Below, in pieces: positions 1 through 49,105 of a stretch of 49,105 bases of DNA. Position 1 is the first letter of the stretch. Every line of letters begins with the position of its first letter. The position numbers and the translations under genes were made by a program. The notes beneath the pieces are model-generated. The model ran no database searches and was not told where the DNA came from. It worked only from the letters and a program-made list of their open reading frames with translations. This DNA comes from an uncultured Clostridia bacterium (GTDB lineage Bacteria > Bacillota > Clostridia > UBA1381), in contig CANQIP010000011.1 in the NCBI GenBank assembly GCA_947623955.1, forward strand, positions 1 through 49,105. Reading direction: 5' to 3'.

Positions 1-51
1 GACGGCGGCAGCGTGACGGTGCATCTTATCGACGGTTTGGAGGATTTATAA
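1..51 (+). CDS. rimM: 16S rRNA processing protein RimM, C-terminal end (partial)
   Basis: Sixteen codons remain, reading through a short hydrophobic tail (VTVHLIDGLEDL) to a TAA stop. The tail resembles the end of the RimM PRC-barrel domain, and rimM normally sits immediately upstream of trmD. The stop codon TAA shares its last base with the trmD ATG, so the two are translationally coupled, and the trmD ribosome binding site (GGAGG at 39-43) lies inside this gene. RimM assists maturation of the 30S subunit. The identification rests on gene order and a very short tail, so it is moderate only. Confidence 0.65.
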   Translation, partial: DGGSVTVHLIDGLEDL

Positions 52-785
52 TGAAATTTGACGTTCTGACGCTTTTCCCCGCGATGATGGACGCCGTGCT
101 CGGCGACAGCATAATCGGCAGAGCGCGTGAAAACGGCATAATAGAACTGAACTTTACCGATATACGCGATTACACGAAAAACAAGCACCGCAAGGTCGAT
201 GATTACCCCTACAGCGGCGGCGGAGGAATGTTAATGTCGCCGCAGCCGGTGTACGACGCATACAAAGCGGTGACGGACGGGCTTGACTATAAGCCGCGCA
301 CGATATATATGTCGCCGCAGGGCAGGGTGTTTGATCAGTCGGTCGCGAAGGAACTTGCGAAGGAGGAGCATATAGTGCTGCTGTGCGGTCACTACGAGGG
401 CGTTGACCGCCGCGTCATAGACGAGATAGTGGACGAGGAAATTTCCATTGGCGACTTCGTTTTAACGGGCGGCGAGATACCCGCCATGGCGGTGATAGAC
501 GCCGTATCGCGCCTTATACCGGGTGTGCTCGCGGCTGCCGGCTCGTACGAGAACGAGTCGCACTATTCGGGACTTTTGGAGTACCCGCAGTACACGCGCC
601 CGCAGGAGTGGCACGGTGTTGAAATACCCGAGGTTTTAATATCGGGACACCACGCGAACATAGAGAAATGGAAAAGGGAACAGTCGCTTATCGAAACCTT
701 AAAGAAACGCCCCGATATGCTTGAAAACGCGGAGCTTACCGACGACGACCGCGAATTTTTGGAACGGTATAAAAATGAAAAATAA
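51..785 (+). CDS. trmD: tRNA (guanine-37-N1)-methyltransferase TrmD
   Basis: TrmD transfers a methyl group from S-adenosylmethionine to G37 of tRNAs reading CUN, CCN and CGG codons, preventing +1 frameshifts. The 244-residue protein has the usual family length. It starts MKFDVLTLFP and carries the SPOUT knot signature: the glycine-rich YSGGGGMLM loop near residue 57, LCGHYEGVDRR near 112 and the LTGGEIPAMAVIDA segment near 138-151. The start is well supported by GGAGG 7 bases upstream. It follows rimM directly, as in the common rpsP-rimM-trmD-rplS order, but rplS is not next here: a terminator and a tRNA on the other strand follow. Confidence 0.97.
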   Translation: MKFDVLTLFPAMMDAVLGDSIIGRARENGIIELNFTDIRDYTKNKHRKVDDYPYSGGGGMLMSPQPVYDAYKAVTDGLDYKPRTIYMSPQGRVFDQSVAKELAKEEHIVLLCGHYEGVDRRVIDEIVDEEISIGDFVLTGGEIPAMAVIDAVSRLIPGVLAAAGSYENESHYSGLLEYPQYTRPQEWHGVEIPEVLISGHHANIEKWKREQSLIETLKKRPDMLENAELTDDDREFLERYKNEK

Positions 786-790
786 AAAAA

Positions 791-827
791 GAGGATACCG
801 AAATTTACATTTCCGTATCCTCTTTTT
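791..827. terminator. bidirectional rho-independent terminator between trmD and tRNA-Asp
   Basis: GAGGATAC (791-798) pairs with GTATCCTC (815-822). The stem continues inward through GAAAT/ATTTC after one mismatch. Five T follow on the plus strand, and an A-tract (784-790) precedes it, giving a T-tract on the minus strand. It serves the convergent trmD and tRNA-Asp transcripts. Confidence 0.85.
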
Positions 828-830
828 GTA

Positions 831-907
831 TGGCGACCCGGATGAGGCTCGAACTCACGACCTCCAGCGTGACAGGCTGGCGTTCTAACCAACTGAACTA
901 CCGGGCC
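831..907 (-). tRNA. tRNA-Asp (anticodon GUC)
   Basis: Read on the minus strand, the sequence folds as a cloverleaf. Acceptor stem GGCCCGG pairs with CCGGGTC (one G-U), the D-arm is GTTC...GAAC, the anticodon loop CTGTCAC has GTC as anticodon, and the T-arm contains GTTCGAG. The 3' CCA is encoded (831-833). It has its own consensus promoter upstream and is not part of a visible tRNA cluster. Confidence 0.95.
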
Positions 908-924
908 ATTCCCGACATTTAGAT

Positions 925-953
925 ATTATACATGTAAAACGGATAAATGTCAA
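925..953 (-). promoter_or_regulatory. sigma-A promoter of tRNA-Asp
   Basis: On the minus strand TTGACA (953-948) and TATAAT (930-925) are separated by exactly 17 bp. This is a perfect consensus match placed about 18 bp upstream of the tRNA 5' end. Confidence 0.88.
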
Positions 954-983
954 GCATAATCATAAAATTTTTTGCGCGGGAAA

Positions 984-1012
984 TTGACAGAGCCGTAAAA
1001 TGAGGGTATAAT
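984..1012 (+). promoter_or_regulatory. sigma-A promoter of mgtE
   Basis: TTGACA (984-989), a 17-bp spacer and TATAAT (1007-1012) form a perfect consensus promoter ending 37 bp before the mgtE start. The leader is too short for a magnesium riboswitch, and I see none. Confidence 0.88.
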
Positions 1013-1049
1013 ATAGTAGAGAAAAATTTACGGGAAGGGGGCGGCGAAT

Positions 1050-2396
1050 ATGGCGTCAATGATGGCTGAAACGGTCGAAACACTGCTTAAAAACAAAAGA
1101 TACTCGTCGCTCCGCGATGTGCTTTCGTCGATGAACGAGGCGGATATAGCCGTTATATTCGAGGAAGTCGAAAACGACAGTATACCCATTCTGTTCCGCC
1201 TTTTGCCGAAAGACCTTGCCGCGGCTGTGTTCGCGCTTATGGACAGCGACGATCGGGAAATGCTCATACGCGGATTTTCCGACAGCGAGCTTAAAGAGGT
1301 ATTCGACGAGCTTTATATAGACGACGCAGCGGACATTGTAGAGGAAATGCCCGCGAACGTTGTAAAACGTATACTGAGGAACACCGACCCCGAAATGCGT
1401 CACACAATCAACGAAATTCTGAAATATCCCGAGGACAGCGCCGGTTCGCTCATGACGACGGACTATATAAGTCTGCGCCCGAAAATGACAGTCAGCGACG
1501 CGAAAAAGCGCATACGCCGCACGATCGCCGACGCGGAAACGGCGTACACCTGCTTTGTGACGAACGACGACCGCACGCTGCTCGGCTACCTTCCGATAAA
1601 AGACTTGCTGCTCGCGGGCGAGGACGAGCGTATCGAGGAAATAATGGACAAGACAATCATCTGCGTCCACACGCACGACGACAAGGAGGACGTTGCACGT
1701 GAGATGAGCCACTACGACTTTGCCGCGATGCCCGTTGTTGACGACGAGAGACGGCTTGTCGGCATCGTCACGTTCGACGACGCTATCGACGTAATGCAGG
1801 ACGAGGTGACGGAGGATATCGAGCGAATGGCGGCTATCGCGCCGAACGAGGAGTCGTACTTCAAAACCTCGGACATAAAGCATGCGCGCAACAGAATAGT
1901 ATGGCTGCTTGTGCTTATGCTGTCGGCGGCAGTGACGGGCGCGGTACTGCAGAGGTACGAGGCGGCTTGCGCGTCGGTGCCGATTTTAATATCGTTCATA
2001 CCGATGCTTATGAGTACGGGCGGCAACTGCGGCTCGCAAAGTTCAACAATGATAATACGCGGCATGAGCCTTGAAGAGATAAAGCTTAGGGATTTCTTCA
2101 AAGTGGTGTGGACGGAACTTAGGGTGTCGGTTATAATCGGCGTGACGCTGTCGGTCGTAAACGGCATACGAATATGGCTTATGAACCACGATTTAACGAT
2201 CGCGCTCGTCGTGAGTTTGTCGGTGTCGGGGATAGTGGTCGTGTCGCAGCTTATAGGCTGCACGCTGCCGATGCTTGCGAAACGCTGCAAGCTCGACCCC
2301 GCCGTCATGGCCGCGCCGCTTATTACCACGATAGTGGACGCGGCGTCGATACTGATTTACTTCACCATTGCCGCAAAATTCTTTAATATAGCGTAA
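1050..2396 (+). CDS. mgtE: magnesium transporter MgtE
   Basis: MgtE is a dimeric, Mg2+-gated channel for magnesium uptake. The 448-residue protein shows the family's full architecture: an N-terminal MgtE_N helical domain (about residues 1-125), two CBS domains (about 135-260; SAGSLMTTDYISL and MPVVDDERRLVGIVTFDDAID are recognisable), a connecting helix, and five membrane segments from about residue 285. The last segment PLITTIVDAASILIYF carries the conserved pore aspartate. The start codon at 1050 follows a strong purine-rich binding site (GGGAAGGGGGCGG). The gene is monocistronic, with its own promoter and a strong terminator. Confidence 0.96.
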   Translation: MASMMAETVETLLKNKRYSSLRDVLSSMNEADIAVIFEEVENDSIPILFRLLPKDLAAAVFALMDSDDREMLIRGFSDSELKEVFDELYIDDAADIVEEMPANVVKRILRNTDPEMRHTINEILKYPEDSAGSLMTTDYISLRPKMTVSDAKKRIRRTIADAETAYTCFVTNDDRTLLGYLPIKDLLLAGEDERIEEIMDKTIICVHTHDDKEDVAREMSHYDFAAMPVVDDERRLVGIVTFDDAIDVMQDEVTEDIERMAAIAPNEESYFKTSDIKHARNRIVWLLVLMLSAAVTGAVLQRYEAACASVPILISFIPMLMSTGGNCGSQSSTMIIRGMSLEEIKLRDFFKVVWTELRVSVIIGVTLSVVNGIRIWLMNHDLTIALVVSLSVSGIVVVSQLIGCTLPMLAKRCKLDPAVMAAPLITTIVDAASILIYFTIAAKFFNIA

Positions 2397-2401
2397 AAAA
2401 T

Positions 2402-2432
2402 TACGGCAGCGTTTCGGCGCTGCCGTATTTTT
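2402..2432 (+). terminator. terminator after mgtE
   Basis: ACGGCAGCG (2403-2411) pairs with CGCTGCCGT (2418-2426), extended by one T-A pair, with a 6-base loop and a following TTTTT. Confidence 0.9.
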
Positions 2433-2449
2433 ACATTGAGCATACAATA

Positions 2450-2478
2450 TTGACAAAGAAGGTCGAATATAATATAAT
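2450..2478 (+). promoter_or_regulatory. sigma-A promoter of the subtilisin-type protease
   Basis: TTGACA (2450-2455), 17 bp, TATAAT (2473-2478): a perfect consensus, 38 bp upstream of the chosen start codon. Confidence 0.87.
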
Positions 2479-2515
2479 AAAGTTGCTTTAAAAATTTTAT
2501 GGGGTGAAACAAATT

Positions 2516-5500
2516 ATGCATAAGTCAATACAAAAAATACTCTGCCCGTTTATATGCCTTGCGGTGATCGCGGCTGCCATGCCGCTTACGCGCGCGGCGG
2601 ACAAGGGCGAGAGGGTGACGCTTATCGTAGAGACCGATGGCGCGCCGCTTCTTGCGACGAAAAACGCGGTACTCATGGGCGCGTCGGAGTATATGGATAC
2701 GGACGAGGCAAAGAATACGGAAGCGCGGCTTTTAAGCGCGCAGTCGGAGGTAAAGTCCGATATTAAGAAACGCGTGGGAGCCGACGTTAATTCCGGCTTT
2801 ACGTACACAAGCGTATTAAACGGTTTCTCGATGGACGCATACGAAAGCGATATTGACAGGATAAAGGCGATAGACGGCGTTAAAAACGTGTACATATCGG
2901 AAAAGCTTGAAATTCCGCCCGAGCCGGCTTCAAACGGAAACATCAGCCCCGGTCTCGGCGCGCAGATGATAAACGCGCAGGCGATGTATGACGAAGGCTA
3001 TGACGGGCGCGGACAGGCTGTGGCGATTATTGACAGCGAATTTGACACGTCGCACGAGTTTTTCGCGTCCGGCGTGGAAGAGCCGAAACTCACAAAGGAC
3101 TCAATACATGAGTTTATCGAAAACAACGAGCTTAATGTGGATATAGCTGCAAATCAGGTTTACAGGAGCGAGAAAATCCCGTTCGCCTACGATTACGGCG
3201 ATAAGGACGCGGACACGTACGATGCGTCGGTACCTCACGGCAACCATGTAGCGGGAATTGCCGCGGGTAAAGACGGCGTTTTTGAAGGAACGACATTTTC
3301 GGGCGTCGCGCCGGAGGCGCAGCTTGTGCTGATGAAGGTCATGGAGGAAGGCGCCAATGTGTATAACTCGACAATTATAGCTGCCATGGACGACGCGTCG
3401 AAAATGGGCGTATGCGCGGTAAATTTAAGTCTTGGATCAATACAAGCCGAATCCGAGCCATATCTTGAAGCCACGAATAATCTCAGGAATGCCGGAATAG
3501 CGGTTGTGGTCGCGGCGGGTAATTCGGACAGGTATAATGAGACGACCGACAATCCCGACTATATCTATTATGACGTGCCGGCAGACTATTCTTCGTCCAC
3601 ATCCGTCGCGTCGATCGACCCCGATCAAAAATGGCTTATCGGTGGCAGAATCGAGCTTGCGGACGGCAGTGACTTCGTTGTTGTGGAAGATGTATACAGC
3701 GAATTGTTTTTCACAAAGTTTTCGGATAAACTTTACGACTATGTGTATGTCGGCGGAGAAATCGAGCCGCCGGAGGAAACCGTCAGGGGCAAAATAGTAA
3801 TCGCCGCGCTGAACTCCGGCATAAAGAGTCAGTACCTTCTTGATAACGGCGCGATCGGAATGATGTTTATTGAAAACGAGGAGGTTGACGGCAGACTCCA
3901 CACCGTGAGTGATGAAATCCCGGGGCTTGTTGTGCGCAAATCCTTCGGCGACATGCTTATAAATGCGAAAGATAAGCGGTTTAAAACGGACGCGGAGGTA
4001 TATACCGGTTTGGACGAACAGGCTCCCGTAGGTATGGCTTACTACACAAGCTGGGGTACGGGCGCCGATCTTGAGCTGAAACCGGAAATCACAGCGCCGG
4101 GTACCGATATACTTTCCTCGGTAAACGACGACCGGTACGAAAACAACACCGGCACGTCGATGGCAACGCCGCAGATAACGGGCGCGATGGCTCTTATGAG
4201 CGGATTGGTTGATAAGAAGTACTCCGATGTGACAGGTAAGGACAAGGTCGCGCTTATGGAAAATATTTTGATGAGCTCGGCTGATATTGTTTTTCAAAAT
4301 GATGAAAAGACGCTCCCCGAGTCGCCGAGACGGCAGGGCGCGGGTCTTGCAAATCTTTCGGACGCGCTGACGCTGCCGGTAATTTTAAAGGGTGATACGG
4401 GTAAGTCGAAACTCAGCCTAAGAGACGAGCTTAACGATAATATAACGCTTAAATTCACGGCGGAAAATCTGACGGGCGAGGACGTAACATATGATGATAT
4501 TAAAATATACGCGTTCACGGACGGCTATGAGGAGCAACACGGCAAAAATATGATTACAGGCTCCGTACCGCTCAAATTTGAGCCAGTCGACGACAATCCG
4601 ACAAGCGTGACGATACCCGCGAATGAGGAAGAAGAAATAACGCTTAAAATAACGCTCGACAGTACTCAGACGGCTGCGAACAAGGCAATCTTCACAAACG
4701 GTTTCTGGGTGGACGGATTTGTCGTTCTTTCGTCCGAGGGCGGCTCGGTAACGGAGGCGAGCATGCCCTATACCGGCTTTTACGGCGACTGGACGTCGTT
4801 TGACGCTATGACCCCGTCGTACTTTGAGGAGGGCGGCAGCGAGGAAAACGGCGGATTGATGATAACGGACGCCATACTCGGCACAAATGAGTATGTTTCC
4901 GATGACACGCCGGACAAGAGCGAATACGAGAGTGAGGATTATGCCGGTCTTTCGGGCAGCGTTGATTTTGACTATCATATAAATATGCGTATGCTGCGCT
5001 CGCTGCGCGGCGTCACCGGAACGATTAAAGATTCAGACGGTAATGTTATCAGTACGTGGTCAAGGAGCTCCGGACTGACGCGTCAGGATTCCGCAAGCAA
5101 TTATACGGAAAGCATTTCGATTAACGTGTCGGATTTGAGTGACGGTGACTATTCCGTAACAATATCGGGTACTCTCGGCTATGACAGCGAGCGGAGCAGG
5201 ACAGAGGAAAAGACGTATAAATTTTACGTGGACAGCATGCCGCCCGAAATAAGCAATCCGAAAATTTACACGGAGGGCGGCAAAACATACGCGTCGTTCA
5301 CGGCGAGCGACAACCGCTATCTTATGGGCGTCGAGGCGCGTGACGCGAACCGCAAAACGATCACGGAGCCGATTAAGGCGGAAAAGAGCGCGGATATAAA
5401 AATGGATATAACCGGCATGGACACGGAAAGCCTTAAGTTTACCGTCACCGATTACGCTTATAACGAGAACGTGTTCACAATCGGCACGGTAAGCGCGGAA

Positions 5501-5767
5501 ATCACGGAGAGTATAATAAGCGGCGGCAACGGCGCGGTGGTCGCGAATGTCCTAAACACAGCCGGCGACGTGGACGCAGACGTCATAGCGGCAGTGTATG
5601 ACAACGGCAGGCTTATAGGAATTGACAAGGAAAACGCTTTTCTTACAAGCGGAAAGAGAGAGATATTTACGTTCGGTTTTGACGGTGTGTCGGGCAATGA
5701 CACCATAAAGCTGTTCGTGTGGAAACACGGTGAAATGACGCCGCTATGCGCCGCGGTCACGAAATAA
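2516..5767 (+). CDS. secreted subtilisin-like serine protease (peptidase S8)
   Basis: A 1083-residue extracellular protease. The N-terminus is a signal peptide (hydrophobic core FICLAVIAAAMP, likely cleavage after TRA near residue 24). An inhibitor-I9-like propeptide follows (about 30-130). The S8 catalytic domain has Asp173 (IIDSEFDTSHE), His241 (PHGNHVAGIAAG), oxyanion Asn336 (AAGNSD) and Ser548 (GTSMATPQ). A PA-like insert lies between Asn336 and Ser548. Residues beyond 630 form Fn3-like beta domains as in lactocepin and C5a peptidase. No LPXTG motif, SLH repeat or C-terminal membrane segment is present, so it is probably released. I chose ATG 2516 over GTG 2504 because GGGGTGA at 2501-2507 is then correctly spaced. 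The substrate is unknown. Confidence 0.9.
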   Translation: MHKSIQKILCPFICLAVIAAAMPLTRAADKGERVTLIVETDGAPLLATKNAVLMGASEYMDTDEAKNTEARLLSAQSEVKSDIKKRVGADVNSGFTYTSVLNGFSMDAYESDIDRIKAIDGVKNVYISEKLEIPPEPASNGNISPGLGAQMINAQAMYDEGYDGRGQAVAIIDSEFDTSHEFFASGVEEPKLTKDSIHEFIENNELNVDIAANQVYRSEKIPFAYDYGDKDADTYDASVPHGNHVAGIAAGKDGVFEGTTFSGVAPEAQLVLMKVMEEGANVYNSTIIAAMDDASKMGVCAVNLSLGSIQAESEPYLEATNNLRNAGIAVVVAAGNSDRYNETTDNPDYIYYDVPADYSSSTSVASIDPDQKWLIGGRIELADGSDFVVVEDVYSELFFTKFSDKLYDYVYVGGEIEPPEETVRGKIVIAALNSGIKSQYLLDNGAIGMMFIENEEVDGRLHTVSDEIPGLVVRKSFGDMLINAKDKRFKTDAEVYTGLDEQAPVGMAYYTSWGTGADLELKPEITAPGTDILSSVNDDRYENNTGTSMATPQITGAMALMSGLVDKKYSDVTGKDKVALMENILMSSADIVFQNDEKTLPESPRRQGAGLANLSDALTLPVILKGDTGKSKLSLRDELNDNITLKFTAENLTGEDVTYDDIKIYAFTDGYEEQHGKNMITGSVPLKFEPVDDNPTSVTIPANEEEEITLKITLDSTQTAANKAIFTNGFWVDGFVVLSSEGGSVTEASMPYTGFYGDWTSFDAMTPSYFEEGGSEENGGLMITDAILGTNEYVSDDTPDKSEYESEDYAGLSGSVDFDYHINMRMLRSLRGVTGTIKDSDGNVISTWSRSSGLTRQDSASNYTESISINVSDLSDGDYSVTISGTLGYDSERSRTEEKTYKFYVDSMPPEISNPKIYTEGGKTYASFTASDNRYLMGVEARDANRKTITEPIKAEKSADIKMDITGMDTESLKFTVTDYAYNENVFTIGTVSAEITESIISGGNGAVVANVLNTAGDVDADVIAAVYDNGRLIGIDKENAFLTSGKREIFTFGFDGVSGNDTIKLFVWKHGEMTPLCAAVTK

Positions 5768-5790
5768 ATCGACGCGGATGACTAAAACAA

Positions 5791-5832
5791 AAAAGACCCG
5801 ATCGTTTATCATCACGGTCGGGTCTTTTTTTT
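5791..5832. terminator. bidirectional terminator between the S8 protease and lgt
   Basis: AAAAGACCCGA (5791-5801) pairs perfectly with TCGGGTCTTTT (5818-5828). T-tracts on both strands serve the two converging genes; the lgt stop codon overlaps the plus-strand T-tract. Confidence 0.88.
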
Positions 5833-6643
5833 ATTTTATCGTAATTTTCATGTACCTCATTCTTTTCTTTCTTATATGCAGAGCCACCGCTGCGGCAGCG
5901 GCGAGGACGAACAGTATAATCGCCACAAGCTGCGATATGCCGAACTTATCGGGTATTACGAACAGTACGTAAGCCGGATCGCGCATGCCCTCCAAGAAAA
6001 ATCTGCCGAACGAGTACCACATAAGATAAAAACAGAACACCTGACCGTCCGCCTTTTTCTTGTCGCGCAGGAGCAGCATTATCGCAAGCCCAATTAAATT
6101 CCACACCGCCTCGTACAAAAACAGCGGATGAACGGGCGGCGCGCCGTTTATGCTCATGCCGAGCAGCGAGGACGTTTCGCCGCCGTACACTTCGGCGTTC
6201 GTGAAATTTCCGAACCTGCCTATCGCCTGACCGATAAACAGACCCGGCGCGCACACGTCGAACACCTTAAGGGTGTTTATTTTTTTTACGCGGCAGTAGA
6301 CAAACGCCGTAATCGCCGCCGCAATCAGACCGCCGTAAATCGCGAGACCGCCGTTCCATATCTTCACCATATCCGCAAACGAGTGGAACTCGCCGGGTGA
6401 AAACAGTATATAGTAAATTCTCGCGCCGATTATGCCCGTGACGAGACCGTACAGCGCAATATCCCAGATATTGTCCTTCTTCACGCCGCGCTTTTCGCAT
6501 GTCGCGCACACGAAAAGCATCGCGAGAAGAAAGCCGCCGAGTATTATAATCGCGTACCAGTACACGGGGCGCGAACCCACGTGAAACGCCACGGGATCTA
6601 TATTCATGCTCAGCCCTATGCCGGGGAAGGAAATATCATTCAT
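5831..6643 (-). CDS. lgt: prolipoprotein diacylglyceryl transferase Lgt
   Basis: Lgt transfers diacylglycerol from phosphatidylglycerol to the lipobox cysteine of prelipoproteins in the membrane. The 270-residue protein has about seven membrane segments and the family signatures: WYAIIILGG near residue 30, NGGLAIYGGLIAA near 90 and the Lgt signature GQAIGRFGNFTNAEVYG near 135-150, with the catalytic arginine region. It ends in a basic tail (HIRKKRMRYMK). A GGAGG site lies about 8 bases before the start on the minus strand. The lipoprotein at 24698 would be one of its substrates. Confidence 0.96.
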   Translation of the reverse strand: MNDISFPGIGLSMNIDPVAFHVGSRPVYWYAIIILGGFLLAMLFVCATCEKRGVKKDNIWDIALYGLVTGIIGARIYYILFSPGEFHSFADMVKIWNGGLAIYGGLIAAAITAFVYCRVKKINTLKVFDVCAPGLFIGQAIGRFGNFTNAEVYGGETSSLLGMSINGAPPVHPLFLYEAVWNLIGLAIMLLLRDKKKADGQVFCFYLMWYSFGRFFLEGMRDPAYVLFVIPDKFGISQLVAIILFVLAAAAAVALHIRKKRMRYMKITIK

Positions 6644-6720
6644 GTAAAAACCTCCAAAATTTTGTCGATTTGCTTGAAATATTTCTGTAATATTTTGGCA
6701 ATAAAATTTTAATTTTTCTA

Positions 6721-6749
6721 TTCACATTCCGCAACATTTGTGATATAAT
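6721..6749 (+). promoter_or_regulatory. candidate upstream sigma-A promoter for the mraZ leader
   Basis: TTCACA (6721-6726), 17 bp, TATAAT (6744-6749) on the plus strand. It lies nearly 280 bp ahead of mraZ, so a transcript from here would have a long leader containing the 6874 mini-ORF and the 6888-6921 dyad. Confidence 0.6.
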
Positions 6750-6873
6750 AGCAATATACACAATATATAGTATGTGTATGTCCAAAATTTAACAATATAT
6801 ATGGTTCACATTCAACTGCCGCTGTTTCATTATACCGTATTTCCGCAAAAATTACAAGAGGAAAGGGAAAATA

Positions 6874-6933
6874 ATGAAAAGTAAGGGTACGAAAAATAAA
6901 AAAAGTATTGCATTTTTCGTAAAATTAGTTTAA
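6874..6933 (+). CDS. possible 19-residue leader peptide upstream of mraZ
   Basis: A short frame of 19 codons begins with ATG 9 bases after a good ribosome binding site (AGAGGAAAGGG) and ends at TAA 6931-6933. Its product is strongly basic at the start (MKSKGTKNKK) and hydrophobic at the end (SIAFFVKLV). The stop codon falls inside the -10 box of the proximal mraZ promoter, so it could only be translated from a transcript starting further upstream. It may be a chance frame; I do not recognise the peptide. Confidence 0.3.
   Translation: MKSKGTKNKKSIAFFVKLV
6888..6921. repeat. 10-bp perfect inverted repeat upstream of mraZ
   Basis: TACGAAAAAT (6888-6897) and ATTTTTCGTA (6912-6921) are exact reverse complements separated by 14 bases. 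The right arm overlaps the -35 region of the proximal mraZ promoter. It could be an operator, or an AT-rich hairpin in a transcript from the upstream promoter. Confidence 0.6.
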
Positions 6934-6936
6934 AAT
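6908..6936 (+). promoter_or_regulatory. proximal promoter of the dcw operon
   Basis: TTGCAT (6908-6913), 17 bp, TAAAAT (6931-6936). The -10 box is good and the -35 box weak. The G-rich repeats starting at 6935 would cover the transcription start, fitting a MraZ-controlled promoter. Confidence 0.6.
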
Positions 6937-6973
6937 GGAGTTAATGGGAGTGAATTGGGGCAAATGGGGTAAA
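6935..6973 (+). promoter_or_regulatory. four G-rich direct repeats, candidate MraZ operator
   Basis: Four units beginning at 6935 (ATGGAGTTA), 6944 (ATGGGAGTGA), 6954 (ATTGGGGCAA) and 6964 (ATGGGGTAAA) repeat with a period of 9-10 bp, about one helical turn. MraZ of other bacteria binds clusters of TGGG-type direct repeats at about this spacing in front of its own gene. The position over the start of transcription supports autoregulation. Confidence 0.65.
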
Positions 6974-7027
6974 AAACCATGCGTCTTGGGAAACTCCGAA
7001 TTATCCGAAAGGCAGGTGACATATATA

Positions 7028-7471
7028 ATGGTAAATTTTGTGGACGAGTATCCCCGACAGCTTGACGAGCGCGGAAGAATAATTCTGCCCGCGAAGGTAA
7101 GGGAAAAGATGTCCGAGACGGTATATGTCACTCGTTCGATGTCCGACAAGTGCCTGCTGCTGTTCACGCAGGAGGAATGGGACAAGCTTGCGGAGAAAAT
7201 AAACAGACTGCCGACCGCAACCGACAGGAATGCGGCGGCGTTTGCGCGTCTGTTTTTCGGCAAGGCGAGTTCGGCGGACGTTGACAAGCAGGGCAGAGTG
7301 CCCATTTCAAAGCGGCTCGTGGAGTACGCCGGACTTAAAAAGGACGTCGTGCTTGTCGGCGCGAACACGCGTCTCGAAATTTGGGACAGCGAGGAATGGG
7401 AGCGTTACCAGACACAGCTTTCGGATGATGTCATGATGGAAGGCATATTAAAATATGACCTGAACATTTAA
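7028..7471 (+). CDS. mraZ: transcriptional regulator MraZ
   Basis: MraZ is a ring-forming AbrB-like DNA-binding protein that controls the division and cell-wall cluster it heads. The product has two SpoVT/AbrB-like halves, each with the conserved DxxxR signature: DERGR near residue 13 and DKQGR near residue 87. I place the start at ATG 7028, giving 147 residues, because GGCAGGTGA lies 9 bases upstream and the family is about 143 residues long. An in-frame ATG at 6935 would add 31 residues encoded by the operator repeats, which is implausible. Confidence 0.94.
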   Translation: MVNFVDEYPRQLDERGRIILPAKVREKMSETVYVTRSMSDKCLLLFTQEEWDKLAEKINRLPTATDRNAAAFARLFFGKASSADVDKQGRVPISKRLVEYAGLKKDVVLVGANTRLEIWDSEEWERYQTQLSDDVMMEGILKYDLNI

Positions 7472-7486
7472 GCAAGGAGAACGGTT

Positions 7487-8419
7487 ATGGATTTTCGGCA
7501 TATCTCGGTTTTGTATGAGGAAAGCATAGCCGCGCTCCGCGTAAAGGAAAACGGCGTGTACGTTGACGGCACGCTCGGCGGCGGAGGTCATTCGTACGGA
7601 ATACTCGCCTCAAACGACAGCTGCCGTCTCATAGGCATAGACCGTGACAGCGAGGCTGTCGCAGCCGCGTCGAAACGTCTTGAACGGTTCGGAGAAAGAT
7701 TTACGGCTGTAAACGACAATTTCGGAAACGCGAAAAAAATACTTTCCGATTTGTCTATTGACAAAACAGACGGCGCGCTGCTCGACATAGGCGTAAGTTC
7801 GTACCAGCTTGACAATCCCGAACGCGGGTTCTCGTATATGCACGACGCTCCGCTTGATATGCGAATGGACAACAAGTCGGGTAAAAGCGCGCGCGACGTT
7901 GTAAACGGTTACACGTGCGAGGAACTTACGCGTATATTTTACGAGTACGGCGAGGAAAAATGGTCAAAGCGCATCGCGGAGTTTATATGCAAACGCCGCG
8001 CCGAAAAGCCTATTGAAACAACGCACGAACTTGTGGACGTGATAAAGGCGGCTGTGCCGGCAAAGGCGAGAACGGACGGCGGACATCCGGCGAAAAGGGT
8101 ATTTCAGGCGATAAGAATAGAGGTAAACGGCGAACTCGACGCGCTCAAAACGGCGCTTACGGACTTCACGGACGCGCTCAAAAGCGGCGGCAGACTTGCG
8201 GTTATCACCTTTCATTCACTGGAGGACAGAATAGTCAAGAAGGAATTTGCGAGAATGAGCAAGGGCTGCACATGCCCGAAGGATTTTCCGGTGTGCGTGT
8301 GCGGAAACAAGCCCACGATAAAGCTTGTCACGCGTAAGCCGATACTTCCGGACGCAGAGGAATGCGCCGGCAATCCGAGGAGCAAAAGCGCGAAACTGAG
8401 GGTTGCCGAAAAGCTTTGA
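7487..8419 (+). CDS. rsmH: 16S rRNA (cytosine-1402-N4)-methyltransferase RsmH
   Basis: RsmH (MraW) methylates N4 of C1402 in the 16S rRNA P-site. The 310-residue protein has the N-terminal HISVLYEE motif, the SAM-binding loop VDGTLGGGGHS near residue 26-36, LDIGVSSYQLD near 98 and the RVFQAIRIEVNGEL segment near 204-217. It ends with the typical NPRSKSAKLRVAEK tail. The start follows CAAGGAG by 7 bases, 15 bp after mraZ, the standard dcw order. Confidence 0.97.
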   Translation: MDFRHISVLYEESIAALRVKENGVYVDGTLGGGGHSYGILASNDSCRLIGIDRDSEAVAAASKRLERFGERFTAVNDNFGNAKKILSDLSIDKTDGALLDIGVSSYQLDNPERGFSYMHDAPLDMRMDNKSGKSARDVVNGYTCEELTRIFYEYGEEKWSKRIAEFICKRRAEKPIETTHELVDVIKAAVPAKARTDGGHPAKRVFQAIRIEVNGELDALKTALTDFTDALKSGGRLAVITFHSLEDRIVKKEFARMSKGCTCPKDFPVCVCGNKPTIKLVTRKPILPDAEECAGNPRSKSAKLRVAEKL

Positions 8420-8438
8420 GGACATTAAGGAGACTTAT

Positions 8439-8930
8439 ATGAATTACGGTAATCTGGCATACAAATTGCCCGAGGAACGCCCCAAGCGTCCCCCGCAGAA
8501 GAAACGTAAGAAGAAACAGGTTAGAAGGACAAGAAAGCAGATGGCGTTAAGGAAGAAAATGATTCGCAGGGTTTGCGTTATCGCTGTCGTTGCCGTTTCG
8601 GCGAGTTTTATGATTTCGCAGTTTGTCGCCGTAAACGAGGGCGACAGGCAGATTGCCTCGCTGCGCAGACAGCTTGCCGACACCGAGGCGGCGACGAGCC
8701 AGATGGTTTTTGATATGGAGCAGAGCGTTGACCTCGCGGAAATCGAAAAGCAGGCGACAACAAGGCTCGGTATGCAGCGCCCCGAAAAATATCAGATAAT
8801 TTACGTCAACGTAAAACAGGACGATATGACCGAAAAGACAGCCGGCGAGGTGGAAGGCACGGGAAACAGGATTATGAACATGATAAAGGGCGCGTGCGGT
8901 TATATTGTAAACTTTTTCAGCATAAAATAG
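8439..8930 (+). CDS. ftsL: FtsL-like cell division protein
   Basis: A 163-residue bitopic membrane protein with the FtsL/DivIC plan: a long basic cytoplasmic tail (RPKRPPQKKRKKKQVRR), one membrane segment (about residues 48-67), then a short extracytoplasmic coiled coil (DRQIASLRRQLADTEAATSQM) and the motif ATTRLGMQRPEKYQII typical of the family. FtsL joins DivIC/FtsB in the divisome. An in-frame ATG at 8403 lies inside rsmH; ATG 8439 follows AAGGAGAC and is preferred. The position between rsmH and the transpeptidase gene is the expected one. The C-terminal 35 residues are unusually long and of unknown role. Confidence 0.85.
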   Translation: MNYGNLAYKLPEERPKRPPQKKRKKKQVRRTRKQMALRKKMIRRVCVIAVVAVSASFMISQFVAVNEGDRQIASLRRQLADTEAATSQMVFDMEQSVDLAEIEKQATTRLGMQRPEKYQIIYVNVKQDDMTEKTAGEVEGTGNRIMNMIKGACGYIVNFFSIK

Positions 8931-8972
8931 TTCTTGGAAGTCCTATGAATTGAATTTAGAGGGAATGAGGTA

Positions 8973-11258
8973 ATGAAACCGTCACTCAATGAAATAAACA
9001 AAAAAAGCGCGGTCATTGCCGCGGCGGTGGTAATCGCGCTTGCGGCTCTTACGCTGCGCGTAGGCTACTGGCAGATAATACGCGGCGAGGAGTTGTCGGC
9101 AAAGGCGAGGGCGCAGCAGCAGGGTTCGGGCGTAATAACCGCGTCGCGCGGCACGATTTACGACCGTAACGGCAAGGTACTCGCGGAAAGCGCGTCGGCG
9201 AACACGCTGATATGCAATCCCGAGGACGTTAAGGCTGACGGCAACGCCGACATTATAGCGTCAAAGCTTGCGCCGATAATAGATATGAAACCCGACGAAA
9301 TACGCAAGCTTATTACGAAGGAAAACAGGTACCAGGTTATAAAAAAGCGTCTTTCGACGGACGAAACGACCGCGGTAAAGGAGCTTTTAAGCTCCGACAA
9401 CGACGCCGAAACTGCAAAAGCGTTCAGCGGCATATACTTTGAGGAGGACTCGAAACGCTATTACCCGTTTAACGTCGCGCCGCACGTGCTCGGCTTTACG
9501 GGTTACGACAACAACGGCATACAGGGCGTGGAGCTTACGTTTGACGACGCGCTCATGGGTAAGAACGGCAGCATAGAGCAGAACCAAAACGCCGACGGCA
9601 CGACGCTGAAGGCGCAGCAGGCGGAATACATAAACGGCGCGGTAAAGGGTTACAACGTCGTTCTGACGATAGACGAAACGCTGCAGCATTTCCTTGAAAA
9701 GCACTTGGAGGAGGCTGTCGCGGAGGATGAACTTAAAGAAGGCGCGGCGGGTATAATAATGAACCCGAAAACGGGAGAAATACTCGCGATGGCGACAAAG
9801 CCCGATTTTGACGTCAACAATCCTTACGATATAGAGCAGTTTGAAAAATACGCGCTCAAATATACGGAAACAATCGACGAGGATGAGGACGAGGATGACG
9901 AGGACGGTGCAAGCGCGACGCCGAAACCGAAAAAGACAATAGACAACCTCACCGACGAGGAAGTTGCGGCTGCGCGGAACAAGATGTGGAGAAATAAGGC
10001 AATATCCGACACATACGAGCCGGGTTCGACCTTTAAGATAATAACAGCCGCGGCGGCGCTGGAGGAACATGTGGTAGATCTCAATTCAACGTTTTACTGC
10101 CCGGGCTTTAAGATAGTCGCGGACAGAAAAATAAGCTGCGCGAACACCGACGGTCACGGACCGCAGACGTTTGTCGAGGGCGTTCAAAACTCCTGCAACC
10201 CTGTGTTTATGGAACTCGGACTTCGTCTCGGCGCGGATAAATTCATGGAATACTTCAGAGCCTTCGGACTTACCGATACAACCGATATGGGATTGGTGGG
10301 CGAGGCGTCGAGTATATATTACCACAACAGAATGAGCGACGTGGACATCGCCACAAGCTCGTTCGGACAGGGCTTTCAGATAACGCCGATACAGCTTGTC
10401 ACAGCCGTTTCGGCAGTCGTCAACGGCGGCGTGAGAATGAAACCGAGAATAGTCAAGGAAATACGCGGCTCAAACGGCGTGGTAAAGAGCTACGGACAGG
10501 AGGAAGTAGCACGCGTAATATCCGAGGACACGTCGCAGAAGATGCGCGAAATTCTCGAATCGGTCGTGTCGCTCTCGACCTCAACGGGTAAGAACGCCTA
10601 CGTAAAAGGCTGCCGCATTGGCGGCAAGACGGGAACATCAGAGAAAGGCAACCGTCAGGAGGAAAAGCGTATCGCGTCCTTTATCGGCTTTGCACCGGCG
10701 AACGACCCCGAGCTTGTATGCCTTGTGATGCTCGACGAGCCGCAGGTGGACAACAAGTACGGCGGAACAATCGCCGCCCCGATTGTGGGTGAAATTATAG
10801 AGGACTCAATGAATTATCTCGGCATAGAGAAACAGTACACCGAAAACGAAACGCCCGACGTAAGAGTCGAAGTGCCGGACGTAAGACAGCTTGAAGAGTC
10901 GGAGGCGCGTGAAAAAATAGCCGACGCCGGACTGTACATAAATATTGTCGGCGACGGAGACAGAGTTGTAGATCAACTGCCGCAGCCGGGAGTAATGATA
11001 GGAGAAAATTCAACTGTAATAATATACACGGAGGAGCGAGACAAATCGGATACCGTTACCGTACCCGACCTCAGCGGCGTCTCGGTCGAGGACGCGGAGT
11101 ACACGCTCGCGCTGTGCGGGCTGAACTTTGAAGTAATCGGCGCGGGACACAGCGAGGAAAAGGGAGCGTACGCCGTAAAGCAGAGCATCGAGCCGGGCGA
11201 GCAGGTTGCTCCGGCTACGGTAATCGGCGTTGAATTCCGTCAGTTGACCTCGGATTAA
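8973..11258 (+). CDS. PASTA-domain class B penicillin-binding protein (FtsI/SpoVD type)
   Basis: A membrane-anchored peptidoglycan transpeptidase. Residues 13-31 form the membrane anchor, followed by the PBP dimer domain (ASRGTIYDRNGKVLAESASA near 50). The transpeptidase domain has Ser352 and Lys355 (STFK), Ser407-Cys-Asn409 and Lys552-Thr-Gly-Thr. Two PASTA domains follow (from about 628 and 693), which often sense muropeptides. An acidic insert of about 45 residues (DEDEDEDDEDG near 300) sits just ahead of the catalytic serine, where relatives have a short loop. SpoVD (spore cortex) and FtsI (division) cannot be separated by sequence here; only one copy lies in this cluster. Confidence 0.92.
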   Translation: MKPSLNEINKKSAVIAAAVVIALAALTLRVGYWQIIRGEELSAKARAQQQGSGVITASRGTIYDRNGKVLAESASANTLICNPEDVKADGNADIIASKLAPIIDMKPDEIRKLITKENRYQVIKKRLSTDETTAVKELLSSDNDAETAKAFSGIYFEEDSKRYYPFNVAPHVLGFTGYDNNGIQGVELTFDDALMGKNGSIEQNQNADGTTLKAQQAEYINGAVKGYNVVLTIDETLQHFLEKHLEEAVAEDELKEGAAGIIMNPKTGEILAMATKPDFDVNNPYDIEQFEKYALKYTETIDEDEDEDDEDGASATPKPKKTIDNLTDEEVAAARNKMWRNKAISDTYEPGSTFKIITAAAALEEHVVDLNSTFYCPGFKIVADRKISCANTDGHGPQTFVEGVQNSCNPVFMELGLRLGADKFMEYFRAFGLTDTTDMGLVGEASSIYYHNRMSDVDIATSSFGQGFQITPIQLVTAVSAVVNGGVRMKPRIVKEIRGSNGVVKSYGQEEVARVISEDTSQKMREILESVVSLSTSTGKNAYVKGCRIGGKTGTSEKGNRQEEKRIASFIGFAPANDPELVCLVMLDEPQVDNKYGGTIAAPIVGEIIEDSMNYLGIEKQYTENETPDVRVEVPDVRQLEESEAREKIADAGLYINIVGDGDRVVDQLPQPGVMIGENSTVIIYTEERDKSDTVTVPDLSGVSVEDAEYTLALCGLNFEVIGAGHSEEKGAYAVKQSIEPGEQVAPATVIGVEFRQLTSD

Positions 11259-11276
11259 ATAAAGGGGGAATTATAA

Positions 11277-12713
11277 ATGTTGGCAAGTGAACTACTCGGA
11301 GCAAAATGGCTCGAAGAACACGAGGATATTAACATTACGGGCATAGCGTACGACTCTCGCAGCGTGCTCCCGGGTAATGTGTTTGTGTGCATTAAGGGCT
11401 TTGAAACGGACGGACACAAGTACGCCGCAGCGGCGGTAAAGAACGGCGCGGCTGTAATTGTCGCGCAGGACCCGATAGACGTAAGCGTGCCGGTTTGGTA
11501 CGTTGAAAATTCGCGTAAGGAAATAGCCGAGTTGGCTTGCAGATATTACGATAACCCCTCGAAGAAGTTTAAGCTTATAGGCGTTACCGGAACGAACGGC
11601 AAAACGACCATAACGTACCTTATAAAGAGCATCGTCGAGGAAGCGGGTATGCTCATAGGCGTTATCGGCACGAACCAGAATATAATCGGCGACAAGGTGC
11701 TCGTCACACAGAGCACCACCCCCACGACCCCGAACGCGCTGGAGCTGCAAAAGCTGTTCGCGGAAATGGCTGAAAGCGACGCGGACGGCGTTGTTATGGA
11801 GGTATCGAGCCACGCGCTGGAACTTGAAAGAGTACACGGCTGCCGCTTTGACGTCGGCGTGTTCACAAATCTTACGCGCGACCACCTCGATTTCCACAAG
11901 ACTATGGAAAACTACCTCGCCGCAAAGGCAAAGCTGTTTGACATAAGCGCGAAGGGCGTGGTAAACTTTGACGACGAGGGCGGCAGGAAGATAGCCGCGA
12001 CCGCGCCGTGCGACATTATAAAGGTCGGTCTCGGCGACGGCTGCGACCTTCAGGCGGAGAATATCCGCATAACGGCTCGCGGCACCGATTTTGATGTTGT
12101 GTATAACGGGGAAAAGTACCCCGTTCATATAGTGATACCGGGACGGTTCAGCGTGTATAACGCGATATGCGCGTTCGGCGCGGCGCTGCAGCTCGGCATA
12201 GACATACCGACGATAGTAAGAGGACTTGAAAAAGCGACGGGTGTTGTAGGACGCGTCGAGGTCGTTCCGACCGACACCGACTACACGGTGATAATAGACT
12301 ACGCGCACACGCCCGACGGACTTGAAAACATCATAACCGCCGTAAAGGATTTCGCAAAGGGCAGGGTAATAACGCTGTTCGGCTGCGGCGGCGACCGCGA
12401 CGCGACAAAGCGTCCGATAATGGGTGAGATAGCGGGACGGCTGTCGGACTACAGCATAATCACCTCCGACAACCCGCGCACCGAAGACCCAATGGCGATA
12501 ATTAACAGTATCGAGGAGGGTATGAAAAAGACGGACGGCAAATACACCGTCATAGCCGACCGCCGCGAGGCGATAGGCTACGCTCTCGACCACGCCGAAA
12601 AGGACGACGTTATAATTCTCGCCGGAAAGGGTCAGGAAACATACCAGATAATCGGCAAGGAAAAGATAGATTTTGACGAAAGAGTTGTGGTTTACAAGCA
12701 TTTGAATAAGTAA
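11277..12713 (+). CDS. murE: UDP-MurNAc-L-Ala-D-Glu:meso-diaminopimelate ligase MurE
   Basis: MurE adds the third stem-peptide residue in cytoplasmic peptidoglycan precursor synthesis. The 478-residue protein has the Mur ligase P-loop GTNGKTT (Lys109), the central TTPTTPN loop, a VMEVSSHALEL segment and the substrate motif DNPR at 398-401. DNPR marks enzymes using meso-diaminopimelate rather than lysine, so the wall is probably of the mDAP type, shared with the dipicolinate pathway precursor pool. The start follows AAAGGGGGA by 8 bases and lies 18 bp after the transpeptidase gene. Confidence 0.97.
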   Translation: MLASELLGAKWLEEHEDINITGIAYDSRSVLPGNVFVCIKGFETDGHKYAAAAVKNGAAVIVAQDPIDVSVPVWYVENSRKEIAELACRYYDNPSKKFKLIGVTGTNGKTTITYLIKSIVEEAGMLIGVIGTNQNIIGDKVLVTQSTTPTTPNALELQKLFAEMAESDADGVVMEVSSHALELERVHGCRFDVGVFTNLTRDHLDFHKTMENYLAAKAKLFDISAKGVVNFDDEGGRKIAATAPCDIIKVGLGDGCDLQAENIRITARGTDFDVVYNGEKYPVHIVIPGRFSVYNAICAFGAALQLGIDIPTIVRGLEKATGVVGRVEVVPTDTDYTVIIDYAHTPDGLENIITAVKDFAKGRVITLFGCGGDRDATKRPIMGEIAGRLSDYSIITSDNPRTEDPMAIINSIEEGMKKTDGKYTVIADRREAIGYALDHAEKDDVIILAGKGQETYQIIGKEKIDFDERVVVYKHLNK

Positions 12714-12720
12714 AATACAA

Positions 12721-12748
12721 GGGCTGTCACAAGCGGCAGCCTTTGTTT
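12721..12748 (+). terminator. weak hairpin between murE and murF
   Basis: GGCTGTC (12722-12728) pairs with GGCAGCC (12735-12741), including one G-U pair, followed by TTTGTTT. It is too weak for a firm terminator and may only attenuate read-through to murF. Confidence 0.4.
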
Positions 12749-12796
12749 ATGTAATACGGCACGATATATTTACGAAAGGGGTTAAAGGTCATAATC

Positions 12797-14155
12797 ATGC
12801 AGTCTTTAACGACGGAAGAAATAATTAAAGCGACCGGCGGAACGCTCATAGGCGGCGATGAAACCGTAATAAAAGGCATATCCACAAATTCACGCGAAAT
12901 TAAAGAGGGCGAGCTGTTCATACCGCTTGTCGGCGACAAATTCGACGGTCACGAGTTTATACGCGCGGCGTTTGAACTCGGCGCGTCGGCTGCGCTCACA
13001 TCGAAGGAAACGGAGCTGTTTATAGGTAAGACCATTATACGCGTAAAGGACACGAAAAAGGCTCTCGGCGCGATAGCCGCGTACTATAAGGAAAAGCACA
13101 ACGTACCGACAATAGCCGTCACGGGCAGCGTCGGCAAGACGACGACAAAGGATATGGTGTACTCCGTAATATCGCAGAAGTACAACACGCTTAAAACGGA
13201 GGCTAATTTCAATAACGACATCGGTCTGCCGCTGACGATTTTTCATCTTGAAAAGGAGCATGAGGCGGCTGTGCTTGAAATGGGCATGAACCATTTCGGC
13301 GAGATAGACTACCTTGCCTCAATAGGCAAGCCCGACGCAGCGATAATAACGAACATAGGCGAGTCGCACATCGAAAATCTCGGCTCGCGCGAGGGAATAT
13401 TCAAGGCTAAAATGGAGATAACAAACCGTTTCGGCAAGGACAACACGCTCATAGTAAACGGCGACAACGACTTCCTCCGCACGGTAAAGGGCGAATACAA
13501 AGTCGTGCGCTACGGCTTGGACAGCAGTAACGACGTGCACGCGAAAAATATAGTAAACAAGGGTCTCGGCGGCATATCGTTCACGGCTGTCGTAAACGGC
13601 ACGGAATACGTGGCGGAGCTTGCCGTACCGGGCGAGCATAACGTGTATAATGCGCTCGCGGCGATATGCGCGGGTATAGAGTTTAAAATTCCCATGGAAG
13701 ATATACTGCGCGGCATAAAGACGTTTGAGCCGACGGCGCAGAGGCTTGCGGTCGAGGACTACAAGGGCATAACGATAATAAACGACTGCTACAACGCGTC
13801 GCCCGACTCGATAAAGGCTGCGCTTAAGGTACTTGCCGCGACAGACGCGAAAAGGCGCGTCGCGGTGCTCGGCGACATTCTCGAAATGGGCGAACACGCA
13901 CCCTCGGCGCATTACGGTCTCGCGAAATACGTAAAAGACGCGGGCGTAGACGTGCTTGTGACGGCGGGAGAGAATATGAAAAACCTCGCGCGCGGCGCAA
14001 AGGAGCAGGGCGTAAGTGAAATACACGCGTTCGACAAGACGCTGGAGGCGTGCAATTTCGTAAAGGACGCACTTAAAGAAGGTGACGCGGTGCTTATAAA
14101 AGCGTCGCACGGCATGAGATTTGAAGAGGTTTACAACGCGATAAAGGATAACTAA
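12797..14155 (+). CDS. murF: UDP-MurNAc-tripeptide:D-Ala-D-Ala ligase MurF
   Basis: MurF completes the UDP-MurNAc pentapeptide. The 452-residue protein begins with the MurF substrate-binding domain (GISTNSREIKEGELFIPL) and has the ATP loop TGSVGKTTTKD (Lys114), the conserved TEANFNNDIGLPLT stretch near 135 and the VLEMGMNHFGEI motif near 160. The late segment YNASPDSIKAAL near 330 is typical. An 83-bp gap with a weak hairpin separates it from murE, wider than elsewhere in the cluster. Confidence 0.97.
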   Translation: MQSLTTEEIIKATGGTLIGGDETVIKGISTNSREIKEGELFIPLVGDKFDGHEFIRAAFELGASAALTSKETELFIGKTIIRVKDTKKALGAIAAYYKEKHNVPTIAVTGSVGKTTTKDMVYSVISQKYNTLKTEANFNNDIGLPLTIFHLEKEHEAAVLEMGMNHFGEIDYLASIGKPDAAIITNIGESHIENLGSREGIFKAKMEITNRFGKDNTLIVNGDNDFLRTVKGEYKVVRYGLDSSNDVHAKNIVNKGLGGISFTAVVNGTEYVAELAVPGEHNVYNALAAICAGIEFKIPMEDILRGIKTFEPTAQRLAVEDYKGITIINDCYNASPDSIKAALKVLAATDAKRRVAVLGDILEMGEHAPSAHYGLAKYVKDAGVDVLVTAGENMKNLARGAKEQGVSEIHAFDKTLEACNFVKDALKEGDAVLIKASHGMRFEEVYNAIKDN

Positions 14156-14168
14156 AGAGGTGTAAAAA

Positions 14169-15200
14169 ATGGACAGTATAAAGGAACTTGCAATGCTCGC
14201 GCTTTTGCCGCTTATCGCGTCGTTCGCGGTAACGCTGCTGCTCGGACGGGTGTTTATACCGTGGCTTAGGAGACTTAAATTCGGGCAGGAGATCCGCGAG
14301 GAAGGCCCGAAGTGGCATCAAAAAAAGTCGGGTACGCCGACGATGGGCGGTATAATGTTCATAACGGGCATAGCGGTCGGAGTTGCCGCGGCGTCGGTAA
14401 TGTTCGCTCTTCAGGGTAACTTTTCGCCGAAATTCGCGAGATGTATAGTAATCTTCGCCGTCGCGCTCGGTTTCGGTATAATCGGCTTTATAGACGATTA
14501 TATAAAGGTTGTGAAAAAGCGCAACCTCGGACTTACCGCGATACAGAAGTTTATGCTGCAGGTTTTGCTTGCAGCGGTGTACGTCGTGGCGATGTACGCG
14601 CTCGGCGAGCTTAACACGGCGATTATAATACCGTTCACAGCTATAGAATGGACAATGCCGCTGTGGCTGTATATACCGTTTATCATGTTCGTGATAGTCG
14701 GCGTGGTAAACGCGGTAAACCTCACGGACGGGCTTGACGGACTCGCGTCGAGCATAACGGCTGTGGTCGCGCTGTTCTTTATGCTCACGGCGTACATGCG
14801 GTTTTCCGAAACGGGCGTAACGGTGTTCGCCGCCGCGCTTTTGGGCGGACTTCTGGCGTTCCTTTGCTACAACAAATACCCCGCGAAGGTGTTTATGGGC
14901 GACACGGGCTCGCTGTTTCTGGGGGCTGCCGCCGCGCTTATGGCGATAGACCTCAAAATGACGATATTCCTTATAATCGTCGGCTTTGTGTACCTCATGG
15001 AAACGCTGTCGGTAATAATGCAGACGACGTATTTTAAGATTACAAAGAAGAAGTACGGCGAGGGCAGAAGAATATTCAAAATGACGCCGATACACCATCA
15101 TTTTGAAAAATGCGGCTGGAGCGAAAAGAAAATAGTTATAATATTTACGCTTGCCACGGCAATACTATGTGTAATCGCGTGGTTTGGCATACTTGTATAA
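14169..15200 (+). CDS. mraY: phospho-N-acetylmuramoyl-pentapeptide transferase MraY
   Basis: MraY links UDP-MurNAc-pentapeptide to undecaprenyl phosphate, making lipid I in the membrane. The 343-residue protein has about ten membrane segments and all signature loops: KSGTPTMGG near 52, the Asp-Asp pair in FIDDYIKV near 108, NLTDGLDGLASS near 182, MGDTGSLFLGA near 240 and TPIHHHFE near 300. The start is preceded by AAAGAGGTG at a good distance, 13 bp after murF. Confidence 0.97.
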   Translation: MDSIKELAMLALLPLIASFAVTLLLGRVFIPWLRRLKFGQEIREEGPKWHQKKSGTPTMGGIMFITGIAVGVAAASVMFALQGNFSPKFARCIVIFAVALGFGIIGFIDDYIKVVKKRNLGLTAIQKFMLQVLLAAVYVVAMYALGELNTAIIIPFTAIEWTMPLWLYIPFIMFVIVGVVNAVNLTDGLDGLASSITAVVALFFMLTAYMRFSETGVTVFAAALLGGLLAFLCYNKYPAKVFMGDTGSLFLGAAAALMAIDLKMTIFLIIVGFVYLMETLSVIMQTTYFKITKKKYGEGRRIFKMTPIHHHFEKCGWSEKKIVIIFTLATAILCVIAWFGILV

Positions 15201-15230
15201 AATCAGCATAAAACGGAAAAGGTGATAAGC

Positions 15231-16400
15231 ATGGCGGGAGCATCCACGTTAAGCGGTACTTCGCGGCAAAAAGGAATACCTCCGCGTAAAAACGCGGTAA
15301 GAATACAGGCGGGAGATATGGACTACACGTTTTTGTTCATAGTTATTTTACTGCTCTTTTTCGGATTGGTAATGCTCCTGTCATCGTCCGCGCCGGCGGG
15401 CAGTACCATCTACGGCAACCCGTACTACTTCTTTATAAAGCAGGCGTCGTGCGCGGCTGCGGGACTTGCGGGAATGTTCCTTGTATCGCGGATAAATTAC
15501 AACGTGTATAAAAAATTCGCAAACCCGATGATGCTTGTATGTATAATACTTCTCGTGTGCGTGCTTGTGCCGGGCATAGGCGTAAGGCTGAACGGCTCGC
15601 GACGGTGGCTCAACACGCCGTTTATTCAGCTGCAGCCGTCGGAGTTTATGAAACCCGTTATCGCGATTTACTTTGCGAAACAGATTGACACGGGCAAATA
15701 CAATCTGAAAAAGCCGGGCGGTAATTTGCCGTTTATAGGAGTGCTTATAATCGTGCTCGGACTTATGCTTATGGAAACGCACCTTTCGGGCGCGATAGTT
15801 ATAGCGGGCATAGGCGTTACGGTAATGATAGCCGGAGGCACACCGATAAAACCGATGCTAATAGGACTGCTTATAATAATGCCCATAGGAATAATCGCGA
15901 TCCACGCGGCGAGCCCGGTGCGGTGGGCGAGAGTAACGAGCTTTTTAAATCCGTTTAAGGATATACGGAACCAGAGTTACCAGGTCGCGCAGGGTCTTTA
16001 CGCGATAGGCTCGGGCGGCATATTCGGACGCGGACTCGGACAGAGCGTGCAGAAATATTCCTACCTCCCCGAGCCGTACAACGACTTCATATTCGCGATT
16101 GTGTGCGAGGAACTCGGACTTGTCGGCGCGGTGGTAGTAATGCTCCTGTTCGCAGCACTGATACTCAGGGCGATAAAGATAGCGGTAAACGCGCCCGATA
16201 CATATTCGTCGCTTGTGGCTCTCGGCATAGCCGCGCAGCTTGCGATACAGACGATACTTAATATAGCGGTCGCGACGTCGAGCGTGCCCAATACGGGCGT
16301 GTCGCTGCCGTTCTTCAGCTACGGCGGTACGGCGATACTGACGCTGCTGCTCGAAATGGGCATACTGCTGAACATATCACGCTATTCAATTAAGGATTAA
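15231..16400 (+). CDS. SEDS-family peptidoglycan polymerase (FtsW/SpoVE)
   Basis: A membrane glycosyltransferase that polymerises lipid II together with a class B transpeptidase such as the one at 8973. The 389-residue protein has about ten membrane segments, with the SEDS hallmarks NGSRRWLN near residue 120, QPSEFMKPV near 135, an extracytoplasmic loop ending LPEPYNDFIFAIVCEELG near 275, and PFFSYGGTAIL near 360. I prefer ATG 15231 over GTG 15222 because AAGGTGA then sits 6 bases away. Division (FtsW) and sporulation (SpoVE) forms are not separable by eye. The gene follows mraY directly; murD, usually between them, is missing. Confidence 0.93.
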   Translation: MAGASTLSGTSRQKGIPPRKNAVRIQAGDMDYTFLFIVILLLFFGLVMLLSSSAPAGSTIYGNPYYFFIKQASCAAAGLAGMFLVSRINYNVYKKFANPMMLVCIILLVCVLVPGIGVRLNGSRRWLNTPFIQLQPSEFMKPVIAIYFAKQIDTGKYNLKKPGGNLPFIGVLIIVLGLMLMETHLSGAIVIAGIGVTVMIAGGTPIKPMLIGLLIIMPIGIIAIHAASPVRWARVTSFLNPFKDIRNQSYQVAQGLYAIGSGGIFGRGLGQSVQKYSYLPEPYNDFIFAIVCEELGLVGAVVVMLLFAALILRAIKIAVNAPDTYSSLVALGIAAQLAIQTILNIAVATSSVPNTGVSLPFFSYGGTAILTLLLEMGILLNISRYSIKD

Positions 16401-16411
16401 AGGAGATTACT

Positions 16412-17518
16412 ATGAGAGTAATATTTGCCGGCGGCGGCACGGCGGGTCACATCAACCCCGCAATTTCAATCGCCGACTACGCGAAATCGCGGGACGACGA
16501 CTTTAAGGCGCTTTTTATAGGCACGAAAAGCGGTATGGAGACGCGTCTCGTGCCGAAGGCGGGTTACGACATCAAATATATCGACATAGAGGGCTTTGAC
16601 AGACGGCATTTGCTTAAAAATATATCCGTTGTCAAAAAGCTTATGCAGTCGCGCCGCGACTGCGCCGAGATAATCAGGGATTTTAAGCCCGACTGCATCG
16701 TATGCACGGGCGGATACGTTAGCGGCCCGGTCGCGATGGCGTCGAAGGAGACGGGCGTGCCGTCGCTCATACACGAGCAGAACGTGTACCCGGGGCTTAC
16801 CGTAAAGGGCGCGGAAAACTACGTCACGTACCTTGCTCTCAGCTTTGAGGAAACGGTGAACCACATGAAACACAAGGATAAGTGCGTTGTGACCGGCAAC
16901 CCGATACGTAAGGAAATTCTCGATGCGGACAAGCAGACTTCGCGCGACAGGCTCGGCATAAAAAAGCCGTTTGTTATGATTTTCGGCGGCAGTCTCGGGG
17001 CGGACAAGATAAACGACACCGTTATAGACATGCTCGACCGCATAAACGCGGAGCAGGAAATAGAGCTTTTGTTCGGCACGGGCGTGCGCAATTACGACAA
17101 GGTTATGCAGACGATTGCCGCGAAGAATATAACGGTCGGCGAGAACGTGAAAATCACGGCGTATATAGACAACATGGCGGATTACATGTCCGCCGCCGAC
17201 GTGGTCGTTTCGCGCGCGGGCGCGATAACGGTAAGCGAGATCGCCGCGCTCGGCAAGCCGTCGATACTGATACCGTCGCCGAATGTTGTACGCAACCACC
17301 AGGAGCAGAACGCGCGCGAATTTGAGGCGAACAACGCCGCCGCGGTAATACTCGAAAGCGAGCTTACGTCCGACAAGCTGTACGAAAAGATGATGTCGCT
17401 CGTGGAAAACGAGGCGCAGCTTAAGCTGATGTCGGCGAACCTCAAAAAAATCGCGAGAACGGACGCGCTTGAACGCATATATGAACTGATGATAAAAATG
17501 TCGAAAGGAAACGGTTAA
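16412..17518 (+). CDS. murG: lipid II synthase MurG
   Basis: MurG adds GlcNAc to lipid I on the inner membrane face, forming lipid II. The 368-residue GT-B enzyme has the N-terminal loop FAGGGTAGHINPAI, the IHEQNVYPG motif near 126, GGSLGADKIN near 194 and the UDP-GlcNAc site SRAGAITVSEIAALGKPSILIP near 268-289. The start follows AAAGGAGA by 8 bases. Its stop codon directly abuts the hisS start. Confidence 0.97.
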   Translation: MRVIFAGGGTAGHINPAISIADYAKSRDDDFKALFIGTKSGMETRLVPKAGYDIKYIDIEGFDRRHLLKNISVVKKLMQSRRDCAEIIRDFKPDCIVCTGGYVSGPVAMASKETGVPSLIHEQNVYPGLTVKGAENYVTYLALSFEETVNHMKHKDKCVVTGNPIRKEILDADKQTSRDRLGIKKPFVMIFGGSLGADKINDTVIDMLDRINAEQEIELLFGTGVRNYDKVMQTIAAKNITVGENVKITAYIDNMADYMSAADVVVSRAGAITVSEIAALGKPSILIPSPNVVRNHQEQNAREFEANNAAAVILESELTSDKLYEKMMSLVENEAQLKLMSANLKKIARTDALERIYELMIKMSKGNG

Positions 17519-18748
17519 ATGAAAAAAACAACGGTAAAAGGCACAAACGACTATCTCCCCGAAGAGGCGAGACTGCGCGGTTACATTCAGCAGACGATAC
17601 TCAAAACGTACACCGACGCGGGCTTTGAGCGCATAATGACGCCTGCGGTCGAGGATATAGAGAACCTCGACAAGAGCGACGGGGGAGACAATTTAAATCT
17701 TATATTCAAAATACTAAAGCGCGGCGACAAGCTGCAAAAGGCGCTCGAAACGGGCGACGAAAAGAACCTTGCGGATATGGGGCTGCGCTACGACCTCACG
17801 CTGCCGCTGTCGCGCTACTTCGCGAACAACCGCGAAAAGCTGCTAATTCCCGCGAAGTGCATACAGATTGACCGCGTGTACCGTGCGGAGCGTCCGCAGA
17901 AGGGCAGACTGCGCGAGTTTATGCAGTGCGACATAGATATAATCGGCTCGTCGTCGCCGTCGTGCGAGGTCGAGCTTATACACACGACCGCGAAAGCGCT
18001 GCTCGCTCTCGGAATGAACGGTTTTACGGTAAAGGTAAACGACCGCCGTATACTGCGCGCGCTTTTAACAAAGCTCGGCTTTGCGGAGGACAGCCTTGAC
18101 AGCGTGTGCATCACGTTTGACAAGCTTGATAAGATAGGTCTTGACGGCGTTAAGGCGGAGCTTACGGACAAGGGCTTTGACGGCGAAGTTACGGAGCGTT
18201 TTGCCGAAATGTTCTCGTCGCCCGTCACGCTCGGACGCATAAAGGAAATATGCGGCGATGAGCTGACCAAAGACGCGGAGTTTATCATAAACGCGTCGAG
18301 GGAGCTTGCGGACGGCAGATACGGCGTGGAATTTGACATATCGCTCGTGCGCGGACAGGGCTACTACACCGGCGCGGTGTTTGAGATCGTGTCGGATAAG
18401 TTCCGCGGCTCGGTCGCGGGCGGCGGCAGATACGACAACCTTATCGGCAAATTCACGGGTGAGAACGTACCGGCGGTCGGCTTTTCGATCGGCTTTGAAC
18501 GTATTTTCGCGATAATGTCGGAGGAGAAAAACGCGCTGCCGCAGGCAAAAAAGAGAATTGCGATGATATTCGACAGGGACGACGTTGTAAACGCGGTAAG
18601 GACAGCCGAAACGCTTCGCGAAACGTACGAGGTAACGCTCGCGGAAAAGCCGAAAAAGCTGTCAAAATACCTTGACAGACTTGCCGAAAACGGCTATTCG
18701 GGCTTTTGCTTTGCCGACAATGCGGACGATATACGCGAGCTTAAATAA
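17519..18748 (+). CDS. hisS: histidyl-tRNA synthetase (short C-terminal domain)
   Basis: A class II synthetase core of the HisRS family, 409 residues. Motif 2 is RVYRAERPQKGRLREFMQCD near 121-140; the histidine motif reads LVRGQGYYTG near 276, where typical bacterial enzymes have RGLDYYTG; motif 3 is GFSIGFERIF near 322. The retained arginines argue for a real synthetase rather than the HisZ regulatory paralogue, and no histidine biosynthesis genes lie nearby. The C-terminal anticodon-binding domain is only about 70 residues and ends abruptly at DDIRELK, shorter than usual. It is the last gene of the dcw transcript, with no gap after murG. HisZ remains the alternative. Confidence 0.8.
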   Translation: MKKTTVKGTNDYLPEEARLRGYIQQTILKTYTDAGFERIMTPAVEDIENLDKSDGGDNLNLIFKILKRGDKLQKALETGDEKNLADMGLRYDLTLPLSRYFANNREKLLIPAKCIQIDRVYRAERPQKGRLREFMQCDIDIIGSSSPSCEVELIHTTAKALLALGMNGFTVKVNDRRILRALLTKLGFAEDSLDSVCITFDKLDKIGLDGVKAELTDKGFDGEVTERFAEMFSSPVTLGRIKEICGDELTKDAEFIINASRELADGRYGVEFDISLVRGQGYYTGAVFEIVSDKFRGSVAGGGRYDNLIGKFTGENVPAVGFSIGFERIFAIMSEEKNALPQAKKRIAMIFDRDDVVNAVRTAETLRETYEVTLAEKPKKLSKYLDRLAENGYSGFCFADNADDIRELK

Positions 18749-18782
18749 AGTCAATTCATTTTTAAAATCCTTTTCTTAACAG

Positions 18783-18814
18783 AAAACGGGACGGCATTTT
18801 GCCGTCCCGTTTTT
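18783..18814. terminator. terminator ending the dcw operon
   Basis: ACGGGACGGCA (18786-18796) pairs with TGCCGTCCCGT (18800-18810) around a TTT loop, with A- and T-tracts on either side. It works for both hisS and the converging gene at 18825. Confidence 0.92.
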
Positions 18815-18824
18815 GTGGTAAAAT

Positions 18825-20846
18825 TTATCTGTTTAAGTAATTGTACAGCATTACCGCGAATTCCGCGCGCGTGATCTCGCGTTTCGGGTTAAAGCTGCCG
18901 TTTTCGTCGCCCTTTACAACGCCCATAGCCGTCAAAAGCGCGATATAACCCTTATTCTCCGTAACGTCCGAATAGGGCGTGACGTAAATATCGTCGTACT
19001 TCGCGTACTCCTCCGCGCCTATAGCGCGTATGAGGTACACCGACGCCGTTTCACGCGTAATAACCGCGTTGTCGTCACGTTCGTTTTCCTTTATGATATT
19101 ACCCGCAGCCGCGCGCGAATACGCCGCGTCGATCTGCTCGGTGCTGCCGTACCTTACGATCACGCTTTCACCGCCCGAAACGAACGTCAAAAGCGTCAGA
19201 AGGTCGGACTGCGTTATCTTCTCGTCCGGCTTAAAGCTGCCGCCCTCAAAGCCTATGCCGTACTCCGCGAGCGCGTTTATATAGCTCTCCGCGTAGTGAC
19301 CCGATATGTCGGAGTAGGAGAGAGGCACGTCCTCCGCGCTCGTCACCTCTTGATTACGCCAGTCGATAAGCTTGCCCGTAAACGGATTTACCGACGTGTA
19401 CGAGCCGTCATACGCGTAAACGGGAACAATATGCGCTCCGTCCCCGCGGTACGTCTCCATGCATATGGGCTTGTATTCCATCTGCGCAAAGAACGCGTCG
19501 GCAGCCTCGTCGGCGGTCATAACGCCCTCTACCGAAGGAAATTCAACGTCGGAATACGTGATGCTGTAATTTGTAAGAACGCCGTTCGTAAGCGCTATAT
19601 ACGCGCCGTCACGCTCCACTCTCGCGCCGTTTACATACCTGTCGTAACCGTTCGTTTCCTCGTTGTACACGAACTCGCCGGACTTACCGCCCGCGAGAGC
19701 TTTAAGCACATCGTCATTTTGGTACGTGTACTCAATATCCTTTTCGTTCACGTCGTAATCGCGGCTCATGCTGAACGAAATAATTTCACCCGTTTTCGCG
19801 TTTGCCGTGACGCGCACATACTTATCATTGTCGGAAGAGGTCATGCTGATGTTGTAGAAGTAAGTGTCCTCCGACGTGTCTTTATACAGGTTCACGCGCT
19901 CCGCCTTCATATCGGACGGAACGTCAAGCGTTTTGTTGTCCTTTATCTGTTTTTCAATATCCGCCTTTGATATAAGACCGTTTATGTTGTCTATTTCCTC
20001 TATCTCGCGCGGACTTAAACCGCTTTCCAACGCGTCCTCCGCCTTCATGTTCGCCGTTACGCCGCCGCTCGAGGTAAAGCCGGAGTAATTGCGGTTTATA
20101 TCCTCGATTTCGCCGGTCAGCGCGTTAATATATCTGCCGTACGATGATTTCTGCACATACGCGGGGTAGAACGTCAGCTTATCGCTGTCGTAGTCGTAAA
20201 AGCTTGAATACACAAGTTCCATACCGAGCTGTTCCTTGTACGCGCTCTTTGCCGCGTCAGCGCTGATAAACGCGTCAGCCGACTCAAAATCAACCGTCGC
20301 TGTGGGATCGTACCAAACCGAGTACGACGTAACCGTTCCTCTCACGGTGTCAACGCCGATACTGCCCGTTTCGCTCAGCGGCACGCCGTTTATATACACC
20401 GTTATGCCGAAATTCCTCGCGCCGTCGTAAAGCGACGCGCTGCCGCGCTCGAAAATTTCCGTTTCGTACGGGTAATCGGGGTTGATTTTATCCTCAAACT
20501 CCTCGGCTATTGCTTTTGCGTCCTCTTTTGACATCGACGCCATTTTCGGACCGTCGTACCTGTCGGAACTTTCATAGCTGTTGTACGAGGTAATAACACC
20601 GTCCTCGTACGCCGTCACGCTTATATTTTTGTCTCCGTCCTCGGTGCGCCAGTTAAACATGTAGGAACTGCTGCTGTCCGTCGCAAACGTGCGGCTTGTA
20701 AACTCAGTGTACTCGTCCGTTACGCCGACGCGCGGCTTAACGCTCACGAGCACCTTTTGCAGCTCGTCCGCGTTGTTGTCGGCGAACGCAGAAGTAAAGC
20801 CCATTATAACCGCCGCCGCGGCAATCAGTGAAACAATCTTTTTCAT
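18825..20846 (-). CDS. secreted YcdB/YcdC-domain protein with C-terminal SLH domains
   Basis: A 673-residue surface protein. It has a signal peptide (MKKIVSLIAAAAVIMGFTSAFA), a large region resembling repeated YcdB/YcdC (PepSY-like) domains, with SVTAYEDGVITSYNS and the VTANAKTGEIISFSMSRD-type strand pattern, and two SLH domains at the end (from about 555, YSDISGHYAESYINALAEYG, and from about 620, YSDVTENKGYIALLTAMGVV). SLH domains attach proteins to pyruvylated wall polymers. GGGAGGT lies 7 bases before the start. Function unknown; YcdB-type proteins are common in spore-forming Firmicutes. It is monocistronic, with a possible ECF-type promoter. Confidence 0.82.
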   Translation of the reverse strand: MKKIVSLIAAAAVIMGFTSAFADNNADELQKVLVSVKPRVGVTDEYTEFTSRTFATDSSSSYMFNWRTEDGDKNISVTAYEDGVITSYNSYESSDRYDGPKMASMSKEDAKAIAEEFEDKINPDYPYETEIFERGSASLYDGARNFGITVYINGVPLSETGSIGVDTVRGTVTSYSVWYDPTATVDFESADAFISADAAKSAYKEQLGMELVYSSFYDYDSDKLTFYPAYVQKSSYGRYINALTGEIEDINRNYSGFTSSGGVTANMKAEDALESGLSPREIEEIDNINGLISKADIEKQIKDNKTLDVPSDMKAERVNLYKDTSEDTYFYNISMTSSDNDKYVRVTANAKTGEIISFSMSRDYDVNEKDIEYTYQNDDVLKALAGGKSGEFVYNEETNGYDRYVNGARVERDGAYIALTNGVLTNYSITYSDVEFPSVEGVMTADEAADAFFAQMEYKPICMETYRGDGAHIVPVYAYDGSYTSVNPFTGKLIDWRNQEVTSAEDVPLSYSDISGHYAESYINALAEYGIGFEGGSFKPDEKITQSDLLTLLTFVSGGESVIVRYGSTEQIDAAYSRAAAGNIIKENERDDNAVITRETASVYLIRAIGAEEYAKYDDIYVTPYSDVTENKGYIALLTAMGVVKGDENGSFNPKREITRAEFAVMLYNYLNR

Positions 20847-20881
20847 AATGTGTACCTCCCTGTAATTTGCTCTCTACAGTA

Positions 20882-20910
20882 AATACTTTTCAGCACGGCA
20901 AAAGGTTGCA
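20882..20910 (-). promoter_or_regulatory. possible ECF-sigma promoter for the SLH protein
   Basis: On the minus strand TGCAACCTTTT (20910-20900) resembles the -35 element of extracytoplasmic-function sigma factors, and AGTATT (20887-20882) follows at about the right distance for the -10 element. No sigma-A promoter is obvious in this 142-bp gap. Tentative. Confidence 0.35.
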
Positions 20911-20947
20911 CCGTTTTGAAAAAATTTTCAAATTGATATAAGAGAGC

Positions 20948-20978
20948 AAAACGAAAGGGCTTTTTGTAAGCCCCTTCG
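20948..20978 (-). terminator. terminator of the class II aldolase gene
   Basis: On the minus strand CGAAGGGGCTT (20978-20968) pairs with AAGCCCTTTCG (20962-20952), one G-U pair, followed by TTTT. Confidence 0.8.
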
Positions 20979-20988
20979 ACGGTAATTC

Positions 20989-22281
20989 TTATTTTGCGAG
21001 GTGGAACGCGTCCTCAATCTCGCTTATTTCGTCGTCGTTTATCGCCACAACGCTGCCGAGATCCTTCGCCGCGATGATCGCCTTCGCGCTGTACTCCGCG
21101 ACTTCAAGGCGGTCGAACGCGTTTAAGAGGTCGCTGCCCGTTACGATTACGCAGTCGTTTTCGATAATCGCGATAGGCGTGTTTTCCTCAAACACGGCAG
21201 CCGTCTCCTTCGGTTTCATGTAGTTTGCGCCGAATTCGAGTTTCGGGATTTTACGCATAAGAATGTAGCTTTCGGGGATCGTGCGCGAGTCAAGCGGCTC
21301 ATCCGTGACCGCGAACGCCATTATGCAAGGCGGGTGGGCTATGATAATCGAGTTGATATGCGGGTGCTGCTTGTAGATTTCCTTGTGCAGCTCCACGCTC
21401 TTCGACGGGATTTTGCCCATTTCCTTAAAGTCGCCGCTTATCTTAACTATATCCTCGGGTTCAAGATACTTTCTGTCCGAGCCGGTGGGCGTTATAATAA
21501 AGCTGTCGCCGTCTATCCTCTGCGAGAACGTACCCTGCGTGCTCGTAAAAAGCTGCTGGTTGTACGCGCGTTTTATAAGCTTGCACATCTCTCTGCGCGC
21601 AGCTTTTTCCGCGCTTGATATGTTGTGAGCCACGAACTCGTCCATCGACGTGTCCTGTCTCGACTTGTACCAGTCGATTTGCTCCGCCGTAAGCGCCTTC
21701 GGCGTACCTATGTTGTTGGCGTCTATTTCAAGTCTCGCGCTGAAGTCGAGCGTCTCGAACGACTTGAACGCGTCAAACATCGACTTCGCGCCGATAACAA
21801 CGCCGTGATTTTCAAGTATAACGGTGTTAAAGCCCTTCATAAACTCAGCCGCTATCTTATCTCCCAAATCGTTGCTGCCGGGCAGACCGTACTTAGCTAT
21901 GCCTATTTCGCCGCACGAGAACTTTACGTTCGGGATAAGGCTCGTGTGCGGGAGCTTTCTTACGATAGAGAACGCAACGAGAGCCGGCGGATGCGCGTGC
22001 AGCACGGCTTTGAGGTCGGGACGCGCCTTGTAAATATGCTGGTGGAACGGGTACTCGCTTGACGGCTTGTGGTTACCGATAATCTGACCGTCGGGCGTGA
22101 TACGTACCATATCGTCACGCGTGAGCGAACCCTTGTCGATAGAGCCGGGCGTTATCCATATGTCGCCGTTGTCGTCAAGTATCGAGAGATTGCCTCCCGA
22201 TGTTGTTGTCATGCCGTAGCCGTAAATTCTTTCCATGAACATTACAAGCTGGTCGGCGGGGTGGAGCATATCCAAATTCAT
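20989..22281 (-). CDS. double-domain class II aldolase/adducin family protein
   Basis: A 430-residue fusion of two class II aldolase domains. The first (about 1-215) is complete: the phosphate/substrate loop TTSGGNLS near 27, SSEYPFHQ with the catalytic Glu near 75, zinc ligands in LHAHPP near 98 and the third His in ENHGV near 157. The second (about 225-425) keeps IIAHPP but has ENDCV where the third ligand His should be, and lacks the SSE segment, so it is probably non-catalytic. Family members cleave or epimerise sugar phosphates; the substrate cannot be told. GGAGG lies 8 bases upstream. It is divergent from dpaA. Confidence 0.82.
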   Translation of the reverse strand: MNLDMLHPADQLVMFMERIYGYGMTTTSGGNLSILDDNGDIWITPGSIDKGSLTRDDMVRITPDGQIIGNHKPSSEYPFHQHIYKARPDLKAVLHAHPPALVAFSIVRKLPHTSLIPNVKFSCGEIGIAKYGLPGSNDLGDKIAAEFMKGFNTVILENHGVVIGAKSMFDAFKSFETLDFSARLEIDANNIGTPKALTAEQIDWYKSRQDTSMDEFVAHNISSAEKAARREMCKLIKRAYNQQLFTSTQGTFSQRIDGDSFIITPTGSDRKYLEPEDIVKISGDFKEMGKIPSKSVELHKEIYKQHPHINSIIIAHPPCIMAFAVTDEPLDSRTIPESYILMRKIPKLEFGANYMKPKETAAVFEENTPIAIIENDCVIVTGSDLLNAFDRLEVAEYSAKAIIAAKDLGSVVAINDDEISEIEDAFHLAK

Positions 22282-22321
22282 TACATATTCCTCCTTAAAT
22301 TCGTATATTTTTACTAAATAT

Positions 22322-22350
22322 ATTCTACATCAAATATATCCTTTTGTCAA
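22322..22350 (-). promoter_or_regulatory. sigma-A promoter of the class II aldolase gene
   Basis: On the minus strand TTGACA (22350-22345), 17 bp, TAGAAT (22327-22322), about 40 bp from the start codon. It shares the 169-bp intergenic region with the divergent dpaA promoter. Confidence 0.82.
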
Positions 22351-22385
22351 TATTATGAAATAAATCCGCCGAAATTATTTGACTC

Positions 22386-22413
22386 ACACAAACCGTGCCG
22401 AAAACATAATATA
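22386..22413 (+). promoter_or_regulatory. sigma-K-like sporulation promoter upstream of dpaA
   Basis: CATAATATA (22405-22413) matches the mother-cell sigma-K -10 consensus CATANNNTA. An AC dinucleotide stands 17 bp upstream (22386-22387), as in sigma-K -35 elements. The spacing to the nearest TTGACT is 20 bp, too long for sigma-A. The spoVF operon of Bacillus subtilis is transcribed by sigma-K, which agrees. It is 38 bp before the dpaA start. Sigma-E, with a similar -10, cannot be excluded. Confidence 0.6.
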
Positions 22414-22450
22414 AACCACAGGATAAAACAAAAACAGGGGGTAAGAGCAT

Positions 22451-22918
22451 ATGTTTGACACAATTTCCGTAATAGGAGGAGATTTAAGACAGCTTACCGT
22501 CGCACGGCTTTTGCGTGCGGAGGGTTTTCATGTTTTTCTATATGGCTTTGACAGGGACGGCTCGCTGCTTGACGGCGTAGCGGACACGGAGAGCGACCTT
22601 GACTACGTGCTGGGCGCGGATATTGTCGTGCTGCCCGTTCCGGTGACGTTCGACGGAGTGACGGTGAACTCGCCCTACTCCGACGATCCGCTGACGATTG
22701 ACGAGCTTTTGGATAACATAAACCCGTCCGCCGTCGTTTTCGGGGGTCAGATACGTCCCGCGCTCGCGGCGGAGCTTGACGAACGCGGCATTGCCTACCG
22801 CGACTATTTAAAGCGCGAGGAACTCGCTGTGCGCAACGCCGTACCTACGGCGTTTGTGAAAGTGCAGCGGATTTTTACATTCATGTTTTATTTTTGCTGC
22901 CGCGCCGCATATACATAA
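22451..22918 (+). CDS. dpaA: dipicolinate synthase subunit A, 5' part (interrupted by the element)
   Basis: DpaA (SpoVFA) with DpaB makes dipicolinic acid from dihydrodipicolinate in the mother cell for the spore core. The first 134 codons are host gene: the Rossmann start ISVIGGDLRQLTVARLL, then LYGFDRDGS, VLPVPVTFDGV, and the conserved RNAVPTA at the break. After 22852 the frame runs into the element for 21 foreign codons and stops at 22918. The continuation of the conserved segment, starting EGAIEIAIS, is found at 31150. Joining 22852 to 31150 gives 290 codons, close to the 297 of B. subtilis. AGGGGGT provides the ribosome binding site. Confidence 0.93.
   Translation: MFDTISVIGGDLRQLTVARLLRAEGFHVFLYGFDRDGSLLDGVADTESDLDYVLGADIVVLPVPVTFDGVTVNSPYSDDPLTIDELLDNINPSAVVFGGQIRPALAAELDERGIAYRDYLKREELAVRNAVPTAFVKVQRIFTFMFYFCCRAAYT
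22834..22871 (+). other. attL: left junction of the dpaA element
   Basis: The 19-bp sequence CAACGCCGTACCTACGGCG (22834-22852) recurs exactly at 31131-31149. Within it CGCCGTA and TACGGCG are perfect inverted repeats around a central CC (22844-22845). Beyond the core, 22853-22871 is the right arm of the inferred circular-form site: 22846-22871 is the imperfect reverse complement (22 of 26 positions) of 31115-31140 at the other end. Confidence 0.9.
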
Positions 22919-22932
22919 ACGGGGGCGGTAAT

Positions 22933-23055
22933 ATGGAACTTACGCGGCGGCAAAGGCGGGAAATCACAGCGGCGTACAGGCGCGGAATAATAAAGGAACT
23001 GTACGCGCGCTCGCGCCTTACGCGTGAGGAATACCGAAGGCTTATCACAAAATAA
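22933..23055 (+). CDS. 40-residue basic protein preceding the recombinase
   Basis: A small gene of 40 codons begins 14 bp after the dpaA run-on stop and ends 14 bp before the recombinase start. The product is very basic: ELTRRQRREITAAYRRG, then a helix ending LTREEYRRLITK that resembles the C-terminal pattern of SHOCT-type short domains. Its leader GGGGGCGGTAAT is identical to that of the recombinase, so the two are expressed alike. Large serine recombinases usually need a small directionality factor to excise, and this is the only small gene next to the recombinase; that role is inference. Confidence 0.75.
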   Translation: MELTRRQRREITAAYRRGIIKELYARSRLTREEYRRLITK

Positions 23056-23069
23056 CAGGGGGCGGTAAT

Positions 23070-24620
23070 ATGCTGCGCGTTGCGGCTTACGCGAGAGTTT
23101 CAACGGAAAAGGACGACCAGATAAATTCGCTAGCAAACCAGCGTGCATATTTTGAAAATTACATAAAACAACGCCCCGATTGGATTTTTGCCGACGTGTA
23201 CTACGACGAGGGCGTGACCGGCACGCAGACGGCAAAGCGAACGGGATTTAACAAAATGATTGAAGATTGCAGGGCGGGCGAAATCGACCTCATACTGACG
23301 AAGGAGGTAAGCCGTTTTGCGAGAAACACCGTTGACGCGCTCGCGTACACGCGTGAACTCCGCGCATATGGTGTCGGTGTTATTTTCATAAACGACAATA
23401 TAGACACACGCGACGGCGACGGCGAATTTCGCTTGTCGATAATGGCGTCGGTCGCGCAGGAGGAAAGCCGCAAAACGTCGGAGCGCGTCAGGTGGGGACA
23501 GCGGCGCGCCATGGAAAACGGCGTTGTGTTCGGCAACAACAGCATTTACGGCTTTACACTTAAAAACGGACAACTTACCTTGAACGACGACGAGGCGGAG
23601 ATTGTCCGTCTTATTTTTTATAAATACGTCTGCGAGGGCAAGGGCTCGCACGTCATCGCACGCGAACTGGACGAGGAGGGGATAAAACCTCCCAAAACGA
23701 ACGGAAAATGGAGTGGCGAAGAGGTTTTGCACATACTCAAAAATGAAAAGTACGCCGGTAATTTAATACAGAAAAAATATATCACAACGGACTATCTCAC
23801 TCATAAAAAGGTCGTAAACGACGGCGGCAAAATTTATATCCGCAACCACCACGCACCCATTGTAGACCGTGAAATGTGGGAAAAGGCGCGGCAAATCCGA
23901 GAGAAACGCGCAGTGTCCAAAAACAAAACGCGCCCGCACGGGTGCGGAGTTAAAACCTTTTGCGGCTGTTGCGGGTCAAGCTTTACGCCGCGCAAATCAC
24001 CGCGCAAAAGCGGCGAAACGTATAAATTACATATGTGCCGCACACGTTCACGACAAGGCAAAGCGGGCTGCGGTATGCGGACGGTCAACGACAAGTCGGT
24101 TAAAACGGTTTTGGAATACGTCTCGAATTTTTTCACAGCCGAATTCGACAGCGCGGCGAGGGATGTAGTAAAGGAAATAGAAACACTTACCGATACGGAC
24201 GATACCCGTGCAGAGCGAATATCCGAAAAAATAGAAGAGGTAAACCGTAAACGGCTCAAAATGCTCGACGGCTACTTCGCGGGCAAAATAACCGAAACTG
24301 ACACGGAACGCCTTACAGCCGAATATGACAAGGAACTTGCGCGTCTTAAAGCGCAGCTTGATGATCTCGCAAACGAGCGAAGAATCAGAACCGAAAGACA
24401 GCGCGGCTCGGATTTACTCGACACTATAAAAAGCGAAACGCGTTTCTCCGACGGAGTGTATTCCGAAATTATAGACAAAATCACTGTTTACGCCGATTTC
24501 CTAATCGTGAAACCTAAATATCTCGATTTCGCTTTTAAGATTACATACTCGACGCACGGTTACAAGGACGCTTACACGACGACGATTGAAAGCTGCGATA
24601 TTGTTCGCGGCGAAAACTAA
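23070..24620 (+). CDS. large serine recombinase (site-specific integrase/excisionase)
   Basis: The 516-residue protein has an N-terminal resolvase domain beginning LRVAAYARVSTE, with Ser11 as catalytic nucleophile and the arginine-bearing EVSRFARNTVDAL near 75. A recombinase domain follows (about 165-270, GSHVIARELDEEGIKPP), then a zinc ribbon with Cys298, Cys301, Cys323 and Cys334, and a coiled coil (about 370-450, IEEVNRKRLKMLDGYFAG). This is the plan of SpoIVCA, which excises skin from sigK, and of phage and Tn4451-type recombinases. It is co-oriented with dpaA and lacks a visible sigma-A promoter of its own, suggesting expression from the dpaA promoter. Confidence 0.95.
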   Translation: MLRVAAYARVSTEKDDQINSLANQRAYFENYIKQRPDWIFADVYYDEGVTGTQTAKRTGFNKMIEDCRAGEIDLILTKEVSRFARNTVDALAYTRELRAYGVGVIFINDNIDTRDGDGEFRLSIMASVAQEESRKTSERVRWGQRRAMENGVVFGNNSIYGFTLKNGQLTLNDDEAEIVRLIFYKYVCEGKGSHVIARELDEEGIKPPKTNGKWSGEEVLHILKNEKYAGNLIQKKYITTDYLTHKKVVNDGGKIYIRNHHAPIVDREMWEKARQIREKRAVSKNKTRPHGCGVKTFCGCCGSSFTPRKSPRKSGETYKLHMCRTRSRQGKAGCGMRTVNDKSVKTVLEYVSNFFTAEFDSAARDVVKEIETLTDTDDTRAERISEKIEEVNRKRLKMLDGYFAGKITETDTERLTAEYDKELARLKAQLDDLANERRIRTERQRGSDLLDTIKSETRFSDGVYSEIIDKITVYADFLIVKPKYLDFAFKITYSTHGYKDAYTTTIESCDIVRGEN

Positions 24621-24623
24621 ATA

Positions 24624-24652
24624 TTGACAACGCCGCAATATTCGGGTATAAT
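24624..24652 (+). promoter_or_regulatory. sigma-A promoter of the amino-acid ABC transporter
   Basis: TTGACA (24624-24629), 17 bp, TATAAT (24647-24652): a perfect match just after the recombinase stop. It makes the cargo transporter independent of the sporulation promoter. Confidence 0.88.
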
Positions 24653-24697
24653 ATAATATATGTAAAAGGAAAAATAAGTCAGAAAGGAATGTTTTCT

Positions 24698-25486
24698 ATG
24701 AAAAAATTATTAAGCGTACTGCTGTCGGCAGGTGTAATTGCCGCAGCGCTGGCGGGCTGCTCGTCGCAGCCGGCGACAAACGGTGACAATGCCGAGACGG
24801 CAAGCTCCGGCAAGAAGTGGACTATCGCCACCGACACGGTATTCAAGCCCTTTGAGTACACCGATGAATCCGGCAACTTTGTTGGCATCGACGTTGACAT
24901 CGTAGCGGCTGTTGCGGAGGATCAGGGCTTTGACTACGAGATTAAGAGCCTCGGCTGGGACGCGTCAATCGCCGCTTGCCAGGCGGGACAGGCTGACGGC
25001 ATGATAGCGGGCGCGTCAATCACTGAAGAGCGCAAAGCAAGCGGCTGGATTTTCACGGACGGCTACTATGACGCGACGCAGTGCATGACGGTAAAGGCTG
25101 ACTCCGACATAACCGGCTTTGACGGTCTTGCGGGACAGACGGTAGCCGTAAAGACGGGTACACAGGGCGCGTCGTATGCGGAGAGCCTTAAAGATCAGTA
25201 CGGCTTTAGCATTACATATTTCGAGGACTCGCCGACGATGTACCAGGCTGTATCGGGCGGACAGGCGGCGGCTTGTTTCGAGGATACACCGATTATGGCG
25301 TCGTCGATAAAGGATGGCGGTCTTGACCTCAAGATCGTTGAGGGTACGGAAAACGAAGGTAACCCCTACGGTCTCGCAATCTTTGATCCGGAAAAGCAGG
25401 AGCTTGTGGATATGTTCAACGCAGGTCTTGCGAACATCAAGGCAAACGGAAAATACGACGAGATCATCGCGAAATATCTCGGTTAA
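24698..25486 (+). CDS. amino-acid ABC transporter substrate-binding lipoprotein
   Basis: A 262-residue periplasmic-binding-type protein (SBP_bac_3 family, as in glutamine, cystine and histidine importers). It has a lipoprotein signal peptide with lipobox LAGC near residue 20, then WTIATDTVFKPFEYTDESGN at the start of the binding fold, the arginine-bearing SITEERKASGWIFT segment and GQTVAVKTGTQGA. The specificity is not decidable. ATG 24698 is chosen because AGAAAGGA then lies about 9 bases away; ATG 24689 would abut it. It is the first gene of a three-gene importer operon carried by the element. Confidence 0.92.
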   Translation: MKKLLSVLLSAGVIAAALAGCSSQPATNGDNAETASSGKKWTIATDTVFKPFEYTDESGNFVGIDVDIVAAVAEDQGFDYEIKSLGWDASIAACQAGQADGMIAGASITEERKASGWIFTDGYYDATQCMTVKADSDITGFDGLAGQTVAVKTGTQGASYAESLKDQYGFSITYFEDSPTMYQAVSGGQAAACFEDTPIMASSIKDGGLDLKIVEGTENEGNPYGLAIFDPEKQELVDMFNAGLANIKANGKYDEIIAKYLG

Positions 25487-25507
25487 TAAAAAACGCGCAA
25501 TCCAATG

Positions 25508-25534
25508 ACGGACGCCGAAAGGCGTCCGTATTTT
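25508..25534 (+). terminator. intercistronic attenuator hairpin in the ABC operon
   Basis: ACGGACGCC (25508-25516) and GGCGTCCGT (25521-25529) form a perfect 9-bp stem with a GAAA tetraloop, followed by ATTTT. Such partial terminators after binding-protein genes let the binding protein outnumber permease and ATPase. Confidence 0.75.
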
Positions 25535-25550
25535 GAAAGGGGATAAAAGT

Positions 25551-26231
25551 GTGGTTCAGATAATAACAAACTACGGCGGTCTGCTTGTACGCGCGATGGG
25601 ACAGACGCTTTTGCTGGCGCTATGCGGATTGTTTTTCGCTTGTATTCTCGGCGTGATTTTCGGCATACTGAGCGTCGTTAAAAACAAGGTGTGCAACGTG
25701 ATTGCGTCAATATTTGTCGGAGTTGTGCGCGGCGTGCCGATGATAGTGCTCGCGTTTTTCGTGTTTTTCGGTATACCGTACTTGTTTAACAACATCTTAA
25801 ATGTCGAGCATGATGTAATACTGACGGCGCTGCAGGCGGGTACGATATGTCTCGCGTTAAACTGCGGCGCGTACATGTCGGAAATAATACGCGGCGGCAT
25901 ACAGGCGGTCGACATCGGTCAGACGGAGGCGGCGAGAAGTCTCGGACTTCCGTACTGGCGCACGATGCAGCGAATAGTACTTCCGCAGGCGATACGCATA
26001 ATGATTCCGAGCATAATAAACCAGTTCATAATCACCTTAAAGGACACCTCCATTCTGTCCGTCATAGGCTTTCCGGAGCTTGTAAACTCCGCGAAAAACG
26101 TACAGGCGAACACGTTTAAGGCGTTCCAGACGTGGGCAATAGTCGGCGTTATGTACTTGATCGTAATCACGCTGCTGTCGCAGGTTTCAAAGGCTTTGGA
26201 AAGGAGACTCGACCATGACCGTGAAAAGTAA
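25551..26231 (+). CDS. amino-acid ABC transporter permease
   Basis: A 226-residue inner-membrane subunit of the HisM/GlnP family with about five membrane segments. The EAA loop reads [24 protein letters not shown] near 125-147. The start is GTG 25551 with GAAAGGGG 8 bases upstream; a TTG at 25533 is less likely. It overlaps the ATPase gene by 17 bp. Confidence 0.92.
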
Positions 26232-26961
26232 AAACGTGAAAATCCACGTTTCGCACCTTAAAAAGAACTTCGGCAAGCTCGAGGTCTTAAAGGACATTTC
26301 GACCGACGTTTACGAGGGTGAGGTCGTTGTTATAATCGGTCCGTCGGGCAGCGGTAAATCGACGTTTCTGCGCTGCTTGAACCGCCTGGAGGACATTACG
26401 GACGGCGAGGTCATAATAGACGGAAACAAAATAACCGATAAAAAGGTGGACATAAACAAGGTGCGCGAGAACGTCGGAATGGTGTTCCAGCATTTTAACC
26501 TTTTTAATAATTTGAGCGTGCTTAAAAATCTGACGCTCGCGCCGGTGGATTTAAAGAAAGCGACGAAGGAAGAGGCGAAGGAACAGGCTGTTCATATGCT
26601 CGAAAAGGTAGGGCTGTCGGACAAGATTTCCGCGTACCCGAGCCAGCTTTCGGGCGGACAGAAACAGCGCGTGGCGATAGCGCGCGCGCTTTGCATGAAC
26701 CCCGACATAATGCTCTTTGACGAGCCGACGTCCGCGCTCGACCCCGAAATGGTAGGGGAGGTATTGAACGTTATAAAGCAGCTCGCCGCCGACGGCATGA
26801 CGATGGTAATAGTGACGCACGAGATAGGCTTTGCGAGAGAGGTCGCCGACAGAGTAATATTCATGGACGGCGGTTACATAGTGGAGGAAGGAACGCCCGA
26901 GGAGGTAATCAAAAACCCGAAAGAGCCGAGAACGATCGACTTCCTCAATAAAGTGCTTTAA
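26215..26961 (+). CDS. amino-acid ABC transporter ATP-binding protein
   Basis: A 248-residue ATPase energising the importer. Walker A is GPSGSGKST near residue 42, the Q-loop FQHFNLF near 92, the signature [15 protein letters not shown] near 145, Walker [14 protein letters not shown] near 166 and the H-loop VTHEI near 201. The closest families are polar amino-acid importers (GlnQ type). AAGGAGA within the permease gene is its binding site. A terminator follows. Confidence 0.95.
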
Positions 26962-26969
26962 CAAAAAAA

Positions 26970-26999
26970 CGGAGCGTTTCGGCGCTCCGTAAGCTTTTT
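26970..26999 (+). terminator. terminator of the ABC transporter operon
   Basis: ACGGAGCG (26970-26977) pairs with CGCTCCGT (26984-26991); AAGCTTTTTT follows. Confidence 0.8.
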
Positions 27000-27026
27000 T
27001 ATTGCGTATAAGGGAGAGGGTAGACT

Positions 27027-27914
27027 ATGAAGAAACGCACATTACAAGGCAACCTTATACTTATGCTGACCGCGGTAATCTGGGGCGTGTCGTTCGTGTC
27101 GCAGCGCGTCGGTATGGAATACATAAAGCCGAACACGTTTAACGGCATACGCACGATACTCGGTGCGCTTATTTTGGTGCCGTTCGTACTGTTCCGCGAC
27201 AAGACGGGGAAGAGCAGACCGTGCGACACGAAAAAACTCGTGATTGGCGGCGTTGTGTGCGGCGCGCTGCTGTGCGCGGCGGGCACGCTCCAAACGTGGG
27301 GAATGGTGTACACAACGTCCGGCAAAAGCGGATTTATAACGGCGATGTATATGGTTTTTGTGCCGATTATCGGACTTTTCGCGGGCAAAAAAATACGCGC
27401 CGTCACGGTTTTGGGCGTCGCGCTCGCAGTTGCGGGAACGTATATGCTGTCGATCGGCGGCACGGATTTCGTGATAAATAAGGGCGACGTTATAACGCTC
27501 GCGTGTGCGTTCATTTTCTCTTTTCATATTATGACGATAGACCGCCTTTCAAGAGAGGTTGACTGCGTAAAGCTTGCGTGTCTGCAGTTTTTTGTGTGCG
27601 GCACGATAAATATAATACTGATGTTCCTGTTTGAACACCCCGACTGGGAGCTTGTACGCTCGTGCGCAGTGCCGATCGTGTATTCGGGCGTGATGAGCTG
27701 CGGCGTGGCGTACACGCTGCAGATTGTCGGTCAGCAGTACGCCGAACCGACTGCCGCCTCGATAATATTGAGCCTTGAATCCGTTTTCGCCGCGCTCGCG
27801 GGCTGGGCGGTTCTTCACGAAATGCTTACGCTCGGCGAATTGTTCGGCTGCGCGCTAATGTTCGCCGCGATTATTATTGTGCAGCTACCCACGAAAAATA
27901 AAACAGCCGTATGA
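27027..27914 (+). CDS. EamA/DMT-family transporter
   Basis: A 295-residue membrane protein with ten predicted membrane segments formed by two EamA repeats, the first opening with LMLTAVIWGVSFVSQRVG and the second with FIFSFHIMTIDRLSREVD. The late segment EPTAASIILSLESVFAALAGW is typical. Such carriers export amino acids or other small metabolites; substrate unknown. It has its own binding site (AAGGGAGAGGG) and lies tail-to-tail with the kinase gene, nine bases apart. It is part of the element cargo. Confidence 0.88.
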   Translation: MKKRTLQGNLILMLTAVIWGVSFVSQRVGMEYIKPNTFNGIRTILGALILVPFVLFRDKTGKSRPCDTKKLVIGGVVCGALLCAAGTLQTWGMVYTTSGKSGFITAMYMVFVPIIGLFAGKKIRAVTVLGVALAVAGTYMLSIGGTDFVINKGDVITLACAFIFSFHIMTIDRLSREVDCVKLACLQFFVCGTINIILMFLFEHPDWELVRSCAVPIVYSGVMSCGVAYTLQIVGQQYAEPTAASIILSLESVFAALAGWAVLHEMLTLGELFGCALMFAAIIIVQLPTKNKTAV

Positions 27915-27923
27915 TAAATTTAA

Positions 27924-29351
27924 TTATGCTTTTTTAAATTCAAACCAAAACGTGCTGCCCCTGCCTTCCTCGCTTTGCACTCCGAAACGCGCACCGTGGG
28001 CGGTCAGGATTTCCTTTACGATTGATAATCCCAGACCGTTCGCGCCGCGCTTTTTTGATGTGAAATATTTATCCCAGATATGCGGCAAGTCCTCGGCGTT
28101 TATGCCGCCGCCGTTGTCGTGTATCTCCGTACGGACAAATCCACCGTTTTCCGTGACAGAAACATACACGCGCTTATCCTCACCGACATGGGCGACTGCG
28201 TTTGAAATGAGGTTATAGAGTACCTGCTCCAGTCTGCGCGCGTCAGCCGTGACGTATTTTTGCGGCGCGATTTCCGTAATTATTTCAACGCCGTCCGATT
28301 TGCATATCTCGGAAAACTGCTCCGCCGTTTTTTCCGCGAGAACGCTTAAATCCACGCGCTCAAATTCAAACGATACCGCGCCCGATTGGAGCTTTGAATA
28401 ATCGAGAATATCGTTTACCAATAGCGACAGCCTGTCCGATTCACGGACGATGATGTCCGCGTCGTTACCCGCGTCCGCGCTGCCGTCAAGGTCGCGTATA
28501 AGTTCCGCATAGCCCTTTATCATTGTCAGCGGCGTGCGCAAATCATGCGACACATTCGCGAGCAGATCGCGGCGCAGCTTGTCGGTTTCGGCAATTTTAC
28601 CAGCAGCGTATTCGAGCGACGCTGCAAGCTCGTCTGTTTCGGAGCAAAAGCCTTTATTAAATTTTAAGTCAAAATCGCCGTTCGCCATTTTGAGCGACTG
28701 CTCGGAAAGCTCGGAAACGGGCTTTGAAAACCGTTTCGCTATCCATACCGCTATGAAAAGCCCAATCAAAAGCGCGAGAAACGTAACGGCGTAAAGCTGC
28801 ACGCGCAGTATCGCGACAGCCGAGCCGACCGCGCCGATAGACGTGTTTATATACAAAATATTACCGTCCGCAAGCCGCCGCCCGTAAACGAGCGTACCGC
28901 CGTCGCCGCGCTCAATCGTATAGCAAACGCTGCCCTGTGCGCCCAACTTTTCGAGAAAATCGCCGTAATGCTCCGGCAGGCGGCGGTATTCCTGCTCCTG
29001 CCAGTTCTGCATTTCGTCCGCGCGGTACGGATTTTGACCGCCTCCGTGCGCGTGAGCGTCGGGTCTGTACGACGGACTGTATTCGTCCGCGCTGTATATT
29101 ATGCTCCCGTCCGCGTCGGTGAGCAAAATCAATATTGAATTGTCCTCCGCAAGCGCGTCTATCGTTTCTTCCGTGTTTTCGGCGCGGTAAATTTCCTCGG
29201 CGATTTTGCTTATCTGATGCTTTTGCATGGAATTATAAAGGCTCTGCAAAAACACCGTTTGCTGCAGCCACAAAACGGCGAGAATTACCGCCGCGAACGC
29301 GGTGAAATATATCCACAGCTTAAATCCGATTGATTTAGTGTCGAGTTTCAA
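27924..29351 (-). CDS. sensor histidine kinase
   Basis: A 475-residue membrane kinase: first membrane segment about 10-30, an extracytoplasmic domain of about 150 residues with an HAHGGGQ cluster that might bind metal, second membrane segment near 185-205, HAMP, then the dimerisation helix NVSHDLRTPLTMIKGYAEL with the phosphorylated His. The ATPase domain has the N-box QVLYNLISNAVAH, DNGGGINAEDLPHIWDKY and GANGLGLSIVKEI. It overlaps the response-regulator gene by 17 bp, so the two are co-expressed. The stimulus is unknown. Confidence 0.94.
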   Translation of the reverse strand: MKLDTKSIGFKLWIYFTAFAAVILAVLWLQQTVFLQSLYNSMQKHQISKIAEEIYRAENTEETIDALAEDNSILILLTDADGSIIYSADEYSPSYRPDAHAHGGGQNPYRADEMQNWQEQEYRRLPEHYGDFLEKLGAQGSVCYTIERGDGGTLVYGRRLADGNILYINTSIGAVGSAVAILRVQLYAVTFLALLIGLFIAVWIAKRFSKPVSELSEQSLKMANGDFDLKFNKGFCSETDELAASLEYAAGKIAETDKLRRDLLANVSHDLRTPLTMIKGYAELIRDLDGSADAGNDADIIVRESDRLSLLVNDILDYSKLQSGAVSFEFERVDLSVLAEKTAEQFSEICKSDGVEIITEIAPQKYVTADARRLEQVLYNLISNAVAHVGEDKRVYVSVTENGGFVRTEIHDNGGGINAEDLPHIWDKYFTSKKRGANGLGLSIVKEILTAHGARFGVQSEEGRGSTFWFEFKKA

Positions 29352-30012
29352 ATTTATATCCCACCCCTCTTACGGTGACAATATAATCGCGGCAGCCGCC
29401 CAAATGTGCGCGCAGCTGCTTTATCTGCCAGTCGACCGTTCTGTCAGCCGAATAATACTCGTAACCCCAGACCGCGTCCATAATGCGGTCGCGTGTAAGG
29501 ACTACGCCCTCATTTTTTACGAGATACAGGAGCAGGTCATACTCCTTCGCCGTGAGTTCCGTTTTTTCACCGTTTATATAAACAATCCTGCCGAGCGTGT
29601 CAATTTCGATACCGCCAGCTTTTATTTTATCCGATTTGCCCGAGGAAACGCCGCCGTGACGGGCGGTCACCACCTTGACCCGCGCCATCAGCTCGCGCGG
29701 CGAAAACGGCTTTACGACATAATCGTCCGCGCCCGTTTCAAAGCCGAACAGCTTGTCGTATTCCTCGCCTCGCGCTGATAGCATTATGACGGGAATATCC
29801 TTTATTGCGCGTATCTCCTTGCACGCGGAAAAACCGTCAAGTTCCGGCATCATCGCGTCCATTATGATAACGTCAAAATCCGATTTACGGCACATAGAGA
29901 CAGCCTCTATGCCGTTTCCGGCTTCAGCTGTCTCGTAACCCTCGCGCTCGGCATAGCGGCGCACAAGGGCGCGTATGTCCGGCTCGTCGTCAACGATAAG
30001 TATTTTCGCCAT
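29335..30012 (-). CDS. OmpR/PhoB-family response regulator
   Basis: A 225-residue regulator with a receiver domain (ILIVDDEPDIRALVRRYAE, phosphoacceptor Asp in VIIMDAMMPELDG near 52, conserved Lys in VVKPFSPREL near 102) and a winged-helix DNA-binding domain ending VRGVGYKFE. I start it at 30012, where GAGAGGAG lies 8 bases away on the minus strand; an upstream in-frame start at 30063 would add 17 unrelated residues. Its target may be the 11-bp direct repeats before the secreted-protein gene nearby. Confidence 0.94.
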   Translation of the reverse strand: MAKILIVDDEPDIRALVRRYAEREGYETAEAGNGIEAVSMCRKSDFDVIIMDAMMPELDGFSACKEIRAIKDIPVIMLSARGEEYDKLFGFETGADDYVVKPFSPRELMARVKVVTARHGGVSSGKSDKIKAGGIEIDTLGRIVYINGEKTELTAKEYDLLLYLVKNEGVVLTRDRIMDAVWGYEYYSADRTVDWQIKQLRAHLGGCRDYIVTVRGVGYKFETRH

Positions 30013-30034
30013 TGCCACTGCTCCTCTCGGGAGT

Positions 30035-30063
30035 ATTGTATCATAAATTTGCGGAAATTGCAA
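30035..30063 (-). promoter_or_regulatory. promoter of the two-component operon
   Basis: On the minus strand TTGCAA (30063-30058), 17 bp, TACAAT (30040-30035), about 23 bp before the chosen response-regulator start. Confidence 0.7.
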
Positions 30064-30095
30064 TGATGGGGTAAATTATGATTTAGCGGTGAAAT

Positions 30096-30440
30096 GGGGG
30101 CGACCGCAAGGGTCGCCCCTACGGATTATAATTTGTGTTGTCCGTATCAAATAATAAAATATCATGTTGTAGGGGCGACCCTCGCGGTCGCCCGTCCACG
30201 ATAACCCGATGTCAACGATATTGTAGGGGCGTGCCGTATGGCTCCCCTTGAGGGGAGCTGTCGCCGTAGGCGACTGAGAGGTGGTTTCTTAAAATACGTA
30301 TTGCCACCTCTCCGTCATCGCTTCGCGATGCCACCTCTCCTCAAGGAGAGGCTAACGGGCTGTCGAGGGCGCCAGCCCCTACGGCGCACAATTTCAAAAT
30401 TACGGGTGTAGGGGACGGCGCCCCGACGTCCCACATCATA
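30096..30440. repeat. composite cluster of interspersed palindromic repeats
   Basis: This 397-bp gene-free stretch (30064-30460) holds no plausible gene. It contains several hairpin units with a TGTAGGGGCG-type edge (30096-30123, 30168-30197, 30212, 30357-30380, 30403-30430) and a rearranged copy (30229-30344) of the repeat also present at 40001 and 44833: GGCTCCCCTTGAGGGGAGC, then GACTGAGAGGTGG and CCACCTCTCCTCAAGGAGAGG. The same repeats thus occur inside the element and in the chromosome. Confidence 0.75.
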
Positions 30441-30460
30441 TTACACCGTTAAATCACAAT

Positions 30461-30967
30461 TTACTCTTCCGCCTTATACTCCTTAATCGCCTCTGCCTGC
30501 TCCGCCGTTACAACACCGGCTTCAACAAGTTCGTCAAGCCCGTTCCCGCGCGATGCTTTTCTCGTTTCAAACGCCGCGTGACGCTCATCAGCCGTCATAT
30601 CAGACATGTTCTCATACGTCGCGCTTATATCCTCATGTTTTTTCGCCGCGTATTCGGATATAGCGTCGGCGGTCGCTTGGTCGATTATGCCCGCCTCAAC
30701 GAGATCCTCGCTGTCGTAATGAGCTTTATCCATACCGCCTCTGTGAGCCTTGCCCTGTCTGTAGCTGTAATCCGCGCTTGCGGTATCATCCTCCGCGTCG
30801 GCGGTCTGCGAATAAACAAACGTCTGCTCGCCGCCCGTGCCGTAGTGGTTCGCCTTACCCTTCATATAGCCGTAATCAGCCGTTTCCTCCGCGAAAACCG
30901 TACCTGCCGCCGCAATCATTGCCGCAGCCGATACAACCGCGCATACTTTTTTAATTTTGCCGTTCAT
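30461..30967 (-). CDS. small secreted protein with internal repeats
   Basis: A 168-residue protein of unknown function. The signal peptide is basic then hydrophobic (KIKKVCAVVSAAAMIAAAGTVFAEE). Two tyrosine-rich repeats follow (DYGYMKGKANHYGTGG and DYSYRQGKAHRGG), then two helical repeats with LVEAGIIDQATADAISEY and LVEAGVVTAEQAEAIKEY. These pairs resemble short repeats seen in other secreted Firmicutes proteins. I start it at 30967 after AAAGGAG, not at 30997. It lies next to the two-component genes and behind candidate regulator sites, so it may be their output. Confidence 0.75.
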   Translation of the reverse strand: MNGKIKKVCAVVSAAAMIAAAGTVFAEETADYGYMKGKANHYGTGGEQTFVYSQTADAEDDTASADYSYRQGKAHRGGMDKAHYDSEDLVEAGIIDQATADAISEYAAKKHEDISATYENMSDMTADERHAAFETRKASRGNGLDELVEAGVVTAEQAEAIKEYKAEE

Positions 30968-31016
30968 ATTTAACAGCTCCTTTCGATAATTTTGCAATCT
31001 TTTTGATTACGGCTTT

Positions 31017-31072
31017 ATTATACGGCGCGATTGTGTGGGGAATATGTTCGGTATGTGGAATGTATGTGGAAT
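31017..31072 (-). promoter_or_regulatory. promoter with 11-bp direct repeats, candidate response-regulator site
   Basis: On the minus strand a good -10 box TATAAT (31022-31017) has no proper -35 box. Instead GTATGTGGAAT (plus-strand reading) occurs twice in tandem at 31051-31061 and 31062-31072, with a 9/11 copy at 31033-31043. Tandem 10-11-bp repeats over a missing -35 box are typical of promoters activated by OmpR-family regulators. Confidence 0.6.
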
Positions 31073-31114
31073 TTACGGCGCCCCATTTTTTGTCAAATTC
31101 TATATAAAGACTTT

Positions 31115-31149
31115 TCCGCTGCGCTTTTGCCAACGCCGTACCTACGGCG
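31115..31149 (+). other. attR: right junction of the dpaA element
   Basis: It contains the second copy of the 19-bp core (31131-31149), with central CC at 31141-31142. The element-side arm 31115-31140 begins TCCGCTGCGCTTTTGCC and matches the reverse complement of the arm at the left end at 22 of 26 positions. The gene dpaA resumes in frame through the core. Confidence 0.9.
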
Positions 31150-31620
31150 GAGGGAGCAATAGAAATAGCAATATCCGAAACGCCGATAACGATACACGGG
31201 AGCAAATGTCTTGTAATGGGCTACGGCAAGATAGGAAAAATTTTATCGAAGGATTTGTTCGGCATGGGCGCGCAGACCTACGCCATGGCGAGGAAACACG
31301 CGGATCTCGCGATGATTGAAAGTCACGGCTACGAGCCGCTGCCGTTCACGTCGCTTAAAGAACGCGTGGGTGAGTTTGATATTATATTCAACACCGTACC
31401 CGCCATGGTAATGGACGGTGAAATCCTCGCCCGCGTCAGAAAGGACGCGCTCGTGATTGACCTCGCGTCAAAACCCGGCGGGGTGGATTTTGAAGAGGCG
31501 AAGGAATGCGGCGTGCGCGTAATATGGGCGTTGTCGCTGCCGGGAAAAATAGCGCCGATAACCTCCGGAGCTATCATCAAGGACACGATCATTAACATCA
31601 TAAGCGAATTGGGGGTGTAA
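31134..31620 (+). CDS. dpaA: dipicolinate synthase subunit A, 3' part (no start of its own)
   Basis: From 31150 the frame encodes the remaining 156 residues of DpaA: EGAIEIAISETPITIHG, the nucleotide-binding loop VMGYGKIGKILS, FNTVPAMVMDG, VIDLASKPGGVDFEEA and ALSLPGKIAPITSGAII, all as in B. subtilis SpoVFA. There is no ribosome binding site or suitable start, so it is silent unless rejoined to the 5' part. The frame is free of stops or frameshifts, arguing against long-term decay. It ends 3 bp before dpaB. Confidence 0.92.
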
Positions 31621-31623
31621 AAC

Positions 31624-32202
31624 GTGGATTGGGAAAACAAGACAATAGGCTTTGCCATGTGCGGCTCGTTTTGTACCTTCAAAAAAGCCGTTTCGGCAAT
31701 GGAGAAATTAAAAGCGACCGGAGCGAACGTCGTCCCGATAATGAGCGATGTTTCGTATTCGACCGACACTCGTTTCGGCAAAGCGGAGGATTTTATAAGT
31801 CAAATAAAACAAATCACCGGACGGGATATTATACATACAATAAAAGAGGCGGAACCGATAGGACCCAAAAAACTCTTGGATATGCTTATAGTGCTGCCAT
31901 GTACCGGCAACACGCTCGCAAAGCTTGCGGCGGGTATCGCCGACACTTCGGTGACAATGGCGGTAAAGGCACATCTTCGGAACCAACGCCCCGTGCTTAT
32001 AGCCGTTTCAACCAACGACGGGCTCGGCGGCGCGGCAAAAAATATAGGCAGCCTTTTAAACAGTAAAAACGTGTATTTTATACCGTTTGCGCAGGACGAC
32101 TGCATACATAAACCCACATCACTCGTGGCGGACTTCGACAAGGTTACGGATACAGCCGAGATGGCGTTTGAGGGCAAACAAATCCAGCCCATTCTCGGCT
32201 GA
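31624..32202 (+). CDS. dpaB: dipicolinate synthase subunit B
   Basis: DpaB (SpoVFB) is the flavoprotein-like partner of DpaA. The 192-residue product has IGFAMCGSFCTF at the start, STDTRFGKAEDF near 45, LIVLPCTGNTLAKLA near 90, VSTNDGLGGAAKNIG near 125 and FIPFAQDDCIHKP near 150, matching the family throughout. The GTG start follows GGGGGTG by 7 bases, three bases after dpaA, so it is translationally coupled to it. The downstream asd-dapG-dapA genes found in Bacillus are not present. In the interrupted state a transcript from the dpaA promoter would have to cross the element, including minus-strand genes. Confidence 0.95.
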   Translation: MDWENKTIGFAMCGSFCTFKKAVSAMEKLKATGANVVPIMSDVSYSTDTRFGKAEDFISQIKQITGRDIIHTIKEAEPIGPKKLLDMLIVLPCTGNTLAKLAAGIADTSVTMAVKAHLRNQRPVLIAVSTNDGLGGAAKNIGSLLNSKNVYFIPFAQDDCIHKPTSLVADFDKVTDTAEMAFEGKQIQPILG

Positions 32203-32210
32203 CAGCGAAT

Positions 32211-32242
32211 AAAATCAGCGGCATGCACCGCTGATTTTTGCC
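32211..32242 (+). terminator. terminator after dpaB
   Basis: AAAATCAGCGG (32211-32221) pairs perfectly with CCGCTGATTTT (32228-32238) around a 6-base loop. Confidence 0.85.
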
Positions 32243-32297
32243 GTTTTCGGGGAATTTTGTCTGCGATAAAATAATATTAAAAATTATTGAACTCCTC

Positions 32298-32332
32298 TTG
32301 ACAATTTTAGTCGGTCGTGATAGACTAAAATT
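32298..32332 (+). promoter_or_regulatory. promoter and dyad operator of the blaI-like gene
   Basis: TTGACA (32298-32303), 17 bp, TAGACT (32321-32326). A perfect 10-bp inverted repeat AATTTTAGTC (32303-32312) and GACTAAAATT (32323-32332) overlaps both boxes. BlaI/MecI repressors bind such dyads over their own promoters. A second G-C rich dyad (GGTCG...CGACC, 32333-32350) follows. Confidence 0.7.
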
Positions 32333-32367
32333 GGTCGGCAGCGACCGACCGCGTTGGAGGTGATAAA

Positions 32368-32730
32368 ATGAAAAACTTAAAAATCGGAGAAACAGAGTAT
32401 CGTTTTATGAGTATTATATGGGAAAACGAGCCGCTTACGTCAAGGACGCTCGTTGATTTATGCGCGGAAAGGCTCGGCTGGAAAAAATCTACCACATACA
32501 GCACACTCAAAAAATTATCGGAGAGAGGGCTTGTGCAAAATATAAATTCACGCGTTACTTCGCTGATTACGCAAAAGGAGTTTCAAACATACAGAAGCGA
32601 GGAATTTATGGAGAACACCTTTTCCGGCTCGCTGCCGTCTTTTTTGACTGCCTTTTTGGGAGGCAAGAAATTATCCGAAAAGGACGCCGACGATTTAAAG
32701 AGACTGATTGACGCGCACAAGGAGGAATAG
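32368..32730 (+). CDS. BlaI/MecI-family transcriptional repressor
   Basis: A 120-residue winged-helix repressor (Penicillinase_R family). It contains EYRFMSIIWENEPLTSRTLVDL, the recognition region KKSTTYSTLKKLSERGLV near 45-62 and a C-terminal dimerisation helix. Family members repress beta-lactam resistance or other envelope genes and are inactivated by a partner M56 protease, whose gene follows two bases later. No beta-lactamase is visible nearby. TTGGAGGTGAT is a strong ribosome binding site. Confidence 0.92.
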   Translation: MKNLKIGETEYRFMSIIWENEPLTSRTLVDLCAERLGWKKSTTYSTLKKLSERGLVQNINSRVTSLITQKEFQTYRSEEFMENTFSGSLPSFLTAFLGGKKLSEKDADDLKRLIDAHKEE

Positions 32731-32732
32731 AA

Positions 32733-34257
32733 ATGGAAAACGTATTTTTACAAATCCTTAATATGAGCATTACCGGCAGCTATGTTATTCTCGCCGTAAT
32801 TGTCCTGCGCCTTTTTCTTAAAAAAGCGCCCAAGAAATATTCGTATCTGATGTGGACTGTATGCGCGTTCAGGCTTTGCTGCCCCATATCGTTTAAAAAT
32901 ATATTCAGCATATTCAATTTGAGATTTTTTAATATGCCCTCGGAACGGCGCAACACTTGAACATATACCGCAAAATATAGGAATGATGAACGCTCCCGCC
33001 GTATCAACGGGCATAAATTCCCTTGACGGCGCGGTAAACGGCTCACTTCCCGCAGTTGCTCCCATGGCGAGTGTAAATCCGATGCAGGTTATTATTTTTG
33101 CCGCATTCGTAATATGGCTTACGGGAATTGCCGCGCTCCTTATTTACAGTATCGCGTCGTATATAATGCTCCGCGTTAAGCTGCGTAACGCCGTCATTTA
33201 CGACAATAACGTCTATCAGTCTGACAAAATCGGTACGCCGTTTGTGTTCGGATTGATACGCCCCAAAATATATATTCCGTTCGGTATTGATGAAAATGAA
33301 GTGAATTACGTGCTTGCCCATGAGCGTTACCATATCAAAAGGCGCGACTATATCATTAAACCTATCGCGTTTTTGATTTTAACCCTGCATTGGTTCAATC
33401 CGCTGTGCCACCTCGCGTTTATGCTGATGAGCAGTGATATGGAAATGAGCTGCGACGAAAAAGTAATTGCCGAAGGAAAGGTAAAGTCGAAGGAATACTC
33501 CGGCGCGCTGCTGTCGCTCGCCTCGGGCAAGAAACCGCCCGCGCCCTGTCCGCTTGCATTTGGTGAAACGGGCATTAAGGGAAGAATTAAAAACATTTTG
33601 AAATACAAAAAACCAAAGGTTTACGTAAGCGTAATTTCCGTTATGCTGTGCGCTGCGGTCTTAATAGTGTGTGCGTCAAACCCGAATATCGTAAATAACG
33701 CCATTCCGTATGACAGCATAAAAATGTCCGACGACGCTTTAACGGCTTTCGGCGAAAAAATTATAGGTTCTTCCATGGCGGAGATAGATTACGCGGACGA
33801 TGAAAGAATTATTTTTCATTTCAGCGACGCCGTATTCGTTTACAATTTCCAAACGTCGACTATAGAAAAAACATTTGACCTGAACAATCTCAACTGCGCC
33901 AAGTTCCAGCAGGGCGATTACACCGTCGGCATTACCGTATCCACTGACGGAAAAGAGGCTTTGCTGCGTCATGACGGCTCGACCGAACGTATTAAGGATT
34001 TTAAAAATTACATCATAAATCTTGAAACCGGCAGCGCGTCGGAAACCGATAAAACAGAATTAAAAAATCCCTTTTCCAATCTTGCCGACACGTTTACAAC
34101 CGTTACCGACTCAATCGGCTGGACGAGTGCCCGCTGCACGGGTGAAAACGGCAGCATGTGGTATCTGACCTGCGATAAAGCGAATATCGGAAATATGAGA
34201 CTGTGTCTTTACAAAGACGGTAAAACCGTTTCTGAAAAGCCTGTTTTTGACGATTGA
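32733..34257 (+). pseudogene. BlaR1-type M56 metallopeptidase gene with a frameshift
   Basis: Two frames together make one M56 protein. The first, 32733-32960 (75 residues), gives the first membrane segment NMSITGSYVILAVIVLRLFL and stops at TGA. The second, in another frame, is open from before 32983 to 34257 (424 residues) and contains the protease motif HERYH (VLAHERYHIKRRDYI), SSDMEMSCDEKVI and a later membrane segment. The frame changes near 32930-32955, where one base appears inserted. The second part starts with ATG ATG behind a weak TAGGA site, so partial translation is possible. The C-terminal 200 residues are not a penicillin sensor I recognise. A sequencing error is the simple alternative. 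Confidence 0.8.
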
Positions 34258-34333
34258 AAGGTGATGTTCCGTACCGTCATTCGGGATTTGATTTTATGCT
34301 CACCAAGCATATTTTCGTATTCAATATAAGCAT

Positions 34334-34362
34334 TTGACATTTAAAATACGCGGATATATAAT
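34334..34362 (+). promoter_or_regulatory. sigma-A promoter of the alpha/beta hydrolase
   Basis: TTGACA (34334-34339), 17 bp, TATAAT (34357-34362), perfect consensus, 37 bp upstream of the start. Confidence 0.87.
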
Positions 34363-34398
34363 TAAATCAAGAAATAATGCGAAAGGGCGGCAGTAAAA

Positions 34399-35388
34399 AT
34401 GGAACTTAAACTAACAACCGAATGGGACAAAACCTTCCCGAAAAGCGAAAAGGTAAACCACGAAAAGGTGACGTTTCACAACCGCTACGGCATAACGCTC
34501 GCGGCAGATATGTACACGCCGAAGGACGCGGCGGGAAAGATGGCGGCAATCGCGGTGTGCGGGCCGTTCGGCGCGGTAAAGGAGCAAGCGTCGGGCTTGT
34601 ACGCCCAAACAATGGCGGAGCGCGGATTTTTGACGATAGCGTTCGACCCGTCGTTTACGGGCGAAAGCGGGGGAGAGCCGCGTTATATGGCGTCGCCCGA
34701 CATTAACACCGAGGATTTTCAGGCGGCTGTCGATTTTCTGTCCACACGGGATAATGTCGATCCCGACAAAATAGGCATAATCGGTATCTGCGGCTGGGGC
34801 GGTATGGCTCTGAACGCCGCCGCGCTCGACACGAGAATAAAGGCAACCGTCGCGTCAACGATGTATGATATGACGCGCGTAAACGCGAAGGGCTACTTTG
34901 ACGCGGACGACAGCGAGGAAAAGCGTTATGAGATGAAAAAAGCCCTTAATGCGCAGAGAATAACCGATTACAAAAACGGCAGCTACGCCCTCGGCGGCGG
35001 CGTTGTTGACCCGCTGCCCGACGACGCGCCGTTCTTCGTAAAGGACTACTACGACTACTACAAAACGCCGCGCGGCTATCATGTGCGCTCATTAAACTCA
35101 AACGGCGGCTGGAATGTCACAGGCTGTATGTCGTTTATAAATCAGCCTATTCTTCGGTACTCGAACGAAATCAGGAGCGCGGTACTCGTTATGCACGGCG
35201 AAAAGGCGCACTCGTGCTACTTCAGCCGCGACGCGTACGCGGACATGATAAACGGCAGCAAGTACGCCGATAATAAGGAACTTATGATTATACCCGACGC
35301 GGTACACACCGACCTCTACGACGGCGGCGGAAAGAACGCAATACCGTTCGACAAGCTTGAAACGTTTTTCAAGGACAACCTCAAATAA
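34399..35388 (+). CDS. alpha/beta hydrolase with Cys in the nucleophile elbow
   Basis: A 329-residue cytoplasmic hydrolase. The fold is visible from KVTFHNRYGITLAADMYTP (strands 1-2), the oxyanion loop CGPFGAVKEQ near 57, FDPSFTGESGG near 82, the nucleophile elbow IIGICGWGGMALN near 132-144 and the acid-histidine end VLVMHGEKAHSCYF and IPDAVHTDLYDGG. The elbow reads G-x-C-x-G, as in dienelactone hydrolase, instead of G-x-S-x-G. The substrate is unknown. The binding site GAAAGGGCGG precedes the start. Repeats with GGGGACACTAAAA begin two bases after its stop. Confidence 0.85.
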   Translation: MELKLTTEWDKTFPKSEKVNHEKVTFHNRYGITLAADMYTPKDAAGKMAAIAVCGPFGAVKEQASGLYAQTMAERGFLTIAFDPSFTGESGGEPRYMASPDINTEDFQAAVDFLSTRDNVDPDKIGIIGICGWGGMALNAAALDTRIKATVASTMYDMTRVNAKGYFDADDSEEKRYEMKKALNAQRITDYKNGSYALGGGVVDPLPDDAPFFVKDYYDYYKTPRGYHVRSLNSNGGWNVTGCMSFINQPILRYSNEIRSAVLVMHGEKAHSCYFSRDAYADMINGSKYADNKELMIIPDAVHTDLYDGGGKNAIPFDKLETFFKDNLK

Positions 35389-35389
35389 C

Positions 35390-35452
35390 GGGGACACTAA
35401 AATTAAGGGGACACTAAAAACGGGGACACTAAAGTTTTAGTGTCCCCGTTTT
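35390..35452. repeat. GGGGACACTAAAA repeat array ending in a 17-bp hairpin
   Basis: Three direct units of GGGGACACTAAA(AA) start at 35390, 35407 and 35422. The last one is followed by its own inverted copy: 35417-35433 and 35436-35452 are perfect 17-bp inverted repeats with a 2-base centre. It lies between two converging genes and may act as their terminator. The same unit occurs three more times at 41947-42008. Confidence 0.85.
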
Positions 35453-35470
35453 CGGTTTGCATTAACAAAA

Positions 35471-36838
35471 TCAATCCATTTTCGGCAGCTTGTCGAATGA
35501 CGCCTGCAATTCCTCGTCCGTGGGAATGTAGTCCGTCATCTGACCGTCGTGGAATTTCTCGTATGCTACCATATCGAAGTAGCCCGTTCCCGTCAAGCCG
35601 AATACGATAGTCTTTTCCTCGCCCGTTTCCTTGCACTTTAACGCCTCGTCGATAGCGACCTTTATAGCGTGCGAGCTTTCGGGAGCAGGGAGAATACCCT
35701 CAACTCTCGCGAACGTCTCGGCAGCCTCGAATACGTCCGTCTGCTTAACCGACGTAGCCTCCATAAGACCGTCATCGTAAAGCTGCGAAAGAACGGAACT
35801 CATGCCGTGATAGCGAAGTCCGCCCGCGTGGTTCGGAGCAGGGATAAAGCCGCAGCCCAGAGTGTACATCTTCGCAAGCGGGCAAACCATACCCGTGTCG
35901 CAGAAGTCGTAAGCATACTTGCCGCGCGTAAGGCTCGGGCATGACGCGGGTTCAACCGCGATTATTCTGTAATCAGCCTCGCCGCGCAGCTTTTCACCCA
36001 TGAACGGAGCGATAAGACCGCCCAAATTCGAGCCGCCGCCCGCGCAGCCTATAATCATATCGGGCTTAATGCCGTACTTGTCAAGCGCGGCTTTCGTTTC
36101 AAGACCGATTATCGACTGGTGCAAAAGTACCTGACTTAAAACGCTGCCCAAAACGTAGCGGTAGCCCTCGGTCGTCGTCGCGACCTCGACCGCCTCGGAG
36201 ATAGCGCAGCCGAGACTTCCCGTTGTTCCCGGATGCTCAGCCAAAATCTTCTTGCCGACCTCCGTTTCCATTGACGGCGACGGAGTTACCGACGCGCCGT
36301 AGGTACGCATGACCTCGCGGCGGAACGGCTTTTGCTCATACGACACTTTAACCATGTAAACCTTGCAGTCAAGACCCAGATACGCGCACGCCATCGAAAG
36401 AGCCGTACCCCACTGACCCGCGCCCGTTTCGGTCGTAACGCCCTTTAAGCCCTGCTTTTTGGCGTAGTACGCCTGAGCGATAGCGGAGTTAAGCTTGTGG
36501 CTGCCACTCGTGTTGTTACCCTCAAACTTGTAGTAGATTTTCGCCGGAGTGCCGAGTTTCTTTTCGAGACAGTACGCTCTTACCAGCGGCGACGGACGGT
36601 ACATCTTGTAGAAACCGAGAATTTCCTCGGGAATGTCGAAGTAGGGAGTGGTGTTGTCAAGCTCCTGCTTAACAAGCTCCTCGCAGAACACACCCGCAAG
36701 CTCCTCCGGTTTCATCGGCTCGTGCGTGCCGGGGTTTAAAAGCGGCGCGGGCTTGTTTTTCATATCCGCGCGCAGATTGTACCATGCCTTCGGCATTTCC
36801 TCTTCTGTCAGATAAATTTTGTACGGAATTTGTGACAT
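35471..36838 (-). CDS. trpB2: tryptophan synthase beta chain, TrpB2 type
   Basis: A 455-residue PLP enzyme condensing indole and serine to tryptophan. TrpB2 proteins are longer than TrpB1 and often act without TrpA. Visible are RPSPLVRAYCLEK near 80, the PLP lysine in NNTSGSHKLNSA near 113, ETGAGQWGTALS near 135, the phosphate-binding GCAGGGSNLGG near 266, and SSHAIKVAIDEA near 393. GAAAGGAGA lies before the start. It stands alone, without other trp genes, and its leader is a T-box reading the Trp codon, so it is induced when charged tRNA-Trp is scarce. Confidence 0.93.
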   Translation of the reverse strand: MSQIPYKIYLTEEEMPKAWYNLRADMKNKPAPLLNPGTHEPMKPEELAGVFCEELVKQELDNTTPYFDIPEEILGFYKMYRPSPLVRAYCLEKKLGTPAKIYYKFEGNNTSGSHKLNSAIAQAYYAKKQGLKGVTTETGAGQWGTALSMACAYLGLDCKVYMVKVSYEQKPFRREVMRTYGASVTPSPSMETEVGKKILAEHPGTTGSLGCAISEAVEVATTTEGYRYVLGSVLSQVLLHQSIIGLETKAALDKYGIKPDMIIGCAGGGSNLGGLIAPFMGEKLRGEADYRIIAVEPASCPSLTRGKYAYDFCDTGMVCPLAKMYTLGCGFIPAPNHAGGLRYHGMSSVLSQLYDDGLMEATSVKQTDVFEAAETFARVEGILPAPESSHAIKVAIDEALKCKETGEEKTIVFGLTGTGYFDMVAYEKFHDGQMTDYIPTDEELQASFDKLPKMD

Positions 36839-36886
36839 TTTGCATGTCTCCTTTCATTAAAAATTTTTCGGTTTGATTGAGGGCTG

Positions 36887-37178
36887 AAAAAAGCCCTCAA
36901 TCCGCATAAAAAGTATGCGAATCAAGGGCGAATATTATCCGCGGTGCCACCTTGTTTTAAGCCTTTTAAGACTCCTCTGCGGGATACCTGCATATCCCCG
37001 GCTGCTGACGCGAGCCTGTGCGTCGGCGCATTTAACGCCGCCCCGGCGAATAACACGTTTACGCGTTTTCACAAAAGCGGTCCATATTATTCGGACGGCA
37101 GTACGGAACTCGCACCGTAATCCGTTCGCTCAAAAAGCCGTATCCGATTTTTTTCCGCTTTATAGGGTTTGTTTTGAT
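36887..37178 (-). promoter_or_regulatory. T-box riboswitch, tRNA-Trp specific, controlling trpB2
   Basis: On the minus strand the leader contains the T-box AGGTGGCACCGCGG (36951-36938). Stem I closes by AAAGCGG with CCGCTTT, and the 3' side of its specifier loop reads ATAATATGGA with codon TGG at 37084-37082. The T-box bulge TGGC would pair with a G-discriminator tRNA 3' end, which tRNA-Trp has. A terminator stem of 16 bp (36929-36914 with 36908-36893, three G-U pairs) followed by TTTTTT competes with the antiterminator. Uncharged tRNA-Trp would allow read-through into trpB2. Confidence 0.92.
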
Positions 37179-37185
37179 TATATGT

Positions 37186-37214
37186 ATAATATCACACGCG
37201 CCGCGCCGTGTCAA
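37186..37214 (-). promoter_or_regulatory. promoter of the T-box/trpB2 transcript
   Basis: On the minus strand TTGACA (37214-37209), 17 bp, TATTAT (37191-37186), just upstream of the T-box leader. Confidence 0.83.
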
Positions 37215-37265
37215 GAGTTTTTTGCGCAGATATGCTTTCACCGTCAAAATTCCGCCCCGACGCAC

Positions 37266-37294
37266 TTGACACCTTGACGTTTTTCTTATATAAT
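37266..37294 (+). promoter_or_regulatory. sigma-A promoter of alaS
   Basis: TTGACA (37266-37271), 17 bp, TATAAT (37289-37294), perfect consensus, diverging from the trpB2 promoter. Confidence 0.88.
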
Positions 37295-37339
37295 ATTACG
37301 ATAGTGATTTATACCAAAAAACAAAGGAGCAAAAACGAT

Positions 37340-39976
37340 ATGAGACCAATGGGCGTAAACGAAATCCGCGAAAAATTCCTCGGCTTTTTCGAGTCGAAGG
37401 GCTGTTTAAGACTTGGCAGCTTTCCGCTTGTGCCGAAGAATGACGCGAGCTTGCTTTTAATAAATTCCGGCATGGCACCGATGAAGATGTGGTTCCAGAA
37501 CCCCGAAACCGCGCCGCGTCGACGCGTGACCACCTGCCAGAAGTGCATACGCACTGGCGATATTGAAAACGTCGGTAAGACCGCGCGTCACGGCACGTTC
37601 TTTGAAATGCTCGGAAATTTCTCGTTCGGCGACTATTTTAAGCGTGAGGCTACCGCGTGGGCGTGGGAGTTTTTCACGAAGGTAATGGAGATCCCCGCCG
37701 ACAAGCTGTGGGTGTCGATTTACGAGGAGGATGACGAGGCGAGAGATATATGGGTGAACGAGGTCGGCGTTGACGCGTCGCGCATCGTGAAACTCGGCAA
37801 GGACGACAATTTCTGGGAGCACGGCACGGGCCCCTGCGGACCGTGCAGTGAAATATACTACGACCGCGGTGAAAAGTACGGCTGCGGCAAGCCGACGTGC
37901 GGCGTGGGCTGCGACTGCGACCGCTACATGGAGGTTTGGAACCTCGTGTTCACGCAGTTTGACAAGGACGACGACGGCAATTACAACCCGCTGCCGAACC
38001 CCAACATTGACACGGGCATGGGCTTGGAGCGTCTCGCGGTCGTTATGCAGGGCGTTGACAATCTGTTCGAGGTCGATACCGTTCAGGACGTTATAAAGCA
38101 CATTTCAAAAATCGCGGGCGTTGAGTACAAGACCGATGAAAAGTCGGACGTGTCGCTCCGCGTAATCGCCGACCATATAAGAAGTACGGTAATGATGGTG
38201 TCCGACGGCATAATTCCCTCAAACGAGGGACGCGGCTACGTTCTGCGCCGACTTTTGAGACGCGCGGCGCGTCACGGCAAGCTTTTGGGCATAAACGACC
38301 AGTTCCTTTACGAGGTCGCGGACACCGTTATAAACTGCTCAAAATCGGCGTACCCCGAATTGGAGGAAAAGCGCGAATATATTAAGAAGATAATCCACAA
38401 GGAAGAGGAACGTTTCAGCGCGACAATAGACAACGGCTTGACGGTTCTTTCGCAATACATCGACGAGGCGAAGGCGAATGGCGAGAGCGTGCTGTCGGGC
38501 GACGAGGCGTTCAAACTGCATGACACATACGGTTTTCCGCTTGACCTTACCATAGAAATGGCGCAGGAGCAGGGCTTGGAGGTTGACGTTGACGGCTTTA
38601 ACGCCGCGATGCAGAACCAGAAAGAGACCGCGCGCGCCGCGAGAAAGGACGGTTCTAGCTGGGAAGGCACCGACGCTTATGTATTCGACGGCGCGGAGCC
38701 TACCGTATTCACGGGCTACAACACGCTTACCGATACCGCGAAGGTTGTCGGCGTTGTCACAGAGGGTGAGGTCGCGGCGATAATCGAGGAAGGTCAGAAG
38801 GGCTACATTGTAGCCGACAAAACGCCGTTCTACGCCGAAATGGGCGGTCAGGTCGGCGACATCGGAAAGGTGCATGGCAAAAACGCCGAGGGCGTTATCA
38901 CCAACACCACGAAAACGGGCGACGGCTTGTATCTGCATGAGGTAACGGTTGAGAACGGCAGTTTCTCGATTGACGATGAAATCACGCTCGAAGTGGACAA
39001 GGTAAACCGTATGGCAATCGCGAGGAACCACAGCGCGACGCACCTTCTGCACAAGGCTTTAAAAGAGGTTCTCGGCACGCACGTGGCGCAGGCGGGTTCT
39101 TTGGTAAATCCCGAGCATCTGCGTTTCGACTTCTCGCATTTCGAAGCTATGACTTCGGAGCAGCTTGCGGAAACAGAGAAAAAGGTAAACGACGCCGTTC
39201 TTGCCGCGCTCGACATAAACGTGCAAGAGCTGCCGATTGACGAGGCGAAAAAACTCGGCGCGGAGGCGCAGTTCGGCGAGAAGTACGGCGCGGTCGTAAG
39301 AGTTGTCTCAATGGGCGATTACAGCATAGAGTTCTGCGGCGGTACGCACCTTACGAACACTGCGCAGTGCGGACTGTTCAAGATTATATCCGAGGGCGGC
39401 GTTGCCGCGGGTGTAAGACGTATCGAGGCTGTTACCGGTCAGGGTGTGCTCGATTACATCGCGTCAAAGGACGCGCTCATTTCGAGAACGGCTCAGGCAT
39501 TAAAGACAAACCTACTGAATGAAATAGACAAAAAAGCCGAAGTTACGGCTGCAGAACTTAAAAACGTTCAGCGTGAAGTCGAGGCGGCGAAGGCAAAGCT
39601 GGCTGCCGCAAGCGCGAGCAACATCATGGCGGGCGTAAAGCACGTCGGGGATATAGATATACTCGTGTCGCAGCTTGACGGAACGCCGGTCGGCGAGCTT
39701 AAAACGATTGCCGACAAGTTCAAGGAAAACACGGAGTGCGGCGTGATAGTGCTTGCGGCGGAGACCGACGGCAAAATAACGTTCGTTGCTATGGCTACGA
39801 AAGCGGCTGTCGCGAAGGGCGTACACGCGGGTAATATTATAAAGAACATCACTGCGATAGCCGGCGGACGCGGCGGCGGCAAGCCCGACATGGCGCAGGG
39901 CGGCGGCACACAGGCGAATAAGATCGACGACGCTCTCGCTGCCGTTGACGATATTGTGATAGAACAAACAAAATAA
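37340..39976 (+). CDS. alaS: alanyl-tRNA synthetase
   Basis: An 878-residue class II synthetase of full family length. The catalytic core begins EIREKFLGFFESKGCLRLGS, with SFPLVPKNDASLLLINSGMAPMK split over motif 1 and TTCQKCIRTGDIENVGKTARH over motif 2. The editing domain has the zinc ligands HSATHLLH near 563 and CGGTHL near 666, and the C-terminal DHHA1 part ends with GGRGGGKPDMAQGGG near 850. The start is ATG 37340, 10 bases after AAAGGAGC; the frame extends upstream but without support. No T-box is present in its short leader. Confidence 0.97.
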   Translation: MRPMGVNEIREKFLGFFESKGCLRLGSFPLVPKNDASLLLINSGMAPMKMWFQNPETAPRRRVTTCQKCIRTGDIENVGKTARHGTFFEMLGNFSFGDYFKREATAWAWEFFTKVMEIPADKLWVSIYEEDDEARDIWVNEVGVDASRIVKLGKDDNFWEHGTGPCGPCSEIYYDRGEKYGCGKPTCGVGCDCDRYMEVWNLVFTQFDKDDDGNYNPLPNPNIDTGMGLERLAVVMQGVDNLFEVDTVQDVIKHISKIAGVEYKTDEKSDVSLRVIADHIRSTVMMVSDGIIPSNEGRGYVLRRLLRRAARHGKLLGINDQFLYEVADTVINCSKSAYPELEEKREYIKKIIHKEEERFSATIDNGLTVLSQYIDEAKANGESVLSGDEAFKLHDTYGFPLDLTIEMAQEQGLEVDVDGFNAAMQNQKETARAARKDGSSWEGTDAYVFDGAEPTVFTGYNTLTDTAKVVGVVTEGEVAAIIEEGQKGYIVADKTPFYAEMGGQVGDIGKVHGKNAEGVITNTTKTGDGLYLHEVTVENGSFSIDDEITLEVDKVNRMAIARNHSATHLLHKALKEVLGTHVAQAGSLVNPEHLRFDFSHFEAMTSEQLAETEKKVNDAVLAALDINVQELPIDEAKKLGAEAQFGEKYGAVVRVVSMGDYSIEFCGGTHLTNTAQCGLFKIISEGGVAAGVRRIEAVTGQGVLDYIASKDALISRTAQALKTNLLNEIDKKAEVTAAELKNVQREVEAAKAKLAAASASNIMAGVKHVGDIDILVSQLDGTPVGELKTIADKFKENTECGVIVLAAETDGKITFVAMATKAAVAKGVHAGNIIKNITAIAGGRGGGKPDMAQGGGTQANKIDDALAAVDDIVIEQTK

Positions 39977-40000
39977 AATATACGGGTAAATTGTATTCAC

Positions 40001-40117
40001 AAACCCCTCCGACGCCTGCGGCGCCACCTCCCCTAGTAGGGGAGGCTTACGTGATATGGCGCTCCGCAAGAGGCTCCCCTACTAGGGGAGCTGTCAGCAA
40101 AGCTGACTGAGGGGTTT
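40001..40117. repeat. MITE-like palindromic repeat, copy 1
   Basis: A 117-bp unit with perfect 9-bp terminal inverted repeats AAACCCCTC (40001-40009) and GAGGGGTTT (40109-40117). Inside are the hairpins CTCCCCTAGTAGGGGAG and CTCCCCTACTAGGGGAG, followed by a variable stem ending in GACTGAGGGG. It codes for nothing. A second copy is at 44833 and a rearranged one at 30229. The rest of the gap 39977-40161 holds no other feature apart from the hinT ribosome binding site. Confidence 0.8.
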
Positions 40118-40161
40118 ATTGCGCTAAATTATAATTTATATCACAAAAAGGAGGAAAACTA

Positions 40162-40497
40162 ATGGACTGCTTATTCTGTAAAATTATCGCGGGCGAGATC
40201 CCGTCAACGAAGGTCTACGAGGACGACGCGGTACTCGCGTTCCGCGACATCAACCCGCAGGCGCCGGAGCATATCGTCGCCGTGCCGAAAACGCACATCG
40301 AGTCGGCGAACGACATAACGGCGCAAAACGTGAAATGCGTCGCCGACGTGTGGGAGCGCATACCGAAAATAGCGGACAAGCTCGGTTTCGGCAAGGACGG
40401 CTACCGCGTTATAAACAACTGCGGCGAAAACGGCGGACAGACCGTGCCGCACATACATTTCCACATACTCGGCGGAAAGAAATTCACAGACCTTTAA
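40162..40497 (+). CDS. HIT-family purine nucleoside phosphoramidase (HinT)
   Basis: A 111-residue dimeric hydrolase of adenosine phosphoramidates and aminoacyl-adenylates. The N-terminal CLFCKIIAGEIPSTKVYEDD is typical of HinT, with a CxxC pair that may bind zinc, and the catalytic triad motif HIHFHIL is near the end. AAAGGAGG precedes the start. It opens a run of six housekeeping genes in one direction. Confidence 0.95.
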   Translation: MDCLFCKIIAGEIPSTKVYEDDAVLAFRDINPQAPEHIVAVPKTHIESANDITAQNVKCVADVWERIPKIADKLGFGKDGYRVINNCGENGGQTVPHIHFHILGGKKFTDL

Positions 40498-40512
40498 TTT
40501 CGGAGGACAGAG

Positions 40513-40815
40513 ATGATAACGAGTAAACAGAGAGCGTACCTGCGCAAAATCGGTCACACGCTCACGCCGATATTTCAGATAGGCAAGGACGGCGTGACGG
40601 ACGAGGTTTTAACGGGCATTTCACAGGCGTTAAACAAGCGTGAAATAGTGAAGGTGAGCATACTTGAAACGGCTCTTCTTGACACGCGTGAAACGTGCGA
40701 TTACGTTGCGGAAAAGCTCGGTGCGGAGCCGGTGCAGGCGATAGGTGGCAAATTCATACTCTACCGCCGATCCGATGAGGAAAAATACAGAAAAACGGAG
40801 TTGCCGAAAAGATGA
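40513..40815 (+). CDS. yhbY: YhbY-family RNA-binding protein (CRM domain)
   Basis: A 100-residue protein made of one CRM domain, with LTSKQRAYLRKIGH-like start (ITSKQRAYLRKIGHTL), the PIFQIGKDGVTDEV loop and the GGKFILYR end. YhbY associates with pre-50S ribosomal particles. It overlaps nadD by four bases (ATGA), and the yhbY-nadD-yqeK-rsfS order is widespread in Firmicutes. Confidence 0.93.
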   Translation: MITSKQRAYLRKIGHTLTPIFQIGKDGVTDEVLTGISQALNKREIVKVSILETALLDTRETCDYVAEKLGAEPVQAIGGKFILYRRSDEEKYRKTELPKR

Positions 40816-41408
40816 ACATAGGAATATTCGGCGGTACGTTCAGCCCCATTCACAGCGCGCACCTCATAATCGCGGAAACGGCGCGTGAGCAGTACAATCT
40901 TGACCGCGTGATTTTTATGACAAGCGGCGACCCGCCCCATAAAACGGCGGGAGTTGATGCGCGCAGACGCTTTCAAATGACGCGTCTTGCGATAGAGGGC
41001 AACGACCGTTTCACCGACGACGATTACGAGATAAAAAGCGGCGGCAAATCGTACACGGTTCACACGCTCGAATACATGAAAAAACAATACCCGAACGACA
41101 AGCTGTTCTTCATAATCGGCGAGGACTCGCTCGGCGACCTCGGCAGATGGTACGAGCCGGAAAAAATAATCTCGATGGCGTCGCTTATAGTTTTCCCGCG
41201 CGTGTCGCAGGAGTCGCTAAACGAAAAAATAACCGCCGCAAAGGAAAAATTCAGCGGTGAAATACTGCCCGTCCGTGCGCCCGTTATCGGACTTTCCTCG
41301 ACATATATAAGAGAAAGAATATCACGCGGCGAAACGGTGAGATACATGATACCCGACAAGGTGGGCGAATATATAAAGGAGCATAACCTGTATGCTGACG
41401 GAGATTAA
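40812..41408 (+). CDS. nadD: nicotinate-mononucleotide adenylyltransferase NadD
   Basis: NadD makes deamido-NAD from nicotinate mononucleotide and ATP. The 198-residue protein has the nucleotidyltransferase motif GGTFSPIHSAH at the start, FMTSGDPPHK near 36, FIIGEDSLGDL near 98 and SSTYIRERI near 165 for ATP binding. It overlaps yqeK by 17 bp. Confidence 0.96.
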   Translation: MNIGIFGGTFSPIHSAHLIIAETAREQYNLDRVIFMTSGDPPHKTAGVDARRRFQMTRLAIEGNDRFTDDDYEIKSGGKSYTVHTLEYMKKQYPNDKLFFIIGEDSLGDLGRWYEPEKIISMASLIVFPRVSQESLNEKITAAKEKFSGEILPVRAPVIGLSSTYIRERISRGETVRYMIPDKVGEYIKEHNLYADGD

Positions 41409-41973
41409 GGAAAAGCTAAAGAAAACGCTGCCCGAAAAGCGTTACATTCACTCTCTCGGCGTTGCCGACGAGGCAAAGCGTTTAGCCGAAGTGTACGGCT
41501 GCGACGCGGACAAGGCGTACCTCGCCGGACTTCTGCACGACTGCGCGAAGGGAATACCGACCGACAGACAGATCGCGGAGTGCGACAGGCGCGGCGTGTG
41601 CCTTGACGAGTGGACGAGAATGTGTCCGCCCGTTGTACATTCGTTTCTCGGAGAGCAAATCGCAAGGGACGAGTACGGCGTTACGGACGGCGAGATTTTG
41701 AAGGCGATACGTCTCCACACAGTCGGCGGAAAGGGTATGACGCTTTTGGACAAAATAATATACCTCGCCGACCTCACGGAGAAAAACCGCGATTTCCCGG
41801 GCGTGGAGGAATTACGTAAAGCGTCGGACAAGGGAATAGACGAGGCGATAAAGCTAAGCATAAAGCGTCAGACACAGTTTAATATGGCGAAAGACGCGGT
41901 AATACACCCCGCCATGCTTTATCTGTGGAACGACATAATTTTAAGTGGGGACACTAAAACAGAGGGACACTAA
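41392..41973 (+). CDS. yqeK: YqeK-family HD-domain diadenosine tetraphosphatase
   Basis: A 193-residue metal-dependent HD hydrolase; relatives split Ap4A symmetrically into two ADP. The motif is formed by RYIHSLGVADEA, LAGLLHDCAKGI, HSFLGEQIA and IIYLADLTEKNR. The last nine residues (SGDTKTEGH) and the stop codon are encoded by two GGGGACACTAAAA repeat units, so the natural C-terminus has been overwritten by the repeat. Confidence 0.93.
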   Translation: MLTEIKEKLKKTLPEKRYIHSLGVADEAKRLAEVYGCDADKAYLAGLLHDCAKGIPTDRQIAECDRRGVCLDEWTRMCPPVVHSFLGEQIARDEYGVTDGEILKAIRLHTVGGKGMTLLDKIIYLADLTEKNRDFPGVEELRKASDKGIDEAIKLSIKRQTQFNMAKDAVIHPAMLYLWNDIILSGDTKTEGH

Positions 41974-42008
41974 AATAAATTTATATATACGGAAAGGGGA
42001 CACTAAAA
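41947..42008 (+). repeat. GGGGACACTAAAA repeats across the yqeK-rsfS junction
   Basis: Units lie at 41947-41959, 41963-41975 (first base changed) and 41996-42008. The first two are translated as the end of yqeK, and the second supplies its TAA. The third provides the ribosome binding site GGGGA and, with its last A, the start codon of rsfS. The same unit is found at 35390-35447. Confidence 0.85.
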
Positions 42009-42349
42009 TGAACAAGACGGAAATCGTAAAAAAAGCCCTTGAGGACAAGAAGGCGTCAAACATTGAAATTCTCGACGTGTCGGAGAGAACGTCCTTGGGC
42101 GACTACTTCATAATCGCCTCGTGTCAGTCGGGCGTGCAGGTTCGCGCGTGCGTTGACGAGGTCGAGGAGAAAATGGACGAGGCGGGCTACAAGCTGCACC
42201 ACAAGGAAGGCTACCGCGGCGGCTCGTGGATACTCATGGACTACGGCGACGTTATCGTACACGTAATGCAGCAGGAAATACGCGAGTTCTATTCCATAGA
42301 GCGTCTGTGGGATAATGTGGGCGAGGTACGCGCGGAGGACAACGAATAA
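42008..42349 (+). CDS. rsfS: ribosomal silencing factor RsfS
   Basis: RsfS binds ribosomal protein uL14 and blocks subunit joining in starved cells. The 113-residue protein has the family core [43 protein letters not shown] and [10 protein letters not shown]. The start is ATG 42008 within the third GGGGACACTAAAA unit; an earlier in-frame ATG at 41945 would translate repeat sequence and is rejected. Confidence 0.94.
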
Positions 42350-42384
42350 CGCACAAAATCTTTCTTAAAGGAGTTTTTATACAA

Positions 42385-44796
42385 ATGGATAACTACAATT
42401 TCAAGGTCATAGAGAAAAAGTGGCAGGACAGATGGGAGGAAGCGGGCGCGTTTCACGCGGAAACGAACAGCAAAAAGCCCAAGTACTTCACGATGATAGA
42501 GTTCCCGTACCCGTCGGGCGCGGGTCTGCACGTCGGACACCCGAGAAGCTACACCGCGCTTGACATAATCGCGAGAAAACGCCGTATGGAGGGCTACAAC
42601 GTGCTTTACCCCATAGGCTGGGACGCGTTCGGCTTGCCGACGGAAAACTTCGCGATAAAGAACAAGGTTCACCCGAAAATCATAACCGAGAAGAATATCG
42701 CGAATTTTACGCGTCAGCTTAAAATGCTCGGCTTTTCGTTCGACTGGTCGCGCGAGGTAAACACGACCGACCCCGCGTATTACAAGTGGACGCAGTGGAT
42801 TTTCATGCAGCTTTTCAAGCACGGTCTCGCGTACAAGCAGGAAATGCCGATAAACTGGTGTACAAGCTGCAAGGTCGGACTCAGTAACGAGGAGGTCGTA
42901 AACGGCGTATGCGAACGCTGCGGCGGCGAGGTCGTGCAGCGCAGAAAGAGTCAGTGGATGCTCAAAATTACCGAGTACGCGCAGCGCCTTATTGACGACC
43001 TTGACGATGTGGATTATCTCGAAAAAATCAAGATACAGCAGAAAAACTGGATAGGCAGGAGCGAGGGCGCGGAGGTCAAATTCAAGCTCTCAACGGGCGA
43101 CGAAATGGTCGTTTACACGACCCGCGCGGACACGCTTTTCGGCGCGACGTACACCGTTATGTCGCCGGAGCATCCGCTTATCGAAAAGATGAAGGACGCC
43201 ATAACCAACTATGACGAGGTTGAGGCGTACAAAGCCGAGGCTGCCAAAAAAAGCGAGTTCGAGAGAACGGAGCTTGCGAAGGAAAAAACGGGCGTAAAGC
43301 TTGAAGGCATTTACGCGGTAAACCCCGCGAACGGCGAAAAGCTGCCCGTATTTATTTCCGACTACGTGCTCGTAACGTACGGCACGGGCGCGATCATGGC
43401 GGTTCCGGCTCACGACAGCCGCGACTGGGATTTCGCGAAGAAGTTTAATTTGCCTATAATCGAGGTCGTAGCGGGCGGCGAGGACGTTCAAAAAGAAGCG
43501 TACACCGACGTATACAAGGGCAAAATGGTCAATTCGGGATTTCTCACGGGTATGACCGTAAAAGAGGCAATTCCCGCCATGATAGACTGGCTCGAAAAGG
43601 AAGGATTGGGCAAACGCAAGGTAAACTATAAGCTGCGCGACTGGGTATTCTCCCGTCAGCGTTACTGGGGCGAGCCTATTCCACTCGTACACTGCGACAA
43701 GTGCGGCTGGGTCGCGATACCCGAGAGCGAATTGCCGCTTGAACTTCCCGAGCTTGACGTGTTTGAGCCGGGCGAGAACGGCGAAAGCCCGCTTGCGAAG
43801 GCTTACGACTGGATCAACACGACATGCCCGTGCTGCGGCGGGCCGGCGCAGAGAGAAACCGACACAATGCCGCAGTGGGCGGGTTCAAGCTGGTACTTCC
43901 TGCGCTACACCGACCCGCACAACAACGAGGCGCTCGCGTCTAAGGAGGCGCTCGAATATTGGACGCCGGTAGACTGGTACAACGGCGGCATGGAGCATAC
44001 GACGCTCCACCTGCTCTACTCGCGTTTCTGGCACAAATTCCTTTACGACATCGGCGTTGTGCCGACGAAAGAGCCGTACATGAAACGCACGTCGCACGGT
44101 ATGATTTTGGGCGAGAACAACGAGAAAATGTCAAAGTCACGCGGCAACGTCGTAAACCCCGACGAGGTCGTTGACGAGTTCGGCGCGGACGCGTTCAGAA
44201 CGTACGAGATGTTTATAGGCGCGTTTGACCAGTCAACGCCGTGGTCGCAGCAGGGCTTAAAGGGCTGCTACAAATTTCTCGAAAGAGTGTGGAATTTGCA
44301 GTCGATAGTGACCGACGAGGAAGGCTACAGCAAAGACCTTGAAAAAGCTGTTCACAAGACGATTAAGAAGGTGGGCGAGGACTTCGAGAGAATGAAGTTC
44401 AACACCGCCATAGCAGCGATGATGAGCCTTGTAAACGAGTTTACGAAGAAAGGCTCGGTAACAAAGGGCGAGTACATGACGCTTATAACGCTGCTTAACC
44501 CCGTCGCTCCGCACATCACGGAGGAATTGTGGGAGAAGTACGGCGGCGAAGGACTGCTGTCGCTCCACCCGTGGCTCACTTACGACGAGAGTAAGACGGT
44601 TGACGACGAGATAGAAATAGTCGTTCAGATAAACGGTAAAATCCGCGACAAGCTGACAATTCCCGCCGGACTTGACCGCGAGGGTACGCAGGACGCGGCT
44701 ATGGGTACGGATAAGATCAAGGCGCTTATCGAGGGTAAAAATGTCGTCAAGGTTATTGCCGTACCGGGTAAGCTTGTGAATATTGTGGTGAAGTGA
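42385..44796 (+). CDS. leuS: leucyl-tRNA synthetase
   Basis: An 803-residue class I synthetase of usual bacterial length. The HIGH motif is HVGH in [16 protein letters not shown] near 40-55, a zinc-type cluster is near 155-175 ([23 protein letters not shown]), the CP1 editing domain has [11 protein letters not shown] near 235, and KMSKS lies in [14 protein letters not shown] near 575. The anticodon-binding and C-terminal parts are complete. AAAGGAG sits 12 bases upstream. I see no T-box in the 35-bp gap after rsfS. Confidence 0.97.
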
Positions 44797-44832
44797 TGTG
44801 GCGCGGTGAAGTGCGGATTGCGGCGATAAATT

Positions 44833-44955
44833 AAACCCCTCCGTCATTGCTCCGCAATGCCACCTCCCCTAATAGGGGAGGCTCACAATGTGCGCCGCTT
44901 ACCGTATGGCTCCCCTACTAGGGGAGCTGTCACACGTAGTGTGACTGAGGGGTTT
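44833..44955. repeat. MITE-like palindromic repeat, copy 2
   Basis: A 123-bp unit with the same terminal inverted repeats AAACCCCTC and GAGGGGTTT and the same two inner hairpins (CTCCCCTAATAGGGGAG, CTCCCCTACTAGGGGAG) as copy 1 at 40001; only the short variable stems differ (CATTGCTCCGCAATG and CACACGTAGTGTG). It occupies most of the gap between leuS and the hydrolase gene. Confidence 0.8.
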
Positions 44956-45017
44956 TACTGCGAAATCTTCCTTTGCTGCGGTACACGCATCAACTCTCAA
45001 AGAAACGAGGTACTTAC

Positions 45018-45638
45018 ATGAAAAAGATACTGTTATACGGCGACTCAAACACATGGGGTCACAACCCCGTCGATTTCAGCCAACTTGCAGCGACGTGGGC
45101 GACAACGGTGCGTTCCCTTTTACCCGACTGCGACATCGAAATCGACGGCGAATGCGGACGCGCGACTCTTGTCGGCGAAGGACCGAAACACGGCATAGCC
45201 TGTTTCCGCGAACGGTATTTCGCAAAAAAACATGACTTCGACCTCATAGTAATCATGCTCGGCACAAACGATGTGCTTAAAGAAATCGACTACACGCCCG
45301 AGAGAACCGCCGAGGCGTTACGGCAGTATATACGCGAAACACGCGTCGTATACGGCGGCAAAACGCCGCAATTTCTAATCATATCGCCGATACTCATAAA
45401 GGACAACGTGATGAAACACCCCGTATTTACAGAGCTTTACACGCATGAGTCGGTGGAAAAATCAGCGCGTTTCGCGGACGCGATAGAGAAAATGACGAAG
45501 GACGAGAATGTTCACTTCATGAACGCCGCGCTTTACGCCGAGGCGTCCGACATTGACGGAGTGCATATGGAAACTTCGGAGCATGAAAAGCTCGGCGCGG
45601 CAGCGGCGGCGAAGATAAAGGAAATACTGGGCATATGA
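45018..45638 (+). CDS. SGNH/GDSL-family hydrolase
   Basis: A 206-residue esterase-like protein. Block I is LLYGDSNTWGHNP with the catalytic Ser near residue 9, block III is VIMLGTNDVLKE with the conserved Asn near 83, and block V is DIDGVHME with Asp and His near 181-184. There is no signal peptide, so it is cytoplasmic; the natural ester is unknown. I start it at ATG 45018 after ACGAGGT, not at the upstream 44973 frame. Its stop overlaps the next gene (ATGA). Confidence 0.9.
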   Translation: MKKILLYGDSNTWGHNPVDFSQLAATWATTVRSLLPDCDIEIDGECGRATLVGEGPKHGIACFRERYFAKKHDFDLIVIMLGTNDVLKEIDYTPERTAEALRQYIRETRVVYGGKTPQFLIISPILIKDNVMKHPVFTELYTHESVEKSARFADAIEKMTKDENVHFMNAALYAEASDIDGVHMETSEHEKLGAAAAAKIKEILGI

Positions 45639-47227
45639 TACGAATATCGGGCATACGTCTCGAACTTGATGAAAAGGAAAGCGACCTCACGGAAAAGGTA
45701 AGGCGCAAGTATAATCTCAAAAACATACGCGGCGCGGTCATATCGAAAAAGTCTGTCGACGCGCGGAAAAAGAGCGATATACATTACGTGTACGCCGTTG
45801 ATTTGTACGCCGACAACGAGGAAGAAACGGCAAAAAACCACGCCGAGGTACGCGTTATGGAAGAAAAGCCGTACGTATTTCCGTGTGTGGTGAAAACCGA
45901 AAAGCCGATAGTCATAGTCGGCGCGGGGCCAGCCGGACTTATGTGCGCGTTGACGCTCGCGCAAAACGGCGGGAATGTGATACTTCTCGAACGCGGCAAA
46001 CGCGTTGAGGAACGCGTGAAGGACGTTGAGACGTTCCGCGAAAAGGGCGTGCTCGACGTAAATTCCAACGTGCAGTTCGGCGAGGGCGGCGCGGGTACGT
46101 TTTCCGACGGCAAGCTTACCACGGGCATAAATGACTTCCGCACGCGGCGTGTGCTGGATGAATTTCACGCCCACGGTGCGCCCGAGGAAATACTGTATTA
46201 CGCAAAGCCACATATCGGCACGGACAACCTATGCGAAATGGTAAAAAATATCCGCGAGGATATTATACAAATGGGCGGTGACGTGCGGTTTTCGTCGTCA
46301 CTCACGGGGATACGCCTTACCGAGGACGATGCGGTATGCGCCGCGAGGGTGAACGATGAATATGAGATAGAAACGGATAACATCGTGCTCGCGGCGGGTC
46401 ACAGCGCGCGCGACACGTTTGAAATGCTTAAAGCTCTCGGCGTGCCGATGAAACAGAAAAGCTTTTCCGTAGGCGCGAGAATAGAACACAGACAGCGCGA
46501 TATAAATTACACGCAGTACGGCGCGGACTACGAAACATTACCGGCGGCTGACTACAAGCTGTCGGCTCAGCTTGAAAACGGCAGGGGAGTGTACACGTTC
46601 TGTATGTGTCCGGGCGGCGAGGTCATAGCGTCCGCGTCGGAGGAGGGCGGCGTCGTCACGAACGGTATGAGCCGTTTTGCGCGCGACGGCGAGAACGCGA
46701 ACAGCGCGCTTTTGGTGAGCGTAACGCCCGACGACTTTAAATCGGACGACCCGCTTGCGGGTATGTATTTCCAACGTGAGATAGAGAGAAAGGCGTACAC
46801 CATAGCGGGCGGCGGATACAAAGCGATAGCCGAGCGTGTGGGCAGCTTTCTGGGGCGCGGCAAAAGCCGTGACGAGGTAACGCCCACGTACCGCCCCGAC
46901 GTGACGTGGACAAGCCTTGACAGCGTGCTGCCGAATTTCGTCACAAATTCCATGCGAGAGGCTATAATGCTGTTTGACAGAAAACTCCACGGTTTTGCCG
47001 ACGGCGGCGCGGTACTGACCGCACCGGAAACACGCTCGTCGTCACCGGTGAGGATTTTAAGAGACGACGAAACGCTCCAATCGGAAATTAAGGGTTTGTA
47101 CCCGTGCGGCGAAGGCGCGGGCTACGCCGGAGGAATAATGAGCGCGGCGGTAGATGGCATAAGAGTTGCCGAAACTTTGGCGAAAAACAACGCCGCATCG
47201 TGTGAAACAAAATCAAAAGAGAAATAA
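45635..47227 (+). CDS. FAD-dependent dehydrogenase of the COG2509 family
   Basis: A 530-residue flavoprotein of uncharacterised function. Residues 1-85 form an alpha/beta N-terminal domain (RISGIRLELDEKESDLTEKV...), followed by the FAD-binding loop VIVGAGPAGLMCALTLA near 92-108, NVQFGEGGAGTFSDGKLTTG near 146-165 and the C-terminal CGEGAGYAGGIMSAAVDG near 490. These are hallmarks of the family. It is coupled to the SGNH hydrolase by a four-base overlap, but no functional link is known. Confidence 0.9.
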   Translation: MIRISGIRLELDEKESDLTEKVRRKYNLKNIRGAVISKKSVDARKKSDIHYVYAVDLYADNEEETAKNHAEVRVMEEKPYVFPCVVKTEKPIVIVGAGPAGLMCALTLAQNGGNVILLERGKRVEERVKDVETFREKGVLDVNSNVQFGEGGAGTFSDGKLTTGINDFRTRRVLDEFHAHGAPEEILYYAKPHIGTDNLCEMVKNIREDIIQMGGDVRFSSSLTGIRLTEDDAVCAARVNDEYEIETDNIVLAAGHSARDTFEMLKALGVPMKQKSFSVGARIEHRQRDINYTQYGADYETLPAADYKLSAQLENGRGVYTFCMCPGGEVIASASEEGGVVTNGMSRFARDGENANSALLVSVTPDDFKSDDPLAGMYFQREIERKAYTIAGGGYKAIAERVGSFLGRGKSRDEVTPTYRPDVTWTSLDSVLPNFVTNSMREAIMLFDRKLHGFADGGAVLTAPETRSSSPVRILRDDETLQSEIKGLYPCGEGAGYAGGIMSAAVDGIRVAETLAKNNAASCETKSKEK

Positions 47228-47230
47228 AAA

Positions 47231-47260
47231 AAATCTGTTTCGGTTTGAAACAGATTTTTT
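47231..47260. terminator. bidirectional terminator between the flavoprotein and tRNA-Gly
   Basis: AAATCTGTTTC (47231-47241) pairs with GAAACAGATTT (47247-47257) around GGTTT, with A- and T-tracts outside. Confidence 0.85.
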
Positions 47261-47262
47261 GA

Positions 47263-47337
47263 TGGAGCGGAAGACGAGATTCGAACTCGCGACGTTCACC
47301 TTGGCAAGGTGACGCTCTACCACTGAGCCACTCCCGC
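47263..47337 (-). tRNA. tRNA-Gly (anticodon GCC)
   Basis: On the minus strand: acceptor GCGGGAG with CTTCCGC, D-arm GCTC...GAGC, anticodon loop CTTGCCA with GCC, T-arm with GTTCGAATC, discriminator T and an encoded CCA (47265-47263). All stems close. Confidence 0.96.
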
Positions 47338-47352
47338 ATAGCTTGTAAATGT

Positions 47353-47381
47353 ATTTTAGCACAAAGAAATATAAATGTCAA
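47353..47381 (-). promoter_or_regulatory. sigma-A promoter of tRNA-Gly
   Basis: On the minus strand TTGACA (47381-47376), 17 bp, TAAAAT (47358-47353), 15 bp before the tRNA. Confidence 0.85.
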
Positions 47382-47415
47382 CCCCTTTTTTGTCAAAAAA
47401 TATACCGTTTCCGTA

Positions 47416-47444
47416 TTGCTAAAACCGTAAAAATATGATAAAAT
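47416..47444 (+). promoter_or_regulatory. promoter of the histidine phosphatase gene
   Basis: TTGCTA (47416-47421), 17 bp, TAAAAT (47439-47444), about 65 bp before the start. The leader contains the 12-bp palindrome at 47461. Confidence 0.7.
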
Positions 47445-47460
47445 TACTATATGTTGTGTA

Positions 47461-47472
47461 CGCGTATACGCG
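47461..47472. repeat. 12-bp perfect palindrome in a gene leader
   Basis: CGCGTATACGCG is its own reverse complement and lies about 10 bases downstream of the expected transcription start of the phosphatase gene. It could be an operator; nothing else supports this. Confidence 0.4.
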
Positions 47473-47508
47473 CGTACCGAAATACGTCAAAATGAAGGGA
47501 CGGTAATA

Positions 47509-48105
47509 ATGGTTAAGCTGTACGTAGTCCGCCACGGCGAGACAAATTCAAATGTGAGACACACGTGTATAGGGCATAAGGACGTGCCTCTTAACGAAAC
47601 GGGCAGGGCGCAGGCGGAAAGACTCGCGGAAAAGCTCCGAGACGTGCCGCTCGATGCGATATATTCAAGCCCATTAAGCCGCGCGGTTGACACCGCGTCT
47701 CCGACGGCGAAGATGAAAGGGCTTAGCATCACGACGGTTGACGACCTTATCGAGCGCGACTTCGGCGACTGGGACGATATGACGTACGAGGAAATCGAGC
47801 AAAAAGACCCCGAATTGTACGCGGAGTGGCGCAGCGACAGGCAGGGTACGGCTTTTAAGATACCGCACGGCGAAAGCTCCGACGAGGTACATAAACGCGT
47901 CGGCGACGCTGTAAACAGGATTATAGCCGAAAACGACGGCAAGAGCGTACTCATAGTAACGCACCTCGGCGCGGCGCGGCACATTCTATCGAACGTGCTC
48001 AACCTCACAGCCGAGCAAAGCTGGCGGTTCACGCTGTACAACGCCACGGTGGCGTGTCTTGAAATCGACGAAAAAAGCAGAGTGCTTACAAAGCTTAATT
48101 TATAA
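47509..48105 (+). CDS. histidine phosphatase family protein (phosphoglycerate mutase-like)
   Basis: A 198-residue phosphatase of the branch that includes CobC and broad-specificity PhoE. The phospho-histidine motif is VVRHGETNSN at residues 6-15, the second arginine is in YSSPLSRAVDTA near 58, the Glu in IERDFGDWDDM near 82, and the second histidine in IVTHLGAARHIL near 150. The substrate cannot be chosen; no cobalamin genes are nearby. GAAGGGACGG provides the binding site. Confidence 0.9.
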   Translation: MVKLYVVRHGETNSNVRHTCIGHKDVPLNETGRAQAERLAEKLRDVPLDAIYSSPLSRAVDTASPTAKMKGLSITTVDDLIERDFGDWDDMTYEEIEQKDPELYAEWRSDRQGTAFKIPHGESSDEVHKRVGDAVNRIIAENDGKSVLIVTHLGAARHILSNVLNLTAEQSWRFTLYNATVACLEIDEKSRVLTKLNL

Positions 48106-48122
48106 AAGGAGTAGTTTGACAT

Positions 48123-49105
48123 ATGGAACAGGTAAGAAGAATTTACGTTGAAAAAAAGGACGGTTTTGACGTTGAGGCAAAGGGCATTTTCGAGGATTTG
48201 CGCGAAAACCTCGAAATGACGGGGCTTACAAACGTGCGACTTATAAACCGCTACGACGTCGAGGGCATAACGGACGACGAGTACGCCGCCGCCCGCGGAC
48301 TGATTTTTTCCGAGCCGCCCGTGGACGACGCGTATGACGAGGTAATTCCCATTGAAAGCGGAAAGGTTTTCGCGGTCGAGTATCTTCCCGGACAGTTCGA
48401 CCAGCGCGCCGCGTCGGCGGAGGAATGTATTTCCATCCTTACGCAGAAGGAGCGTCCGCGAGTACGCAGCGCGAAGGTGTACGTGCTCGAAGGCGACGTT
48501 TCCGACGAGGACGTTGAGCGCGTAAAAAAGTACGTTATTAACCCTGTTGAAGCGCGTGAAGCGAGTCTGGACAAGCCCGCGTCGCTCGACATGGAGCATA
48601 TCGTTCCCGACGATGTAGCCGTGGTTGACGGCTTTATCGGCATGGACGAGACGGCTATGAACGAGTTTTTGACCAAAATGGGCTTTGCGATGGATTTGGA
48701 CGATTTGAAGTTCTGCCAAAACTATTTCAAAAACACCGAACACCGCGACCCGACCGTTACGGAGCTGCGCATGATTGACACGTACTGGTCGGATCACTGC
48801 CGTCACACCACATTTTCAACGCGCATAAACAACGTCACGATAGGAGGCGGCAAATACGCAGACATTATCCGCGATTCCTACGAGGAATATAAGCGCGCAA
48901 AGGCTGAACTGTACGCGCCCGACAGAGACATATGTCTTATGAACATGGCGACAATTATCGTTAAGCAGCTTAAAAAGCGCGGACTTTTAAAGGAAATTGA
49001 CGAGTCCGAGGAAATCAACGCCTGCTCCATAGTCGTACCCGTTGACGTGGACGGCGTTGACGAGGACTGGCTTATCATGTTCAAGAACGAAACGCACAAC
49101 CACCC
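48123..49105 (+). CDS. purL: phosphoribosylformylglycinamidine synthase, single-chain form (5' part)
   Basis: Formylglycinamide ribonucleotide amidotransferase of purine synthesis. The 327 codons seen start MEQVRRIYVEKKDGFDVEAK and reach the window edge at FKNETHNHP. The N-terminal PurS-like domain, linker and the beginning of the first ATP-binding half are present: PGQFDQRASAAEECI near 92 and TYWSDHCRHTTFSTRI near 220, features of the long clostridial PurL in which PurS, PurL and the glutaminase are one chain. AAAAGGAG lies 12 bases upstream. The gene continues beyond the window. Confidence 0.93.
   Translation, partial: MEQVRRIYVEKKDGFDVEAKGIFEDLRENLEMTGLTNVRLINRYDVEGITDDEYAAARGLIFSEPPVDDAYDEVIPIESGKVFAVEYLPGQFDQRAASAEECISILTQKERPRVRSAKVYVLEGDVSDEDVERVKKYVINPVEAREASLDKPASLDMEHIVPDDVAVVDGFIGMDETAMNEFLTKMGFAMDLDDLKFCQNYFKNTEHRDPTVTELRMIDTYWSDHCRHTTFSTRINNVTIGGGKYADIIRDSYEEYKRAKAELYAPDRDICLMNMATIIVKQLKKRGLLKEIDESEEINACSIVVPVDVDGVDEDWLIMFKNETHNH

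Follow-up and report, generated by a model that had tools for sequence, protein, structure and literature searches.

The window, a stretch of 49,105 nucleotides from an uncultured Clostridia bacterium of the gut, carries a dpaA gene that is interrupted by a segment of 8,297 bp with a 19-bp direct repeat at each end, and an intact dpaB downstream (coordinates are those of the window):

22385..22413, + strand: sigma-K-like promoter motif 5′ of dpaA (CAC, 17 nt, CATAATATA; or ACA with a 16-nt spacer)
22451..22852, + strand: dpaA 5′ part, codons 1-134 (Pfam DpaA_N, TIGR02853)
22834..22852, + strand: 19-bp repeat, left copy, attL core, coding for NAVPTA (exact repeat)
22856..22871, + strand: left inverted arm GTGAAAGTGCAGCGGA, presumed attP half-site (near inverted repeat of 31115-31130)
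22933..23055, + strand: 40-aa ORF, candidate recombination directionality factor (directly upstream of the recombinase)
23070..24620, + strand: large serine recombinase, 516 aa (Resolvase, Recombinase and Zn_ribbon domains; PHROG 95 integrase, E 1.3e-123)
24689..25486, + strand: amino-acid ABC transporter binding protein, cargo (Pfam; 96-100% amino acid identity in 4 sister elements)
25533..26231, + strand: ABC permease, cargo (Pfam; sister elements)
26215..26961, + strand: ABC ATPase, cargo (Pfam; sister elements)
27027..27914, + strand: EamA-family transporter, cargo (Pfam; sister elements)
27924..29351, − strand: sensor histidine kinase, cargo (HisKA, HATPase_c; sister elements)
29335..30063, − strand: response regulator, cargo (Pfam; sister elements)
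30461..30997, − strand: small protein, cargo (DUF2680 match just under the cut-off; sister elements)
31115..31130, + strand: right inverted arm TCCGCTGCGCTTTTGC, presumed attP half-site (near inverted repeat of 22856-22871)
31131..31149, + strand: 19-bp repeat, right copy, attR core (exact repeat)
31131..31620, + strand: dpaA 3′ part, first in-frame start codon at the GYGKIGK motif (TIGR02853)
31624..32202, + strand: dpaB (spoVFB), intact (TIGR02852 above cut-off)

The repeat, CAACGCCGTACCTACGGCG, occurs only twice in the window, with starts at 22834 and 31131 (8,297 bp apart); its inner 14-mer is found at the same two places only and not on the opposite strand. Flanking it, the two near inverted-repeat arms form the ends of the element. 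In silico fusion at the repeat yields a stop-free dpaA of 290 codons, whose stop ends at 31620 and leaves a 3-bp gap before the dpaB start at 31624. The 5′ part matches Pfam DpaA_N (E 2.4e-29) and positions 3-138 of TIGR02853, while the 3′ part aligns to positions 126-287 of the same model (spore_dpaA, E 1.9e-55). Repeat, profile matches and coordinates thus agree with the preliminary description of this DNA, which had placed the split at NAVPTA (22852) and 31150 inside an identical direct repeat, had predicted an open 290-codon gene three bases from dpaB, and had seen a large serine recombinase just inside the left end. It had also named an assembly artefact and a second intact dpaA as findings that would speak against its reading. 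An artefact at the joints is unlikely, because the assemblies of four other species contain the same insertion, down to its recombinase and transporter cargo, and no second dpaA was detected by profile search in the organism's own draft genome (G000; 2.13 Mb, 87.6% complete). A third TIGR02853 match in this genome is weak (E 1.3e-5) and lies in an ORF apart from both dpaA parts; matches of E 1.3e-6 or weaker were left out of the genome surveys as presumed paralogues.

The 40-aa ORF upstream of the recombinase is kept in the 4 sister elements, and similar ORFs precede the recombinases that G007 and G008 carry at the same insertion site (site 1, see below), with a weaker counterpart in G034. It matches no Pfam or PHROG family, and its product is perhaps a directionality factor. 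The recombinase itself is full-length and has partial matches to serine recombinases in the PDB, the best being 3g13 over residues 2-155. Its viral relatives, 32 in number, are all distant, their best segments being 36-45% identical; no viral relative was confirmed for the recombinase of a second insertion site described below, and the composed attP patterns of these two sites gave 0 matches each in viral contigs. The transporter genes of the element are conserved in the five species that share it; an 84% orthologue of the binding-protein gene sits outside dpaA in G006. Pfam and PHROG scans recognized no phage structural, lysis or replication genes in the element, so that the phage genes by which a prophage-derived class is defined were not found in it, and the PHROG matches of the cargo are to unknown-function, ABC-transporter or kinase families, besides weak ATPase and regulator cross-matches. 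A search for other large serine recombinases in this genome gave 6 matches. On contigs C11, C10 and C4 they sit at joints of dpaA or cotJC; around the ones on C3 and C2, none of the flanking ORFs examined is an interrupted sporulation gene; and the ones on C2 and C15 are located at contig ends.

Between 22300 and 31700, the motif at 22385-22413 is the sole full match of a sigma-K-like pattern, built on the sigma-K consensus. Its −10 element, CATANNNTA, stands at the matching place in 12 of the 13 congeneric dpaA upstream regions examined, and the motif precedes split and intact dpaA alike; G009, whose dpaA is cut at a second site (site 2, see below), is without it. A pattern search of the same interval gave no convincing sigma-E- or sigma-K-like promoter before the recombinase or the 40-aa ORF. 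The sigK gene is unbroken in 15 of the 16 genus genomes, including that of the window; in the other, G008, sigK was not found, the best match being a SigE-like gene. Judging from gene content, the source organism would be a spore-former.

To place the split gene in context, we turn to the 95 genomes of the order, in which dpaA is full-length in 51, fragmentary in 25 and absent from 19. Such a survey had been proposed in the preliminary description, and it found both uninterrupted and split dpaA; the split is real and is not a single oddity. An intact dpaA is also present in strain MD329. The dpaA joints examined map to three positions, with one recombinase clade per position (support 100/98 to 100/100 in the tree); the window's recombinase falls in the site-1 clade, and recombinases from three genomes of another family were assigned to the same sites by identity. 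Inverted arms surround the core at both site 1 and site 2. Predicted joins were open in all 10 attempted at site 1, a set that includes one (G022) which probably pairs contigs of two organisms, and in 8 of 8 at site 2, giving proteins of 286-290 aa where the gene is not cut again. The site-2 join predicted for G015, KPGGVDFEEAKECGVRVIW, is present as an uninterrupted sequence in the window. Some genomes hold two elements inside dpaA, dpaB and a cotJC-like gene are also interrupted in the order, and in G012 the dipicolinate operon lies in four pieces. Two candidates for mixed split and unsplit populations were rejected: the two dpaA pieces of G060 are diverged (50% and 59% to the query), as are the two dpaB genes of G013 (89% and 76% to the window's), and the extra copies seem to stem from other organisms binned together with them. 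The 3′ contig of G022 has 98% identity to the window's dpaA protein although the genome is labelled another genus, and is probably misbinned.

If the insertion had inactivated dpaA, the halves would be remnants in a lineage that is giving up sporulation. That dpaA can be lost or absent is shown by 3 of the 16 genus genomes (G004, G011 and G014), where it is undetectable, and six further genomes (G020, G024, G030, G036, G041 and G093) hold a single dpaA piece or pieces without a demonstrated join, with a stop inside the 3′ match of G020. The stops in the G007 5′ match and the G001 3′ match lie past the joint, in element sequence. However, among the five species sharing the insertion, dN/dS in 10 of 10 pairs was 0.033-0.097 for the dpaA 5′ part, 0-0.057 for the trimmed middle part and 0.015-0.067 for dpaB, which puts the two dpaA parts at 0-0.10; the untrimmed middle part reached 0.132, as its alignment included a few codons of a site-2 element. 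The middle parts of the window and G015 differ by 17 synonymous and 0 amino acid changes. Among wider pairs, dS was saturated and undefined in 2/10 (dpaA 5′), 5/10 (dpaA middle/3′) and 4/10 (dpaB), and the remainder gave 0.017-0.150. By these ratios, the split dpaA is under strong purifying selection in five species. Every attempted join is open, and the promoter motif and dpaB are kept. A dead gene is therefore very improbable: as the preliminary description had argued from the intact halves, a gene restored by excision is favored, because the open halves are under purifying selection and preceded by a sigma-K-like motif.

Alternatively, DpaA could be a permanent two-part protein, its halves translated apart and assembling as domains without excision. 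The break between DpaA_N and the NAD-binding part would suit such an arrangement, as would the in-frame TTG upstream of the 3′ part in G010, G012 and G013. We give this hardly any credence, since in the comparison of start codons (8 of 9 loci) the 3′ parts of the window and G015 have no start before the GYGKIGK ATG, at a cost of about 25 conserved residues, G008 has only a GTG at that same place, and G001 and G007 have no start in the searched stretch. Moreover, the tail of the 5′ part varies in sequence and length among genomes, and the cuts at sites 2 and 3 fall close to where the C-terminal domain ends. One might also regard the segment as an ordinary mobile element in a conserved gene, whose occasional excision is kept by selection, as excised cells sporulate, with no developmental control. 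This would account for the missing sporulation promoter before the recombinase and the 40-aa ORF, for the site-2 recombinases of G009 and G015, which are 98% identical compared with 68-79% for their dpaA parts and so suggest recent transfer, and for the phage-type genes on the 37.5-kb segment within cotJC. We nevertheless consider it unlikely: the window's site-1 element is free of recognized phage structural, lysis and replication genes, it is common to five species with repeats and recombinase retained, and the split genes identified here are mother-cell genes in B. subtilis, as in the described intervening-element cases.

We thus regard it as quite probable that the 8.3-kb segment is a domesticated, skin-like intervening element of a sporulation gene, excised in the mother cell. 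Like members of that class, it combines an insertion within a sporulation-gene coding sequence, frame-restoring att repeats, a large serine recombinase and selection on the host gene. The skin-like switch in dipicolinate synthesis that had been proposed is hence supported by structure, selection and promoter motif, whereas excision itself, its timing, its cell type and the role of the 40-aa protein are what we infer. In this scheme, the element at the NAVPTA codons would be removed in the mother cell through recombination of attL and attR, carried out by the serine recombinase together with a directionality factor, for which the 40-aa protein is a candidate; a circle would be released and the 290-codon dpaA restored behind its sigma-K-type promoter, allowing dipicolinate to be made. 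The spore line would keep the element at no cost, because the mother cell dies. The element looks old in the window's clade, given that five species share it, that genes for phage structure, lysis or replication were not recognized in it and that its cargo is an ordinary transporter and two-component set.

It is tempting to speculate further that the dipicolinate operon is a multi-site landing pad with stacked elements, and that the element of the window's clade has become a fixed compartment for host genes and no parasite, a proposal to which we assign an even chance. If so, three recombinase lineages would each own one attB in dpaA while another cuts dpaB; in G012, each sporulation would call for three distinct excision events, amounting to splicing at the DNA level in a dying cell; and spore formation would bring with it the programmed removal of host genes, those for transport and signalling, from the mother cell. 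With the cases described here, the notion of mother-cell genes as a safe harbour for mobile DNA can be tested by comparison. Gut spore-formers that possess dpaA, dpaB and cotJC may be listed by gene-calling pipelines as having defective copies or none, which could bias genome surveys of sporulation ability. The recombinases with their matching att sites may also be of use as integration tools.

Taken together, the split dpaA appears to represent a familiar type of system, placed in a gene for which we found no intervening element reported in the literature searched. The preliminary description knew of none in dpaA either, but the partner gene was already a known case: Abe et al. 2013 is reportedly the source study for vfbin in spoVFB. 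In the portions of the sources consulted, vfbin lies in Bacillus weihenstephanensis KBAB4 (cited in PMC10747680 and PMC5595907; gene, PMC6957869) and likewise interrupts a dipicolinate synthase gene of the same operon; however, it splits subunit B, which is intact in the window, occurs in another bacterial class and is described as prophage-like, in contrast to the window's element. The cases named in the parts of the literature examined are sigK, spsM, spoVFB, spoVR, gerE and yabG (PMC10747680, PMC5595907, PMC5025042, PMC6957869). Compared with these, the order surveyed here has a single enzyme gene that is interrupted at three conserved positions, together with interruptions of the partner gene and of a coat gene, and with distinct recombinases tied to distinct sites. 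Heterocyst interruption elements of cyanobacteria, as outlined in PMC4874684, are also excised from genes of a specialized cell during differentiation, but these are nitrogen-fixation genes in another phylum. Closer in kind is skin, in sigK of Bacillus and Clostridioides difficile, which according to PMC5025042 has its own large serine recombinase and att sites and restores a mother-cell gene by excision, all of which have counterparts in the window; sigK is interrupted there, whereas here it is whole in 15 of 16 genus genomes. The same source has skinCd kept to the mother cell by a directionality factor under sigma-E and SpoIIID, unlike the window's element, for which no such promoter was found. 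The gin element in gerE of Bacillus cereus ATCC10987, in the part of PMC5595907 that describes it, differs in having three recombinases and 28.6 kb, whereas the window's element has a single recombinase and transporter genes within 8.3 kb; yet both are non-phage, and the small GirX protein (42 aa) that gin requires along with its recombinase resembles in size the 40-aa ORF beside the recombinase in dpaA.

The interruption of dpaA (spoVFA) proposed in the preliminary description is borne out, with the two parts of the gene meeting the inserted element in a direct repeat of which no further copy occurs within the window:

22451-22852, dpaA 5' part
22834-22852 and 31131-31149, direct repeat of 19 identical bases, one copy at each joint
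31131-31620, dpaA 3' part

Joining the parts in silico at the repeat restores 290 open codons, followed after 3 bp by an intact dpaB, and the large serine recombinase near the left end of the element was likewise recovered (516 aa). The window's own genome (G000), a draft assembly of 2.13 Mb in 56 contigs and 87.6% complete, yielded no second dpaA. The 28 named loci with relatives of this dpaA belong mostly to uncultured Clostridia or Oscillospiraceae, and the names of their samples include Lapin (presumably rabbit), goat, dairy cattle, and chicken; strain MD329, labelled Lachnospiraceae, is also among them.

Directly inside the left repeat lies the arm GTGAAAGTGCAGCGGA, and directly before the right repeat the arm TCCGCTGCGCTTTTGC; these are near-inverted repeats, so that in an excised circle the attP surrounding the core would be roughly palindromic. 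The left end encodes a 40-aa open reading frame (ORF), a candidate recombination directionality factor (RDF), and then the recombinase, and the remaining cargo comprises three genes for an amino-acid ABC transporter, one for an EamA transporter, two for a two-component system, and one for a small protein resembling DUF2680. PHROG matches of the cargo were to families of unknown function, to ABC-transporter or kinase families, and, as weak cross-matches, to ATPases or regulators, with no structural or lysis families among them. The G+C content of the element is not distinctive (0.49-0.53 in 1-kb steps over 23,000-31,000 versus 0.50-0.54 over 17,000-23,000). The intergenic stretch 30097-30440 holds a run of palindromic GTAGGGGCGACC-type sequence, parts of which match other loci in the genus (L031, L044, and L113).

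We surveyed dpaA in 16 genomes of the genus and, via TIGR02853, in 95 genomes of the order. In this survey of relatives, a step that the preliminary description had proposed, the gene is full-length in 51 of the 95, fragmentary in 25, and not found in 19 (table read by eye and recounted). The fragmentary cases include five genomes with one piece only (G024, G030, G036, G041, and G093) and 20 with two or more, counting G022, whose 3' contig is probably misbinned. That contig (G022:C73, CANQXJ010000073; L117/L051) is 98% identical to the window's protein, sits in a bin of another genus, and has a first base corresponding to window position 30998, within the element. In 13 genomes both pieces share a contig, and the insertions recur at three sites.

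Insertion sites in dpaA from junction sequences, and genomes with both pieces on one contig (G071, G086, and G090, as well as single-piece G093, were assigned from match ends only)
Site 1, NAVPTA, about codon 133: G000, G007, G012, G013, G015, G034, G071
Site 2, KPGGVDF, about codon 250: G050, G069, G086, G090
Site 3, SLPGK, about codon 265: G031, G053

Sites 1 and 2 are occupied together in G010, G012, G013, and G015; sites 2 and 3 apparently both are in G050, where the last dpaA piece was not found. In eight genomes the site-1 repeats are exact, with lengths of 14 to 19 bp; in G001 and G007 the two copies show a mismatch at one position or a few.

In a tree of the recombinases from these loci (27 rows, three of them short fragments), the clades follow the insertion site, with support of 100/99, 100/98, and 100/100 for sites 1, 2, and 3; several long branches outside these clades are unsure. 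Outside the tree, the recombinases beside split dpaA in three genomes of another family, G071 (46-60% identity to site-1 proteins) and G086 and G090 (56-64% to site-2 proteins), fit the right site as judged by identity. G009 and G015 have site-2 recombinases with 98% identity, whereas their dpaA parts reach 68% and 79%, which points to recent transfer.

At site 1, elements with the window's recombinase, 40-aa ORF, and transporter genes occupy the identical codon in G015, G012, G010, and G013, with identities to the window of 84-92% for the recombinase and 94-100% for the cargo transporters. All cargo genes are common to the window and the first three; in G013, neither the two-component genes nor the DUF2680-like protein found a match. 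Together with the recombinase tree, where G000 pairs with G015 and the other three group together, this fits a single old insertion passed down to five species. Synonymous divergence between these two groups is about 0.2 in the dpaA 5' part, as against 0.5-0.9 for the middle part and 0.8-1.1 for dpaB, and this much lower value suggests a possible exchange, across species, of the 5' part together with the end of the element. Since G006, whose dpaA is intact, carries an 84% orthologue of the cargo binding protein outside dpaA, with permease and ATPase adjoining, the cargo seems to derive from captured host genes. This counterpart of the ABC transporter lies among other genes (L163, G006:C56, about 31870-34300). 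Site-1 recombinases of G007, G008 (known from short contigs only), and G034 are related to the window's at 54-74% identity; recombinase aside, their elements matched the window's only in the dpaA piece and in ABC-ATPase similarity.

Splits also affect dpaB, which appears to break after about codon 158. G012 (L133 and L168, 26 kb apart) and G023 (L170 and L171, 19 kb apart) have both pieces on one contig; G013, G034, and G042 show the same endpoint of the 5' part but have the 3' piece on another contig. Recombinases near split dpaB in L133 and L171 belong to another lineage. In G000, a cotJC-like gene preceded by cotJA and cotJB is in three pieces:

C10:5643-5747, first piece (L164)
C10:43307-43408, second piece (L165)
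C4:3422-3832, third piece (L113)

A large serine recombinase adjoins the second and third pieces, and the piece ends fit QYGG-PNGEL and DIGT-EELA joins, which is how the unsplit copy of G009 reads. Of the two elements that split this gene, the first (37.5 kb) has phage-type genes and encodes a helix-turn-helix protein, a metallopeptidase, a phage-type amidase, and methyltransferases. By a table read by eye, with junctions read in G000 only, cotJC is in two or more pieces in 9 of 16 genus genomes. sigK is uninterrupted in 15 of the 16; in G008 the best match is a SigE-like gene.

Is the split dpaA still in use? Across the five species sharing the insertion (10 pairs), dN/dS ranges over 0.033-0.097 in the 5' part, 0-0.057 in the middle part, and 0.015-0.067 in dpaB, and all dpaA joins attempted in silico were open. 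A −10 element resembling the σK consensus lies 41-47 bp upstream of the dpaA start in 12 of 13 genomes, both split and intact, and is absent in G009. The halves might instead be translated separately, for which an in-frame TTG upstream of the 3' part in G010, G012, and G013 could serve as an argument; this is unlikely, because the first start codon in the window's 3' part is the ATG at GYGKIGK and the 5' part ends in tails that are unconserved between genomes.

The best reading of the window's segment is a skin-like element, which its own serine recombinase would excise in the mother cell by acting on attL and attR. Loss would be harmless there because the mother cell dies, an argument made in a section of PMC6957869. 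A search upstream of both the recombinase gene and the 40-aa ORF found no sporulation promoter. In Clostridioides difficile, according to portions of PMC5025042, the recombinase is produced during vegetative growth as well as in both compartments, and cell type is conferred by a small RDF that σE and SpoIIID control; by analogy, the recombinase here might be constitutive and act with a controlled helper. Our evidence comes from assemblies, mostly drafts, in which no excised form was seen, and gene content suggests that the organism sporulates.

Intervening elements reported in excerpts of PMC10747680, PMC5595907, PMC5025042, and PMC6957869 interrupt sigK, spsM, spoVFB, spoVR, gerE, and yabG, and none in dpaA/spoVFA or cotJC was found reported in the open-licence PubMed Central literature searched. 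A parallel to the window's element is offered by the heterocyst interruption elements, as portrayed in part of PMC4874684.
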